Source: Tetracentron sinense (taxonomy: Eukaryota > Streptophyta > Magnoliopsida > Trochodendrales > Trochodendraceae). From it: DNA of 64,000 nucleotides. Position 1 is the first letter of the stretch. Every line of letters starts with the position of its first letter. The stretch lies in contig CM026570.1 in the NCBI GenBank assembly GCA_015143295.1, positions 22,761,250 through 22,825,249 of the forward strand, read 5' to 3'. The position numbers and the translations under genes were made by a program. The notes under the pieces were generated by a model, which searched no databases, was not told the origin of the DNA, and saw only the letters and a list, made by a program, of their open reading frames with translations. Positions 1 to 64,000 of this stretch are shown here, one piece after another.

Positions 1-648
1 TAAAACTTGCATCTCTAGAGCAACTAACAAAGGAGAAGGAGAGGAGATAATTCTAGAGTTTCCGAGAACTCTAGAGTTAGCCCAATGAACTCTCAACACT
101 CTCCACAAGTCCCCATTCACGGACTAGAAAGGTTCTAGTAAATAGAGAAGCTAACACTAGCTTTTAGAAAGGAAAAAAAATCAAATTTAGTAACATCTAA
201 ACAAAGTGGGTCGACCAAACTAGGATTGGGTCGACCCAACTGGGCTGTTAGGTCAACCGAATGGTCCCTTTGGGTCGACCCAAATTTTGAAAGCCCTCTG
301 TTTGTTTTTCCCATACAAAATCAGTAAAGACTGGGTCGACCCAATTTGGCCTTGGTCGACCCAATGGTGAAAAAAATGATTTTTTAAGCTTTGAATTTCC
401 TAGACTTTGATGCACTTTTTCTTAGGCATTTTGGAACCAAAATACATGATTCTAAACACTTCCACTTAGGTAAATTTTGGTCTCTAAGTCTTACTTACCA
501 TCCTAATGCATGAGCCATTTTGGATGCTTTTTCTTCAAGCTTTGTCATGGCTTCTTCTTTACTTTTCATCGAACCATATGGTGAGACCTAGGGAGAACTA
601 GACACATTTTTGGACTCGGAATTTAGCCAACAAAAACATGACTTTACA
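1..648 (-). repeat. Sirevirus 3' LTR, partial
   Basis: Positions 1-648 repeat 10223-10872 with small differences. The LTR begins (minus strand) with TGTAAAGTCATG at 648 and would continue about 510 bp left of the window, judging from the other LTR. It contains palindromic GGGTCGACCC-type words at about 205-366, with a TATTTA-like box at about 134-146 on their downstream side in minus orientation. Confidence 0.88.
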
Positions 649-1414
649 ATCTCCCCATTTGGCAATTCTGAGACAAAACATACAACAATAACTGAAGAAT
701 GTGACATTACAGACTCTTTCAAACCCACAATAAACAAAGAGACTGAAAATTACATGACTTTAGACTGTTGAATGAACTTCCTGATTCAATATTCCTCTCG
801 AGACCGATATGAGATGAAGCAAACCTGCAAAAACTAAAACACACAATACCTTGTGATGCATGGGGGATTTTCATAAAGAATACGACAATAAGTACGGAGA
901 ACATCCACAACATAATAAATATGAAAAGCATCCATGAGATAGAAATTTACCAATACAGGACTTTGACATGCTTTATCATTAGAGATCTCCCCCTAAGATT
1001 GAGATCACCTATGATGAATAATATGTGCGTGTAAAGTGAGCATGTGAAATGCACATGTGATGAAATGCATGTGAATCAGTGCACAAATTTCTCCCCCTTT
1101 TTGGCTTGAATTGCCAAGGGGATGAATCTAAACATGATTAAGAACTCAACCTGTACCCAAAAAAACCAAGAATAATTTGGGAGCAACGAACTATGTGTTA
1201 AAAAAAAGTATCAGTAAACACAGTCTACGCATCATCAATAACCAAACCAAAGTCACTCTAAGTCAGGTACAAATAAAAGTACTAAACAATGTCTAACAGC
1301 CAGCTTAAACAAAACCAAAAACATGTTGGAAACTATGCAGCAACTGTAGCACTAATCACCCTCTCGTGGGGGAAAATGGTGAGCCACATCATCCTCGTAG
1401 TGAGTACGAAAGTC
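649..1414 (-). other. Sirevirus 3' noncoding region with several polypurine tracts
   Basis: No convincing coding sequence. On the minus strand a purine tract (AATGGGGAGAT) directly abuts the 3' LTR and is the likely plus-strand primer. Further G-rich purine tracts of the same form lie near 983-996 and 1089-1104 (plus strand CTCCCCCTTTTT). Multiple polypurine tracts have, as I recall, been reported for Sireviruses. Confidence 0.65.
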
Positions 1415-2736
1415 TCAAAACTCCCAACGAGACACCTGGACAATGTCTGAAAGAGCATCAATCCGACGAGTAGTTGCCACGAAGCTATCCTGAGTAGCGG
1501 CAGCATGCAAGTCAAGGTGAGCATATAGGTCGGTGGTAAAGGCAGTATGGGTAGCTGACATATCAGATAGTATCGCAGACAAGGTCTTGAATGAGAACGG
1601 GCCCTGAGACGTAGGCCTAGCCCTTCGAGAAGATGGGCTTGCAACTGGAGCTAAAGGATCTATAACATCATCAACATCCTCCTCATGGTCAGGCATCACG
1701 GCATGAGAAAGACTACTGGGCAAAGATAGACTACAAATGGGCCTAGAGAAGTCTTGGAGACCTCGGTGGGACCGGCTTTAATGCCCTTAGCCAACAGGAT
1801 ACAAGTAAAGAGGACGCCGAAGGGAAGAGAGGCCCGCTTAATGGTCAAAGCGTTAGCCTGGAGGATCAAATCAATGATGTGAGTGCCAGTAACAATAGTA
1901 TCCCCAATCATGATACTATACAAGAAGCGAGCCCTATCAGTAACCAGTTTGGTAGAGTGAACCTGGGGATGAATATTAGAGCACATGATGAGATGGAACA
2001 AATGGGCAAGATAGGAGAGACTATAGTGAGGCAGATGTGGATGGGGCCATTTTTGAGTAGGGTCATCACACAGACTACTGGCCACCATATTTAAATCATC
2101 TTTATCCTCATCAGTGGGGTCCAGATAAGAATAATAGGCGCTTGGAACTCAAGGTGCGCCAATGAGGAAGGTAAATACATCCGGATTGATGTCGAATTTC
2201 TTACCTCAAACCTTTGTTTTGAAAGAGAATTTGCGAGGATTGGCGAAGTAAATGTTTGCATAAAATTCCCTAACAAGTTCTAAACTGGCGTGGACAGACA
2301 AGTTCAAAAGGCCAAACTAACCATGAGAGGTAATGATATCAACAAACCTAGGTTAGGAGAAATTGGAAATGAGAGTTCCCCTCTCAATCGTGAATGCCCG
2401 GAATTTTAGTTAGTTATTGTAAAGGATTTCACACCTAGGGTTTCGAAATCGCTCAATTGCAGGCTCACGAGAAGGGGTAATTTTGGATTTTCCCTTGGAT
2501 TTGGTAGATGGTTGAGCGGTGGAGGTACCCACGGCTTGCTTTTGGGTAGCCGAGGGTTGTGAGGCCTTAGTGTGAATGGGACGTCCAACATGAATCTCAT
2601 GGCTAGCCTCATAGGATTGATCTTCAGAATTTTCAAGGGTTTGATCATCATCCTCATCATGATCGGAGATGAGGCGGGGCTTAGAGCCACCTGCCATGAG
2701 AAACGAGATAATGATGGGAAGAAACGCAACAACCAT
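1415..2736 (-). pseudogene. Sirevirus ORF3 (putative plant transposon protein domain), frameshifted
   Basis: Four open pieces in changing minus frames (2736-2410, 2276-2091, 2088-1696, 1723-1415) join into one decayed protein. The start is acidic and Ser/Lys-rich; the middle has a REFYANI-like segment, a Trp-Pro-rich stretch, RARFLYSIMIGDTI and an LPFG-type motif; the C-terminus is helical and ends in a possible coiled-coil (residues like LSAILSDMSATHTAF). This resembles the 'putative plant transposon protein' domain carried downstream of pol by some plant retroelements. It stands where env-like or extra ORFs occur in Sireviruses. No signal peptide or convincing membrane anchor is seen, so I do not call it an envelope protein. 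At least three frame changes make it non-functional. Confidence 0.55.
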
Positions 2737-4340
2737 GGCACTAATCTGAAATGAACTGGGGAAGAGGCAACGGGATCACCTTGAAGATGATTGTGGATCA
2801 CTAAGGAGGTCGTGGAGCACTTGAGGAAGGTTGTGAATCACTATGGAAGAGATTGGAGCACTGTGGAAGAAGCAAAAGAGGGAGGCAGTCGACCTAAACG
2901 AAAAGAAAACAGAACCCAAAGTGTACAATTTAGGGTTTAAAAGAAAAAACCACGCAGTTTGGTCGACCAAACTTGGGTTCGGTTGACCCACTACCCCAAA
3001 TTTCCATCAAAATTTAATTTTTTGAAATTTTTTTAAAAACCCCTCTCTTTACTCAGCCTATGGGTCATCTTTGGGATTAAAACATCCTCATCCTAGGGAG
3101 CTAGAAAACCCTCTAGACATTCAAACCACACTCAAAAAAATTTCACACCCTCACACACAAAACTTTCAAACTGTTATTTTTGAAAAACTATATACGCCTG
3201 TGTAAATTTCCGAGATAAAATAATAATTTTTCCAATATAGTGTGGCATGAAATGATGACTAAATGAGGATATGTCCATTGACACTAATCACAGGAGAGAT
3301 CAATACACAGTCACACAGGCTAATGTACATTTAGTAATAAGCTTTACTAAAATGTGGAGTGTCTGAGGTGAACTTTCTGACTGGACTCTTTTGGAGGTAT
3401 GCACCCTTAGACAGAGAATGACATCATTGCATTTTAGGGACAACAGGCTTCATAAGTACTGAAAGACATACTGAGAGTAATCCAGAAGAGTATAAAGTTT
3501 TTGATGTGCTATTTTTACCCTTATTCATCTTGTGTGCACAAAATCATTGTTGTATTGAATTTCTTTTCAAGCCATATTCTTTTGGAATTTTTTTAATACA
3601 ATGGCGGCTTTCACACTGATTGGGTAGGTAGCCCTAGCTATTGGTAGCAGGGTCTTTCACTCTAGTGACCCAGATAGATATCTACTGTCTGTCTAGGTAG
3701 CCATTTCATACTATTTGCATCCAATAGTGACTTTCACACTATCCCAGAGGTAGCCCTTTCTATTGTAAAATTTTTAAACAAGGGCACATTTGCAAGTGGA
3801 TGGTAACTACATGGTCAAAACAGACTTTATCAACCTGAAGAACCATCATAAATAATATCATCACCTATACATGGGGATATGTACCATCTGCAGGTGTCAG
3901 TCAGAGTGCATGTGATTGTGCAACAGTGTAAGCCAAATTTCTAACTGTAATTAGCAAGATAGTTTATTTTCAATCTCCCAAAAGACTTGGTAGGTATGAT
4001 ATCCTCATGAATTCAATTCTATGCACTATATATATATCTTGGATAAGCATTATGAGCACAAGGAAATTGAGACATGCATATCAAGATAGAAGAATCAACT
4101 CAAAACACAACTCTGTTTGGAGTTTTTGATTTTTCGATGTTTTTGAATTTTTCAATATGCCTAACTAAAAAGAAACACAAAAATCTTTTTGGGTTTTTCT
4201 GATTTTTCAATGTTTTGGATTTTTCTGAAATAAAGTAGACAAAACACAAAAAAAATCAAAAGCTACTAATATACACTGGAGGAAGAGTACTAGGAAGAGA
4301 TATGGAGAGGAAACCATCTAGTCTATCAAAATGAACTCAA
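2737..4340 (-). other. Sirevirus noncoding spacer between RNase H and ORF3
   Basis: No gene recognised. About 2880-2960 holds further GTCGACC-type words like those of the LTR. At 3600-3770 there are three diverged copies of a short unit (TTTCACACT ... GGTAGCCCT). Confidence 0.5.
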
Positions 4341-5048
4341 TCACTCAATACCGCACACACCAATTGATTTGCTAAGAAACTCAAACCTAAGAGAGTTTAG
4401 AGGTTTGGTAAGAATATCCGCAAGTTGAGTTTCAGTTTGCACATACTCCAAGGTCACAACACTTTGCTCAACAAGCTCTCGAATGAAATGGTGTCTAATG
4501 TCTATGTGTTTGGTGCAAGAGTGTTGCATGAAATTTTTGGAAATGTTAATGGCACTTGTGTTATCACAATACACAGTCATGGTGCTCTGTTAGGTGCAAT
4601 AGCTGTCAGCTGCAATGTACTCAGCCTCGGCAGTGGACAAGGAGATGGGATTCTGATTTTTGCCGAGCCAAGCAACTAAACAGTTTCCAACATAAAAGCA
4701 TCATCCGGATGTGCTTTTCCTATCATCAGTATTTTCAGCCCAGTCGGCATCGGAATAGCCAACAACCACGGTAGTAGTATCAAAAGGATACCAGAGGCCA
4801 AAAGACAGAGTTCCACTTACATATCGAATGATACGTTTGACAGCTAGTAAGTGTGACTCTTTGGGGCTTACTTGATAGTGAACAGAGGTTCCAACAGTAA
4901 AGGTAATGTTAGGACAACCGGCAGTAAGATTGAGCAAACTACCAATCATACTTCGGTATGTGGTTTGGTCGATACTTTTGCCTAAAGCATCTTTTCTAAG
5001 CTTAGTGGTGGTGCTCATTGGAGTGGGAGCATGCTTAGCTAAACTCAT
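4341..5048 (-). pseudogene. Sirevirus RNase H, frameshifted
   Basis: This is the C-terminal RNase H of a copia polyprotein, which degrades the RNA strand during reverse transcription. Piece one (5048-4701) has YRSMIGSLLNLTAGCPNI followed by the GYSDADWA segment with the first catalytic Asp and the DRKSTSG signature. Piece two (4580-4341) is in another frame and has VYCDNTSAI, then [13 protein letters not shown] and ADILTKPL. The break lies between 4701 and 4580. Order and motifs fit the copia family well. It follows RT on the minus strand after another break at about 5205-5048. Confidence 0.85.
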
Positions 5049-5204
5049 AGCAAATTTCTATACAAAGTCTTTGGCATATTTGGTTTGGGTTATAGAAATC
5101 CCATTTTTCATTTTTTTTGACCTGTAGATCAAGAAAGAAATTCAGCTCACCAACCATGCTCATCTCAAATTCATTCTTCATTTTTCAGCAAATGAGAGAG
5201 CATA

Positions 5205-6044
5205 CTAGTCTGATGTGGAATCAAAGACAATATCATCAACATAAATATGAGCAATGACTATATCATCCTTGATATTCTTAATGAATAGGGTCCTGTCTAC
5301 TCCCCTTCTCGAAAATCCCTTTTCTAAGAGGTAGGTAGTCAGTCTCTCGTACCAAGCTCTGGGAGCTTGCTTCAAACCATAGAGAGCCCTTTTTAACCTA
5401 TAAACCTGATCAAGATGATTGGGGTCCTCAAACCCTTTTGGTTGTTCCACATAGACTTTCTCCTGAAGAATGCCATTCAGAAAGGCACTCTTGACATCCA
5501 TCTGAAAAAGCTTGAATTTTATATGACATGCAACAACTAGCAAAATTCTAATCGACTCTAGTCGGACAACAGGAGTGAAGGTTTCATCGAAATTGATGCC
5601 TTCAATTTGAGTGTATCCCTGTGCAACTAACCTGACCTTATTTCTTACAATGGTACCATCTTCATCAGATTTGGTCTTGAAAATCCATTTAGTACCAATT
5701 ACATTTGTGTATTTAGGCCTAGGAACTAAAAATAATACATCATTCCTTGTAAACTGATTTAGCTCTTCTTGCATGACATTTATCCAATGTTCATCCGTGA
5801 GAGCTTCAATTACATTTTTGGGTTCGAATGTAGAAGTATAGCAAAGGTGGCTAACTTTATTTTCAACTTGTTTTCGATTTCTCACTCCACTTTTAAGATT
5901 TTTGATAATTTCAGTTGAGGAGTGAGGTCTCATAACCCTAGGATGTGAAGATTTTTTAAGAGATGACATTGAAGGTGATTTATCTTTAGATTTAGATGTT
6001 GGAATTTTCACACCTTCTTTAGTACTATCATCCTCAAGTTGCAT
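5205..6044 (-). pseudogene. Sirevirus reverse transcriptase, largest open piece
   Basis: This 279-residue open piece is the copia reverse transcriptase, which copies element RNA into DNA. Residues about 80-100 hold the entry motif ALTDEHWINVMQEEL; then come NVIGTKWIFKTK, KVRLVAQGYTQIEGIN, a QMDVKSAFLNG block with a catalytic Asp, RALYGLKQAPRAWYERL, and HIYVDDIVF with the YVDD catalytic pair intact. It loses its frame just after YVDD at 5205; the next recognisable part is RNase H from 5048. The N-terminal 60-70 residues are the Lys/Ser-rich linker after integrase. Active-site residues are kept, but the protein is cut at both ends. Confidence 0.9.
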
Positions 6045-6128
6045 GGTCTCAGATCCTGAGCAACAGCCACATTTATGGACTCCATGATAGTAGAGGTTCT
6101 CAAGTTGTACACTCGATATGCCCTACTA

Positions 6129-7082
6129 TTAGTAGAATATCCAAGAATTAAAGATCCCTTCATCACTACGGGATTCAAACTTGCCCAATTGCTCTTTATT
6201 CCTAAGGATGTAGCATTTACTTCCGAATACTCGAAAGTACTTGACATTGGGTTTCTTCTTGTTCCACAACTCATAAGGGGTCTTCCTTGTTCCGAGCTTA
6301 GTGTAAACTCTGTTTATAGTATAACATGCAGTGTTAACTGCTTCAACCCAGAAATGAGCAGCCAGGTTGTTGTTGTGAAACATCACTCTAACCATCTCTT
6401 GAAGCACCCTGTTCTTTCTTTCCACAACACCATTTTGCTGAGGTGTTATTAGAGCTGAGAATTCATGTTTGATGCCAGATTCATCACAAAACTCATTGTA
6501 CTTTGAGTTTTCAAACTCCTTTTCATGATCACTTCAAATCTGAGTGATAGGGCATCCTTTTTCATTTTACACTCTCATGCAAATACTCTTGAAGTTCTCA
6601 AAAGCATTCGACTTCTCTTATGAATGCAACCCATGACATCCTTGAGAAATCATCAACCATCAGTAGGATATATCGCTTACCTCCTAAACTTTCAGTTTTG
6701 GTAGGACCCATGAGATCCATGTGGATTAATTCTAGTGGATGTGAGGTAACGATATTTGAAGCTTTCTTGTGTGGGCTTTTAATTTGTTTGCCAATTTGAC
6801 ATGACCCACACACAGCAATAGAGGGCTTCCTAGTTTAGGCACACCTCTCACATGCTCATGTTTTGAGAGTTTGCTTAGGTGATTGAAATTCATGTGGCCT
6901 AGCCTCCTGTGCCACAGATCTATTTCCTCAACTTTAACCCTGTTGCAGATTTTAAAAGAACCCACACTTAGAATTAAACCATAGCAATTATCAGTGGTTC
7001 TTGACCCTTCCAAAACACACATCTTTTCCATCCACAACAGAACATTTATTGTTGGTAAAGTGGACAACATGGTGATCATCAC
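6129..7082 (-). pseudogene. Sirevirus integrase, broken into several frames
   Basis: Integrase inserts element DNA into the host genome. The N-terminal zinc region is at about 6960-6780 (WHRRLGHMNF, then a CGSCQIGKQ segment). The catalytic core has HMDLMGP with the first Asp (near 6710), a decayed second-Asp segment near 6530-6480 (DHEKEFENSKYNEF, after stops at about 6530-6570) and the catalytic Glu in NGVVERKNRVLQEM (about 6430). VFGSKCYILRNKEQLGKF marks the core's end. Frames change near 6830 and 6600, so no full protein is made. Confidence 0.87.
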
Positions 7083-7116
7083 ACAATTGACTTATGCTAA
7101 TTAGATTAGCTTTCAG

Positions 7117-7323
7117 TCACTTCACAAACAAGACATCCCTCAGTTTCGGAATGCCTGGAGCTTGGATGATACCTTTTCCTTTCACAAAGGATTTGCTTCC
7201 ATCGCCAAAAGTAACACTCTCGTCTGAGTATTCCTCAAGTTGAGTGAAGAGGGACTTGTTGTCTGTCATGTGTCTGGAACACCTATTATCGAAATACCAC
7301 ATATCAGAATTTTGGGCTTTCAA
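7117..7323 (-). pseudogene. Sirevirus aspartic protease, active site lost
   Basis: This is a 68-residue piece of the copia protease that matures the polyprotein. The usual motif is W-Y-x-D-S-G-C-S-x-H-M; here it reads WYFDNRCSRHM, so the catalytic D-S/T-G triad has become D-N-R. The downstream VTFGDGSKSFVKGKG and a PKLRDVLFV end are family-typical. It lies between gag and integrase as expected. The missing Ser-Gly predicts no activity. Confidence 0.85.
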
Positions 7324-7669
7324 AGCGGTGTGAATGACAAGGCATTTTAGGTCATCACATAAATGAATTTAGACTTTTGGTGAACCTTATTGTCTTTATT
7401 CATTTCATTTGTAGGAGTGACCTTCTTCTTTTTAGATCTCCTATTTTTCCTTCTCTTTTGAGAAACCTTAACATTTTGGTTTATCCTATTACCTTCTTCA
7501 TGATAAACATAAGAAGTGTCACGACCATATTAAGTACTAGAGAGTTGAGTAATTTACATCACTTCTTCACTCATACTCCTAGACTTTTTAGCTAAGGCTT
7601 GAATCTACCTTTGGAGATTCCCTTGATGTTGAGTTTGATTCCATGAACTATTTCAGGGATTTCTCCTAA

Positions 7670-9657
7670 AGACATTACAGTTAGGTCGAGTGTGACCCTT
7701 CACTCCACACTGGTAGCACATGGGAATCAACCTAGGAGGCGATGATCTTTAACCCTGAGGTTGAACCTTAGTTCTCTCAACTTCAGTTGAAGCTGAATCC
7801 TTATCATGTCCAGGAGTGGCAAAAGTTTGATACAACTGAGAATTTGGCATCTTTGATTTTAATCCTGAGGGAGCGGAACTCTCGTATCTTGGATTTTTAT
7901 GTATTGGCTCAAATGTTGCAGTGTTGCAGTAGCTACTGTACCGACATTCAAGGGACCAGGTGGTCTGTTTGGATGTCCTATGCCGGACATGTTTACTATT
8001 GAGTGTTGCATACTAGCGAATTTATCCAGGATTTGAGTGTTGCTAAGGAGTCTGGCTTCTTTTTCAAGTTCAATTACTTTCTTAGCTAGCCCATCCTTAA
8101 CCTTCAGGATGTCGAGAAATTTCTTTTCCAGAAATCTAACATTTTTAATAAGGTTATCTCTTTCAGATTCCAAATCTGAAATGCGAGTCTTTGACTCTTC
8201 AGACAAATTTATGGAATTATCTTCCTCAGTTTCTAGAAACTTGACCCATTTGGTCAAAGAGACATTTTCTTCCTTAAGATATTCTATTTTGGATACAAGT
8301 TCAACCTTTTCACATTTAAACTGAGCTACTTGAGCATTCTTCCCTTCTGCTTCTAGTTTGCAAGATTTCTTTCATGTTGAGCAATTTTAAGTTTTTTGTT
8401 CAAAGAGATCTTGGCTTTCTTCAGCTTGAGGGTTTCAGAAAACAACCTTTCATAGGCTGTATCCATATTTTCATCAGACTTAGAGACAGTGTGACTTTGA
8501 TCATGATCTTCACTAGACTCAGTCAATTGAACATCATAACTCTTCTCTTCATTATTAGGGGAAGGATCGACAATCTCGGATAGGGTGACAGTGAAAGCCG
8601 TATGATTTTCAGATTCCTCACTTGAGGTAGAGCTTTCAGATTTTTCATCATCGGATTCACTGTCGTCCCATGTGGCATTCATCACCTTTCCCTTACTCTT
8701 CTTCTTATTAGGGAAATCAGGTGAGATATGACCATAACCTTTGCATTCATAGCATTGAATGTCGCGAGATTTCTTGTCTGTTCCTTTGGAGATTTTCTTG
8801 TTTTCCCAAGGTTTTGCCTTCGGCTTTTCAAGAGGTTTTCCTCCTTGTTTAGGATTGAACCTTCTATTTGTTTTCAGGTATTTTTGAAATTTCTTAAAAA
8901 ATAGACCCAGATCCTTCACACCCAATTCAGCATCACTGTCATCTTCATCCAAGGTTTCCTTGACAGTTTTCAAGGCTACAGACTTGTTTTTCTTAGATGA
9001 CCGAAGATTGAGTTCGTAGGTTTGGAGTGATCTGACCAATTCCTCAATCTTGAGAGCATCAACATTTTTGCTCTCCTCGATGGCAATGACCTTAGATTGA
9101 AACCTCTCCGGTAGAGATCTAAGGATTTTTCTAACAATTTTGGACTCACTAATCTTCTCACCTAAGTTGAAACTAGAGTTAACAATGTCACTTAGTTTAG
9201 CATAGAATTCATCAAAAGTTTCAATGTTTTCCATTTTCAGATTTTCAAATTTAGTGGTGAGAATTTGGAGTTTTGAGATCTTGACATTGGTGGTACCTTC
9301 ATGAGTCATTTTCAGAATATCCCATGCCTCATTTGTTGTTTCACATGAAGAGATTCGTCTGAATTCCTCTATAGTGATTACAGTAAAGATTGCATTGAAA
9401 CCTTTTGTGTTCTAACCACTTGTCTCGAGCTCATCTTTGCTCCAATCTTTGAAACTCTTAGTGACAATTACATCACCTAGAATATTCACCAGTGTGGTCC
9501 AACCATCTTGAATAGTCATCCAGATTCCCTCGTCTATGGATTTGAGAAACGCTCTCATTCGAGCTTTCCAATACGCATAGTTGTTTCCATCAAACAGTGG
9601 GGGACGAGAGATGAAACCACCCTCTCTTAGAGTAGTCATTGACTTAAGGATAAACAC
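7670..9657 (-). pseudogene. Sirevirus Gag with two zinc knuckles, broken
   Basis: Gag packages element RNA. Reading from 9657, FDGNNYAYWKARMRAFL is the copia gag start (DUF4219/UBN2-like). A TAG at 9412-9414 interrupts an otherwise continuous frame to 8353. After the helical core (about 9300-9000, with FDEFYAKLSDIV) comes an acidic/basic region and a zinc knuckle at about 8711-8752 (CYECKGYGHISPDF): its last Cys is replaced by Phe. A frameshift near 8340 leads into a coiled-coil segment (8257-7859, Leu/Glu/Lys heptads). A second, intact knuckle, CYQCGVKGHTRPNC, lies at about 7677-7725. The coiled coil and second knuckle are Sirevirus traits. Confidence 0.85.
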
Positions 9658-9695
9658 AAGATCACACTTAACGGATTAACCTTCTAGGTTTACTT

Positions 9696-9707
9696 GCTTT
9701 GATACCA
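9696..9707 (-). other. Primer binding site (initiator tRNA-Met type)
   Basis: The minus strand reads TGGTATCAAAGC, one base from the usual plant copia primer site TGGTATCAGAGC, two bases inside the 5' LTR end. It fixes the element's orientation and left LTR border. Confidence 0.85.
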
Positions 9708-9709
9708 AT

Positions 9710-10872
9710 TGAAATTCCGTAGTTCAATGATTCCTTTGACCTAGAGGGGGATGAATAGGTCTACTTAACAAATTCTACCGATTTTAATTTTAAACAACCG
9801 TAACCAATCAATCACAAGTGAACACACAAAACTTATTATGTAGAAAACCCTTTTGGGAAAAACCACGGGACCTAGTCCAGCACAAATTTCACTATGAGAA
9901 GATTAAAGAACCTATAAGACTCGAATCTTACCCAACCAGACACGACACACCATTCCTCTGTACTGATTCTTCACCTTGTAAACCATGAACTCAGCTTGTT
10001 CGATCTTTGCCACAGTAGCTCCGATTCCTCACCGGCCACTTCTTCTCAAAGCGATTCAACCACGATCTCCAAAGATCGATTCCCATCCTTGACGGCTTTT
10101 GCTCAAGCCAACCAACACTCACAACGGAGCAACAATAGGGTTTTAGGGATTTGGACAACTCTAGAGTGATCCCATCAAAAGTTTGAGGATTAATCAATGC
10201 ATGTTTCTAGAGATTAGAATGATAAAACTTGCATCTCTAGAGCAACTAACAAAGGAGAATGAGAGAAAATAATTCCAGAGTTTCTGAGAACTCTAGAGTT
10301 AGCCCAATGCACTCTCAACACTCTCCACAAGTCCACATTCATGGACTAGCAAAGTTCTATTAAATAGAGAACCGAACACTAGCATTTAGAAAGGAAAAAA
10401 AAAATCAAATTTAGTAACATCAAAAGAGAGTGGGTCGACCAAACTAGGATTGGGTCGATCCAACTGGGCTGTTCGGTCTACTGAATGGTCCCTTTGGGTC
10501 AACCTAAATTTTGAAAGCCCTCAGTTTGTTTTCCCATACAAAATCTATAAAGACTGGGTCAACCCAATTTGGCCTTGGTCGACCCAATGGTGAAAAAAAT
10601 GATTTTTTAAGCTTTGAATTTCCAAGACTTTGATGTACTTTTTCTTAGGGATTTTGGAACCAAAATACATGATTCTGGGCACTTCCACTTGAGTAAATTT
10701 TTGTCTCTAAGTCTTACTTACCATCCTAATGCATGAGCTATTCTTGGATGCTTTTTCTTTAAGCTTTGTCATGGCTTCTTCTTCACTTTTCATCGAACCA
10801 TATGGTGAGACCTAAGGAGAACTAGACACATTTTTGAACTCGAAATTTAGCCCACAAAAACATGACTTTACA
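9710..10872 (-). repeat. Sirevirus 5' LTR, complete (about 1163 bp)
   Basis: Bordered by TG at 9710-9711 and CA at 10871-10872. The plus strand has the lineage-typical ACCTAGAGGGGGATGAATAG near 9738 and AAAACCACGGGACC near 9860. Palindromic GGGTCGACCC-related words lie at about 10430-10590; a TATTTAAT box (minus strand) at about 10358-10367 is the likely promoter. Confidence 0.88.
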
Positions 10873-12027
10873 CTCATGAAAAGCTTAAAACATGAAATCA
10901 TGGCAATAAACATTATACATTTGACATAAATTGCATAGATCATGGTTACTTAGCCTATTACATCCATATCACACTTTATGGTTAATACTTTTTAGGTAAA
11001 TCATGGTTGATTTAGGAATTTAAAAACATATGTACCCAACTAAACATTTCAAGCTTAAAAACCTAGGGTTGGGATCTAGGTGATCACTTAAGTTAACTAG
11101 AAGGGTGCACTTACCTTAGAAATTGAATCCTCGAGGCTTTGTATGCAAAGAACACCTTGGATTTGCAAGATCCTTCGCTCCTCCGTTGCTCTGGAGAAGA
11201 TTAGGGGTTTCACCCTTGATCTTGAGAAAACCTCTCCAAAACCCTAACTCTCTCTCCTCTTTCTCACAAAATTTTTCTTAGGGTGCGTTTGGATTTGTTG
11301 AATTGGAATTGATTCAAAGAATTAAATTTCATGGAATTAAAAACTACTGAATTAAATTCCATAGAATCCAGAATTCTATCGTTTGGATGCACTACCAAAT
11401 ATATGGAATTGGATTTCAGAATTTTCAATTCCACTGTTTGGATAAATAAAAAATTTATGTGAAAATGTCCTCAAACTACAAGACATCATCCATTAGATTC
11501 AATCCCACAAATACATAAATAAACTATATAGTAATACATCTACTCAAATATATTTGCACAATTAAGACATTAACAGTATTAAAAATGTGTCCAAAAGCAT
11601 TTATACTAACTCTGCCACTAAAATACAACCCTCATTAAAAATTTTCCAAAAGCATATAAAATATGATCACATGTCTTCTAAGAATATTGAAAAAATATTT
11701 CATGAGTAAACTACTAATATGGATCCTAATAAAGAGGACGACTCAAGAGCAACACTATCCAATTCTTCTTTTCTTCATCAGGAAGATCCTTTAACAAGCG
11801 AAATTCTTAAACATTCCCACTTATGAAACTTTGGCATGCATCTAACCGTTCTGCACTAGTAAGGTCTGCCACCTTGGAAACTTCTTCATACACTTCCTTT
11901 GCACAAAGCCGTTCTCCTTTAACTGACATATATTTTTTAATTCATTCAGCCATCTCTGCAACACCAACTATTTCTACTTGTCTACCTCCTTCCTTGTGGT
12001 GGATTGAGATGATGTAGATGTTGCAGC

Positions 12028-12273
12028 TCATGTCCGTGCACTTGTAATAGGGGTGTTAGTAGCTTCATTAACACCTATATCATCAACCCCTAAAGAGGTT
12101 GGTTCTACATCACCAGCCTCTTCATCTAGCATAACTTCATCAGCATTAGCAGCATTCTTTGCACCTTCCCCATTTGCTTTATCCTTTCTAAATAGTAATA
12201 CAAGATCGTCCCAATTTTCTATGGCTTTGTAACAATAGGGACCAGCATTAGGATTTGACTGTAGAGAATACAA
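12028..12273 (-). pseudogene. Harbinger ORF1 remnant, Myb/SANT-like (Myb_DNA-bind_3 type)
   Basis: The 81-residue piece contains YCYKAIENWDDLVLLFRKDKANGEGA. Plant PIF ORF1 and related Myb/SANT-like proteins have the same layout: a short aromatic block, then a phrase like 'GKDRATGEGA', then an acidic linker. Upstream (about 12380-12350) VRSMWNAYVK may be the preceding part. ORF1 proteins assist the transposase, probably in DNA binding. The piece lies directly downstream of the truncated DDE domain on the same strand, suggesting a deletion brought the two together. Confidence 0.6.
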
Positions 12274-12399
12274 GTGAGTATAATTAGCAAAATTATCATA
12301 ATAAATTTAAATAATCAATTAATTAAGAAAAGTTAATGCTTGGTGTGATGTATACCTTAACATATGCATTCCACATACTTCTAACACATTTGTACATAG

Positions 12400-12980
12400 A
12401 TAAACTTCATGTTAGGATCAGATACTCCTAACACATTTGTACTAATATCGTACTTTCTATTCCAATATCTAGGTTGGTCTTCGATGGGAACAGTCAAATT
12501 AATTTATGTGCCATCGAGTGCTCCAAGAGAGTTCTATTAGATTAGTTAAAGCAGTTAGTGTAATGTAAATTTGCATAGCAATATAGATAAACTTAACACT
12601 TAGAAGTTTTCAAGTACCTTAAACCACTTCCACTTGGTAACATCATGTTCATCAAGTATCACCTTATGCAACTTTAAGAAATCCTTGTGTAGTCTAAATA
12701 CTAAGCGTAATACACTTTGAAATTGTCTACTTACTGTTTTTCCTGAACGACGATAGAAAAATTTAATTGTGCTATTCTTGAGGTTGTGGGAAAGGATATG
12801 TAAAAACATTGCCACAACTTCTTCAATTGTCACATTTCTTGTAGCTATCAATCCCCCCTTGTCATGCAAGAGTATACACAATTTTCTAAACCCCTCCTTG
12901 GTAATATGCAATTGTTCTAGATAGGTAGATTGTCGTCTATTATATAATTGATTCAACCAATTTTGCCTCTCTTCTTCCAT
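12400..12980 (-). pseudogene. Harbinger transposase (HARBI1-like), C-terminal half deleted
   Basis: The open part 12980-12600 shows the family's N-terminal helical region: KEGFRKLCILLHDKGGL, ATRNVTIEEVVAMFLHIL and FYRRSGKTVSRQFQSVL. A GT-AG intron (12617 to 12534, minus) joins KWKWFK to NSLGALDGT, where the Asp of ALDGT is the first catalytic residue. PRYWNRKYDISTNVLGV and MKFIYV follow. After about 12400 the rest of the DDE domain (second Asp and Glu) is absent and the sequence runs into the Myb/SANT-like region. A TAA right after ALDGT is a further break. No activity is expected. Confidence 0.85.
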
Positions 12981-13920
12981 ATTGTTGATGGTTCTTTTAC
13001 AATATTACGATGGTACATTGTTGTTATTACCATTACAATGAAAGCAATAATACTCAAAATAACATCCATTTCCTCTTCCTCTTTTTCTTCCTCTCTTGCA
13101 CGCTTTTATCTTGTACGAAGTACTGACAAATCAATCCCATTATTAGCCATTTTTGTTTAGAAACCAACTTTTTATTAGTATTATACAAATTACTAACCTA
13201 ATTCGCATTTATACAATAGCTATTTAAAAAATATACTTAAATATAGGACAACTCAAACCCCTAAAAAATACAAATAGCACAAAGGTTGTAACCCCAAGCT
13301 CATAGTTCATACCGTGGGAAAGACCATTAATCACCACATCAGGATCAAGGATAACATCTAGACACTTGACTTGGTTCCAAAGAAGATACATGACTGGTAT
13401 TGTAGGGTGATCGAGACAACTTAACATTCAATTTCATGTATACCCAAAACAGTATGCAAATTCATAAATATTTATTCCAACTGTGCAATTTTCCTTCGAT
13501 GCATGGTTGATGTTCTTTATATTTCCACACATCATGTATATTACACAATAGAAGACAATAACTCCTCAAGTATTGTTTCATGCAACAGTAAAGAGAAATT
13601 TTTTAGTATAGAAAATCTGAATATAATTGTGTGTGTATAAATAAAGAGAAGACATCCACTGAAAATGTTTGTAAGAGAGGATAATGGTATGGTTCATAGA
13701 TGCATTTTCTGATGGAAAGTACAGTTCACACCATAGCTATAAAGGTGAGGGACCATAAGGATCTCGTATCTAGAAGGGCTTTTTTACAGGAGAAGTGGGT
13801 GGAATATTTAAGAGGGAAGGATTTGATCGTGTGGTGAAGATTGTTCGTTCTGGGAAGAGGAAGTTCTCTTTTAGTGCGATGTGATCAATGATAATAAACT
13901 TGAAGCACAAGTTTACCATC

Positions 13921-14190
13921 AAGCAAGCTCTAGCCAATGAAACTAGGGTTTCAATAGGTCCCTATAATAATGGATGGATTTGGGGGTGTAATGCATTAAC
14001 AACAAGTAATACAAAACAGGAAAACAGTCTGTTTTCTTTCTCTTCTTTGGATGAATTTTCAATACCTAGCAAGTTCTAGCCAATGAAACTAGGGTTTCAA
14101 TAGGTCCCTATAATAATGGATGGATTGGGGGTGTAATGCATTGGCAACAAGTAATACAAAACAAGAAAACAGTCTGTTTTCTTCCTCTTC
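13921..14190 (+). repeat. Tandem duplication inside Harbinger (about 150 bp offset, two copies)
   Basis: The stretch beginning AGCAAGCTCTAGCCAATG at 13921 recurs at 14071 with few differences, ending near CAGTCTGTTTTC in both. No gene recognised here; this is the 5' side of the element relative to the transposase. Confidence 0.85.
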
Positions 14191-14745
14191 TTCATCAATC
14201 CATGCTAAAACTAAACGAGGGATCAAGAAAAAGCAGAGCGGAGCAGAGAAAGAAAAGCACAACATAGAAAGAGAAAGGAAGAGTAGTAGGACCACATTAC
14301 CTTTCCGAGTGGGTGTAGCCTTTCGATTCACAGTAACTCTTTGGCGTGATGAAGGAGAAAGATGAGATGAGAGATGGGAGAGTTGGGAGACGATTAGTTT
14401 TTATCGGGCTCTCTTTTTATCCAATTCCATAGCATTACGGAATTGCCAATTAAGACCCTTCCACAAAGGATTTGAGATCTACATATTTAGCTTATGAAAA
14501 TAGCTTTCCAATTCAATGTGCATTTTGTGAATCCATTTCCATTATTTTTAATATGTTTCCTAAACGACGAAATTGGAATTGTGGGATGGAATTGATAATT
14601 CCTTTCCCCAATTCCACAAATCCAAACGCATCTTTACAGTTTGTGATAGTCTAAAACCCTTGAAAATCTCCTCTATTTATAGCCCAATGGGATAAAACCC
14701 TAAAAATCCCGTATTTAGGGTTGTTTCGCGACTTTACTATGCATG

Positions 14746-14968
14746 ACCGTTCGAATGGTCTTTTGATCGTTCGAACGGTGGTGTGATCGTTCAAACGGTT
14801 ACTCCTACTGTTTTTGGTTTCCGAAATTCTGATTCAACATTTACTGGGATTGTTCGAACGGTCATGGAACCGTTTGAACAGTTGAGGTTACTGTCTTCGA
14901 ATGCTGAGGTTTTACTCATCATCCACTGGCATCGTTCGAACGGTAAGGGAACCGTTCGAACGGTTGTT
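14746..14968. promoter_or_regulatory. Palindrome array, TTCGAA type, in LTR-T copy 3
   Basis: About eight words of the form CGTTCGAACGGT, perfect or with one or two changes, spaced irregularly. The array starts about 65 bp upstream (minus orientation) of a TATAAATA box at 14674-14681, so it lies in the proximal promoter of the LTR. Confidence 0.75.
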
Positions 14969-17559
14969 CAGTTTTCTCCTATTTTTCCCATTTTCTCATT
15001 TTCTTTCTCATTGGCTTAAGCCTCAACACTTTTTAAACATTACCACGGGTCCTTGGGACCTTAGAACACATGAAAACACACTTTTTTAAACACCACAACA
15101 TCATTATCATAAACCATACAACTCAAAATCTCTTGGTTTTAAAACACACATTTCATAGTACTATTCACAGTACTATTCACTAATACTGTGCACATGAAGT
15201 TTCAAGGTTCTACATTGAGTCCAGTTTTTTTAGAAAACCATAAATTAGCGAGTTAGGGTTGAATTAATAGTTTTGTGATTCTTAGTATTTTAACTATTTT
15301 TATTGATTTTTTCTAGTTTAGGTAAACTAGGATTTTGGATGATTTTAAGAAACTGCTTAGAGAAGTTTCTCAGTTTTAGTGAATATATTCATTTCTTTAG
15401 AGATTATACTTGGGTTATGGATTAAAGGTTGGTTCTTGGAGGGAGATGGTAATCTCTTCTTGTTTCGATTTCACGTTTCAAACCGTGACACAAATATGAT
15501 AGATGGTTGTATTAGATGCTGTGAATAATATATTTGATATCACTTAAAGCAAACCTTTCTTCGTGAAATATGGGCCCGATGGAGTTATCAGAGTAGTACA
15601 CATGGGCTACGCTTTAGCTGAATATCATATGTTGAAAGCTTCAAAGATTTTTAGTATTTTGAATTATTTTATGAAATTAGTCAACTTATAATTTTAGACT
15701 AAACTAGTCTAAAAATATTTGTTACTTATTTCCAAAATCTTAAATTAGATTTTACACAGTAAATTGTTTAATGCCTTGTCTCAAACATCATAAACTAAAA
15801 ATCAAATAATCCAAGTAATTATCTTAATTCATCTAAGTTATTGTTTATTTTCTTAGTTACACATTCGTGCATCACATGAGATCTTCCTTACTAAGAATGA
15901 ATGAACCTTGAGTCATGCAAAATGATATGTTCATAATAGCAGATAAACTATAGTGCCCCAAAAAATAATGTGCGCGGTGCAGAGGTCTCATACAAGTACA
16001 ATTATAGCGAAAACAACAAAGGAAGATGGATTCTTTAGCTTATGATGAAATTAAATAGTAGTACCATTTTGATTTAACAAAAGTCATTAATTTATAGCTA
16101 ATGCGTAATCTAAAGGGGATCACACCAGAGTGATCCAAAATTACGTTATGATTATAAGAACTTTAAGTCCTTTCTAAGGAATTAATCAATCAAAAGTACT
16201 GCTCCAGATTTTATTCTCGGGGAGGTATATAAATGAGTAATCATTGTTTGGTCACATGAATAACCATGCATGATCAAGGAGTTCACTAGATTTGGTATTA
16301 TCCTCTTCTAGATTATTCTAATCTTCCTTTTATCAGAATATTTCTGTTATAGATTAACTCAATCCGGGCTAAGCCCTGGTACAACATTAGGAGATGTCTT
16401 CTGGTTTATCACAATTCAGGTCATGAGTTAAACAAGATCAAAACATCACTGTATTGATTTCCCATAGTTATAAGTCCGATTTTCTATCCTAGTTTTGGAT
16501 GGTCTTCAGTGTTCACAAAAATGGATCACTGATTCACTTGATACGATTCAAATCATATATGGGTTGTGGGTTGCTTATTGTGATAAGTCTCTATCAGAGA
16601 TCTATATATTGATCTCTAGTATCAAATACAAATCATAAGTTATTATCACCTTCTAATCTTCTATGATGGTTCTCCAAATGTCATCAAAATAATTCATGGT
16701 CTATAAGAAAATAAAAATTGAGATTATATAAAGAATTACATAAAAAAATAATAATAATGTAATCGATTATAGCGATTAAAATAAGAATCACTCTTATCAA
16801 CTCATAATCTATATGAAATTATTTAAAGTTATTAATAGATGGTAGACCATGAGTTGGTAGTGATGCTTCAACTTTAAAAACATTATCTTCACTGCAATCG
16901 AGACTCTAAAATATAGAAGAAACGAGTCTATGCACATGATAATTTTTGCCATTGATATTCAAATTTCAATAATACTTCTTCTCGCTTATGCGATAGGCTC
17001 CGCACCCTTCCTGAAAAACATCTCAACTTTTTGCCATTGAAAATTTGAAATTGTTTTTATCTAGAACCAAACAATCTGACGTTGGTCCGGTGGTTAGACG
17101 TATATTCTCTTTTTGGAGAGTATTCAATTCAGACAATGTGAGGAGATTGAAAGGCCTACCATTTGTACTAAACAAATGACAACACCTACCCCCCTAGCAT
17201 AAAAAACCAAACATTGTGAACAAGGATCTCCTTTTCATGGCGACATTATAAAACCAACATTGATTCAAGTTCGAACAATGTGGCAGTTGAGAAGTCCACT
17301 ATTTGTACTAACATAACCTACACCTACTATAAAAACAACAATAAATTGCGAAATGAGTAACCAGGGTCACCTTTTCATGGGGACTTTATAAAACCAACAC
17401 CATCATTGCATACCACATACAAACGCCCGATTAACTTATAAATAAACTTGCAATATGAACCATTTGAAGCATTACACTCGTCCCCTGGTCCAGTTCAGAA
17501 ATTTTAGCCCTAGGGGTAGCATTTTTTAATATTTTTATAAATCAATGTTAGATTGTTTA

Positions 17560-17680
17560 ACCCTAAGGGTTAGTGATTCTTAACCACAATTAATGGGGTT
17601 AAAAGGAACACATGTTGACCTGCGTGTGTGATTTAACTCTCTCAAGTTTAATCGCAATTGACTATGAACCCAGCTCATGA
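17560..17680 (+). repeat. Dispersed repeat copy A
   Basis: Shares GTTAAAAGG, CACATGTTGACC, GTGTGATT and AATCGCAATTGACTATGA with 19003-19110 and both arms of the foldback at 60406-60795. No coding potential seen. Confidence 0.6.
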
Positions 17681-18025
17681 GGATATATAATATCCTAATG
17701 AGATGACCAGGCTAACATATATATATAGGGTTGATGCTCATTAGAGGTTTAGTGACCATCCCCTAAAAGCTTGACAATCTGATTTAAGGTTGAAAAAATA
17801 ATTCTATAATCTTGGTAGGGTCTAGGAAATCCTATAAGGTTAATAATAACTAATTAAAGTCTAATTAGACTATCTTAATAGAGATATTTTATTACGTGTC
17901 TCCTAATAGACACACCCTGACATCCAACGAATTTTCAAAAGGGGTGCCACATGTTATTTTTCTAGATGGGCTCACTCACTAAAACCTCATACCTCATATC
18001 AGCATTGTCCATTAGAACATTCATA

Positions 18026-18029
18026 TTTA

Positions 18030-18066
<37 letters not shown>
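18026..18066. repeat. TA microsatellite
   Basis: About 20 consecutive TA units immediately left of the hairpin at 18080. Confidence 0.9.
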
Positions 18067-18072
<6 letters not shown>

Positions 18073-18079
18073 TTGCTAC

Positions 18080-18221
18080 TGAGACTGCAAAGGGCCGAGA
18101 CCATACCGAGATCATGCTTGTGATGCATAGATCTTAAAATTTTATTAAATCCATTTTGAAATTTTGAAATCAGGGCATCACATGCACGGTTTCGGTGTGG
18201 TCTCGGCTCTTTGCAGTCTCA
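18080..18221. repeat. Long-stem inverted repeat (miniature foldback)
   Basis: Arms 18080-18126 and 18175-18221 (about 47 bp each, roughly 85% complementary; begin TGAGACTGCAAAGGGCCGAG) flank a 48 bp AT-rich loop. It may be a foldback MITE; an inverted-repeat small-RNA precursor is possible but unproven. Confidence 0.75.
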
Positions 18222-19002
18222 CTAGCATTTTCCAATGTATATATATTGTGCTCTAATGTTTACACGAATCTGACCATGCTAATTTTTTGTCAGGTGTCTT
18301 TTAAGAGATCCACTTGACATTCACTAATCAGATTCAAAAACAAAGTACCACGTGTCAGCTTCTAGAGGTATCACAAACCAGTCCACGATTTAAAAAGGTT
18401 AATTAAGAAGGTTCTTCATAATCAATGGACACCATATACACCTTGATGAGAGCACGAATCAAGAGCACACAGCGGTACCCTACTCGACCTCGTGTACATA
18501 CTCCTAATGATGCATGAGGTTCTCTGTAAAATATTATAAAAAGCCGGTTTGACCATGGAAATAAAAAAGTGCAATTGATAATCCTAAAGTCAGCTCATTC
18601 ATCATTGTTTTACGAATACCTAATACAAGATTGGAAAATAGTTAACGGACCCATGTGGATGCCTTAGATTAACAAATGGGATCCATGGGTCCGCCTATCA
18701 CTACTCTACAACATTTATTTACCATTTTATAAGTGAAGTGATCTTTAAATATTTTCTGAGTCAACTTCCAGAAGCCTGGGTTCATAATGCACCATACTTG
18801 GGAGTAGTGGGGAACCATTGAATAAGTATTTTGTGTTGGGCGGAGGCGTTGTCAAATGGTCCTTGGGATTACAAAATATAAGAATGGTGTTTTAGCCATG
18901 GACGTGGCATTTGTTAATAACAACACTATAATGCAGTTGATCGTGTATTGGTTAATATCAGTTAATAATAACTAGCGAGTGGCACGTTCGATGCATGTGA
19001 AA

Positions 19003-19110
19003 GTGAGGGGAAGGAGTTAACCACATTTAATAGGAGATAAAAGGGGCACGTGTTAACCCACAGGTGCGATTGAACGCTCCACGAGTTCAATCGCGATTGG
19101 CTATGATTAT
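19003..19110 (+). repeat. Dispersed repeat copy B
   Basis: Matches copy A and the 60.4-60.8 kb foldback (AAAAGGGGCACGTGTTAACC, GTTCAATCGCGATTGG). Confidence 0.6.
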
Positions 19111-20512
19111 ATTCTTTAAATAGATAAATGAGCAAGGGGTAGTTTGGAAATTAAAGTAATACATTAAATCAAAGTTTTATTTTATATGAGGGTAGATTGA
19201 GAATTTCGGAAAAATCAGGCTACGTCTGGCTCTCCCATTATAATAGTAAAGATAAGTAGATATTGACCAATATTAATTAAGTAAATTAATATTAAATTTA
19301 TTTGAGATCAATAATATTTTGAGAAATATTAACTGATTTATTAGTAGAGCTCTGATTTATAAAGGGATTACGATTAAGAAAGGATCACGATGAGCAAAGT
19401 CCGCTCCCCGAGGAGAGGATTATTGCTCGCCCAATAAATAATTACAAAAAATCTAACACATGAAAAATGAAAAATGGGGAGCTCCTGTTATCTCATGAAC
19501 GAGAGCTTTATTAATATTTAAACTCTTTTGGTAGTATTATTTTAGCTACTTTTCATACGAGTGTATAAAGACAATGTACAATAAGAAATAGTTAAAAGTG
19601 GAAATAAAAATACATAAAATTTATCAGATCCAGAGGAGGGTTGCATGTAGTCCAAGTAATTTTTTTTTATAAAATCCTATGATATGGATCCAAAATTGTT
19701 TTATGATGATGATCCTAAATTGGTATTTTTAAAATCAGACCAACAAGTTGAACCAGTAAAAGGAATCTGACAGGTCAACTAGTGCCTAAAACCACCAAAA
19801 TCAGGCTCTTTAAGAACCACTCTTGAAACATTAAGCCAAAATAACTGGCAAGTTCATGAATTGGAGAACCGGTTATATAACTGGAAAAAGGTCTAGAAAA
19901 TCGTAAGAACCAGCCCAAAAAAAAAGATTTTTTTAAAGAGAAAAGGTCACGGTTTAGTCGGTGGGTCAAACTGGGAATTGAAGACCTGATCAGTTCGATT
20001 ATGAAAACACTGTCCTTAATTGTTGTTAATCGCACAGGAAACACTAAACTGATCATCGTCAAAAAGTTCTCAAAGAAAGTTTTTCAAGGATCAACAAAAA
20101 AACCATATGTGATGTTCAAATTCTCTCTTTCCTAGCTAAATAGTTGCATATGGGATCCTTAATCCATAGCATGCAAAGATTGTTTCAAATTTCTATAATT
20201 TTCTTGATTTTTCTTTGCACCCACTACATGGCTTTATATGGGCTCATTTGTCGAAATCTAAAGACTATTGATGAACCCAAACCTACACTCGCTCCTCAAG
20301 TTCAAATGGAAAATGTATGCTCCTCATTTGGGAGAGCTCCACAGGTTGAGTAGGGAATGGAGGCAAAAATCAAAGACAAAGAATAGAGGGAAGAAGATGA
20401 GTCTCCGCTCTTGCTTAGATTAATCTTCATCGCTGATTACAAAAGATGCATAAAGAGACCTTAAATAAATAACTGAACAAACCTAGGGATGAATTTAAAA
20501 AATACCCATATG

Positions 20513-20953
20513 CTCCATTTGTTTTGATGTAAAATAGGGGAAACAAATTAAATCCATGGAAATGTCATTTTTGCATGTAAAATCTTTCGTAAGTAAAATG
20601 TTTTACAGAAAATGAACTACTTTCACGGAAAATGACTTACATTTCAAAAATCCCTAAGTCATTTTCCCGCAAAATCCTCGTCTCAAATATATTTTAAAAT
20701 TATAGAAACAACCCTTTTCACAAATTTTTTAATTTTTTGAATTTTTTAATTGTCTAATTGTTTAATATTTTAATTTTAATTTTTTTAATTTCTTATTTTG
20801 TTATTTCTTTTCTACAAAAATAATTCTGCCTTATTTTCTAGATTGCAACCAAATACTAACCAATGAGTAGAAAATCTGTCTTTTCCCATAAGACCTTTTC
20901 CAACGCATATTATTTATGTCGTAAAACCATTTACATGTAAATAAGAGGAGCCA
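20513..20953. mobile_element. MITE-like element with GCTCC...GGAGCC ends
   Basis: Left end GCTCCATTTGTTTTGATGTAAA and right end (TTTACATGTAAATAAGAGGAGCC) form imperfect inverted repeats. They resemble the common plant MITE type beginning GCTCCGTTTGTTT. Inside are repeated AAAATG/TTTTAC motifs and AT-rich filler. No clear target-site duplication. Confidence 0.5.
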
Positions 20954-21787
20954 TGATGACAAATTATTATATGCAACTGGAACCAAAAAGTGCCCCGACA
21001 ACCCTCAAAATGACTCCAAAATAGAAATTTGAGCATTAGAGAATCGCTTAGCTATTCAATCTGGATTTGTCTCGTTGAGCTACCTCAAAATCATATATTA
21101 TAATAATCAATTTAGATAAAAATTTATGACCAAAAGAAGTTTTACCACTGGACGACATCAGTCCCAAAGCCCAGTCCCCAAATAATTTGGAAGTCGATTC
21201 CCTTGGTACTCATCCTGTGCCCAATTATGGCAGTCTAAAGCAACGCTAACTCCTATATATATACACATACACATACACCAAGCCTCATCCATATTATAGA
21301 CCTAAAATCACTATAATGTCGACAAAAGACCTAAAAATAGGCTTTCGAACCCCTAAATAATTGTTTTCAATTTTCGTAAATAAAATGTTCTAAAGAAAAT
21401 TCAAAATTTGTCAAAATAAACTGCTACTAAGATAAACTCATATTAAATCTCATTCTAACAAAAAATAAAAACAATTGCAATTTTCTCTTCAATTCCTCAC
21501 TTAGTATCACTATTATAAAATAATAATTACAAAGTATTTTTTTCTTGAAAAACCCTGGACCAGTCTTCCCTAATTAACTAGAGGTTACAGGATTGAGCCT
21601 ACATTATGAAGGTGGTCATATGTATATGGTTTGGCATACTTGAGATGTGTAGTATAGTAATCTTAAGAGAGCGCAATCAAATTATTAACTAGTTATGTAG
21701 GCTTAGAATTATTGATGGGTTAGGATTCCGGGGACCATTATATATAAAAGGTGTTGGGCCTCAACTCTGTCTCACAACTTACTTACG

Positions 21788-22041
21788 TTTTGTTTTTATT
21801 TTTTTGTTTTGTTTTAAATAAAGTCTCTCAAAAGGAGAGGGGGGTTTGGGAGACCCCTACTTGTTTATTAAAAATATAGAAAAGGGGGGGAGGGGGGACA
21901 TAAAACCTTACCCCTACAGACTCGAAGGCATTAGATGCTTACATTTATAAGAGTCCCTAAAGCTAATTTATCCAACTAAATCCGAGTTTGAATTTTGCTT
22001 GGGATATTATCATGAGTAGAAAAGCAACCTAAGGTCATCCT
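21788..22041 (-). mobile_element. LINE 3' end (segment 3 of 3)
   Basis: On the minus strand this holds a short 3' untranslated region ending in an A-rich tail (plus strand T-rich 21788-21816), preceded by a GTCTCCC...GAGAGACTTTATTT segment typical of plant L1-type LINE ends. It is the continuation of the RNase H segment at 47214; both junctions carry ATCCT, the gypsy target-site duplication. Confidence 0.75.
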
Positions 22042-22864
22042 TGTGAACAAGGATTTCGGTCCCGCCCACAAGGGTGCTGTTTGGCGATGTGGTTGGTTGA
22101 TTTTATGTTTAGAGTCGTCACTTATTTATTCGGTAGGGATAAGTCCCATGGTAACGGATAAGGTCTTGGTCTGCTTAGAATTCTAGGTAAGAGGTTCGGT
22201 TAAGTCCGGGAAAGGTGTTAGGCACCCCAGCACTTCCGTTTTATAATGGTTCCTTACTTACTAGGTTTAAGCCAATTGAAGTCCAGTTTTAATTAAATGT
22301 CATAGATTTAGTTTATACTAATCCAAGAAGGGAAAAACTAAACTAGGGTCAAACCCGGGGTGGATTGCCTACGTACTCACATTGGGTTGCGATCAGACCG
22401 AGCGTAGTTCTGGCACATGAGTCCGTGCCGAGGCTAAGAGAATGTTGTGTGTGCACCAAGGGTGGATTAGGGTCTAGCCGGGAGGCTAGGGGTGATTGAC
22501 CGGGTTGGTCAAGTACTTGATTATGTTTGATTGGGCTCGGTTGGCCAAGGTTGAAGCCCGGTAGGCTTAGGCCCAATAGACCGAGGATAAGTCCTGTAGA
22601 CTAGGGTTTGGCCTGGTAAGCCAAGATTGGGCCCGGTAGGTCGAGAGTGAGCCCGATAGGCTAGGGTTTAGTCTAGTAGACTATGGTTTGGCCCGATTGG
22701 TCAAGATTCGGCCCGGTAGGCCTAGGGTTGAAGCCCGGTTGGCTTAGGCCTGATAGGCCGTGAGTAAGCCCACTAGGCTTTAAGAGTAAAGTCCAAAGTC
22801 AAATTATGGTCCTTAAAAGTGATTTGATGATTTTTAGGGGTTTTTTCCAAAAATTTTCCAAGTT

Positions 22865-23175
22865 AATGGGTTAACCATGGTTAAGACATGGGTTTTAACC
22901 ATAGTTAGTCCGGATAACCATGGTTGGGCATGCTTTGAACACTCTTTTGCCCTCTTTTATTTTTCATGATTTCTAGGAATTTAACCAAGATTCAAATAGG
23001 CTTAACCATGGTTAAACCAAGTGTTAACAATGATTAAGCTCATCTAACCATGGTTAGGCATCAGCATGCGATCAAAAACACTATTTTTTTGGATTTTTCT
23101 AGGATTTTTCTAAGTTGGTTTGGTAAATTATCCATGGTTAACTCTTAATCATGGTTGAGTTAACCATGGTTAAGG
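22865..23175. repeat. TAACCATGGTTA palindrome words in gypsy LTR
   Basis: At least six perfect or near-perfect copies of the 12 bp palindrome TAACCATGGTTA lie here, with more at about 24800 and 31140 in the same LTR and matching copies in the other LTR (40660-40980, 42545-42880, 47153-47185). Confidence 0.8.
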
Positions 23176-23287
23176 CAAGGTATGGCTTGGTCAAACTTGG
23201 GGTGGGCCACAGGGGCCATGGCAGATCAGTAGGAGGGCCCCCATGGCTTGTGGATTCATTGCATGGGCCCAAAAAGTTCAAAATCCA

Positions 23288-24436
23288 CACTGTCGGCAGT
23301 CTGATTGCCGACAGTTTGGATGATTTTTGCCAAACTTTGATCCCCTGTAACTCAGGTCAGGAGATGCGTTGAGGTGCTCATGACCTATGGTTTTGAAGAG
23401 GGCCATGAGGAGAACAAAATGGGCTTAGGGTGGACCTCAGAGGTGGCCTGGTGTGGGTCCCATAGTGGGCCAAAGGGGCATTGTTAACACATATAAAATG
23501 ATGAATGTCGGCAATGGAATTGCTGACATTCTGGGCAGTTTGTGGTTTTTGTCATTTTAACCTCAGTTAAAGTTAACTACAGGTGTTGAGGTCTTCAGAT
23601 GAAGTGTAGAGGAGGTCAAGGGGATCCTACACAGGCTTTTGATGGGCCCATGATGGTCTCAGGTGGGGCCCCTAGGCCTTAAAATAGCAATGCTCAAGGG
23701 TGTCGGCACTGAGATTGCCAGCAGCCTGAAAATTTTTCAGAAATTAAATGTGCCACTGAGGGCTGCAATGGGGGTATATACAGGGGTTCCCTCATGACAT
23801 GAGGGACCCCCAGAACCCTACTGAGGTAGTGTTGTGCCCTTGGGCGGGGGGGGTTCCCCACACCTATAGACGTGGGAGAGACCCCCACAGTGGGTGTCAC
23901 CTGCGAAACAGAGAAGATAGTTCCCTGGAGTGGACCAGGGGCTCACAAGTGATTACAATGCTGTTAAAAAGGGGGTAGGGGGAAGCCCTACCCTGCTACA
24001 ACTCCGGTGATGGGGTGGTGGCCACTGGTGGCACTGTGGAGGTGCTGACGCAGGCGGTGGAGCTCGGAGAGACCAGCTGGGATGCTGCTTCGAGTTGCTG
24101 AGGCTTGCCCAGAGACCAAAGGAGAGGGCTGGGGGTCTGGAATTTGAGCAGGGGTTCGAGTTGGAGTTTTTTGGAATGGAATGGAGGTTGTGGGTGCACT
24201 GCCATCTTATAGGGGGTTCCATGGGGACACCCCTGACATTTGTACAAGGGTAGATGGGAGCCATCATGGAGTGGAGGGGGTTACTGGAGCCGGAGAGGGG
24301 CGGTGCAGGGCGTGCATTGAGCCGCACGGGGGTGGCGTGCTGCAAATATGAAAACCATTGGTGTCGGTAATGAGATTACCGACACCATCGAACCTTTGAA
24401 AATTAAGGGTGTCGGTAATCCCATTACCGACACCTA
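23288..24436. repeat. Array of five TGTCGG...CCGACA hairpins in gypsy LTR
   Basis: Hairpins lie at about 23291-23313, 23507-23529, 23700-23727, 24360-24387 and 24409-24435. Each has an 8-11 bp stem of the form GTGTCGGTAAT with its complement and a 3-7 base loop. Stem bases vary between copies, often on both sides. The same five places carry hairpins in the other LTR. Confidence 0.8.
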
Positions 24437-25080
24437 GTGGTTTTTGCCCACAGGGCCTGGCCCAGGCATGCATGCGGTACGGGAGGTTGGTTTTTTGAAT
24501 TTTTGGGCCCTTGCTTGGGCCCAAACTGAGATCCATGGATTTTGGACTTAGGGTTTAAGCCCTAAATGCCTAGGGCTTACTAGGGCTTAGACTATGCTAG
24601 GCTAGGCTTGGTTAAGGTTAGGGCTAGGCTTAGGTTTAACCATGGGTTAAGGCTTAGGGTTTGTCTAAGGTTTAACTAGAGTTAGGGTTTAACTAGGGTT
24701 GAAACCTAGGGTTTGCTAGGGTTACAACTAGGGTTTGCTTAGGGTGTTCCTAAAGTCTATTAGGGTTTGTTCTAGGGTTAAGGGGCCTTGACTGGGGATT
24801 AACCATGGTTAAGAGCATGGTTCAAAATCTCGTCGAAATATGCGAAATTTCGACGAGATATCTTGATCTCGAAGGGTCCCGAGACACCTGAACCAAAAAT
24901 AAAAAATTTTTACAATATTTCAAAAATTTCGAGCAAGATTTACGAAATTTCGTAAATCTCGACGGAAATTTGAACTCATTGTTTTGATATTTTTTCCCCA
25001 CTTTTTCGTTCAGTATCTAACGATATATGGGATATATCTCGCGATATCTCGCATATATCGTACGAAATTGTAATTTGAAA

Positions 25081-26734
25081 AAAAAAAAAAAAAAAAAAGG
25101 AGAGAACAGGGATCTCGTGACGACTGTGAGGACTGAGGCGTGAAAGAAAAAGCCTGAGAGAAGGGAATATCGCCATATGTTTTTCAGGCTTTCAGCATTT
25201 CAGAGTTGATGAGACTCCGAGTCTCTCACCAGTCAGTCAGTCACCACTCACCACCGACAATACCCGTGAGTGTGAACTGTGAAGGCGTGAAGAACTCCAT
25301 TATTTAAACAATGGTAAAACACCAAAACCCTCAAGAAAATCCATGAGAAAGATCTACGAGTAAGAAGGAGGAAAGAAGGGAAAAAAAAAGGAATTTGGCG
25401 AGGTTACATACCCGTAGCAGAGCCGCAGACGCAGAGGACCTCCTCGTCGCCGTCGCCGTCGCAGAGCTCCATCGCCGTCACCGTCTCCGTCGTCGAGTTC
25501 CATCGCCGTCGCCGTAAGTCTCTCCCCCTTCCCCTTTGGCCCTTCTCTCTGAGTTCTGAATAGTTACGAATCATTCTATAAATTTAGGGATTTTAACTTA
25601 AGAGACTGGGTTTTTACGAAATAGTGCCTTATTTATTCAATAATAACTATAATATACTTATTTATAAATATATATATTTTTTTAAAATTTTTAAGAACCT
25701 CCCTTACATAGTTACATTAATATACTTATTTATAAATAATTTTTTTTTAGAGAGACTCCTCCCTTACATTAAAATTTACACACTAATAATATTTAAAGAA
25801 ATTGTATAAAATAATATTTCATAAATTAAAATTTATTACACTTTACTTAGACGTAAATATCTTTTACTTTACTTTATTAAATAAAAACTTTATATTTAAA
25901 TTGTAATGTTTTTAACAATATGATGAAGAGTTTTATATTAGACTTAGAAGTTAGAACTTAGAAGGATTCGATTACATAAGTTTCATTAAAATAAAATTTT
26001 ATAATTTTATTTTTTTATTTAATATATATTACTTTAGTAGGCTAAACTCAACATTAGTTGATCTCTACCTTTTAATGGGTCCTACACTCCTACTTATTTG
26101 AAAGCGTTAAAAGTTTAATTCATAAAATTTTAAATCAAATAATAACATTGCTATTCACCATTACGTTTTGGCCTAGTACTTGAGATAAATGACTCTCTAA
26201 AAGATATTTAGAATTTCTACATTAGTTAAACAATTCTTAATTAGAGCATGAGTAAATATAAGGTGATATTATTTTAGTCTCATCTAAATATCTAATCAAA
26301 GTTCCAAAATTATAAAGTATAATAATAAAATAATAATATTCATTTTATATATGGAAAAATATTAACACATGTACCTTTACTAGTATTTTTAAATATATAT
26401 CTTAGTATTTTTAAGGATACATTTAATCATATATTCAGTTTAGTTTATCTCTTTTAAGGATATATTTTATTTAATATATATGTCATTGTGTTTTTTTTTA
26501 GAAAGATATATTTTATTAAATATATATCATAGTGTTATTTTTTTTTAGATAGATATATTTAATTAAATATACGTGTAGGATATCCTATTTTCTAATTAAA
26601 TAAATCGACAACAAAAATTAAATAAATCAAAAGATGATATATGTTAATAGGTATACCGTACACATAGTCAAAATTATTATTGTGCATAGAAATATATATG
26701 TACCATTTATATTGAACAATTAATATTTCAACCT
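25081..26734 (+). other. hAT 5' region: A-tract, GC-rich leader, AT-rich probable leader intron
   Basis: A run of about 20 A lies at 25079-25098. A GC-rich stretch at 25425-25512 with CGTCGC/CGCCGT repeats ends in CCGTAAGT, a possible splice donor, followed by about 1.2 kb of AT-rich sequence up to the transposase start. I infer a spliced 5' leader; no acceptor stands out. Confidence 0.4.
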
Positions 26735-29700
26735 GTGCAACCTATTTTCATTATGGCACCAGACATAGGTTGGTCGGATGGAAAACCAGTGGATGGGAAT
26801 AAAAACTGGTCGGTATGTAATTATTGTGGTAAAGTGATAAAGAGTGGGGGCGTGACTCGGCTAAAGCAACATCTTGCCGGGAGTCATCGAGATGTGTTAC
26901 CCTGTACGAGTTGTCCAGCAAAGGTTAAAAAGGCAATGAGGGAAAACATTGCCACTTGGGCTAAGAATAGGGAGGAGGCCGCCAACCGTACGAAAGAGAT
27001 TCGTGCACAATTGAGGCATCGTATAAGTCCACCACGAGTTGTGGATGAGGAAGATGATGAAGATTTAGATTGTGCTTTCCCAATTGACTGTACAGGAGTT
27101 GATGAGAGGATTGCATATCGACTGGCCTATCAGGAATCTATGTGGAGTCAGTGGGAAAAGCAGCAGGAGCGTGAATTACAGTCATCTGGTTTTAGAGGTA
27201 GTACAGGTGTAGGACCATCATGGTCGAGGGGTAACACAGAGACAAATGTTGGGAGTTAGAGGATGTTTGGACGCAGTCAGAGCGTGAGGGTCCCAAAGCC
27301 ACCACATGATTCAAGTCTTTACAGGAATCGAGACGCAAAACAGAGAAGGTTGAAAGATCTATGGAGTGGGGGAAATTTAGCGGAGATGCTTGGGACAGCT
27401 GTATCGAAGTTCTTTATCACGTGCTTGCTAATGCCGCTTCGACCCCACAGTTTAAGAACATGATCGACGAGACCGCACGGATTGGTCCAGGGGTACCGCC
27501 TCCCTCTCCATTTGAGATCACAGGAAAATATTTAGATGCAGAGGAGAAGAAGCTAAGAGATTATATTGACACCCTTAGGTCGTCATGGGAAACTTTTGGG
27601 GTTACATTTATGTGTGATGGGTGGACAGGGCCTACTAGACTTTCCATTTTTAACTTCATGGTGTATTGTGCGGGAAGGACGATATTTTGGAAGTCTGTGG
27701 ACGCATTTGATAAGATAAAGGATGCAAAGTTTATCTATGGGTTAATGAAGAGTGTTGTAGAAGAGGTGGGAAAGAAGAATGTAGTACAGGTGGTGACTGA
27801 TAACGGGAGCGCCTTTGTGAAGGCTGGGAAGATGCTTATGAAGAAGTATCATCTGTACTGGACCCCGTGCGCCGCCCATTGCATAGACTTGATACTACAG
27901 GCCATAGGAGAGAGGCCTACTGTGAAATCTGTTATTGAAGAGGCAAGGATAGTCACCAACTTCATATACAACCATGGCTGGATTCTTGCAAAGATGAGAG
28001 CCACGTGTGGTGGTGACATAGTACGGCTAGGGGCGATGCGCTTCACAACTAATTTCATTGCCTTGGAGAGTTTGTTGAACCATAAAGTTGGACTCAAGGC
28101 AATGTTCACTGATGCATCTTGGGAAGAGTATGCCGGTTGTCGCACTGTTTTGGCAAAGAGTGTTGAGGACATCATCCTCAGCAATGCATTTTGGGATAAA
28201 GCGCGTGACACGGTTGCCATACTAGAGCCTATCTATCGTGTCCTCAGGGTGGTAGACGTGGACAAGTGGCCGACTATGGGTTTTATGTATGAATTGATGC
28301 GAATTATGAAGGAGTCAATAAAGAATGTGTCTCCCCGTGGATATAAGTGGGTCCACAAGATTATCAATGATCGATGGGATAAGACACTGGAGCATCCACT
28401 TCATGCTGCTCGTAAGTTGGTACTATTATTTTTATTAGATGTTTACATTAAAATGTTATTGTGCTGTTGATAGTTTTTTTTTTTTGTATGATCACATGTC
28501 AGCATACTATTTGAACCCCAAGTACCATTACAAGAACCAATTAGGGAATCGGGACGACCTAGTCAAAGCTGTACATGACGTGTTTGAGAGGTTGGACCCA
28601 AAGTGTAAGGGGAAAGGAGAGTTTGGGAATGAGGTAAACATAAAATGTATTTGACTATAGTATATTTATGTGCATGAATGCATTCTAGTACTTTGTGGCT
28701 TGAGCATAATTAGAAAGTGTGTTTTCAAACTTTGTAGTTAGTTTGCTTCAGAGATTCGCGGGGGAGCTTTGGTAGAATTGCTGCTAAGGAGTGAAGGAGT
28801 AGGATGATGCCAGGTGAGCAACTTGTACATAAGAAAGTACATATTTAACTGCACATCAAATGTATTTATGAAACTAATGATAATCATGTTTAATTGATAG
28901 TTGATTGGTGGTCTATGTACGGGATTGACTGTTCGCACCTAAGAAAGTTGGCGACTCGCGTGCTAGCACAGAATGCTTCATCTTCGGCATGCGAGTGTAA
29001 TTGGAGTACATTTGCTCTCATCCACACAAAGCAGCGGAACCGACTCGGATACAAAAAGCTACAAAAGTTGGTATTCTGTCACTACAATATGAAGCTACGA
29101 CTCAGAGGATTGCAAAGCACGACTGGAAAAATATCGGAGCAGGATCCCTTAGACCTGATGGAAGTCGGTCATAATGATGATGAGAATAACCCACTTTCTG
29201 AGTGGGTTAGGGTCTCTGCTCTTGATGAATGGACGTCCGAACACAGTTATAGCTAGGGAAGCCACTAAGATGGGCATTGATGTGGATAGAGTCGTAGTTA
29301 CTGAAGTGGGGTCGAGCACTAGCGAAGATTCATTTGCTGAGTTGATGAGAGATCCTACGACTTCAGGTGTTGCAACCATTGCGACGGGTGGATTATCTGA
29401 TTCTCATTCTGATGATATTAGTGAGGGTGGTGATGACCACACTACTGATGATGAGAGTAGTGGAGGGCCTGGAGGCGACGACGACAATCCTGGGGATGGA
29501 GGCAACACCGAACCAAAGTTGAGCCAGAGGCCTCTTAGCCCATTCACCGGTGAGGCTTCATTTGACCATTCTACATAGGATCAGGATCATGGTACTCCAT
29601 CATCACATCCAGAAGCGAGCCAACCAATACATTATACCTCCCGTCGGTAGGGCAGTGGCAGTGGCAGGGGTAGGGGTAGGGGAAGGGGCAAGGCCAAGGC

Positions 29701-30262
29701 CAAGGCCAAGGAGCAAGACGAGGATGTCGACCAAAGCCAAACCATTTATAAGAGGTATGGATTGACAGATGATTGGTTTAATGCTAGGGAACATCCAGGC
29801 TCTAGTTTTAGAGGCTCTCATCGTACTCGGTCCTCTAGCCAGGACCAAGATGAACAGTCTTAGACATCGAGCTCTTGACAATCTGACTATGCACAACCAC
29901 AACTAGAGGGTCACTATCCCTATGGATATGTTTCTGGGTATGAGCCGTATGATTATGGGTATGGTCCGTATGGAGGTGTACAACCTCATGTGCAAGTGCA
30001 AGTGCCAGTACCAGTGCCAGTGCCAGTGCCAGTACCAGTGTCGGTGACAGTTATCAATTATTATCTAGAGTATCTACTGATGGGAGTATTGATACGTGTT
30101 GGGGTAGATGACCATCAGCGTTATGTATATGAGTATACATCATTGTTCTCTCATCAGATGAATTGGACAGAATATTGTACTTATGTGGAGAATCAGTACT
30201 ATCAGCAGTCTAGTCAGGACACAGTTGACTTTGATCCTGTGCGTAACTCCATGTGGATGTGA
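26735..30262 (+). pseudogene. hAT transposase (BED finger, DUF659, hAT dimerisation domain), disrupted
   Basis: The protein cuts and pastes the element. A BED zinc finger is in 26735-27259 (WSVCNYCGKVIKSGGVTRLKQHLAGSH); a nearer ATG at 26753 is an equally good start. DUF659 and the RNase H-like core are at 27361-28411 (VTFMCDGWTGPTRLSIFNF, VVTDNGSAFVKAG, YWTPCAAHCIDLIL). GT-AG introns are 28412-28502, 28634-28737 and 28814-28900; splicing the first restores HPLHAAPYYLNPKYHY. The dimerisation domain is at 28901-29256 (DWWSMYG, SSSACECNWSTF). A Gly/Asp-rich and Gly-Arg tail, then a Val-Pro repeat, follows in other frames to 30262. Breaks are a TAG at 27257-27259, a frame change near 27350, a TGA near 28793 and a frame change near 29240. 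Confidence 0.9.
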
Positions 30263-31129
30263 GCTTGTGATTGTACTTGTTGAGGTTAGAAGAACTTATT
30301 TTAATAGATATATATCACAATGTTATTTTTTTAGAAGTCCTGCTTGTTTACATCAAAATTAAATTTAAAAAAACCTAAAAAAATTAGAGCCCAATAGACC
30401 ACTCAATAGACATAGAGGTCCTGCTTGTTTACATCAAAAATAAAATATAAATACTTGAATTGGGGTCCTGCACATTTAAATAAATTTACATTAACTTCTT
30501 TTTACATAATTACATCAACTTCACATTTAAATAAAATTACAGTCTTCTTCTTTTTCTCTTGAGTCTTGAAGCAGAGTCTCTGATAATTCAACCATCTCAT
30601 CCTCTTCTCATATTGATTTAGTCCTGTAAAAAAATTGAGGTCAACAATTGACAATATATAGAAATATCAAGAAGAAATTATAGCTTAAACAAGCAGAAAA
30701 CATGTCATTTAACTTGAAGTTGGAGATATCATTATTAATACATTAATTATTATGTCTGAAATTGATTGTATTTGAGTTAAATGTTATGCTTGATTGAGAA
30801 ATGAATGCAACTTTTTATGTAAGTTACATCAATATTAGTGAACCATACATTGTCGTCAGTGTCAGCGCACGTCTTTGGCTACCTTCTCATTGCATCTCTG
30901 ACATGCATTGTTATTTTTTTAATTTTTTTGATTCTCAGATGTGTATTAACATCTATTTTAACATTTCCTTAAGTTTCATTGAAAAATTCCATGTTTTTCA
31001 CTATGTTTTTCAATTTTTTCCTCCCGTGCGATATTGTTCCCTCGAAATCGATATATCATGCAAAATATCTTCGATATATCTTTTTTCCAAGGCTCAAAAT
31101 GACATGCGAAATCGAAATTTCGAACCTTG
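30263..31129 (+). other. hAT 3' region, no gene
   Basis: AT-rich sequence with a related pair of segments (CCTGCTTGTTTACATCAAAA at about 30339 and 30420), then the subterminal TCGA-rich words and right inverted repeat. Confidence 0.6.
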
Positions 31130-31181
31130 GTTAAGAGGCTTAACCATGGTTAGCTAGGGGTGTACAAATTGGGTGCTTATA

Positions 31182-34100
31182 GCTGCCCCTCTTTGTCGAA
31201 GAATGACGAGATTGGTAATTTGAACGACAAAGACTGGAATCATCCGATTTTTACACCAAGATTGGGTTAAGGGCAATGCAGCACGATATGTGATGTGCGA
31301 GTGGTGAGTGTCTATGAAGTGATCAGGACTACTGCTAGGGGATAGCGAGTAGCTGGGGAAGATTATGGATACAGAGATGGCATGGCCCGGAGGCGCTTAG
31401 CCGAAAAGAGGTGTCGTACGAAAGCAACAAGAAGTTGTGATCGAGTCGGTGTTTCCGAGGGATATTAACTGAGACGATCAGAGGACATATAGGGTGTCGA
31501 GAACACACGGGGTGTTGAACATGCAATGTGTCACTATATTGACTTGGCATCAATGGGGACCTGGGATGTCAAAGACACATGAGATGTCGAAAAAGAGGAC
31601 ACAGTGAGTGTCGGTGTATTGACTCAGCGTCAATAGAGACTCGGGATGTCGAGATCCCACGGCGGCGTCTCTGGGGTACATGTGGTGAGACCCGGTATAT
31701 TGACTCGGCGTCAAAGGAGACTTATATGTCGAGATCACACGGAGGTGTCTCTAGGTGTACATGCGGTGAGTGGCAGAGACTCGTATGTAGAGGACATGAG
31801 TTGAGTGTTGGAGACTCATACGTCGAGATCACACAATGGTGTCTCTAGGGGTTCATGCGGTGAGACTTGGTATATTGACTCGGCGTCAAAGGAGACTCGT
31901 ATATCGATATCACACGGGGGTGTCTAGAGGTACATGCGGTGAGACTCGGTATACTGACTCGGCGTCAAAGGAGACTCGTATGTCGAGATCACACAATGGT
32001 GTCTCTAGGGGTTCATGCGGTGAGACTTGGTATATTGACTCGGCGTCAAAGGAGACTCGTATGTCGAGATCACACGGGGGTGTCTAGAGGTACATGCGGT
32101 GAGACTCGGTATATTGACTCGGCATCAAAGGAGACTTGTATGTCGAGATCACACAAGGGTGTCTCTAGGGGTACATGCAATGAGTGGCGGAGACTCGTAT
32201 GTAGAGGACATACGGTGAGTGTTGGAGATTCGTATGTCGAGATCGCACAGGGGCATCTCTAGTTTGAGGCATGTTGCTAGATTAGTGTTATCCAAGCGGG
32301 ACTGACTTTTGATCATGTTGAATGATGCTATGTTGTCATGCAGGGATAAAGACGGAGATACTTTCCCATAACTCTATGGCGATTCGTAATTGGCGGAGAT
32401 GCGCGACGTCGGTTTCCTTTACTTGCTTACCGGGCCTGCTTGGTGCAAGTTGGTACAAATGGATTTTGATGCCAAAAGTTTGTTTTCGAAAATATTTTTA
32501 GAAAGTGTAGGAGACTTTTTGTAAAGATTTTAGTTTTGACCAAAAGGCTTAGTTAGCTTTCAGATTTGCCAGTAAATTGCATAGATTAGGGCTTAATAAG
32601 ATTGTTTTTAACTCTCGCAGGGAGGAGTATGATCCAGAGCAGGACACTGTTGGGGATAGACAACACGTCCATGTGCTATTGTAGGCTGACGGCCTTATCT
32701 AGGGAGAAGCTTACCGGATATGCTTCTGAACTCTTGCTGGGGAAGAGTAATGTGGTGAGCCGTCGGAGGCTTCCGCTGGGAACCTACTGAGGATTTGGAG
32801 ACTACTCGCCGTTGAGGCTCTGCCGAGGGGTGGACTTCTGCTATGGACCACTACTGGGGAATTTTGAGGTGTGCTAGGGATTTCCCGATATTTGTCCACC
32901 TGTTAGGGGAGATGCCTTCCGAAGGATTCTCTGCCGGGGAATGCTTGGGAAGTCAATCATCTGCTGCGGATATGCCCTGTTGGAATCTCTATGGGGGATA
33001 CAAGACCGTTGAGAGAGTCTGATTGCTGGAGATAGTTGGGGGAGTCTGGTGAACCTGGTTGCTACCAGATAATGTTGCCAAACTGGTTTTTAGCATTTTC
33101 TCCTTTTTTTACCCTTGGACTGACCAAGTCACGGGGTTCACATAATTTTTGAGCGATGGGGCCGTTGCCGGTTTTCCTCATGCCTGTGAAGCTAAGTGAT
33201 TTTTTTGTCCCTTTTTTACCCATTGTCATGAGACAATGTCTAGGAGTCACATAATTTTTGCGCAATGAGGTCGTTTCCGATTTTCACTCATGCCCGCGAC
33301 TGGTTGGGGAAGCCTGTGATTTGCTGGGGAAAATAGGTCTTCTCCCGTCATTGCCCAGAGTGGTGCTCCTCTGTAATAGAAGGGTGATATTTCTAATGGG
33401 GAATGTAGATGTGATATTGCGCTTGCAGTCGTAGTTTCTGGGGGATCTAGAAGAACTTTATAGTAGGACGAACCATAGGCTAGGGGATCGAAGTTTGGGA
33501 TACCCTGAGTTGTTGTTGATTTGCACTCCCTTGGAGATATTTTTTTGCTCCGGTGGGGAATGTCTTGTCTGGTAGAGGTTGACTTTCTGAGGAATTTTTC
33601 TCCATTTGAAAGTGAGTTTGATTCCGCTGAGGGAAGTAAGGTGATTCTACTTGGGGAGTACTGAGAGAAGTTGTCTCTACTGGGGAGAGAGAAGTTGTCT
33701 CTGCTCGGATTTTGTTTTGGTTCCACTGGGAATGGAGAAGATGTTCTTCTTGAGAGAAGTTGATTATGTTGGGTATGAGGCCTGGCGAGGGAGTCCCTGA
33801 CTCTTGGAAATGTTTCAACTTCTATTTTGGGATTTCTTTGGATGAAAATTTTGTATACTTTGGTGTCGACTCCGTTGAGGGAAGTAAGGAGATTCTGCTT
33901 GAGGAGAAAGTCTGGAGAGGTTGTCTCTACGGGGAGTCTCTGACTTTGAAAATGTTTCGACTTCTATTTTGGGATTTCCTTGGATGGAAATTTTGTATAC
34001 TTGAGAGTTGATTCGTCTAGTTTGCTTGGATAGTGACTTTGTGGGGAGAATCGATGAGGTGTCTCTTTCCGGGGAGAAGGGACTCTGCTTTGGGGGACTT

Positions 34101-34390
34101 GGGGAATGATTACCCCTTTTTGTGACCGCACCTGATTTTTCAGGTTGCCTACGTACCCTTTCCAGGATCAGGTCATGACGTAGTTCAAACAAATGCCACA
34201 GGTTGGCGAGGGAGGGTGTCCCTGAAAAGGTTTTACGAAAGAAAGGCTATTAGGCTCAAAGGGCTGACTAGCAGATTTCATTATTTTTTGTAAAAGGGTT
34301 TACAATGTTGGGGATAAGGAGTGTGCCAAGGATGACCTCCTATCATTTTCCAGAGAAGCTAAGAGTGTAAAGTGCCTATCAGGTCTAGAC
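31182..34390 (-). other. Gypsy 3' noncoding region, repeat-rich
   Basis: Long region between integrase and 3' LTR. It holds the 80 bp tandem array (31600-32275) and, at 33590-34015, diverged direct repeats (TTTTGGGATTTC, GAAATTTTGTATACTT). Open frames in it are by-products of the repeats. Tat/Ogre-type elements are known for long, variable 3' regions. Confidence 0.7.
31600..32275. repeat. About 80 bp tandem repeat array
   Basis: The marker TCAAAGGAGAC recurs at about 31711, 31886, 31965, 32046 and 32125, giving spacings of about 175, 79, 81 and 79 bp. Each unit has GTCGAGATCACAC, GGTGTCT, TACATGCGGTGAGAC and TATTGACTCGGCG. The longer interval contains a partial variant unit. Confidence 0.88.
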
Positions 34391-34391
34391 C

Positions 34392-35384
34392 CTAAGCGTG
34401 GTATCTCTTGACTTTGTCTATGTTGATGGGCTCTAAGAGGTCTTCGTCATCCATCTGTCCGAGCTGATGGGCGCTGCTTGAGAATTTTTCTCGGACGATG
34501 TATGGACCTTCATAGTTTGGTGTGAACTTGCCCTTCGGGTCAGTGCGGTTTGGCAACACTTTTCAGAAAACCAGGTTACTAACTTCGATGCTGCGAGGCT
34601 TGACTTTCTTGTTGAATGCCCTAACCTTACACCTCTGATAAGCCTGGGAGTGATTGATGGCTTTCAGTCACCGCTCTTCAATCAAGTTCAGCTGCTCATA
34701 ACGAATTTGTGCTCATTCTGCTTCTGACAGCTCTGCTTCCATTAGCACCCGGAGTGATAAAATTTGTACTTCGATGGGGAGGACTGCTTTCATACCATTA
34801 GCCAAAGAAAATGATGTTGCCCCAGTTGAGGTTCTGATAGACATTCTGTAGGCCATGAGTGCATATGGGAGCATCTCATGCCAGATAGAGCAATTTATCG
34901 CCATCTTCTCAATGATTTTCTTCAGGTTTTTGTTTGCTGCTTCAACTACACCATTAGTCTGGGGCCTGTATGGTGTGGAATTGTGATGCTGAATTTTGAA
35001 CTTCCGGCAAAGATTAGTTATCCCCTTGTTGCAGAAATTAAGAGCATTATCTATCACAATCTCAAATGGAACTCTGTATCGACAAATGATATCCCTTCTC
35101 AGGAAGCGCTGGACCACAGAAGCCGCGACATTAGCATAAGAGGCTGCCTCAACCCATTTAGTGAAGTAATCGATTGCTACCAGGATGAATCAATGTCCGT
35201 TAGACGCTTTCGGTGTTATAGGACTGATGACGTCGATGCCCCAAGCTGAAAATAGCCAAAGAGCAGTCAAGTTGTAAAGCCTTGTCGGTGGTGCATTGAT
35301 CCTATCAGCATAGATCTGGCACTGGTGGCATTTCTGTACATGCTTACAACAGTCAGCTTTTATTATAGACCAGTAATAACCCAA
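34392..35384 (-). pseudogene. Gypsy (Tat) integrase, degenerate
   Basis: Integrase splices element DNA into the host. The zinc finger is in 35384-35190 (CCKHVQKCHQCQIYADRINAP), followed by FSAWGIDVISP with the first catalytic Asp. The core at 35117-34713 has IDNALNFCN (usually SDNGTQF; the catalytic Asp is kept), STPYRPQTNGVVEAANKN with the Glu, and AYRMSIRTSTGATSFSL. The C-terminal part to about 34392 has FTPNYEGPYIVREKF, as in Tat elements, with in-frame stops near 34670 and 34570. It directly precedes the long 3' region. Confidence 0.88.
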
Positions 35385-35497
35385 TCTAAGAATCTATTTG
35401 GATAGTATTAACCCGTTTATGTGTGGGCCGCAAGTTCCTCCGTGAGCTTCTTCGACTACCTGTGCTGCTTCACTAGAGTCAAGGCATCTAAGCCAAA

Positions 35498-36217
35498 TCA
35501 GATTCGGTGATCTTTTGTACAAGATTCCCCCTGAGAGGACGAACTGGATAGCCAGTCTTCAGATTGCTCGTCGGTCAGTTTTTGTGGCCTCGAGGGGGAA
35601 GGTCCTGTCCTCGAGGTACTGCTTATGTCTGTGTACCAAGGCTTGTTGTCAGATACTACGTCTAGCTCAAGGCAGTTGGCAGGCTGTTCCTGTTGTTGAA
35701 TATCAATCGGCCAGAGCCTTATGTCCCTAGGGATCTGAACCATGGAGGCTAGAGTGGCCAGTGCGTCGGCAAATCTTTTATGGTTCCTGGACCGATGACT
35801 GAAGGTGATTCTTCTGAACTGAACAATCAGCATGTTAAGATAGGCCAAGTACGGGACTAGACGTGCTTCTCGGATGGCCCAAGATTCATTTGCCTGACAG
35901 ATTACCAAAGACGAGTCACCGTAGACGTCGATCTCTTTAATCCCGATGTCTAGTGCTTATTTCAGACTGACTATGCATGCCTTGTATTCTGCTTCATTGT
36001 TGGAGCATCTAAATTTCAACTTGACTGAGATGGGGAGGTGTGTTCCCTTGGGTGAGATTAAGACTACTCCTACCCCATGTCCGTGACTGTTGGCAGCTCT
36101 GTCGAAGTATAACTCCCAGCTGGAGTATTCTTGTTCTTCTGCTTTCGTGTATAAGATGGCTTCATCTGGAAACTGATTATGTACTGAGACGTAGTCCTCT
36201 ACCGGACTGTGGGCCAA
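35498..36217 (-). pseudogene. Second RNase H-like domain (Tat type) and linker
   Basis: At 36217-35957, WELYFDRAANSHGHGVGVVL, then FRCSNNEAEYKACIVSL, is a ribonuclease H fold of the plant/archaeal type found as a second RNase H in Tat elements. The usual Asp is present; the segment after the Glu (NEAEYKA) breaks at a stop near 35957. Continuation at 35908-35498 (ANESWAIREARLVPYL, HRSRNHKRFADALATLASM) is the domain's end and linker to integrase. Confidence 0.82.
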
Positions 36218-36239
36218 GTGATCTACTATCGCTTGCCCC

Positions 36240-36493
36240 TTGATTGACTTTTATGTCATGTAGGTGATGTCGAATTCAGACAACATCATAAGCCATCAGG
36301 CAGTCCTTCTGGTGGTAGCTGGCTTTTCCAATAGATACTTGAGCGGGTCCATCCGGGAGATCAGAATTACCGGGTAAGATAGCAGATAGTGCCGCAGACG
36401 CTGAGTTGCCCAGACTAGTGCCAAATATGTATTTTCAAGAGGGTTGTACCTCTCTTCATACTCCAGTAGGCGTTTTCTGATGTAATAGATGGC
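36240..36493 (-). pseudogene. First RNase H domain of gypsy pol
   Basis: In minus translation, EERYNPLENTYLALVWATQR, RHYLLSYPVILISRMDPLKY and MLSEFDITYM are recognisable as the RNase H that follows gypsy RT. Stops occur at both ends (near 36494 and 36280), so it is a remnant. Confidence 0.82.
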
Positions 36494-37560
36494 TTACTCT
36501 ATTCTGCCTGTCTCGTCGTGCTGTGCTAGGACGCACCCTATGGAGGTTTCTTGCACTGAGATGTAGAGTAGTAAGGGCCCTCCTGGCGTAGGAGGCACTA
36601 ATACTAGAGGGTTGAGTAGGTATTTCTTTATCTTGTCAAAGGCTTCCTGACACTCATCTGTCCAGACTGTCGGTGTATTCTTCTTGAGAAGCTTGAAGAT
36701 TGGTTCACAGAACGGAGTGAGTTGAGAGATGAACTGGCTTATGTACTGAATTCTGACCAGGAAACCATGGATCTCCTTTTCAATCTGGGGAGCTGGCATT
36801 TCGATGATAGCCTTTGCTTTGGCGGGATCGATCTCAATGCCTCTCTTGCTGACTATGAAGCCGAAGAGCTTTCCTAATGTGGCTCCAAAGACTCATTTGG
36901 CCGGATTCAGTCTTATGCTGAACTCTTTGAGTCTGTCAAAAAGTCTTTTCAGGTCTTCCAGGTGTTGCTCGGTAGTAGGTGACTTGACGATCATATCACC
37001 CACATAGACTTCAATTGTCTTATAGATCATGTCATGAAATAGTGTCGTCATAGCGCTCTGATAGGTTGCCCCTGCATTCTTGAGTCTGAAGGACATGACC
37101 TTGTAGCAGAACGTGCTCCAAGGTGTGATGAAGGAGGTTTTCTCCATGTCTTCTTCTGCCATTCTGATTTGGTTGTATCCGGAGAAACCATCCATGAATG
37201 AGAGAGTCTCGTGCCCTATAGTATTATCGACCAGAATGTTGACGTGTGGGAGGGGAAAGTTATCTTTAGGGCTTGCCTTGTTCAGATTCCCGTAGTCAAT
37301 GTACATCCGGACTTTATCGTCCTTCTTGGGTACGGGCACAATGTTGGCCAACCACTCAGGGTAGGTTGCTACTGCCAGGAAGCCTGCATTGATCTACTTT
37401 TCTACTTCCTCTTTGACTTTCTGTGACCATTCGGGCCTCATCCGTCTCAGTTTCTACTTCACTGGTCTGACGTCGGGGTTCAGGGGCAGTCTGTGCACCA
37501 CCAGTGTCGGGTCCAGGCTGGGCATGTCTGCATACGACCAGACGAAAACATCATTGTAGC
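36494..37560 (-). pseudogene. Gypsy (Tat) reverse transcriptase, active site mutated
   Basis: In minus order: RRMRPEWSQKVKEEVEK (about 37440), WLANIVPVPKKDDKVRMYID, NLNKASPKDNFPLPHVNILV, MDGFSGYNQIRMAEEDMEKT with a catalytic Asp, FRLKNAGATYQ, then VYVGDMIVKS where YVDD is expected. The first Asp of the YVDD pair is replaced by Gly, which should abolish polymerisation. Stops near 37460 and 37397 precede the core, and the frame breaks at about 36893. The thumb region continues at 36799-36494 (FLVRIQYISQFISQL, CQEAFDKIKKYL). Confidence 0.9.
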
Positions 37561-37588
37561 TTTTTAGGAAGCTGATCATGTTTATCCT

Positions 37589-37822
37589 CTATTGCGGGCT
37601 CATGATTATACCAATCTTGATGAGTCGAGGACTGTCTTCGAATCCGAGGTTAATGGTCTCAGTATCCTCAATGGTAGACTGCAGAAGCCCTTCACTGCGT
37701 TCCAGGAGGTCCAGGAGTTCCTGAGGCGGTTCCTCTTCTTGCTCTGAGTCATATTCCACTTCCGTCAATTCCAAAAGGGTTTCAGGAGTAGCTTTAGTGT
37801 AGGTAATTTCTTGGTAAATCAA
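37589..37822 (-). pseudogene. Acidic pol N-terminal segment
   Basis: A 77-residue Glu/Asp-rich piece just upstream of RT, as in Tat pol proteins between protease and RT. No protease motif (D-S/T-G) was found in or next to it. Confidence 0.5.
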
Positions 37823-38233
37823 TTAGCTAAGTTTAGTATACTTATGATTTTTTTTGTGGTTTCAGGACACTAGGCCTTCCAGGAGAAGAGTCTGTGTGAT
37901 TTTCATCATCAGCCAAAATGTTTTGATGCAAAACATGATTTTGAGTCAAAATTCAGATTTCATTTATAAAACAGTATGATTGCTTACAAAAGATTGACTC
38001 AAACAAGAAGACAGAGGTCGACAGTGGCCTGACATTTGGATTTTGTAAATGAGAGCAAAGAGAAATAGAAGGAGTAGAAGGGGGATGCTTGTTCACTGCC
38101 TGGTCTGACCGACCTTTCCTGCACTACTGTTACCCTAGCCCTGGCTGGCCTCGATCGTGAGAGCCTCAGTCCCCCAACGGATTAGTGGCTGGTGACTGGA
38201 TGACGCTTCGACACTTTTAGAGATGGTGTAAAC

Positions 38234-38875
38234 CTATTCTCCCGCCAGATATTTTGCTTCTGCTGCAACGTCTTCGACAGTCAGCTCGTCGAACAAATTG
38301 GCCATGCTAAAAACCTCTGGGTCAGGATTCCCTGACAATTCGGCATTGGGTTGAGGGGTTAAGGCAATTGGTGCAGTGGAGGAGTAAGGCTCGAAGGTTC
38401 CAATTAGAAAGGTTACAAAGATGTGGGGTTGAGGTTCAGGTTTCATCGACCAGTTGTTCTTCTGTGTAAGCTTGGCAAGATGGTCTTGATATGTGGGCTT
38501 GTAGCCCAGTCCAAAAGGTGAAGTGTATCGCGGAGGAGTAAAGGCATTGAGATCGGGGAGCTCAGCTGTTAGGGAGTCATGGTCCCACCTGGGCTAGTAC
38601 AGTTTCTCAAGAAATTGTATGGACACCCTGTTATAAGTGTCACTAGGATCGTACTGTAAGGGGGCAAGCTTGATTCGTAAGAACCTTGAGAGGTCTGCTT
38701 GGAAGTTTACCTTGTAGCGTGGTACTATGACATCACCTTCCATGTTTAAGCCCAGAATGCACTGTATTTCCTCCAGTGTTGGACACAGCTTGTTCTTACC
38801 GAAACAGAATACCATGTAGATTGGGTTCCAACGCTGGATGGCTGCATTCAAGAGGCACCAGTCTAGCTTAACCAT
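38234..38875 (-). pseudogene. DUF7745-like domain remnant upstream of pol
   Basis: The piece at 38875-38594 has WCLLNAAIQRWNPIYMVFCF followed by KNKLCPTLEEIQCILGL, the pattern of the plant DUF7745/plant mobile-like domain found before gag-pol in some gypsy elements (Trp-rich helix, then 'PT-EE---L-GL'). A second piece, 38446-38234, is low in motifs. The usual gag core and zinc knuckle are not seen between here and RT. Family assignment is from memory of the motif and is moderate. Confidence 0.5.
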
Positions 38876-38899
38876 GGATAGGTCTAAGGAGTTATCCAG

Positions 38900-39873
38900 T
38901 CTGTAGTATTGGGCCCAAGCAAGATGCTGATCCTGAGTTAGAGCCTTAATTGTTTTATGGAGGGTTTTGTTACATGCCCCCTAAGAAGTCAGGTGTATGA
39001 GCCGTGAAAGCTGGCTATTTGACAAAACAATCCCTGACGGACCTGCCATCTACCTGGACAAATATACTAACTTCGTGTAAGTTTACTGTGTATGCAAGAT
39101 GCAAATAATAGAAGATGCATTTTGATTTTTTATCGGGTGTGACAAGGCATATGTGCTCCGATAGGGCAAGCGGACAGAGATCCGGTATGCTTTACCCGAG
39201 TTGTTAGGAACTGGGGCCTATCAGGTTAAGGCTGAGATAAGCCTGGTGGAGACCTGTCTACCGGGAATTTGAACCCCATGTGCAATGTCAGGATGCAGGG
39301 TAGGATGTGTTTTATTACAAGCACAAGATTGGCTCATCACATGCCCCTAGGTGAGTGCTTATCTGGTAGGATGTGCCCGGATAGTCGACCCTGATTGGGG
39401 ATAGGTATAGGGTGCAAGCAAGTTAGAGTTTCGAGTATCCCTCCAGGTTTGGCTGCTTGTAGACTATACCCTCGCCTAGGCTACATGTATGCATGTTAGG
39501 GTGATGTAATTGTGTTCCTAAGGGTGAGGGGATCACTTAATACCATATATGCGACTCCCTTGAAAATCGACGATTGGTGTAATCGGGAGCGTTCAGAATC
39601 CTTCCCTGAGGGTAATCACCCAGCAGGAGTAATTTCGTAGACCTCCAAGACATTTAAGCCTCTGTTATTGAGGATAATCATTCAGCAGCCGTAAGCGTAT
39701 TAAGCCTGTCTAAAGGGTATTGGGTTGTTACACTACTATAACATGTTTGGTATGCACAATACACAATACAACTAAAAGAGATAAAAGAATTAGTATCAGA
39801 CTAAATCTATAGACATTTGAGTAATGTTGAGGTTTAATTAGCTTAAACCTAAGTTCCGAGTTGAACTTAACTA
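38900..39873 (-). other. Gypsy 5' leader, no gene
   Basis: Untranslated leader between primer site and the first coding remnant. No recognisable ORF. Confidence 0.6.
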
Positions 39874-39893
39874 TCCCCAGCAAAGTCGCCAGA
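39874..39893 (-). other. Gypsy primer binding site
   Basis: The minus strand reads TCTGGCGACTTTGCTGGGGA, close to the TGGCGACTCTGCTGGGGA primer site of Tat-group elements, two bases from the 5' LTR. Confidence 0.82.
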
Positions 39894-42800
39894 GTTGTGA
39901 ACAAGGATTTTGGTCCCGCCCACAAGGGTGCTATTTGGCGATGTGGTTGGCTGATTTTAAGTTTAGAGTCGCCACTTATTTATTCAGTAGGGATAAGTCC
40001 CATGGTAATAGATAAGGTCTTAGTCTACTTAGAGTTCCAGGTAAGAGGTTCGGTTATATCCGAGGAAGGTGTTAGGCACCCCGACACTTCCGTTTTACAA
40101 CAGTTCCCTACTTACTAGGTTTAAGCTTATTGAAGTCAAGTTTTAATTAAATGCCGAAGATTTAGTTTATACTAATCCAAGAAAGAAAAAGCTAAAATAA
40201 GGTCGAACCCGGGTTGGGTTGCCTACGTACTCACATTGGCGTGAGATCAAACCAAGCGTAGTTCTAAAACATGAGCCCGTGCCGAGGCTAAGAGAGTGTT
40301 GTGTGTACACCAAAGGTGGCTTAGGGTCTAGCTGGGAGGCTAGGGATGATTGACCGAGTTAGTTAAATGCTTGATTATGTTTGATTGGGCCCGGTTGGTC
40401 AAGGTTGAAGCTCGATAGGATTAGGCCCGGTAGGCCGAGGATAAGTCCGGTAGACTAGGGTTTAGCTCGATAGGTCGAGATTTGGCCCGGTAGTCCGGTA
40501 GACTATGGTTAGGCCCGGTAGGCCAAGATTCGACCCGGTAGACCGTGGGTAAGCCCGATAGGCTTTAAGAGTAAGGTACAAAGTCAAATTATGGTCCTTA
40601 AAAGTGATTTGATGATTTTTAGAGATTTTTTCTAAAATTTTCCCGAGTTAATGGGGCTAACCATGGTTAAGACATGGGTTTTAACCATGATTAGTCTGAA
40701 TAACCGTGGTTGGGGTGCTTTGAACACTATTTTACCCTCTTTTATTTTCCATGATTTTTAGAAATTTAACAAAGATTCAAATGGGCTTAACCATGGTTAA
40801 ACCAAGTATTAACCATGGTTAAACTCATCTAACCATGGTTAGGCATGAGCATGCAATCAAAAACACTATTTTTCAAAATCTTTGAATTTTTTGGATTTTT
40901 AAGGATTTTTTCAAGTTGGTTTGGTGAATTAACCATGGTTAACTCTTAATCATGATTGAGTTAACCATGGTTAAGGCAAGGTATGGCTTGGTTAAACTTA
41001 GGGTAGGCCCCAAGGGCCATGGCAGATCAGTAGGAGGGCCCCCATGGGTTGTGGATCCACTACATAGGCCCAAAAAGTTTCAAATCCACACTGTCAGCAA
41101 TCTGATTGCCTACAGTTTGGATGATTTTTGCCAAACTTTGATCCCTTGTAACTCAGGTCAGGAGATGCATTGAGGTGCCCACAACCTATGATTTTCAAGA
41201 GGGCCATAAAGGGAACAAAATGGGTCTAGGGTAGACCTCAGAGGTGTCTTGGTGTGGGCCCCACAGTGTGCCAAAGTGGCACTGTCAACATACACAAAAA
41301 ATGATGAATGTCGGCAATGGAATTACCGACATTCTGGGCAGTTTGTTATTTTTATAATTTTAACCCTAGTTAAAGTTAACTACAGGTCTTCAAGTTTTCA
41401 GATGAATTGTAGAGGAGGTCAAAGGAATCCTACCCAGGCTTTTGGTGGGCCTATGATGGTCTTAGGTGGGGCCCACGAGCCTTAAAACAGCAATGCTCAG
41501 CGGTATCGACACTGATATTGCCGACACCCTGAAAACTTTTCAAAAATTAAATGTGCCACTGAGGCCTGCGATGGGGGTATATCCAGGGGTTCCCTCATGG
41601 CATGAGGGACCCCCAGAACCCTGCTGAGGTGGTGTTATGCCCTTTGGGGGGGGGGGGTTCCCCACACCTATGAAAGTGGGAGAGACCCCTACAGTGGGTG
41701 TCACCTACGAAACAAAGAAGATAGTCCCCTGGTGTGGATAAGGGGCTCACAAGCGATTACAATGCTGTTAAAAAGGGGGTAGGGGGAAGCCCTACCCTGC
41801 TACAACTCTGGTGATGGGGTGGTGGCCACTGTTGGCGTTGTGGAGGTGTTGACGCAGGCGGTGAAGCTCGGAGAGACGAGCTGGGATGCTGCTTCGAGTT
41901 GTTGAGGCTTGCCTAGAGACCTAAGGAGAGGGCTAAGGGTCTTAAATTTGAGCAGGGGTTCAAGTTGGAGTTTTTTGGAATGGAATGAAGGCTGTGGGTG
42001 CACTGCCATCTTATAGGGGAGTCCCATAGGGACACCCCTAGCATTTGTACAAGGGTAGATGGGAGCCATCATGTAGTGGAGGGGGTTACTGGAGCCAGAG
42101 AGGGGTGGTGCAGGGCGTGCACTGAGCTGTAGGGGGAGTGGGGTGTTGCAAATATGAAAACCAGTGGTGTCAGTAATGTGATTACCGACACCATCGAACC
42201 TTTGAGAATTAAGGGTGTCGGTAATCCCATTACCGACACCTAGCGATTTTTGCCCACAAGGCCTGGCCCAGGCATCCACGTAGTACGGGAGGCTGGTTTT
42301 TTGAATTTTTGGGCCCTTGCTTGGGCCTGATAGGTTGATAGTGAGCCCAATGGGCTAGAGTTTAGTCAGCTAGACTATGGTTAGGCCCGGTAGGCGTAGG
42401 GTTGAAGCCTGATAGGCTTAGGCTCGGTAGGCCGTGAGTGAGCCTGCTAGGCTTTAAGAGTACGGTCCAAAGTAAAATTATGGTCCTTAAAAGTGATTTG
42501 ATGATTTTTAGGGGTTTTTTCTAAAATTTTCCCAAGTTAATGGGGCTAACCATGATTAAGACATGGGTTTTAACCATGATTAGTCCGGATAACCGTGGTT
42601 GGGCGTGCTTTGAACACTTTTTTATCCTCTTTTATTTTTCTATGATTTTTGGGAATTTAACCAAGATTCAAATGGGCTTAACCATGGTTAAACCAAGTGT
42701 TAACCATGATTAAGCTCATCTAACCATGGTTAGGCATCAGCATGCGATCAAAAACACCATTTTTCAAAGTTTTAGAATTTTTTGGATTTTTAAGGATTTT

Positions 42801-44557
42801 TCTAGATTTTTCTAAGTTGGTTTGGTGAATTCACCATAGGTAACTCTTAATCATGGTTGAGTTAACCATGGTTAAGGCAAGGTTGGCTTGGTCAAACTTG
42901 GGGTGGGCCACAGGGGCCATGGCAGATCAGTAAGAGGGCCCCCATGGGCTATGGATCCACTGCATGGGCCCAAAAAGTTCAAAATCCACACTATCGGCAG
43001 TCTGATTGCCGACAGTTTGGATGATTTTTGCCAAACTTTGATCCCCTGTAACTCAGGTCAGGAGATGCGTTGAGGGGCCCACGACCAATGGTTTTGAAGA
43101 GGGTCATGAGGGGAATAAAATGGGCGGGTGACTCAGGTGCTTTGGGCCCCCTGAGCCGGGCACCTTAACAACATAAAGTGAGCAGCAATGGGATTGTGAC
43201 ATTTGGCATTTGTTTTTATCATTTTAACCTTAGTTAAAGTTAACTACAGGTCTTGAGGTCTTTAGATGAAGTGTAGAGGAGGTCAAGGAGATCCTACCTA
43301 GGCTTTTGGTGGGCCCATGATGGTCTCAGGTGGGGCCCCTAGGCCTTAAAACATCAATGCTCAGTGGTGTCGGCACTGAGATTGCCGGCACCCTGAAAAT
43401 TTTTCAGAAATTAAATGTGCCACTGGGGGCTGCATTGGGGGTATATCCAGGGGTTCCCTTATGGCATGAGGGACCCCTAGAACCTGCTGAGGTGGTGTTG
43501 TGCCCTTGGGGGTGGTTCCCCACACCTATGGAAGTGGGAGAGACCCCCACAGTGGGTGTCACCTGCGAAACAGAGAAGATAGTCCCCAGGGGTGGACCAG
43601 GGCCTCATAAGTGATTACAATGCTGTTAAAAAGGGGGTAGGGGGAAGCCCTACCCTGCTACAACTCCAGTGTCGGGGTGGTGGCCACTGGTGGCATTGTG
43701 GAGGTGTTGACGCTGGCGGTAGAGCTCGGAGAGACCAGCTGGGATGCTGCTTCGAGTTGCTGAGGCTTGCCTAGAGACCTAAGGAGAGGGTTGGGGGTCT
43801 AGAATTTGAGAAGGGGTTCGAGTTGGAGTTTTTTGGAATGGAATGGAGGTTGTGGGTGCACTGCTATCTTATAGGGGGTCCCATGGGGACACCCTTGACA
43901 TTTTTACAATGGAGTGGAGGGGGTTACTGGAGCCAGAGAGGGGTGGTGTAGGGCGTGCACTGAGCTACAGGAGGGGTGGCGTACTGCAAATATGAAAACC
44001 ATTGGTGTCGGTTATAAGAATACCGACACCATCGAACCTTTGAAATGTAGAACCCCAGATCTTTATGGCATGTATTAAAAGCCTTAATATTGTTTTCTTA
44101 AGCTTTGGGTGTTTATAGGTGTTTGGAATGAAGAAAGTAAGAGTATAAAATATTCTTAAGTATTAACAAGGGTTATGCCTTGGCATACCCTCAACTTTGA
44201 AAAGCTCTAGTTCGCTCATAGTTGATCAAAATCAAGCGATTTTTAAATTTTTGGAAAGGTATTTGAACCTTCTTCGAGGTTTGTGTTTACCATTTTTCTT
44301 AATTTTGAGTCGGGGTTGCGTCAAAAGTTTGATTTCCAATGTCGGGACTGTTAAAAATCTGGGCTGTCGAAACCCATTTACAGACCAGTCAGCTTTGGAG
44401 CCATTTTTTGGTAAAGTAAAACTCAAAATTTGGAGTTGTACAAAACATGAAATTTGTTCCCCTTTGAATGATGAATCCAACGCAAGTTGAATAGTCAAAA
44501 TCCAATAAGGGAGTCAAAAGTTATGGCCGATTTACTGAAGTACGTTTTTGCAGAAAA

Positions 44558-44666
44558 ACTCGCTCGAGCGAGATCCAAACCCGCTCGAGCGAGATTGATC
44601 AAAAACGAGTTTTTGAGGCTAGGGAGTAACCCGCTCGAGCGAGATGGAAGCCCGCTCGAGCGAGAT
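44558..44666. promoter_or_regulatory. Palindrome array, CTCGAG type, in LTR-T copy 1
   Basis: Four copies of CGCTCGAGCGAG at about 44561, 44582, 44632 and 44652. The array ends about 43 bp upstream of the TATATA box. Confidence 0.85.
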
Positions 44667-45659
44667 TGCCCAGAAATGTTTTTTTTAGGTTTTGCCACTA
44701 GCCTAACACTATATACACCCAATTTTTCGGGGGTCTAAGGTTCCTAACACTTAGAGAGAGACTTTTTGAGAGAAAAAGAAGGAAAAATAGGTTTCCAAAG
44801 GGGGATTGTGTTTGAAACCAAAGAGAAGATCGAATCATCACTTCTCAAAGCTTCCACAAGCTTGAACCTTCTTCCTTGAGCGTGGATCTCCATTTCCAAG
44901 CTCAAGCTCGTGTTAGATCATCCTTCCACACTAAGATTTGATCCTTGCAAGGTAAGTGAAACTATTATCTAGCTTTGCTATTTTGCAATAGTACAAGTAT
45001 GATTTTGAATGAGATGTAAGTAAAACCACTATTTAGCTTTGTTATCATACTAAGATTAAATGAATGATCAAATATGTGATTTAGCTTGCTAGGATGCAAA
45101 TGTAAAGATATGATTTGGGGTAAAAATGGAAAATGAGCAAATGATTGAATAGGGATTTGAGACTTGGGGGTTTTTCAATAAAATGATTAATATGGCTATA
45201 TGTGTAAGCAAACATTATTATCTCTAAATAAAGCATGATTTTAATTATGATGTGATGAAAATGACATGATCTTGGTGATATAATGCAATGAATGAAATAT
45301 GCTATGTTTCTCGAATTTTTCAAGTATACCATAATGAGAACATGTCTTATATGAATTGTTAAGGCCTTCCATATGTATATGATAAGGCTCACAAGCACTC
45401 CACGCACGATAAATTTCATATGATCGAGTTTACGCATAAGCATGCATTTTAAGAATTATGAACAAGGGTTTTTTCAAAGGAAATTCACAAGAAAGAAGCA
45501 TAAGCATTTGACAAAGCCAAACTTTGGGTTGGTGTCTCTAAGATCGATTACTTCAAGAACTCATAAGAATTTCATAAGTATAAGATCTTGCATTTATCTA
45601 TAAGCATCATAAGCTCACAAGAATAAGCTCACAATAACTCGTAAGAACTTGTAAGAACT

Positions 45660-46030
45660 CGTAAGCTAGTGGGATGACCCGAGGAGCGCCACTAACCATC
45701 TGATATTCCCAAGCTACTTTGGGTGGGTGTTTAGTGGGATGGTACAAAGGGCGCCACTAGTAAAGAACTTGTTAGAACTTGTAAGAGTTGGAAGAACGAC
45801 TTGTAAGGACTCATAAGCTAGTGGAACGGCCCGAGGAGCGCCACTAACCATCTGATATTCTCAAGCTACTTTGGGTGGGTGTTTAGTGGGATGGTACAAA
45901 GGGTGCCACTAGGAAAGAACTTGTAAGAACTCGTAAGCTAGTGGGACGGCCGAGGAGTGCCACTAACCATCTGATATTCTCAAGCTACTTTGGGTGGATG
46001 TTTAGTGGGATGGTACGAAGGGCGCCACTA
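45660..46030 (+). repeat. Three-copy tandem repeat in LTR-T copy 1
   Basis: Units containing GCTAGTGGGA, CCACTAACCATCTGATATTC and TTTAGTGGGATGGTAC begin at 45665, 45817 and 45937 (spacings 152 and 120 bp). Short AAGAACTCGTAAGCTCAT-like repeats follow to about 46200. Confidence 0.88.
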
Positions 46031-46377
46031 GTGAAGAACTCATAAGAACTCGTATGCACATAAGAAAAGTTATAAGAACTCGAAAGCTCATAAGAACTCG
46101 TAAGCTCATAAGAAAGACTATAAGAACTCGAAAGCTTACAAGAACTCATAAGAACACACGAGACTCACAAGTATTTATAAGAACTCATAAGCATGCATAA
46201 GACAATGTTTTCCACGAAAAGAACAGGTTTTAAGAAAGGTTCTCCACGACAGGATTTTAAGCATGAATTTTACGATTAATGTTCCCTTACGCAATTATAC
46301 GTAATATTTTGATTATGATAGCACTCTTAGCTAGTAGTTTTGGCTCGCTGAGTATTTCATGCTCAGCCGTACATATT

Positions 46378-46521
46378 ATGTCGGCAGGTACACGGGCTCC
46401 CTTTGACATCTGTGATCAAGGGCCTTGGATAGAGGAAGATTATGGCGAGGAGGAGCCATATGTGGAGCCTCAGGAGGAGGCAAGGGACTTAGACCACTGG
46501 CCCTTTCAGGGTGATTATTGA
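46378..46521 (+). CDS. LTR-encoded small acidic protein, copy 1 (47 aa, unknown function)
   Basis: I do not recognise this family. The ORF starts ATG TCG GCA, is rich in Glu, Asp, Pro and aromatic residues, and ends WPFQGDY then TGA. A core segment PWIEEDYGEEEPYVEP is nearly the same in the second LTR-T (48004-48153). The two copies differ mainly by synonymous third-position changes and in-frame indels. A conserved CTCAG, a plausible splice acceptor (46361-46366), lies 11 bases before the ATG, and a GTAAGT donor follows the first leader part (44952). I infer a short leader-encoded protein made from spliced element RNA. The ORF could also be read from an in-frame ATG at 46279, but similarity starts to look protein-like only from 46378. 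Confidence 0.45.
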   Translation: MSAGTRAPFDICDQGPWIEEDYGEEEPYVEPQEEARDLDHWPFQGDY

Positions 46522-47213
46522 GAGAGAGAGGTCATTACATTTTGTATTTTGATGAGTAGGCCTGTCTACTCTTATTTTGGGATTTTGTATTGTACAAACT
46601 TGGAATACAAATTATAAATAGAAAAAGAAATTTTTGGATTACGCTTCCGCACTGTATTATGATTTCGTTATGTCTTGCCTTGTGTATATTACAAGATGGG
46701 TTGCCAGGTTAAGTATTGTCACACCTAAAGTATCCTTTAACTCGTAGGGGGAATTTTGGGGCATAACATGAAAATTAAGGGTGTTGGTAATCCCATTACC
46801 GACACCTAGTGGTTTTTGCCCATAGGGCCTAGCCCAGGCATGCACGCGGTACGAGAGGTTGGTTTTTTGAATTTTTGGGCCCTTGCTTGGGCCCAAACCG
46901 AGATCCATGGATTTTAGACTTAGGGCTTAAGCCCTAAATGCCTAGGGCTTGGACTAAGCTAGGCTAGGTTAGGGCTAGGCTTGGTTAAGGTTAGGGCTAG
47001 GCTTAGGTTTAACCATGGGTTAAGGCTTAACTAGAGTTAGGGTTTAACTAGGGTTGAAACCTAGGGTTTGCTAGGGTTACAACTAGGGTTTGCCTAGGGT
47101 GTTCCTAAAGTCTATTAGGGTTTGTTCTAGGGTTAAGGGGCCTTGACTGGGATTAACCATGGTTAAGTGGTTTAACCATGGTTAGCTAGGGGTGTAAAAA
47201 TTGGGTGCTTACA

Positions 47214-47751
47214 ATCCTTTCACTCCCATTGTTAGCAAATTCATCAACCACTGCATTAGCTTCACGATAGATGTGTTGAAGAGAGAAATCATTTGTCATA
47301 ATAATCTTAATCTTCTTATCCCAATACCAAGATTTCAAAGAACCTGAAGTTGTTCCTTTCCACGCATCTACCAGGCTTTTAGAATCAGATTCAATAATCA
47401 CATTATGAATATTATGATGCTTACAAAGATCTAAACCATCTAAAAGAACTCTTGTTTCTGCAACATAGTTAGAGCAAATACCGTAATGGGAGAAGAAAAA
47501 AGCAACAAGATCACCCTTATGATCTCTAATAATACCACCTCCTCCTGCATTACCAGGATTGCGTATGGAAGCACCATCCACATTCAATTTGAACTTAGAT
47601 CGAGAAGGATAGTGCCATTTAACAAGAACCACTCGGTCCCTCCTAAGAGAGGGAGTTGTAGTAGGAAATAAGGGACCGATGAGCCAAAAACTTTTACTCT
47701 CATAGAAGGAATTAATATCACACACCTTTTTTGTGATGAAGGCAATGAGGG
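47214..47751 (-). pseudogene. LINE RNase H domain (segment 2 of 3)
   Basis: The minus-strand piece encodes a plant non-LTR RNase H (RVT_3 type): FKLNVDGASIRNPGNAGGGG with the first Asp, NYVAETRVLLDGLDLC with the Glu, IIESDSKSLVDAW with the next Asp and REANAVVDEFAN near the end. These are in the expected DEDD order. The gypsy element cut it at its C-terminus (ATCCT), and the solo LTR-T cut it from its upstream part (GAGGG at 47747-47751 and 50179-50183). The catalytic residues look intact, but the gene is in three pieces. Confidence 0.88.
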
Positions 47752-48003
47752 TGTAACACCCAAAAATCCCCCTAGGAGTTAGGTGAGACTTTAGATGTGA
47801 CTATCCAAACCTGGCAAACCATCCTGTAAAATATACAAGGCATAATCATAGTGGAAACAAAATCAATGCGGAAGTGTGAAAAAAAAATTTCTTTTCTATA
47901 CATTAACGGTATTCCAAGTTTTATACATCAACATGACTAATGTAAGAGTGGACATGCCCACCCATCAAAATATAAAATATAAAACTCTCTTTCTCTCTCT
48001 CAC

Positions 48004-48153
48004 TTAGTAATCACCCTGATAGGGCCAACTATCTAAGTCTCTTGCCTCCACTTGAGGTACTCCTGCTGGCTCTATATATGGCTCCTCCTCACCATAGTCC
48101 TCCTCGACCCAAGGATTAGGAGTGCAAATGTCGAAGGGTGCATCTGCCGACAT
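48004..48153 (-). CDS. LTR-encoded small acidic protein, copy 2 (49 aa, unknown function)
   Basis: The counterpart of the ORF at 46378-46521. It starts ATG TCG GCA at 48153 and ends WPYQGDY then TAA. Compared with copy 1 by hand, about 12 codons differ synonymously and 9 non-synonymously (three of those in one block; I/V, V/I and F/Y are conservative). Indels of 6 and 12 bases keep the frame. A possible acceptor CTCAG precedes the ATG by 12 bases, and the leader donor lies at 49151, so a putative intron is 48166-49151. I do not recognise the protein and cannot exclude chance preservation. Confidence 0.45.
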   Translation of the reverse strand: MSADAPFDICTPNPWVEEDYGEEEPYIEPAGVPQVEARDLDSWPYQGDY

Positions 48154-48456
48154 CAAAATGTACGGCTGAGTATTGAAACACTCAGCAAGTACATGCTACT
48201 AGCTAACAGTGATATAATATAATTTATGGCATACAGGAAATTTTAACAATGCATTCATGAGCATGCATGAAAACCCCAGTGCAAAACCTCATGTAAATCA
48301 TGTGTACAAAATTCATAGCTAGTACTTGAAATTATCTTTTCGTATTTCAAAACTTGCTTATCGTGCTTAAAATCTTATTCTTGGCTTGTTCTTGTCATGT
48401 AAGAATCATTGTCTTATCTTGTTCTTGTTTGAATCATACTTCTCTTGTTATGCTTG

Positions 48457-48600
48457 TCTTGTGAGCCACATGTTAATGCCCTTGAAGCAACTTGTGAGCC
48501 ACATGTTAATGCCCTTGAAGCAACTTGTGAGCCAGGTATGTAAATACCCTTCATCGAAATTCTTGAAAGCAACTTGTGAGCCGGGTATGTAAATATCCTT
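48457..48600 (-). repeat. Short tandem repeats in LTR-T copy 2
   Basis: Four units containing AACTTGTGAGCC, the first two identical over about 33 bp (GCCACATGTTAATGCCCTTG), the later two with GGTATGTAAATA. They occupy the putative leader intron, as do the unrelated tandem repeats of copy 1. Confidence 0.8.
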
Positions 48601-49455
48601 CAACGAATAGAAAAGGCACACCAACATCCTTGATTTCTTGCCTTGTTTTCTTGAAGCTAGATTTGGCATATCTTTGGATATGCCATATCATTGACCAACC
48701 CAAAGTTTGGCTATCTTTTGTTTCGTGAATCACATGTCTTGTTCTTAGGTTGTTTTTCATATACTTGTACTTAGAAAACTCGATCATGCATAAATGTTTG
48801 TGCATAGTGCTTAATGAACATCATAGTAACATGTGAATACTTAAAGGAAATCACATATGGCATTTAAAACATTTCTATAGTCATGGGAAAACTTTAAAGT
48901 ATCTTCGCATTCATGGAAAACTTGAAACATAGAGATCATGACAATAGGCATCATAAAATTGATATACATTACATAGATCATGGTTACTTAGCCTATTACA
49001 TCCATATCATACTTCATAGTTCATAAAATTTAGGGAAATCTTAGAAGATTAGGAATTTAGAAACACATGTGAGCAATTTCAACATCACATACTTGAAAAC
49101 CTAGGTTTGAGATCTAGATTATCTCTCAGTTAACTAGAAGGGTGTACTTACCATGCAAAGACTAAATCTTAGCTTGAAATGATGATTGGACATGAACTTG
49201 AGCTTGGAAATAGAGATCTACGCTTGAAGAAGAAGATCCAAGCTTGTGGAATCTTGGGAAATAAGGATTCAAGCTCCTCATTGATCTCACAAGAAAACCC
49301 CTTTTGGAAAACCTAGCTTTATCCCTTCTCCTCTCAAAATATGTTTCTCAAAGTGTTAAAATCCTTAAACCCCCAAAATTTGGGTATTTATAGGGTTAGG
49401 GTTGTCAAAATCACGTTTGTACCCTTTAAAATCCCATTTTTCGCGTCCCTGCAGG

Positions 49456-49582
49456 CAAACGTCGACGTTTGGGCCATACGTCAACGTTTGGGTTACAAAC
49501 GTCGATGTTTGGGATATTTGAGCATTCTGTTTGTCCCCAAACATCGACGTTTTCATGGCCCTCTGGTGCAAATGTCGATGTC
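49456..49582. promoter_or_regulatory. Palindrome array, GTCGAC type, in LTR-T copy 2
   Basis: About five words of the form AAACGTCGACGTTT, perfect at 49458-49471 and with one or two changes elsewhere. The array begins about 63 bp upstream (minus orientation) of TATAAATA. Confidence 0.8.
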
Positions 49583-50183
49583 TAGTTGCTCTGTCTGGCT
49601 TGTGTTTTTCCCACTTTGGTATTTCGACCATAACTTTTGACTCACATATTATCATTTGATGATTCAACTTGCGTTGGGCTCTTCATTCAAAGGGAAACTA
49701 TTTTGTATCTAATGGATAAATCCAAATTCTGAGTTCTTAATGGTCTAAATGAGCTCTAAAACTGACTGGTCTGTGATGGATTTCAGTAGAACAGAATTTC
49801 AGTAGACTAGACTTTGGAAATCTAACATTTAACCTCTCTTCGACTAAAAATTAAGCTGGAAAAATGATAAACATGAACATTGAAGAGGGTTTCGATATCT
49901 TTCTAATGGCTCAAAAATCATTCGATTCCGATCATTGGTGACAAAACTAGAGTTCCCTAAAGTTGAGGGTATGTTACCAAACACCCATAAACTTAAGCAA
50001 ACATTCTTAAGGCTTTAATATCTGCCATAACACATCATCCACCCAAAATATATCAAAAACAAGGTTCTCATTATCATTGATAACCATTCAAGGTATTACA
50101 ATAGGCTTTAAGTCTTAGACACTATTCATAGCACTATTTACCATGCCATGCCATTCCATCAAAATCCGGGGTTCTACAGAGGG

Positions 50184-51490
50184 ATCTAGGATTGTGCGAG
50201 GTAGATTCATGCTTTCTCCTACATCTTTTAATCCAAATCTCCCAGTGAATCAAGGCCGGCATGAGAATGAAAAGATCATTTTTCCTAGAAGAAGCTGCTC
50301 TATGACACCTAGATATGGTACATTGAATAGAATCACAATTGCTATAGGGGATGAAGCACCAAGAGGAGAAAATTTTCCAAATTGAAGAAGCTAGCTCACT
50401 ATTATTTAAGAGGTGATTAGATCTCTCAACACAAGAAGATTTGCAGCAACAACATTTACTAAACATTGGAATGCCAAGCTCTTAAATCATCAAATCAATT
50501 GGAATGACACAATGCATAATTTTCCAGCACAAGACTCAAATTTTGTAGGAACAATCGGGTTCCAGAGTGATTTTTCCCAACCAGGGTCATTCCCTTTGGA
50601 CCTCAAAATATCCCAAGTAGACTGAACTGAGAAGTCACCAGAAGGAGTGGAATTCCAAACAAATTTATCTTCTTCGTCAGAAATTGTGAAATTTCCTGCT
50701 TTGATATCTTTTATGGTAGAAGTCATAATTGAGTGACTCGCCTGAGTAAGGTCCCATTCTCCATCCGCATTAAGAATATGAGCAATAGAAGGATTGCTTT
50801 AAGGATTACCTATCGCTAGGGTAACGAGAATATCCTCCTTGCACCACCGATAAAATCAGAAATTAGTTTTTAACCTGTTTCTAATAAGGACTGAAGTGTT
50901 AGAAAGAATCAAGTAGAAGACATCGGAAATAGCTGACCAAAGATTTAAAGATCCTTGAATGGGCAATGCATTCCAAACATGATCAACGTAGTATTTAGCT
51001 ATAAAAAAACTAAGCCTAAAGACACCCAAAAGTGTAAATTCTCCAAGCTTGTTTAACATGAAAAGCCTTAGAAAAATTTGTAATCTTTCTAATACCCAGA
51101 CCACCTTCAATATACAGTAAAGAATATTTGGTCCAATTAACCCAATGACGATATCTATTCAAATCAGAGTTATTCCAGAAAAATTGTCATATTTTTATCA
51201 GTCACAGAAGCTATTCTGGAAGGAATACTTATTCCTGTAATAATATGGGCAGGGATAGAAGAAAGCACATGTTTAATTAAGATTAATCGACCACCAGTAG
51301 AAAGAAGCTTACCAGTCCACCCAGATACACACTTTTGGGGTTTCTCAATGAAAGGGATGAAGTAGTTTAATTTATGTCAAGCTTCAATCAAATGGATTCC
51401 CAGGTATGTAAACGAGAAATGTTTAAATTGAAATCCAGTTCTACTGGAGATGGCTCTTTTTTTGGAAATCGGGAGCTTGCTTGTCAGAGC
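50184..51490 (-). pseudogene. LINE reverse transcriptase C-terminus and zf-RVT (segment 1 of 3), 5'-truncated
   Basis: Minus translation shows FTYLGIHL, then GWTGKLLSTGGRLILIKHVL and SIPAHIITGISIPSRIAS (about 51420-51210), the C-terminal RT region of plant L1-type LINEs. FVWNSTPSGDFSVQSTWDIL (about 50680-50620) and ALIHWEIWIKRCRRKHE (about 50270-50210) belong to the zf-RVT region. Many stops and frame changes are present. The upstream RT core and endonuclease are missing, so the copy was 5'-truncated. The reading continues at 47751 after the solo LTR. Confidence 0.85.
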
Positions 51491-51572
51491 AGTAAAGAGA
51501 ACTTTTGTCTTTGTTAATTTTTTGCCTTCATATTTAGGAAGTCTTCATATTTTTCCCTGAAGATTCTTCATA

Positions 51573-52407
51573 TGTTAGTATTGAATTTAATGGTTTAAAT
51601 AATTGGTTTTTATTTGGGTGTTACTAAATACCCAAAGGTTTTTTGAGGTGTGCCTTTTTATGAGTGTAACTCATGTCTTGAATTCCAAAAACATGTATGA
51701 CTTTTGGGTTGTCTTGGGTATTGTGATCTTTATGAGGCCCTTGTCTCATCCGCTCTATAAATAGAGGGTGAGGGTGAGAGAGGTCACATCGAGAGGCCAT
51801 CAATTTTAGGCAAAAACTCAGAAGAAAATATATCAAACTCTATTCTTGTTGCTAGACTCCTCTAAGGACCAGATTAATTAGTTTGGACCCCTTAGAATGA
51901 TCCAACCGGACTATCTTTTAGACAGATACTAGAAACTTGAAACAGTTCGACCGAATAGTCAATTTTGGATCGGTCCTTAATTGGGCTAATCTATCAACCC
52001 GGAAATTGCATATTCTAGGGGGAGAGACTCTGTCAATTTTATGACAGATTTGTCAGATTAAATTCTGGTTTGGTAGGTGTTTTTTAATCTTATGAAATTG
52101 AAATTTCTTGATCTTATGGGGTAAAATAATTTAAATATTTTATTTTAAATCATTAGTAAATGGGAATTCTAATGGAGGATGAGTGTCGTCGTCTTCCGCC
52201 AAGCAGTGCAAGCTTGTAGGGATAGACCGGAGTGAATCCGAGCTAAGTTGAATCCCGGAGATAAAGCTGCCACATCCTTTGCACAATGGAAAGCTTCGAC
52301 TATCTTCAAGAAAGACTTTTAATAAAGCGCCTCTTAGGTTGGTGATTCACGTATATTTATCTATAAATATTATTGTAGTCATTTATGTGCAAGTTTGTGG
52401 ATTAACA
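51573..52407 (+). repeat. Probable solo or orphan LTR (copia-like), 835 bp
   Basis: Begins TGTTAG and ends TTAACA, with a TATAAATA box at 51757-51764 about 185 bp in, an LTR-like layout. No target-site duplication (TCATA against TATTT), so borders are tentative. Confidence 0.4.
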
Positions 52408-52412
52408 TATTT

Positions 52413-53900
52413 TGCAGGGATAATTATATTGCCCAGATATTGACCCTCGAGGGGGGTGATTAGGGTCTTAGCAAATTAAAAACTAATTTTTCCTTTTTGT
52501 GCGGAATTAAAATATCAAAGGGAATGCAACTAAGCAATTCTAAAATATATGCAGTGAATAGAGTAAGGTAAAGAGTTATAGAAAACAAACACCAAGATGT
52601 TTTTCTCAAGGTTCGGCAACCTGTCTACATCCTCGTCTTTCAGCTTCCAACTTCAAGGATTCACCACGATTTACTCATACAGGCTTCTTTCCGGGTGAAG
52701 CCCAAAATGTTTACAATCTCTCTTACAGGTCAAGACCAAACCTTTACAATCTCTCTTCTAGGTTGAGACCAAACCTTTCCTTGAAAGAGCACAACCCTCT
52801 CTTGACTTCTTCGAAGCTCTAGCTTTAGTTGCAAGAATCCATCGATTCTTGGCTTTCCTTTACAAAAGTGGATTTGGATTTACAATCTGAAATAAAGCTC
52901 CTGAAATGAGCTGGATATGAGTTAAACAATACTCTAATGATATCTCTCAAAGAATGGATTTGAATAGCTCAAATGAGAGTTTTCGGGATTTCTAAAGTGT
53001 GATCGATGTGAAAATCAATGTCAATGATAGAATAGATGATGAGAGTTAATGTATTGATCAAGAGTTGTCTTTTGTTTATTTATGAACTCCTTTCATAGCT
53101 CTTCATCTAATATGACCGTTCGTGAAACATTAAATGCGAAAAGGTCATTGAAAACTAGTCATTACATTATTTTTAAAGTATCGCATGATTTCGTCGACGA
53201 AATTGGGTTTCCCAATTCATTTCATCGCCAAGATAAAGAATAGTGAAGACAGTGAGTTTACTGTCTCCATTTTGTCGCCGAATTCAAGACCGCCTTGTGA
53301 ATTCATCGACAAAATCAGAGTAAAAACTCTGGATTAAGACCTTAATGATGGGAATGAATTCCTAGGTCTTTTTACTATCCTTTAACATGATTTTTATGAT
53401 TTCTAGGGCCTTAGAATGATGTCCAATAAAGTCTTAGGCTCTTATGGTCAATCTAAGTATTTAAACATTCAACTAACCATACTTTGAGGACTTCTTACAA
53501 AGATTCTAGACACTCTAATTATCTAAAATTTAAACTCTTATGTCTTCTTGAGAGTTGGTCTTCAACTTGATCTTGAATCTTTAGATTGAGTTTTGACTCT
53601 CAGATCTTCTTTTCTTGTCTAGTGATTCGACTTGAATTTTGAGTATTATCTTCAATCTTCATTCTTCACTTGAGTTCAATGGCTTGAGTTGAATATTCTT
53701 TTTGATGACTTGGACATGGTTGAATGACTTTCGTAAATCAATCCAATTGATTTTACTTGAATGATTTTCATTCTTTTATTCCTTGAAAGATGTGCTAATG
53801 TTCTCATGATCTGTAATTATCAAACACTTAGAAAAATCATTAGTACCACAATTATCATTCCATTTTTATGTTATTATCAAAATTATTAAGGGTACCCAAG
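52413..53900 (-). repeat. Sirevirus-like LTR, minus orientation, right end uncertain
   Basis: The plus strand starts TGCAGGGATAATT and has GACCCTCGAGGGGGGTGATT, the counterpart of ACCTAGAGGGGGATGAATAG in the 9710 LTR. A possible TATA box is on the minus strand at 53075-53083. TTTCGTCGACGAAAT and relatives lie at 53185-53310. No primer site follows, so it is a solo or 3' LTR. The right border was not found. Confidence 0.55.
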
Positions 53901-56527
53901 GTTGTAACCTTGAGGCTAGTAAATTATTCTTTTAGGTGCTTGGCACCAACAATTTGAAGATATAGTCTTAATCCAATGACTACTGCTAATGTTTCTATGA
54001 ATGAAAATAAAGAATATTAATCAAATGTAATTTTTTATTATTTCAATGAAAACTTTGTGATATTGAAGAATGTTGAGGGCATTCTTAAAAGGTATAATGT
54101 TAGAAAAATGAATAAAAATGCATAATAGCTTACGGTTACAAGCTTAAGGCGAGTCTCATCTTTTGTAATTAAAGGAGATATTGTGGATGATCTGATTCCA
54201 CATAGCTTGGTAACATGGTGAAATGCAATTATCTTTTTTTGCATTGAAACCCTTTTATTTAATGATGACATCAATCATAAAACAACATAATTAGTGGAGG
54301 GGTTTTCACTAATTGATAATGAAGAGCAAATCTGATATTTCAGTTAATATTGCTGAAGAGCCAAAGGACTTATGTTCTTTTTTGCATTGAGATATGGTGG
54401 TTATATCCCTAGAAAATCCTCTTATAAACTGATTCAATACTATGTAAATATTAATGTCCTATTTGCTCTTCCAATTGTTATTGGATTATTATAATGAGAG
54501 TGTTGTGCACTTCATTATATTAAATTGTTATCAAGTGGCTTATGCATAGCAAAAGGATTGGAAAATAAAAATTGGTGTAATTCACCATAAGTGCAAGGTC
54601 ACACTTTTGTTGCATTTTTGAAGTAGTAGGGGAGATGAGCTAAAATAGCTAATGCAATGGCAAAGGAGAAATAAGAGAATATTCACTAATCAGTCTACTC
54701 GACATGCGTAATCCGATTAGGAGCCGGAAGTAAATGCCAAGATACTTTTCACGACATTAATGTGATTGAAAGTTAAGCAAGATGGAGATGTCGTAAGCTT
54801 TTAAGGGGAGACTAGTGGTACAAAAGCTGAAGGGAATCCAGATAAAAAATTTATGCGGAAAATTGGATCCCAAAGATCTTTACACCATAGAAAGAAAATA
54901 ATACTAACTACATGTTTAGAGAATTACCTCGGTGAATAATGTTCACCGGTGAAGCACAGAACAACTCGAACCTTCAGTACTCTTTGTAGAGATTTCTCGA
55001 AGAAATACTCAAAGCTCGATCCTTGTTCTTCGCTATCCCCGCGAAGCTTTTGAATCTTTGTTTGGTCTTGAAGAAACAAAGAGAAGAAGATTGATATTGG
55101 AGTAGACTTTCTATCTCACAAAACCCTTAGGGTTCAAAACCCTAAGATTCAAAACTTGGACAAATTGTAGGGGCTCACGAATATTGAGAGAGAGTATTCT
55201 CTCTCTATTGCTCACGGTTTGGAGGAGGGGAAGAAAAAAATCCTTGAATGATTAATGCTCCCACACGGTTTGGGTGTTGGATTATTAATAGATTTGGATC
55301 ATATCCTAATCCTACTCCAATTTGAAGTTATCCCTTAAGAGAGTTACTAAATTATGATAACTCTTATCATTAGTTATAATAAACTTTCTAATTTAGGATT
55401 CCTTTTCCTAAAAGGACTCCTTAATTAAAGGGGTGTAACTAATTCCCTGGATTCTAGGGATTCCAACAAACTCCTAACAATTAGGAATCCTAATCAAATT
55501 AGGAAACCCCATAAGGGGGGTGTGAGCTAGAGGGGGGCATGAGACTAGGGAGTCTTGCACTCCAAGTTTTGATAAACTTCTAATCTTATCTCATTTGTTT
55601 CTTGGTTTCCAAGATTGGAATCTAATCCCATAAAATAAGGATTAATTTAATAATAATTAATTAATTAACAAACTCCCTAACATATTAGGGTTCTTGAAAT
55701 GGGTGCCCCACCCTAGGGATTTAATCCCATGGGCTTGGGCCCACCAATAAGGTCCAAGTTTGTTGTGTTTTATGGATATGGGTCAAACCCATTTCCCATT
55801 ATTTTGTATTAATTAAATAATCATCATTATTATCCTTTAATTTCGATTAACTTTTAATCTAAACCATAGATTATCATTTAATCCATTTTATTAAAGATTA
55901 ACTTTTAATCCTTTAATTTATAGATTAACATTTAACCTATTAATTGAGCTTGTATTTCTTATGTGAGCATGTTCACAGATTGCTCTGGGACATTCTAACC
56001 CTGGCTTACCCAATGTTATCCCATTGACTCTTAAATAGGAATGACATCGGAATTGCAAGTAATGTGAGATATCCATGTTGCAATTAAATCTCAGTGTAAG
56101 AACATTAACCATTAAGGATCCCACCACATGATCTTTTTAATTCAATTGACCTTCCAATTACATTATCCCTAATGGGCCATCGAGATTAATATACTATCTA
56201 ACTCATAGCCACATCATCCGAGTTTCCAAGACATTTGATTAAGCCATGAGAAACCATTTCTCATGTAAAACATTTTGAGAAAAATTTTTATTATGTATAA
56301 TATATTTTAATAAAAATATATTTCAAACTTGTTTGATTTCAAAATCACTTGCGCAATATTTAAGCTTAATCGACTTTCTTACCCGGAACTTAGATAATCT
56401 CTCAAATTAATGAGCATGGATTTCTTGTTTGAAATTCATCATGACTCGAACAGCTTTCTGACTATCCAACTATCACCGTATCGTAGTCCCTTAGGTAGAG
56501 ATTACTTTGGTAGAATCAAAACAATTA
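53901..56527. other. Unassigned AT-rich repeat-like DNA
   Basis: No coding sequence recognised. A minus-strand LTR-like start TGTTAGGGAGTTTG has its border at about 55682, and 54840-55250 reads like an R-U5 leader, so part of this is probably another LTR. Confidence 0.4.
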
Positions 56528-56896
56528 GATTACTGTTCAGTTATCAATGATTTTGGCTCCCTGCCTACCTTTGGTAATTGTAACAAAAAGAGGGAGAATG
56601 TTGGTTATCAGTTCCCTAGTTTAGTAAATTCCTTGTAATACTTTTGTTTATTTATTTCCATATTGCATACATGTTTCACTGGGTTTTTAACATGTGCAGG
56701 TGCAAGTTTGCAACAGACAGATATTGCAAGACAAGACCTTCATTCTTTACAATTTAGGATTATTTTTCAATTGGTGTCATGTAATTGTGTTGGAGTCATG
56801 TAATGTCTTAATTCACCATTTGATGTGTTTGGGTGAATTTGTGTCAAGTCACGTTCTTCTGTTTGGTTTTGTCATGGAATTGCCAAACTAGGAGAT
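56528..56896 (+). mobile_element. Sirevirus-like 3' internal end with polypurine tract
   Basis: Contains AAAAAGAGGGAGAATG (about 56584) and CAAACTAGGAGAT directly before an LTR start TGTAAAGTC. The same phrase (TGCCAA...GGAGAT|TGTAAAGTC) marks the 3' LTR border of the first element, in opposite orientation. Confidence 0.7.
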
Positions 56897-57935
56897 TGTA
56901 AAGTCTATATTTTGGTATTGGCTTATTCTGTTGTCAAAACAGTATGCTATATGTCTTGTGTCTTTACTTTCAAGCATCCAAGACTAGTAAAGATGAAGAC
57001 TAAAGATGATCAACTGAAGACATTCCGATCATCGTCTCCGTTTAAATTTTTAGGATTGTAAGTGACCTAGATACCTAGTATACCTTAGGAAGAATTGACT
57101 TAGAATAATCAATATAGCTTAGGTGACTTGTACGATGACTGTTTGAGGGATTTCTAGTCAAAAGAGCATATTTCTAGGTAAATCTGTATTGGGGGTTCGA
57201 ATGGGCTTCTGGCCGTTCGAAGCCATTCGAACAGACCATGAGGGCGTTCGAATGGTTGTTTAAAACCAATTACAGTGGCTTACTGGTGCACCATTCGACA
57301 GCCCGTTCGAACGGTCAATGAGCCTTTCAAATGGCCTGCGCAAAAACAGGATTCTAAGTTGTTTCCAATTTTGTTTTTCAATCCCTATATATTGGTTTGT
57401 TCCCTAGAACGAACCCAAGAAGAATAGAGACTTTAGAGAGAGCTTCTAAAGGATTATTAGGGTTTTTCAAACCCATTCTCCTCTCCTCTTCCACCCTAGA
57501 GATTGCAAGATTTTGATTAATCCTTGCTTGCTTGTTTATTCCTTTGATTGTGATACAACTAGGGATTGTGTGTTAAAACAACCATCAACCCATTTATGTG
57601 AAGAACAATTGGTCGGTGTGATCTGGAGCTTTTGAGAAGGAGATTGATCTGAGGAGGATCATGGTTGTGTTATTTGGTCGGTGGAATCTGAAGCCGTCAT
57701 TGAAGGAGATCGATCGCTGAGGTTGTCACGGGTCTTGCGAGATCTTGATTACTTATTGAGGCGTGTAGGACTAGTCGTGGATCGATGAGTCGAGTCTTGT
57801 TTGGGTGAGGTTCGATCTTGTAAATAGCTTTACTTTTTCAGTGATCTCTTTACTAGACCAGGTCCTGTGGTTTTCCCCGAAAGCGTCGGAGAAATGTTTG
57901 TGAAGATATTATGCCGGTGAAATGATCTCACACCT
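56897..57935 (+). repeat. Sirevirus-like LTR, copy with TTCGAA words, 3' end missing
   Basis: Starts TGTAAAGTCTATATTTTGG; TTCGAA-type palindromes at 57196-57335; TATATATT at 57386-57393; GGTCCTGTGGTTTTCCCC near 57861 corresponds to the terminal part of Sirevirus LTRs. The last 150 bp or so are absent and the next LTR follows at once. Confidence 0.7.
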
Positions 57936-59128
57936 TAGGATGCATGGTATGTGACTTAGTGACCTAAACTATACCTTAGATAGACTGACTTAGAAAATCT
58001 ACATTAAACCTTAGGTGATTAGTTCTTAACGTTTAAAATGAAACTTAGTTAGAAATTGGCTAAACTGCACTTTTCAAAGGAACTCGCTTGAGCGAAGTAT
58101 GGTCGTTCAAGCAACACCAAAAGAACCTCAGTCTGTAAATTGTAGTAGCCAACTCGTTGGAAGTGAGATCTTTGTCACTTAAGAGACTTGAGATAAACTT
58201 CTCAGTATAAACTCCAATAGCCAACTCACTGGAAATGAAAATTGTTGGCTCGAGCGAAAATGTGAAAATATCATAGTTTGGAAATTCCAGTAGCCAACTC
58301 GCTGAAAGTAAAATTTGTTGGCTCGAGCAAGATGAGAAATTCCCTTATTGGTTTTGGAAGGTACTATTCACAGCCTTTGTACAAGGCTCGGTTGAAAGAG
58401 AATTAGGCTGGCTAAAGCAAGTTGTGCGCAATTTTAGTTTTTGTGATTATAAATTCTAAGATCCCTAAACACACTTTAAGAGTCTTGAATGTAGGTTTTG
58501 AGTATAAAGAACAAATCTTATGTTTGTTGCTCTTGGAATTCTTACTTCTTTGAAGAAGATCAAATTAAGCTAAATACACCCTTCAACCTAGAAAAAGCAA
58601 GCTTGTTTTATAAGTTCATATTGTTGCTTGCTTGATTATTCCCATCATGTGGAATCTCTCAAGTGATTATTGTAGTGAATTGAACTCCAAATTATATCCT
58701 TTGTTAAAAAGATCACACTTGGTCAAAGTATAATCCAGAGTCACTACGGTGGAGATCAAATCTGTGGATTCGTGGTTGTTGTTGCTGCATAGCTTTGAGA
58801 AAGCCAAACCGGTGAGGAGCTGAAGCTACTACGGTGGGGATCGAACTTGTGGGTTCGTGATCGTGCATTTATTGACTAGCCATGGATCTATGCGTTGAGT
58901 CCTGTTTGGGTGAGGGTCAAGTCTATATTTTTTTTTCTTAGTGATTGCTATTTTGCTGGATGAGGTTCCGTGGTTTTTTCCATAAGAGTTTTTCACGTAA
59001 AAATTGTGTATATATTTGTGGAATTGTCTCCATATACTTCCACTAAATTTAAAATTGGATAGATAGACCCTAGGAGACCTATTCTCCCCTCCTCTAGGTC
59101 ATTTGGATTCATATATAGAGAAATTTCA
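57936..59128 (+). repeat. Sirevirus-like LTR, second tandem copy, 5' end missing
   Basis: From about 57955 it parallels the previous LTR (GTGACCTAAACTATACC against GTGACCTAGATACC...GTATACC). CTCGAG-related words lie at 58081-58440; TATAAATT at 58447-58454; the end GACCTATTCTCCCCTCC...AAATTTCA at 59128 matches the 9710 LTR end. No primer site follows. Confidence 0.7.
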
Positions 59129-60405
59129 ATATTGAATAATCTCCTAATTAAAAATACTTTATTTGGAACAAATGATTTTTCATACACATTTGTTAGGGCT
59201 TTCATTAGCTCGACCGTTGTCTTATCTTTCGAGATGTTGAAAGCAACAAATGTAGCAAGTGAAAGTCATATCGTGCATAGGGCTTTCCTGTCTAATACAT
59301 CTTAATCGTCGTTCCGCTAGAGGAAGATAAAGATCCTTTTGATAAAAGTAATCCTCTATCTAGATCTTCTAGAATCCAAAGTTCGAAATGTTAAACTTAT
59401 CGATTCTCACATTTCCTTCTTCCGTCATCACTCCCACTCGAACCTAGATGCTCGAATACTGGTTGTTGGAAATCGCGCAACAACCCACAAGACAATGACC
59501 AGAAGAAAAAGAAAAGAGAAAAAAAGAATTAAGATGCCAAAAAAAAGAACACAACACACAATATTTATGTGGTTTGGCCAATGATGCCTACGTTCATGGA
59601 TCCACACCACTTCACTAAGCTCAAAGGCAAAAGTAGATAAAGCAATACGAAGTTATTTGTCTCACTCATAAAAATCCTCTCTTAGTGATTAGAATAAATA
59701 TCAAACCATAATCCCAAAATATAATATATACTAGGGTGAAAACAGGGTTAAAAATGGACTTAGGAGACTAATCTCACGATAGCCGTTCGAACACCCTATG
59801 GCACCGTTCTAACCGATTGGCTACAGGTCGCGAACTGCATTTACAGAAAGTTGGGTGAACTCCTAGAAAAAACAGTCTCCATTACTGAACAAGGAGGCCT
59901 ATTCGAACTCCGTCTCGAATTTGAGTAGTGGTGCGGCGTTGAGACCCACCATTAGTTCTAACTTAACTTACTAACTGGGCTTGCGGCCTAACCGTATAAC
60001 GAAGTAAAAACAATGTCAGTTTTGGAGTGGTGATAACCCCATATGGTTGCCTGTATTTTCAAGTTGGGCTCTTCATGGCTAGTTAATAGATATTTTCAAG
60101 TTCCTTCTAATGACTGTAGCTTCGCCTTGTGGTGTTGTTACCTTAACCAAGAAAAAGATATTTTCTCGTTCCGACCATACAAGAAAGAAAAAAAATATGA
60201 ACCGATCGAGATAAAAAGAGACTAATGTAAGTGTCCTTTGGAGCCCTTTGATTCTAAATTCTTTAATTCAAAATGAATCAGATTTTTTCAAGGACTTGAA
60301 CCTACTAGCTAGCATGGGGCCTGTGGGGGGCACGTGCCTCCACTGAATTTTTGGAAAAAAAAAAAAATTTCCTTTCATTTAAGCATAGCCATGGGAATGG
60401 GACGT
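59129..60405 (-). other. LTR-like fragment, minus orientation, third type
   Basis: TATGTGGTTTGGCCAATGATG near 59566 is the kind of leader seen in copia LTRs. ATATAATATATAC at about 59719-59731 is followed on its upstream side by TTCGAAC-type words (59780-59935). Borders not found. 60000-60405 holds nothing recognised. Confidence 0.4.
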
Positions 60406-60795
60406 GCAGGTGAGATCAGATCACTCAATTGCGATTGAACTTGGGGGCAATTCAATCACACTCACATGTCAACACATGTCCCTTTTAACCTTTGTCAAAT
60501 GTGGTTAAGATTTATTAACTCTTGGGGTTCAACCATATAAACTTGGTTTTTTTTTAAAAATAATGATAAAGAATATTAACCCTAAGATTAAAAATTCCTA
60601 ACCAAGGTTAAATATATTTCCATTATTTTTTCTTCTAAAAACCAAGGGCATATTGGTTATCGAACCCCAAGAGTTAGTAAATCTTAATCACAGTTAATAG
60701 AGATTAAAAGGGATACGTGTTGACCTATGGGTGCAATTGAACTCTCCCCAAGTTCAATCGCAATTTACTTTGATCTGATCTCCATGCAGGTGCCA
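60406..60795. repeat. Imperfect inverted repeat (foldback element)
   Basis: Arms of about 130 bp (60406-60540 and 60655-60795) share GCAGGTG.GATCAGATC, ATTGCGATTGAACTTGGGG and ACTCTTGGGGTTC in opposite orientation. Single-arm relatives occur at 17560 and 19003. Confidence 0.75.
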
Positions 60796-61269
60796 TTGAA
60801 CTTTTTTTAAAAAAAATATTAAGTTGTTTAGTTATTTTATTGGGCTTAATTACGTTAAGAGGCAGTTGTTTCTATTATTTAATAGGTATGGTCATGAAGC
60901 AAGGGAGCAACGGTTTTTTTTTGGTGAAATGATATCAGGTAACTAAATGCATTCTTTGAACTATTAAAAACTAAATATTTCTTTTTTATGTCATGTTATT
61001 TATATATTTAACAATGCAAAGCCATGGGCAAGGGGATAGTTATCCCGTAAACAAGAAGAAATATAATAGCACAAAAACTTAGTCATAAAAAAAGTTTTCC
61101 CCCATCAGTCCTGGCTCCGCTCCTGCCTACCACCAGTCACTTAACAGCCGAACATGCAGGTACTTTCTAGAGGTTTGAAATTGTCACTTGTTATGAAAAT
61201 AAATCTCTCTTTCTAAAGATCTCCAGATGATTCTCCCGTAGGACCCTCTCTTCCTCCCTTCCAAAATAT

Positions 61270-61561
61270 TAGCCTAAAGCAGTGTAACTTATATGAAATT
61301 CCGGGGTGATTTGGTAATTTTAGCCATTCTCTCTCTAGTGAAGGAATGATGCTCCTCACAAACCTCCATGAGCTGGCCCTAATCCAATGGGGACCTCTTT
61401 GGTGTGCTCTGCTGAATTGCTGCAGCTGCCAGTCTATCCCCAGTGGTCATCATTCAACCACACCCTCTCTCTCTCTCTCTTATCTACTCTTCATCCTTTC
61501 AATACACTTAACCATTTATTCGTCTGTCCGCACATATCTATTCCAATTTCAGGGGGCAGTA
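61270..61561 (+). promoter_or_regulatory. Upstream region of the STOMAGEN gene
   Basis: A TTATATGA box at about 61288 is a weak TATA candidate. A CT microsatellite at 61466-61482 is typical of plant leaders. TTCCAATTTCAG at 61541-61552 looks like a splice acceptor, so a leader intron is possible. The coding frame stays open upstream to an ATG at 61346. Confidence 0.4.
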
Positions 61562-62436
61562 ATGGCCACACCAAAACAACCCATCAACTTGCTTCTACTG
61601 ATCTTCTTCACATTCCTCATTGCAGCATTCTTTATACAAGGTCATACTCATCCCACCAGTCAGTTTTTCTCTTCCTTCCTTCATTCTTCATTGGGTTTCT
61701 GCTGAACTTCTGCATAAGATTTCCAATTCTATGTATTGTTCTCCAATTCTATGTATTGTTCTTAGTTATTTTCCTTTGAGTTTCATTCTGTTAGTATCTT
61801 CAAAGATCTTCACAGATGTACTTTTATCTTACGTGGGGTGACAGTGTTTCTTGAATTTCAAACCCACCTAACTTCATTTCTTTTTGAACCAAATTTTCAG
61901 CAATGGCCCCACTATTTTATTTAGCATTTCAATAACTGCAAGGCCAGGATTTCAGTTTTTTTTTTTTTTAATTAATGTTTAATAACGGTGTAATATTTTG
62001 TTGGGATGCAGGATTTGCAACTCAAGAAGTTCTTCCTCATCACCAAGTGGGATTTCATTCCTCTCCATCATCAAGAGACCTACATTTGAAGGTAAGCAGT
62101 TGTAAGAAATTCTAATAAGGAATGACCCAGTTCTTAGTTTATTAATTTGAGGTTTTGTTTTCAAATTTTCTTTTATTCAAGTTAATTATCTACTCGTGTG
62201 TTATTGGGTTTGCCTTTTGATCTTTTTTTTTTTTTTTTTTTATGAGCATCTAGGGAGGTGGTGAAGAATGGAGTAACTGGAATTCAAGGAGATTGATGAT
62301 TGGATCTACGGCACCGACCTGCACATACAATGAATGTAGAGGGTGTAAGTTCAAGTGTAGAGCTGAGCAGATTCCGGTTGATGGGAACGACCCGGTAAAT
62401 AGCGCATACCACTACAGATGTGTGTGCCATCGGTAA
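61562..62436 (+). CDS. EPFL9: STOMAGEN / EPIDERMAL PATTERNING FACTOR-LIKE 9 precursor (113 aa)
   Basis: Secreted cysteine-rich peptide precursor; in Arabidopsis STOMAGEN is made in mesophyll and promotes stomata by competing with EPF1/EPF2 for the ERECTA-family/TMM receptors. Exons are 61562-61640, 62012-62091 and 62254-62436, with GT-AG introns of 371 and 162 bp. Residues 1-25 form a signal peptide with a hydrophobic core (LLLLIFFTFLIAAFF). Residues 27-68 are the variable propeptide. The last 45 residues are the mature peptide, starting IGSTAPTCTYNECRGC and ending AYHYRCVCHR. All six Cys are present (mature positions 8, 13, 16, 20, 41, 43). It differs from the Arabidopsis mature peptide, as I recall it, at a few conservative sites. 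I chose the ATG at 61562 because it gives a standard signal peptide and precursor length (Arabidopsis 102 aa). No lesion is seen. Confidence 0.95.
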
Positions 62437-62720
62437 TCAATCAGAAAGACTGTTTCCTTGAGATACAAAGCAAGTAAAAATAAAGTGAGCTGAGTGGGTG
62501 AGGTTTTGATAAGCAAATTGTTTCCACCCATATAAGAGAAATCAAGTAGCAGACTAGAGAAATTATCATTTTCTGTCCTCCTTTCTTTGTAGACATTATA
62601 TTGTTGTTTGTAGGTACTAGTTAAGCAGTTATATTATTGAGTTTCTGTAATTTTTTATTAGATTTTGTATTGGAAGCTGTATGAATCTAGGATTTCCCTT
62701 ATAAATAATTTTTGTCAAAA
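62437..62720 (+). terminator. STOMAGEN 3' UTR with polyadenylation-type signals
   Basis: AATAAA at about 62479 and T-rich, AATAAT-type elements to about 62710 lie downstream of the stop. The exact cleavage site cannot be told. Confidence 0.45.
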
Positions 62721-64000
62721 AATAGATGTTGATAGACAAGAAAAGAAAAGAAGGAAAACCCTTTTTACACAACATTAATGTCAAAAAATAGTAAATGATG
62801 GAAATGGGATGATTGGTTTTAATCTAATCTTTAATATATTCTTATCTATCTTCCACTGAGACTAATACTATTCCCCGTCGTCAAAAATCTTTATGAGTTT
62901 GGCACAAATAGAGGTTGTTGTCCCAATGAAGGGTGAGAGATGGCCATGCCCATTGCTGCACTGCTGGAAAGGGGTAAGACAGTTTGAAATATCAAAGTAC
63001 ACATCAGTGTGAAGACTGGTACCCAAGTCATGTACTCTTTAAGTATTCAGGGACGGCATCGATGGATCTAGTCTTCTCTTATGGAAGAGGATGACATTGT
63101 GGGCATTCTTGAGGCATATAAACTTCAACAAAACAAAAAAAAAAAACTCCGAATGGCGGAGTTTTAATCGAAGCTGAGAAGACTGCTGGCCGCTTCTCGC
63201 GAAAAAACAGGAAAACCAAGGAGATAACTTCCACTGGTACGGTGATTCCAGTCGGACCGTTTTTATTGCTTTCCTCAATCTAGAGGACCCAAAAGCCGGA
63301 ATAGTACTATTCCTGTATATATAGTGTATAATCATTGTGGTCCTTGGCTAAAGACACCAAAATTGCAAGTGAAATTAGCTCTTTAATCATATTATGAAAC
63401 ACATTCCTTAGTCTCATTCAAATAGACTAATCACTATTTTAAAAAACCTAATTTGCATTCAGCTGTTCTAATGCAATATCATGTATCAAACTCAATAAAC
63501 AAGAATGGCACTAACAACAGTGAGCCATCACCTCTGTAGTTTGTATTTTAGCCACACTAAGGTTAGATAATAATTTTGAATGATATATCGTATGTGAAGA
63601 TGCACAAGGAGAAAGAAGAGGAAAGCACATGGAAGTGGTCCCGCAAGACGACATATGCTACCAAAGATCCCATGTGCAACTTGCTTGAATCCATTCATTT
63701 GCACAAAATGGCAAAACTGTATTTCCAATACGGTAAAGATACCTAAGATCACAGAGGACCCATCATATGCTGCATGAATGAACCTTGTCAAGAATAGGGG
63801 AGCCCCCATAAAGGTAAACGTCAAATCATTTTTAACGGGTGCCCACATACAAAAGTTCGTTCTAAGGGTGATTAAGGGTTGATGCGATTGACATGGTATG
63901 TTTTAAAAAATAATATTCTAATGTCTACTTCTACATGGAAATTTTGTGCAATAAAGACAATAGCATCAATGGATTAATACATAACCTTATTCATTTAGAA
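62721..64000. other. Intergenic, no gene recognised
   Basis: Two open frames on the minus strand (63335-63039 and 63848-63528) have no recognisable motif. GGCGGAGTTTTAATC near 63156 and surrounding sequence may be an old repeat. Nothing else can be supported. Confidence 0.5.

Follow-up and report, generated by a model that had tools for sequence, protein, structure and literature searches.

Two LTRs with related open reading frames

The LTRs of retrotransposons are commonly regarded as promoters and terminators rather than genes. The window analysed here, a stretch of 64,000 nucleotides of contig CM026570.1 of Tetracentron sinense, raises the question of whether an LTR may also hold a protein-coding gene, since two LTRs in it, A and B, contain short acidic open reading frames (ORFs) that a sequence-only reading had taken to be kept by selection. 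Translation agreed with that description: the ORFs of 47 and 49 codons have a common start, core and end, both terminating in QGDY, they differ in the stop codon (TGA/TAA), and the indels of 6 and 12 bases that separate them keep the frame. The two LTRs had also been called complete, and indeed both are solo LTRs, flanked by the target duplications TGAAA (44041-44045 and 46769-46773) for LTR A and GAGGG (47747-47751 and 50179-50183) for LTR B, each with its ORF near the 3' end (Table 1). The first 0.9 kb of the LTRs can be aligned at 66% identity and the last 0.45 kb at 77%, and the middle hardly aligns. The length of the ORFs is not significant by itself, because 1.35 chance ORFs of at least 47 aa are expected on the sense strand of such an LTR. 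In copy A the open frame begins at an upstream ATG and covers 80 codons, so that the 47 codons are only the part common with B; the longer frame was rejected as a gene, as it is not common to B.

Table 1. Positions of the ORFs, LTRs and candidate expression signals in the window (a slash marks a putative splice junction).
Feature	Position	Strand	Description
Solo LTR A	44046-46768	+	2,723 bp; begins TGTAGAACCCC, ends GGGGCATAACA; perfect 5-bp target duplication
TATA1-like box of LTR A (TATATAC)	44710-44716	+	aligned with CTATAAATACCC of LTR B; from sequence only
Putative non-coding exon 1 of LTR A	44740-44951	+	212 nt, no ATG; limits from TATA plus about 30 nt and from the donor
5' splice donor-like AAG/GTAAGT of LTR A	44952-44957	+	also in B, in the third copy and in the S-type LTR of L105
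Hairpin upstream of ORF A	46347-46367	+	3' arm CTCAG (46362-46366) is the proposed acceptor; from sequence
ORF A	46378-46521	+	47 aa, acidic, stop TGA; from translation
TATA2-like box TATAAATAG	46613-46621	+	downstream of ORF A
Solo LTR B	47752-50178	-	2,427 bp; perfect 5-bp target duplication
ORF B	48153-48004	-	49 aa, acidic, stop TAA; from translation
Hairpin upstream of ORF B	48165-48186	-	from sequence
5' splice donor-like GTAAGT of LTR B	49146-49151	-	from sequence
TATA1 of LTR B (TATAAAT)	49386-49392	-	from sequence
Third LTR copy, part (donor region)	10871-11115	-	cut by a copia element

Codon differences between the two ORFs

The earlier count of about 12 synonymous against 9 non-synonymous codon differences was nearly right, as our recount over 45 aligned codons gave 11 and 9. 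The differences at codon positions 1, 2 and 3 number 5, 7 and 16, respectively. By the NG86 method pS is 0.573, pN 0.124 and dN/dS 0.125, and the GY94 model, run with three frequency models, gave omega values of 0.125-0.203 (likelihood ratio P 0.0004-0.0011). Placing the same substitutions at random produced so strong a pattern with P 0.00035-0.00064. Both indels inside the ORF are divisible by 3, compared with 2 of 24 outside it (Fisher P 0.018), the latter comprising 0 of 9 in the rest of the LTR 3' part and 2 of 15 in the 5' part, with an 8-base gap at the stop counted as outside.

Codon positions 1 and 2 differ at 12 of 90 sites, against 304 of 890 in the 5' LTR (P 3e-5) and 76 of 311 in the close flanks (P 0.03), and codon position 3 (16 of 45) is not distinguishable from the 5' LTR (P 0.87) or the close flanks (P 0.14). 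In total the ORF is little above its surroundings, with an identity of 0.797 compared with 0.779 upstream and 0.749 downstream. When 504 overlapping windows were scanned, similar scores were obtained for the ORF's antisense shadow and for a stop-containing window downstream of the ORF. Of 81,174 simulated neutral LTR pairs, 1,644 had in common an ORF of 40 or more codons from ATG to stop, and 3 had one that was also as codon-biased as that of the A-B pair.

Copies of the ORF in the genome

The host genome (1.16 Gb), the only one searched, gave as first-look candidates 2,297 places with ORF A as query, 2,363 with ORF B, 2,847 with the LTR A 3' flank and 1,717 with an S-type ORF (this type is described below); these are candidates not confirmed singly, and 40 places of each list were scored. 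A protein search, in which 150 places were scored, gave about 103 without an internal stop (a count of the printed rows), which proves little on open frames since these places were chosen by protein similarity. For a set free of this bias we took all 40 places from the search with the LTR A 3' flank and dropped one (L096) that had no ORF left. The remaining 39 copies comprised 24 of A-type and 15 of a third subfamily, S, which shares the start, the core and the RDLD-WP end (an example is MSAGSFDICNPEPWVEEEYEEERDPPIPMQSQEDRDLDRWPYLEYC in L097). It was the LTR A flank alone that brought up subfamily S, so that the ORF played no part in its collection. Among these 39 copies, a stop was found in 12 and a frameshift in 8.

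After 18 of 103 loci had been dropped as duplicates (16 from the same place, 2 from other places with identical sequence), the final set contained 84 unique copies, 27 of A-type, 42 of B-type and 15 of S-type. The B-type copies were gathered by ORF DNA or protein, a choice that favours intact ORFs. Such bias hardly touches the A-S comparison, as all 15 S-type and 24 of the 27 A-type copies were collected by the flank. The spacing of CGTAC and ATG varies by single bases from one subfamily to another, while A, B and S differ after the ATG by gaps whose lengths are divisible by 3.

Selection between subfamilies and apparent neutrality after insertion

The comparison of subfamilies over the 84 copies gave pS 0.595 and pN 0.153 for A-B, 0.956 and 0.302 for A-S, and 0.828 and 0.294 for B-S. 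Synonymous sites are therefore near saturation between subfamilies (pS 0.60-0.96) at a pN of 0.15-0.30, and permutation with one pair for each comparison gave P 0.00075 for A-B, 0.0001 for A-S and 0.0034 for B-S. A chance ORF is rejected by these comparisons. Within the types, dN/dS was 0.485 for A, 0.283 for B and 0.276 for S. The variation at codon positions 1, 2 and 3 shows next to no third-position excess within A-type (0.053, 0.054 and 0.062) and an excess within B (0.063, 0.070 and 0.128) and S (0.038, 0.042 and 0.068). The omega estimated by IQ-TREE, which mixes selected and dead branches, was 0.58 for 39 copies and 0.56 for all 84 (2 delta lnL against omega 1 of 13.1 and 39.2).

Five pairs of LTRs, out of eight candidates of which six were tried and five computed, were assigned to single elements by their strand and a spacing of 6.4-10.2 kb, and probably represent the two LTRs of one insertion each. 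These pairs showed pS 0.048 and pN 0.070, a ratio of 1.46 that is not distinguishable from neutrality (P 0.34). Constraint between subfamilies together with neutral two-LTR pairs indicates that the ORF is selected in active lineages and decays after insertion. Purifying selection has thus acted on the frame of 46-50 codons with its fixed ATG in those lineages that went on transposing, whereas the frame looks neutral once inserted, and a coding sequence in an LTR with this history has the character of an LTR-encoded accessory gene.

The proposal that the ORF is kept as coding sequence is therefore strengthened by the further copies, including a subfamily gathered without the ORF. The sequence-only reading had, however, named dN/dS near 1 over many copies, lost start codons and frameshifts as signs against itself, and here the outcome is divided. 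The ratio is low between subfamilies and the ATG is kept in 36 of the 39 flank-collected copies and lost in 3, but the two-LTR pairs exceed 1 and only 19 of the 39 keep both the ATG and an open frame. We hold that such losses are the fate of a dead insertion and that the comparison between subfamilies is the proper test.

The carrier element

The PBS TGGTATCAGAG directly follows the LTR end in 10 of the 52 distinct places represented by L001-L068; L002 has it in another context and two more matches are inexact. Where it is missing, the place may hold a solo LTR, a 3' LTR or a decayed copy. As the PBS follows the LTR end, the ORF is in sense orientation, with its start about 390-450 nt ahead of the PBS. 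The opposite orientation, in which LTR B read on the plus strand begins TGTAACACCC, was rejected because the PBS is found at the other end, in the sense of the ORF. In seven loci gag begins 311-321 nt after the PBS, and between the PBS and gag of L104 there is no frame of 100 codons.

The internal region of the B-type element L104 has Pfam matches, in order, to gag, zinc knuckle, protease, RT and RNase H, and that of the S-type element L105 to zinc knuckle, protease, RT, RNase H, integrase and chromodomain, both with frames broken by stops. Taken across these two elements the order is that of gypsy elements, gag-protease-RT-RNase H-integrase. The chromodomain (PF00385, E 1e-5, with SH3_Tf2-1) was tested in this one S-type element. 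For Del/Tekay elements, the text excerpted from PMC4029996 gives LTRs of 1,143-4,831 bp and a type A U5 end with GGG at -8 to -10. The lengths of both LTR A and LTR B fall in this range and both have GGG at these positions; they differ from each other at -6, a position that the same excerpt calls conserved. The LTR lengths and ends, the domains and the chromodomain of L105 fit a large family of Tekay/Del-like chromoviruses as the carrier.

The predicted protein

Across copies the peptide has 46-50 aa, and both window peptides have a pI of 4.05 and a net charge of about -12. The most constant alignment columns include F9 (81/84), D10 (79/84), I11 (83/84), W17 (76/77), E20 (81/84) and Y22 (84/84), and also L44 (81/83), D45 (82/84) and W47 (72/74), where losses of W are under-counted because stop codons were excluded. 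These columns belong to a peptide with two aromatic-acidic blocks, PW-EE-Y-EEE and RDLD-WP, joined by a linker whose length varies between subfamilies. The last four residues also vary, from QGDY in the window copies of A and B to LEYC or LDYC in S copies. AlphaFold models of the two window peptides have a mean pLDDT of 65.8 and contain only a 3-residue helix and no fold. No homologue was found in collections of proteins, viral contigs and prokaryote contigs, which are expected to contain little plant DNA, and the ORF peptides had no match in Pfam or PDB.

A peptide kept by selection while the element is active suggests a small helper protein as one of the element's products. The product would most likely be an unstructured accessory protein that acts in trans and binds a partner through its two blocks, and a host transcription or RNA-handling factor would be our first guess for this partner.

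Expression signals and possible modes of action

Candidate signals for expression are found in all three subfamilies. The box that we call TATA1 has the context CCCTATAAATACCC in LTR B (TATA at LTR position 787) and GCCTATAAATAG in the S-type LTR of L105, with CTATATACACCC at the aligned place in LTR A. In A, B and S alike, the ORF follows this box at a distance of 1.2-1.7 kb. A donor-like GTAAGT follows at 166-212 nt from the putative start in A, B and S and is kept in 16 of the 21 places that cover it. The predicted exon 1 is free of ATGs in A and S and contains three in B, and the stretch from the donor to the ORF has 46 in A, 48 in B and 41 in S, where it is incomplete. Exon 1 looks non-coding, being poor in ATGs and having gaps that break the frame. 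The stretch of 1.0-1.4 kb between donor and ORF is fast-changing and in copy A contains tandem repeats, located within the putative intron at 45643-46164 as three copies of about 139 nt followed by short units.

The downstream end is marked by a CTCAG 10-12 nt ahead of the ATG, with an exact match in 22 of the 27 A-type, 25 of the 42 B-type and 11 of the 15 S-type copies. This motif is the 3' arm of a hairpin, GCTGAG...CTCAGC, that precedes ORF A, and as an acceptor it looks weak beside the one before gag. The latter, YAG/G after a T-rich stretch at 8-12 nt before the gag start codon, occurs in eight of the nine loci listed, in the form TTGTTCTCAG/GA or a close variant (loci L003-L058 with PBS; about 345-371 in L104). 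An acceptor-like site just before gag suggests that Gag may be translated from a spliced message.

From these signals we propose that RNA polymerase II would start at TATA1 in the LTR and that the AUG-poor exon 1 would be joined from the GTAAGT donor to an acceptor at or near the CTCAG upstream of the ORF. Splicing would then remove about 1.0-1.4 kb full of AUGs, leaving that of the ORF as the first, and joining of the same donor to the acceptor before gag would produce a Gag message without the ORF. The three AUGs in exon 1 of copy B count against this model. That the LTR carries a small accessory gene, expressed from a spliced LTR transcript as an acidic protein acting in trans, is the reading we favour, at a probability of roughly 0.55.

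The ORF may instead act in cis, as an upstream ORF with a conserved peptide that stalls or releases ribosomes while still nascent and so tunes Gag translation or a switch between translation and packaging. It is indeed upstream of gag on the same strand, with a hairpin just before its AUG, and the conserved upstream ORFs of plants are also short with a conserved peptide, although generally below 100 nt according to PMC2527020. An arrest peptide fixed relative to the stop would, however, hardly fit a linker, a distance from the first block to the stop and a set of last four residues that all vary between subfamilies, and the strong acceptor before gag points to a Gag RNA that may lack the ORF. 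We consider an action in cis possible, if rather doubtful.

An accessory ORF located in U3 and made from the genome 3' end or from a separate short RNA, as LTR-encoded viral genes are, has to be weighed as well, with TATA2 as the genomic promoter. The TATA2-like box (TATA[AT]A) follows the ORF in 22 of the 27 A-type copies and in 11 of the 15 S-type ones and could be the main promoter, and the barley element BARE has two promoters that give separate RNA pools (PMC3735527, in excerpt). In B-type copies, however, any TATA[AT]A is found in the 36-nt stretch at this place in 22 of 41, but TATA1 in 17 of the 18 places covering it, and we regard the U3 location as unlikely. The claim that the ORF lies in the leader part of the LTR is accordingly plausible as to the TATA1 upstream in A, B and S and is called into question by the TATA2-like box just downstream in many copies.

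The ORF could also be the coding exon of a longer spliced product that is entered at GGCAG/G in the first codons, the ATG being then part of the acceptor region. Many copies do have AG/G at codons 3-4, but the predicted exon 1 lacks an ATG in A and S and has alignment gaps that are not multiples of 3, and the ATG itself is retained in all three subfamilies and in nearly all flank-collected copies, which makes this explanation very improbable. A constraint on DNA or RNA only (promoter or structural elements), with the codon pattern arising by chance, could draw on the A-B flanks, about as conserved in total as the ORF, and on the few other scan windows that score alike, but it is largely refuted by the three between-subfamily comparisons at near-saturated synonymous sites, the in-frame indels and the 3 neutral simulations in 81,174, and only a very small chance is left to it.

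Relation to known accessory ORFs

Coming back to the favoured reading of an accessory gene in the LTR, the closest known counterparts in the texts excerpted are the 5' aORFs of Tekay chromoviruses, which are internal to the element: those of sunflower Tekay group 2 and the ORF0 of Retrosat2, RIRE3 and RIRE8 (PMC11728184, PMC3485330). Like the present ORF, they are accessory sense-strand frames upstream of gag in Tekay/Del-type elements and are conserved across copies, and the sunflower aORF is described in these excerpts as largely disordered, just as the window peptides lack a predicted fold. By the same descriptions, however, they lie upstream of the gag-pol ORF and outside the LTR, between the 5' LTR and gag, whereas the ORF studied here is within the LTR, and the sunflower aORF is a proline-rich protein of 400 aa with a nuclear signal (PMC11728184), in contrast to a strongly acidic peptide of 46-50 aa. 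A review of additional ORFs also places them in the internal region, as far as its excerpt goes (PMC7264820).

A protein that is encoded in an LTR and under selection is known from MMTV sag, in the account excerpted from PMC11998498; this is a type II membrane superantigen of an animal retrovirus, and no sequence kinship with the present ORF is expected. Plant upstream ORFs with a conserved peptide, in the excerpt of PMC2527020, share the short upstream frame, and differ from the present ORF in that the latter resides in a retrotransposon LTR and has two blocks with a variable linker. BARE, a Ty1/copia element, likewise has two TATA boxes in one LTR, with spliced and unspliced RNA pools; the excerpt of PMC3735527 mentions no LTR ORF and draws the alternatively spliced intron within the gag-pol frame. 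Among the titles and abstracts listed by our literature search, which left most subscription journals outside, there was no conserved microprotein internal to the LTR of a plant element.

If the ORF is translated, a very common repeat, with thousands of first-look candidates, carries a gene in its LTRs, and full elements then hold two copies of it and solo LTRs retain one. The favoured reading, if true, would add a small regulator to the Tekay-type life cycle and provide a test case for how Ty3/gypsy elements split their RNA between translation and packaging. Comparison of pS and pN between LTR subfamilies, on copies collected by their flanks, could be used to screen for other LTR genes.

Mosaic structure of A and S copies

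We aligned nine of the 27 A-type and eight of the 15 S-type copies, chosen by hand (the S-type among L077-L102), and compared the two types in 20-column windows. Identity between them is 82-92% ahead of the ORF and across its first codons, falls to 34-70% in the remainder of the ORF and is 46-79% for about 80 columns beyond it; further downstream it is 88-97%, with 74% in the last LTR window. The simplest reading of this alignment is that a diverged segment bearing the ORF may have been swapped between LTR lineages by template switching. Cassette swapping of diverged versions is what a protein responding to a changing host factor would lead one to expect. The fuller proposal, of a microprotein encoded in the LTR and acting in trans, made through alternative leader splicing and with diverged versions of its gene swapped as a cassette between LTRs, is put forward tentatively, as we think it somewhat less probable than not.

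Other elements in the window

LTR A is inserted in what is probably an LTR of another gypsy-type element, and relatives of its site without the insertion are found at 42162-42234 and 24356-24428. Long repeats at 22041-24813 and 39895-47167 flank gypsy-type RT, RNase H and integrase frames on the minus strand (34713-37393) and are probably the LTRs of that element, the right-hand one having a 1.9-kb internal duplication and hosting solo LTR A. LTR B sits in a LINE-like RNase H frame (PF13456 in the ORF at 47186-47800). Frames for a BED zinc finger and DUF659 at 26690-28470 presumably are the remnant of a hAT-type transposase. The part of a third LTR copy in Table 1 and an open ORF 1.4 kb to the left of the window (L022) probably belong to one copy, as judged from place and strand. 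The copia element at 1-10875, with LTR-like repeats at 1-651 and 10223-10875 and with gag and RVT_2 on the minus strand, apparently inserted into this third copy of the ORF-bearing LTR.
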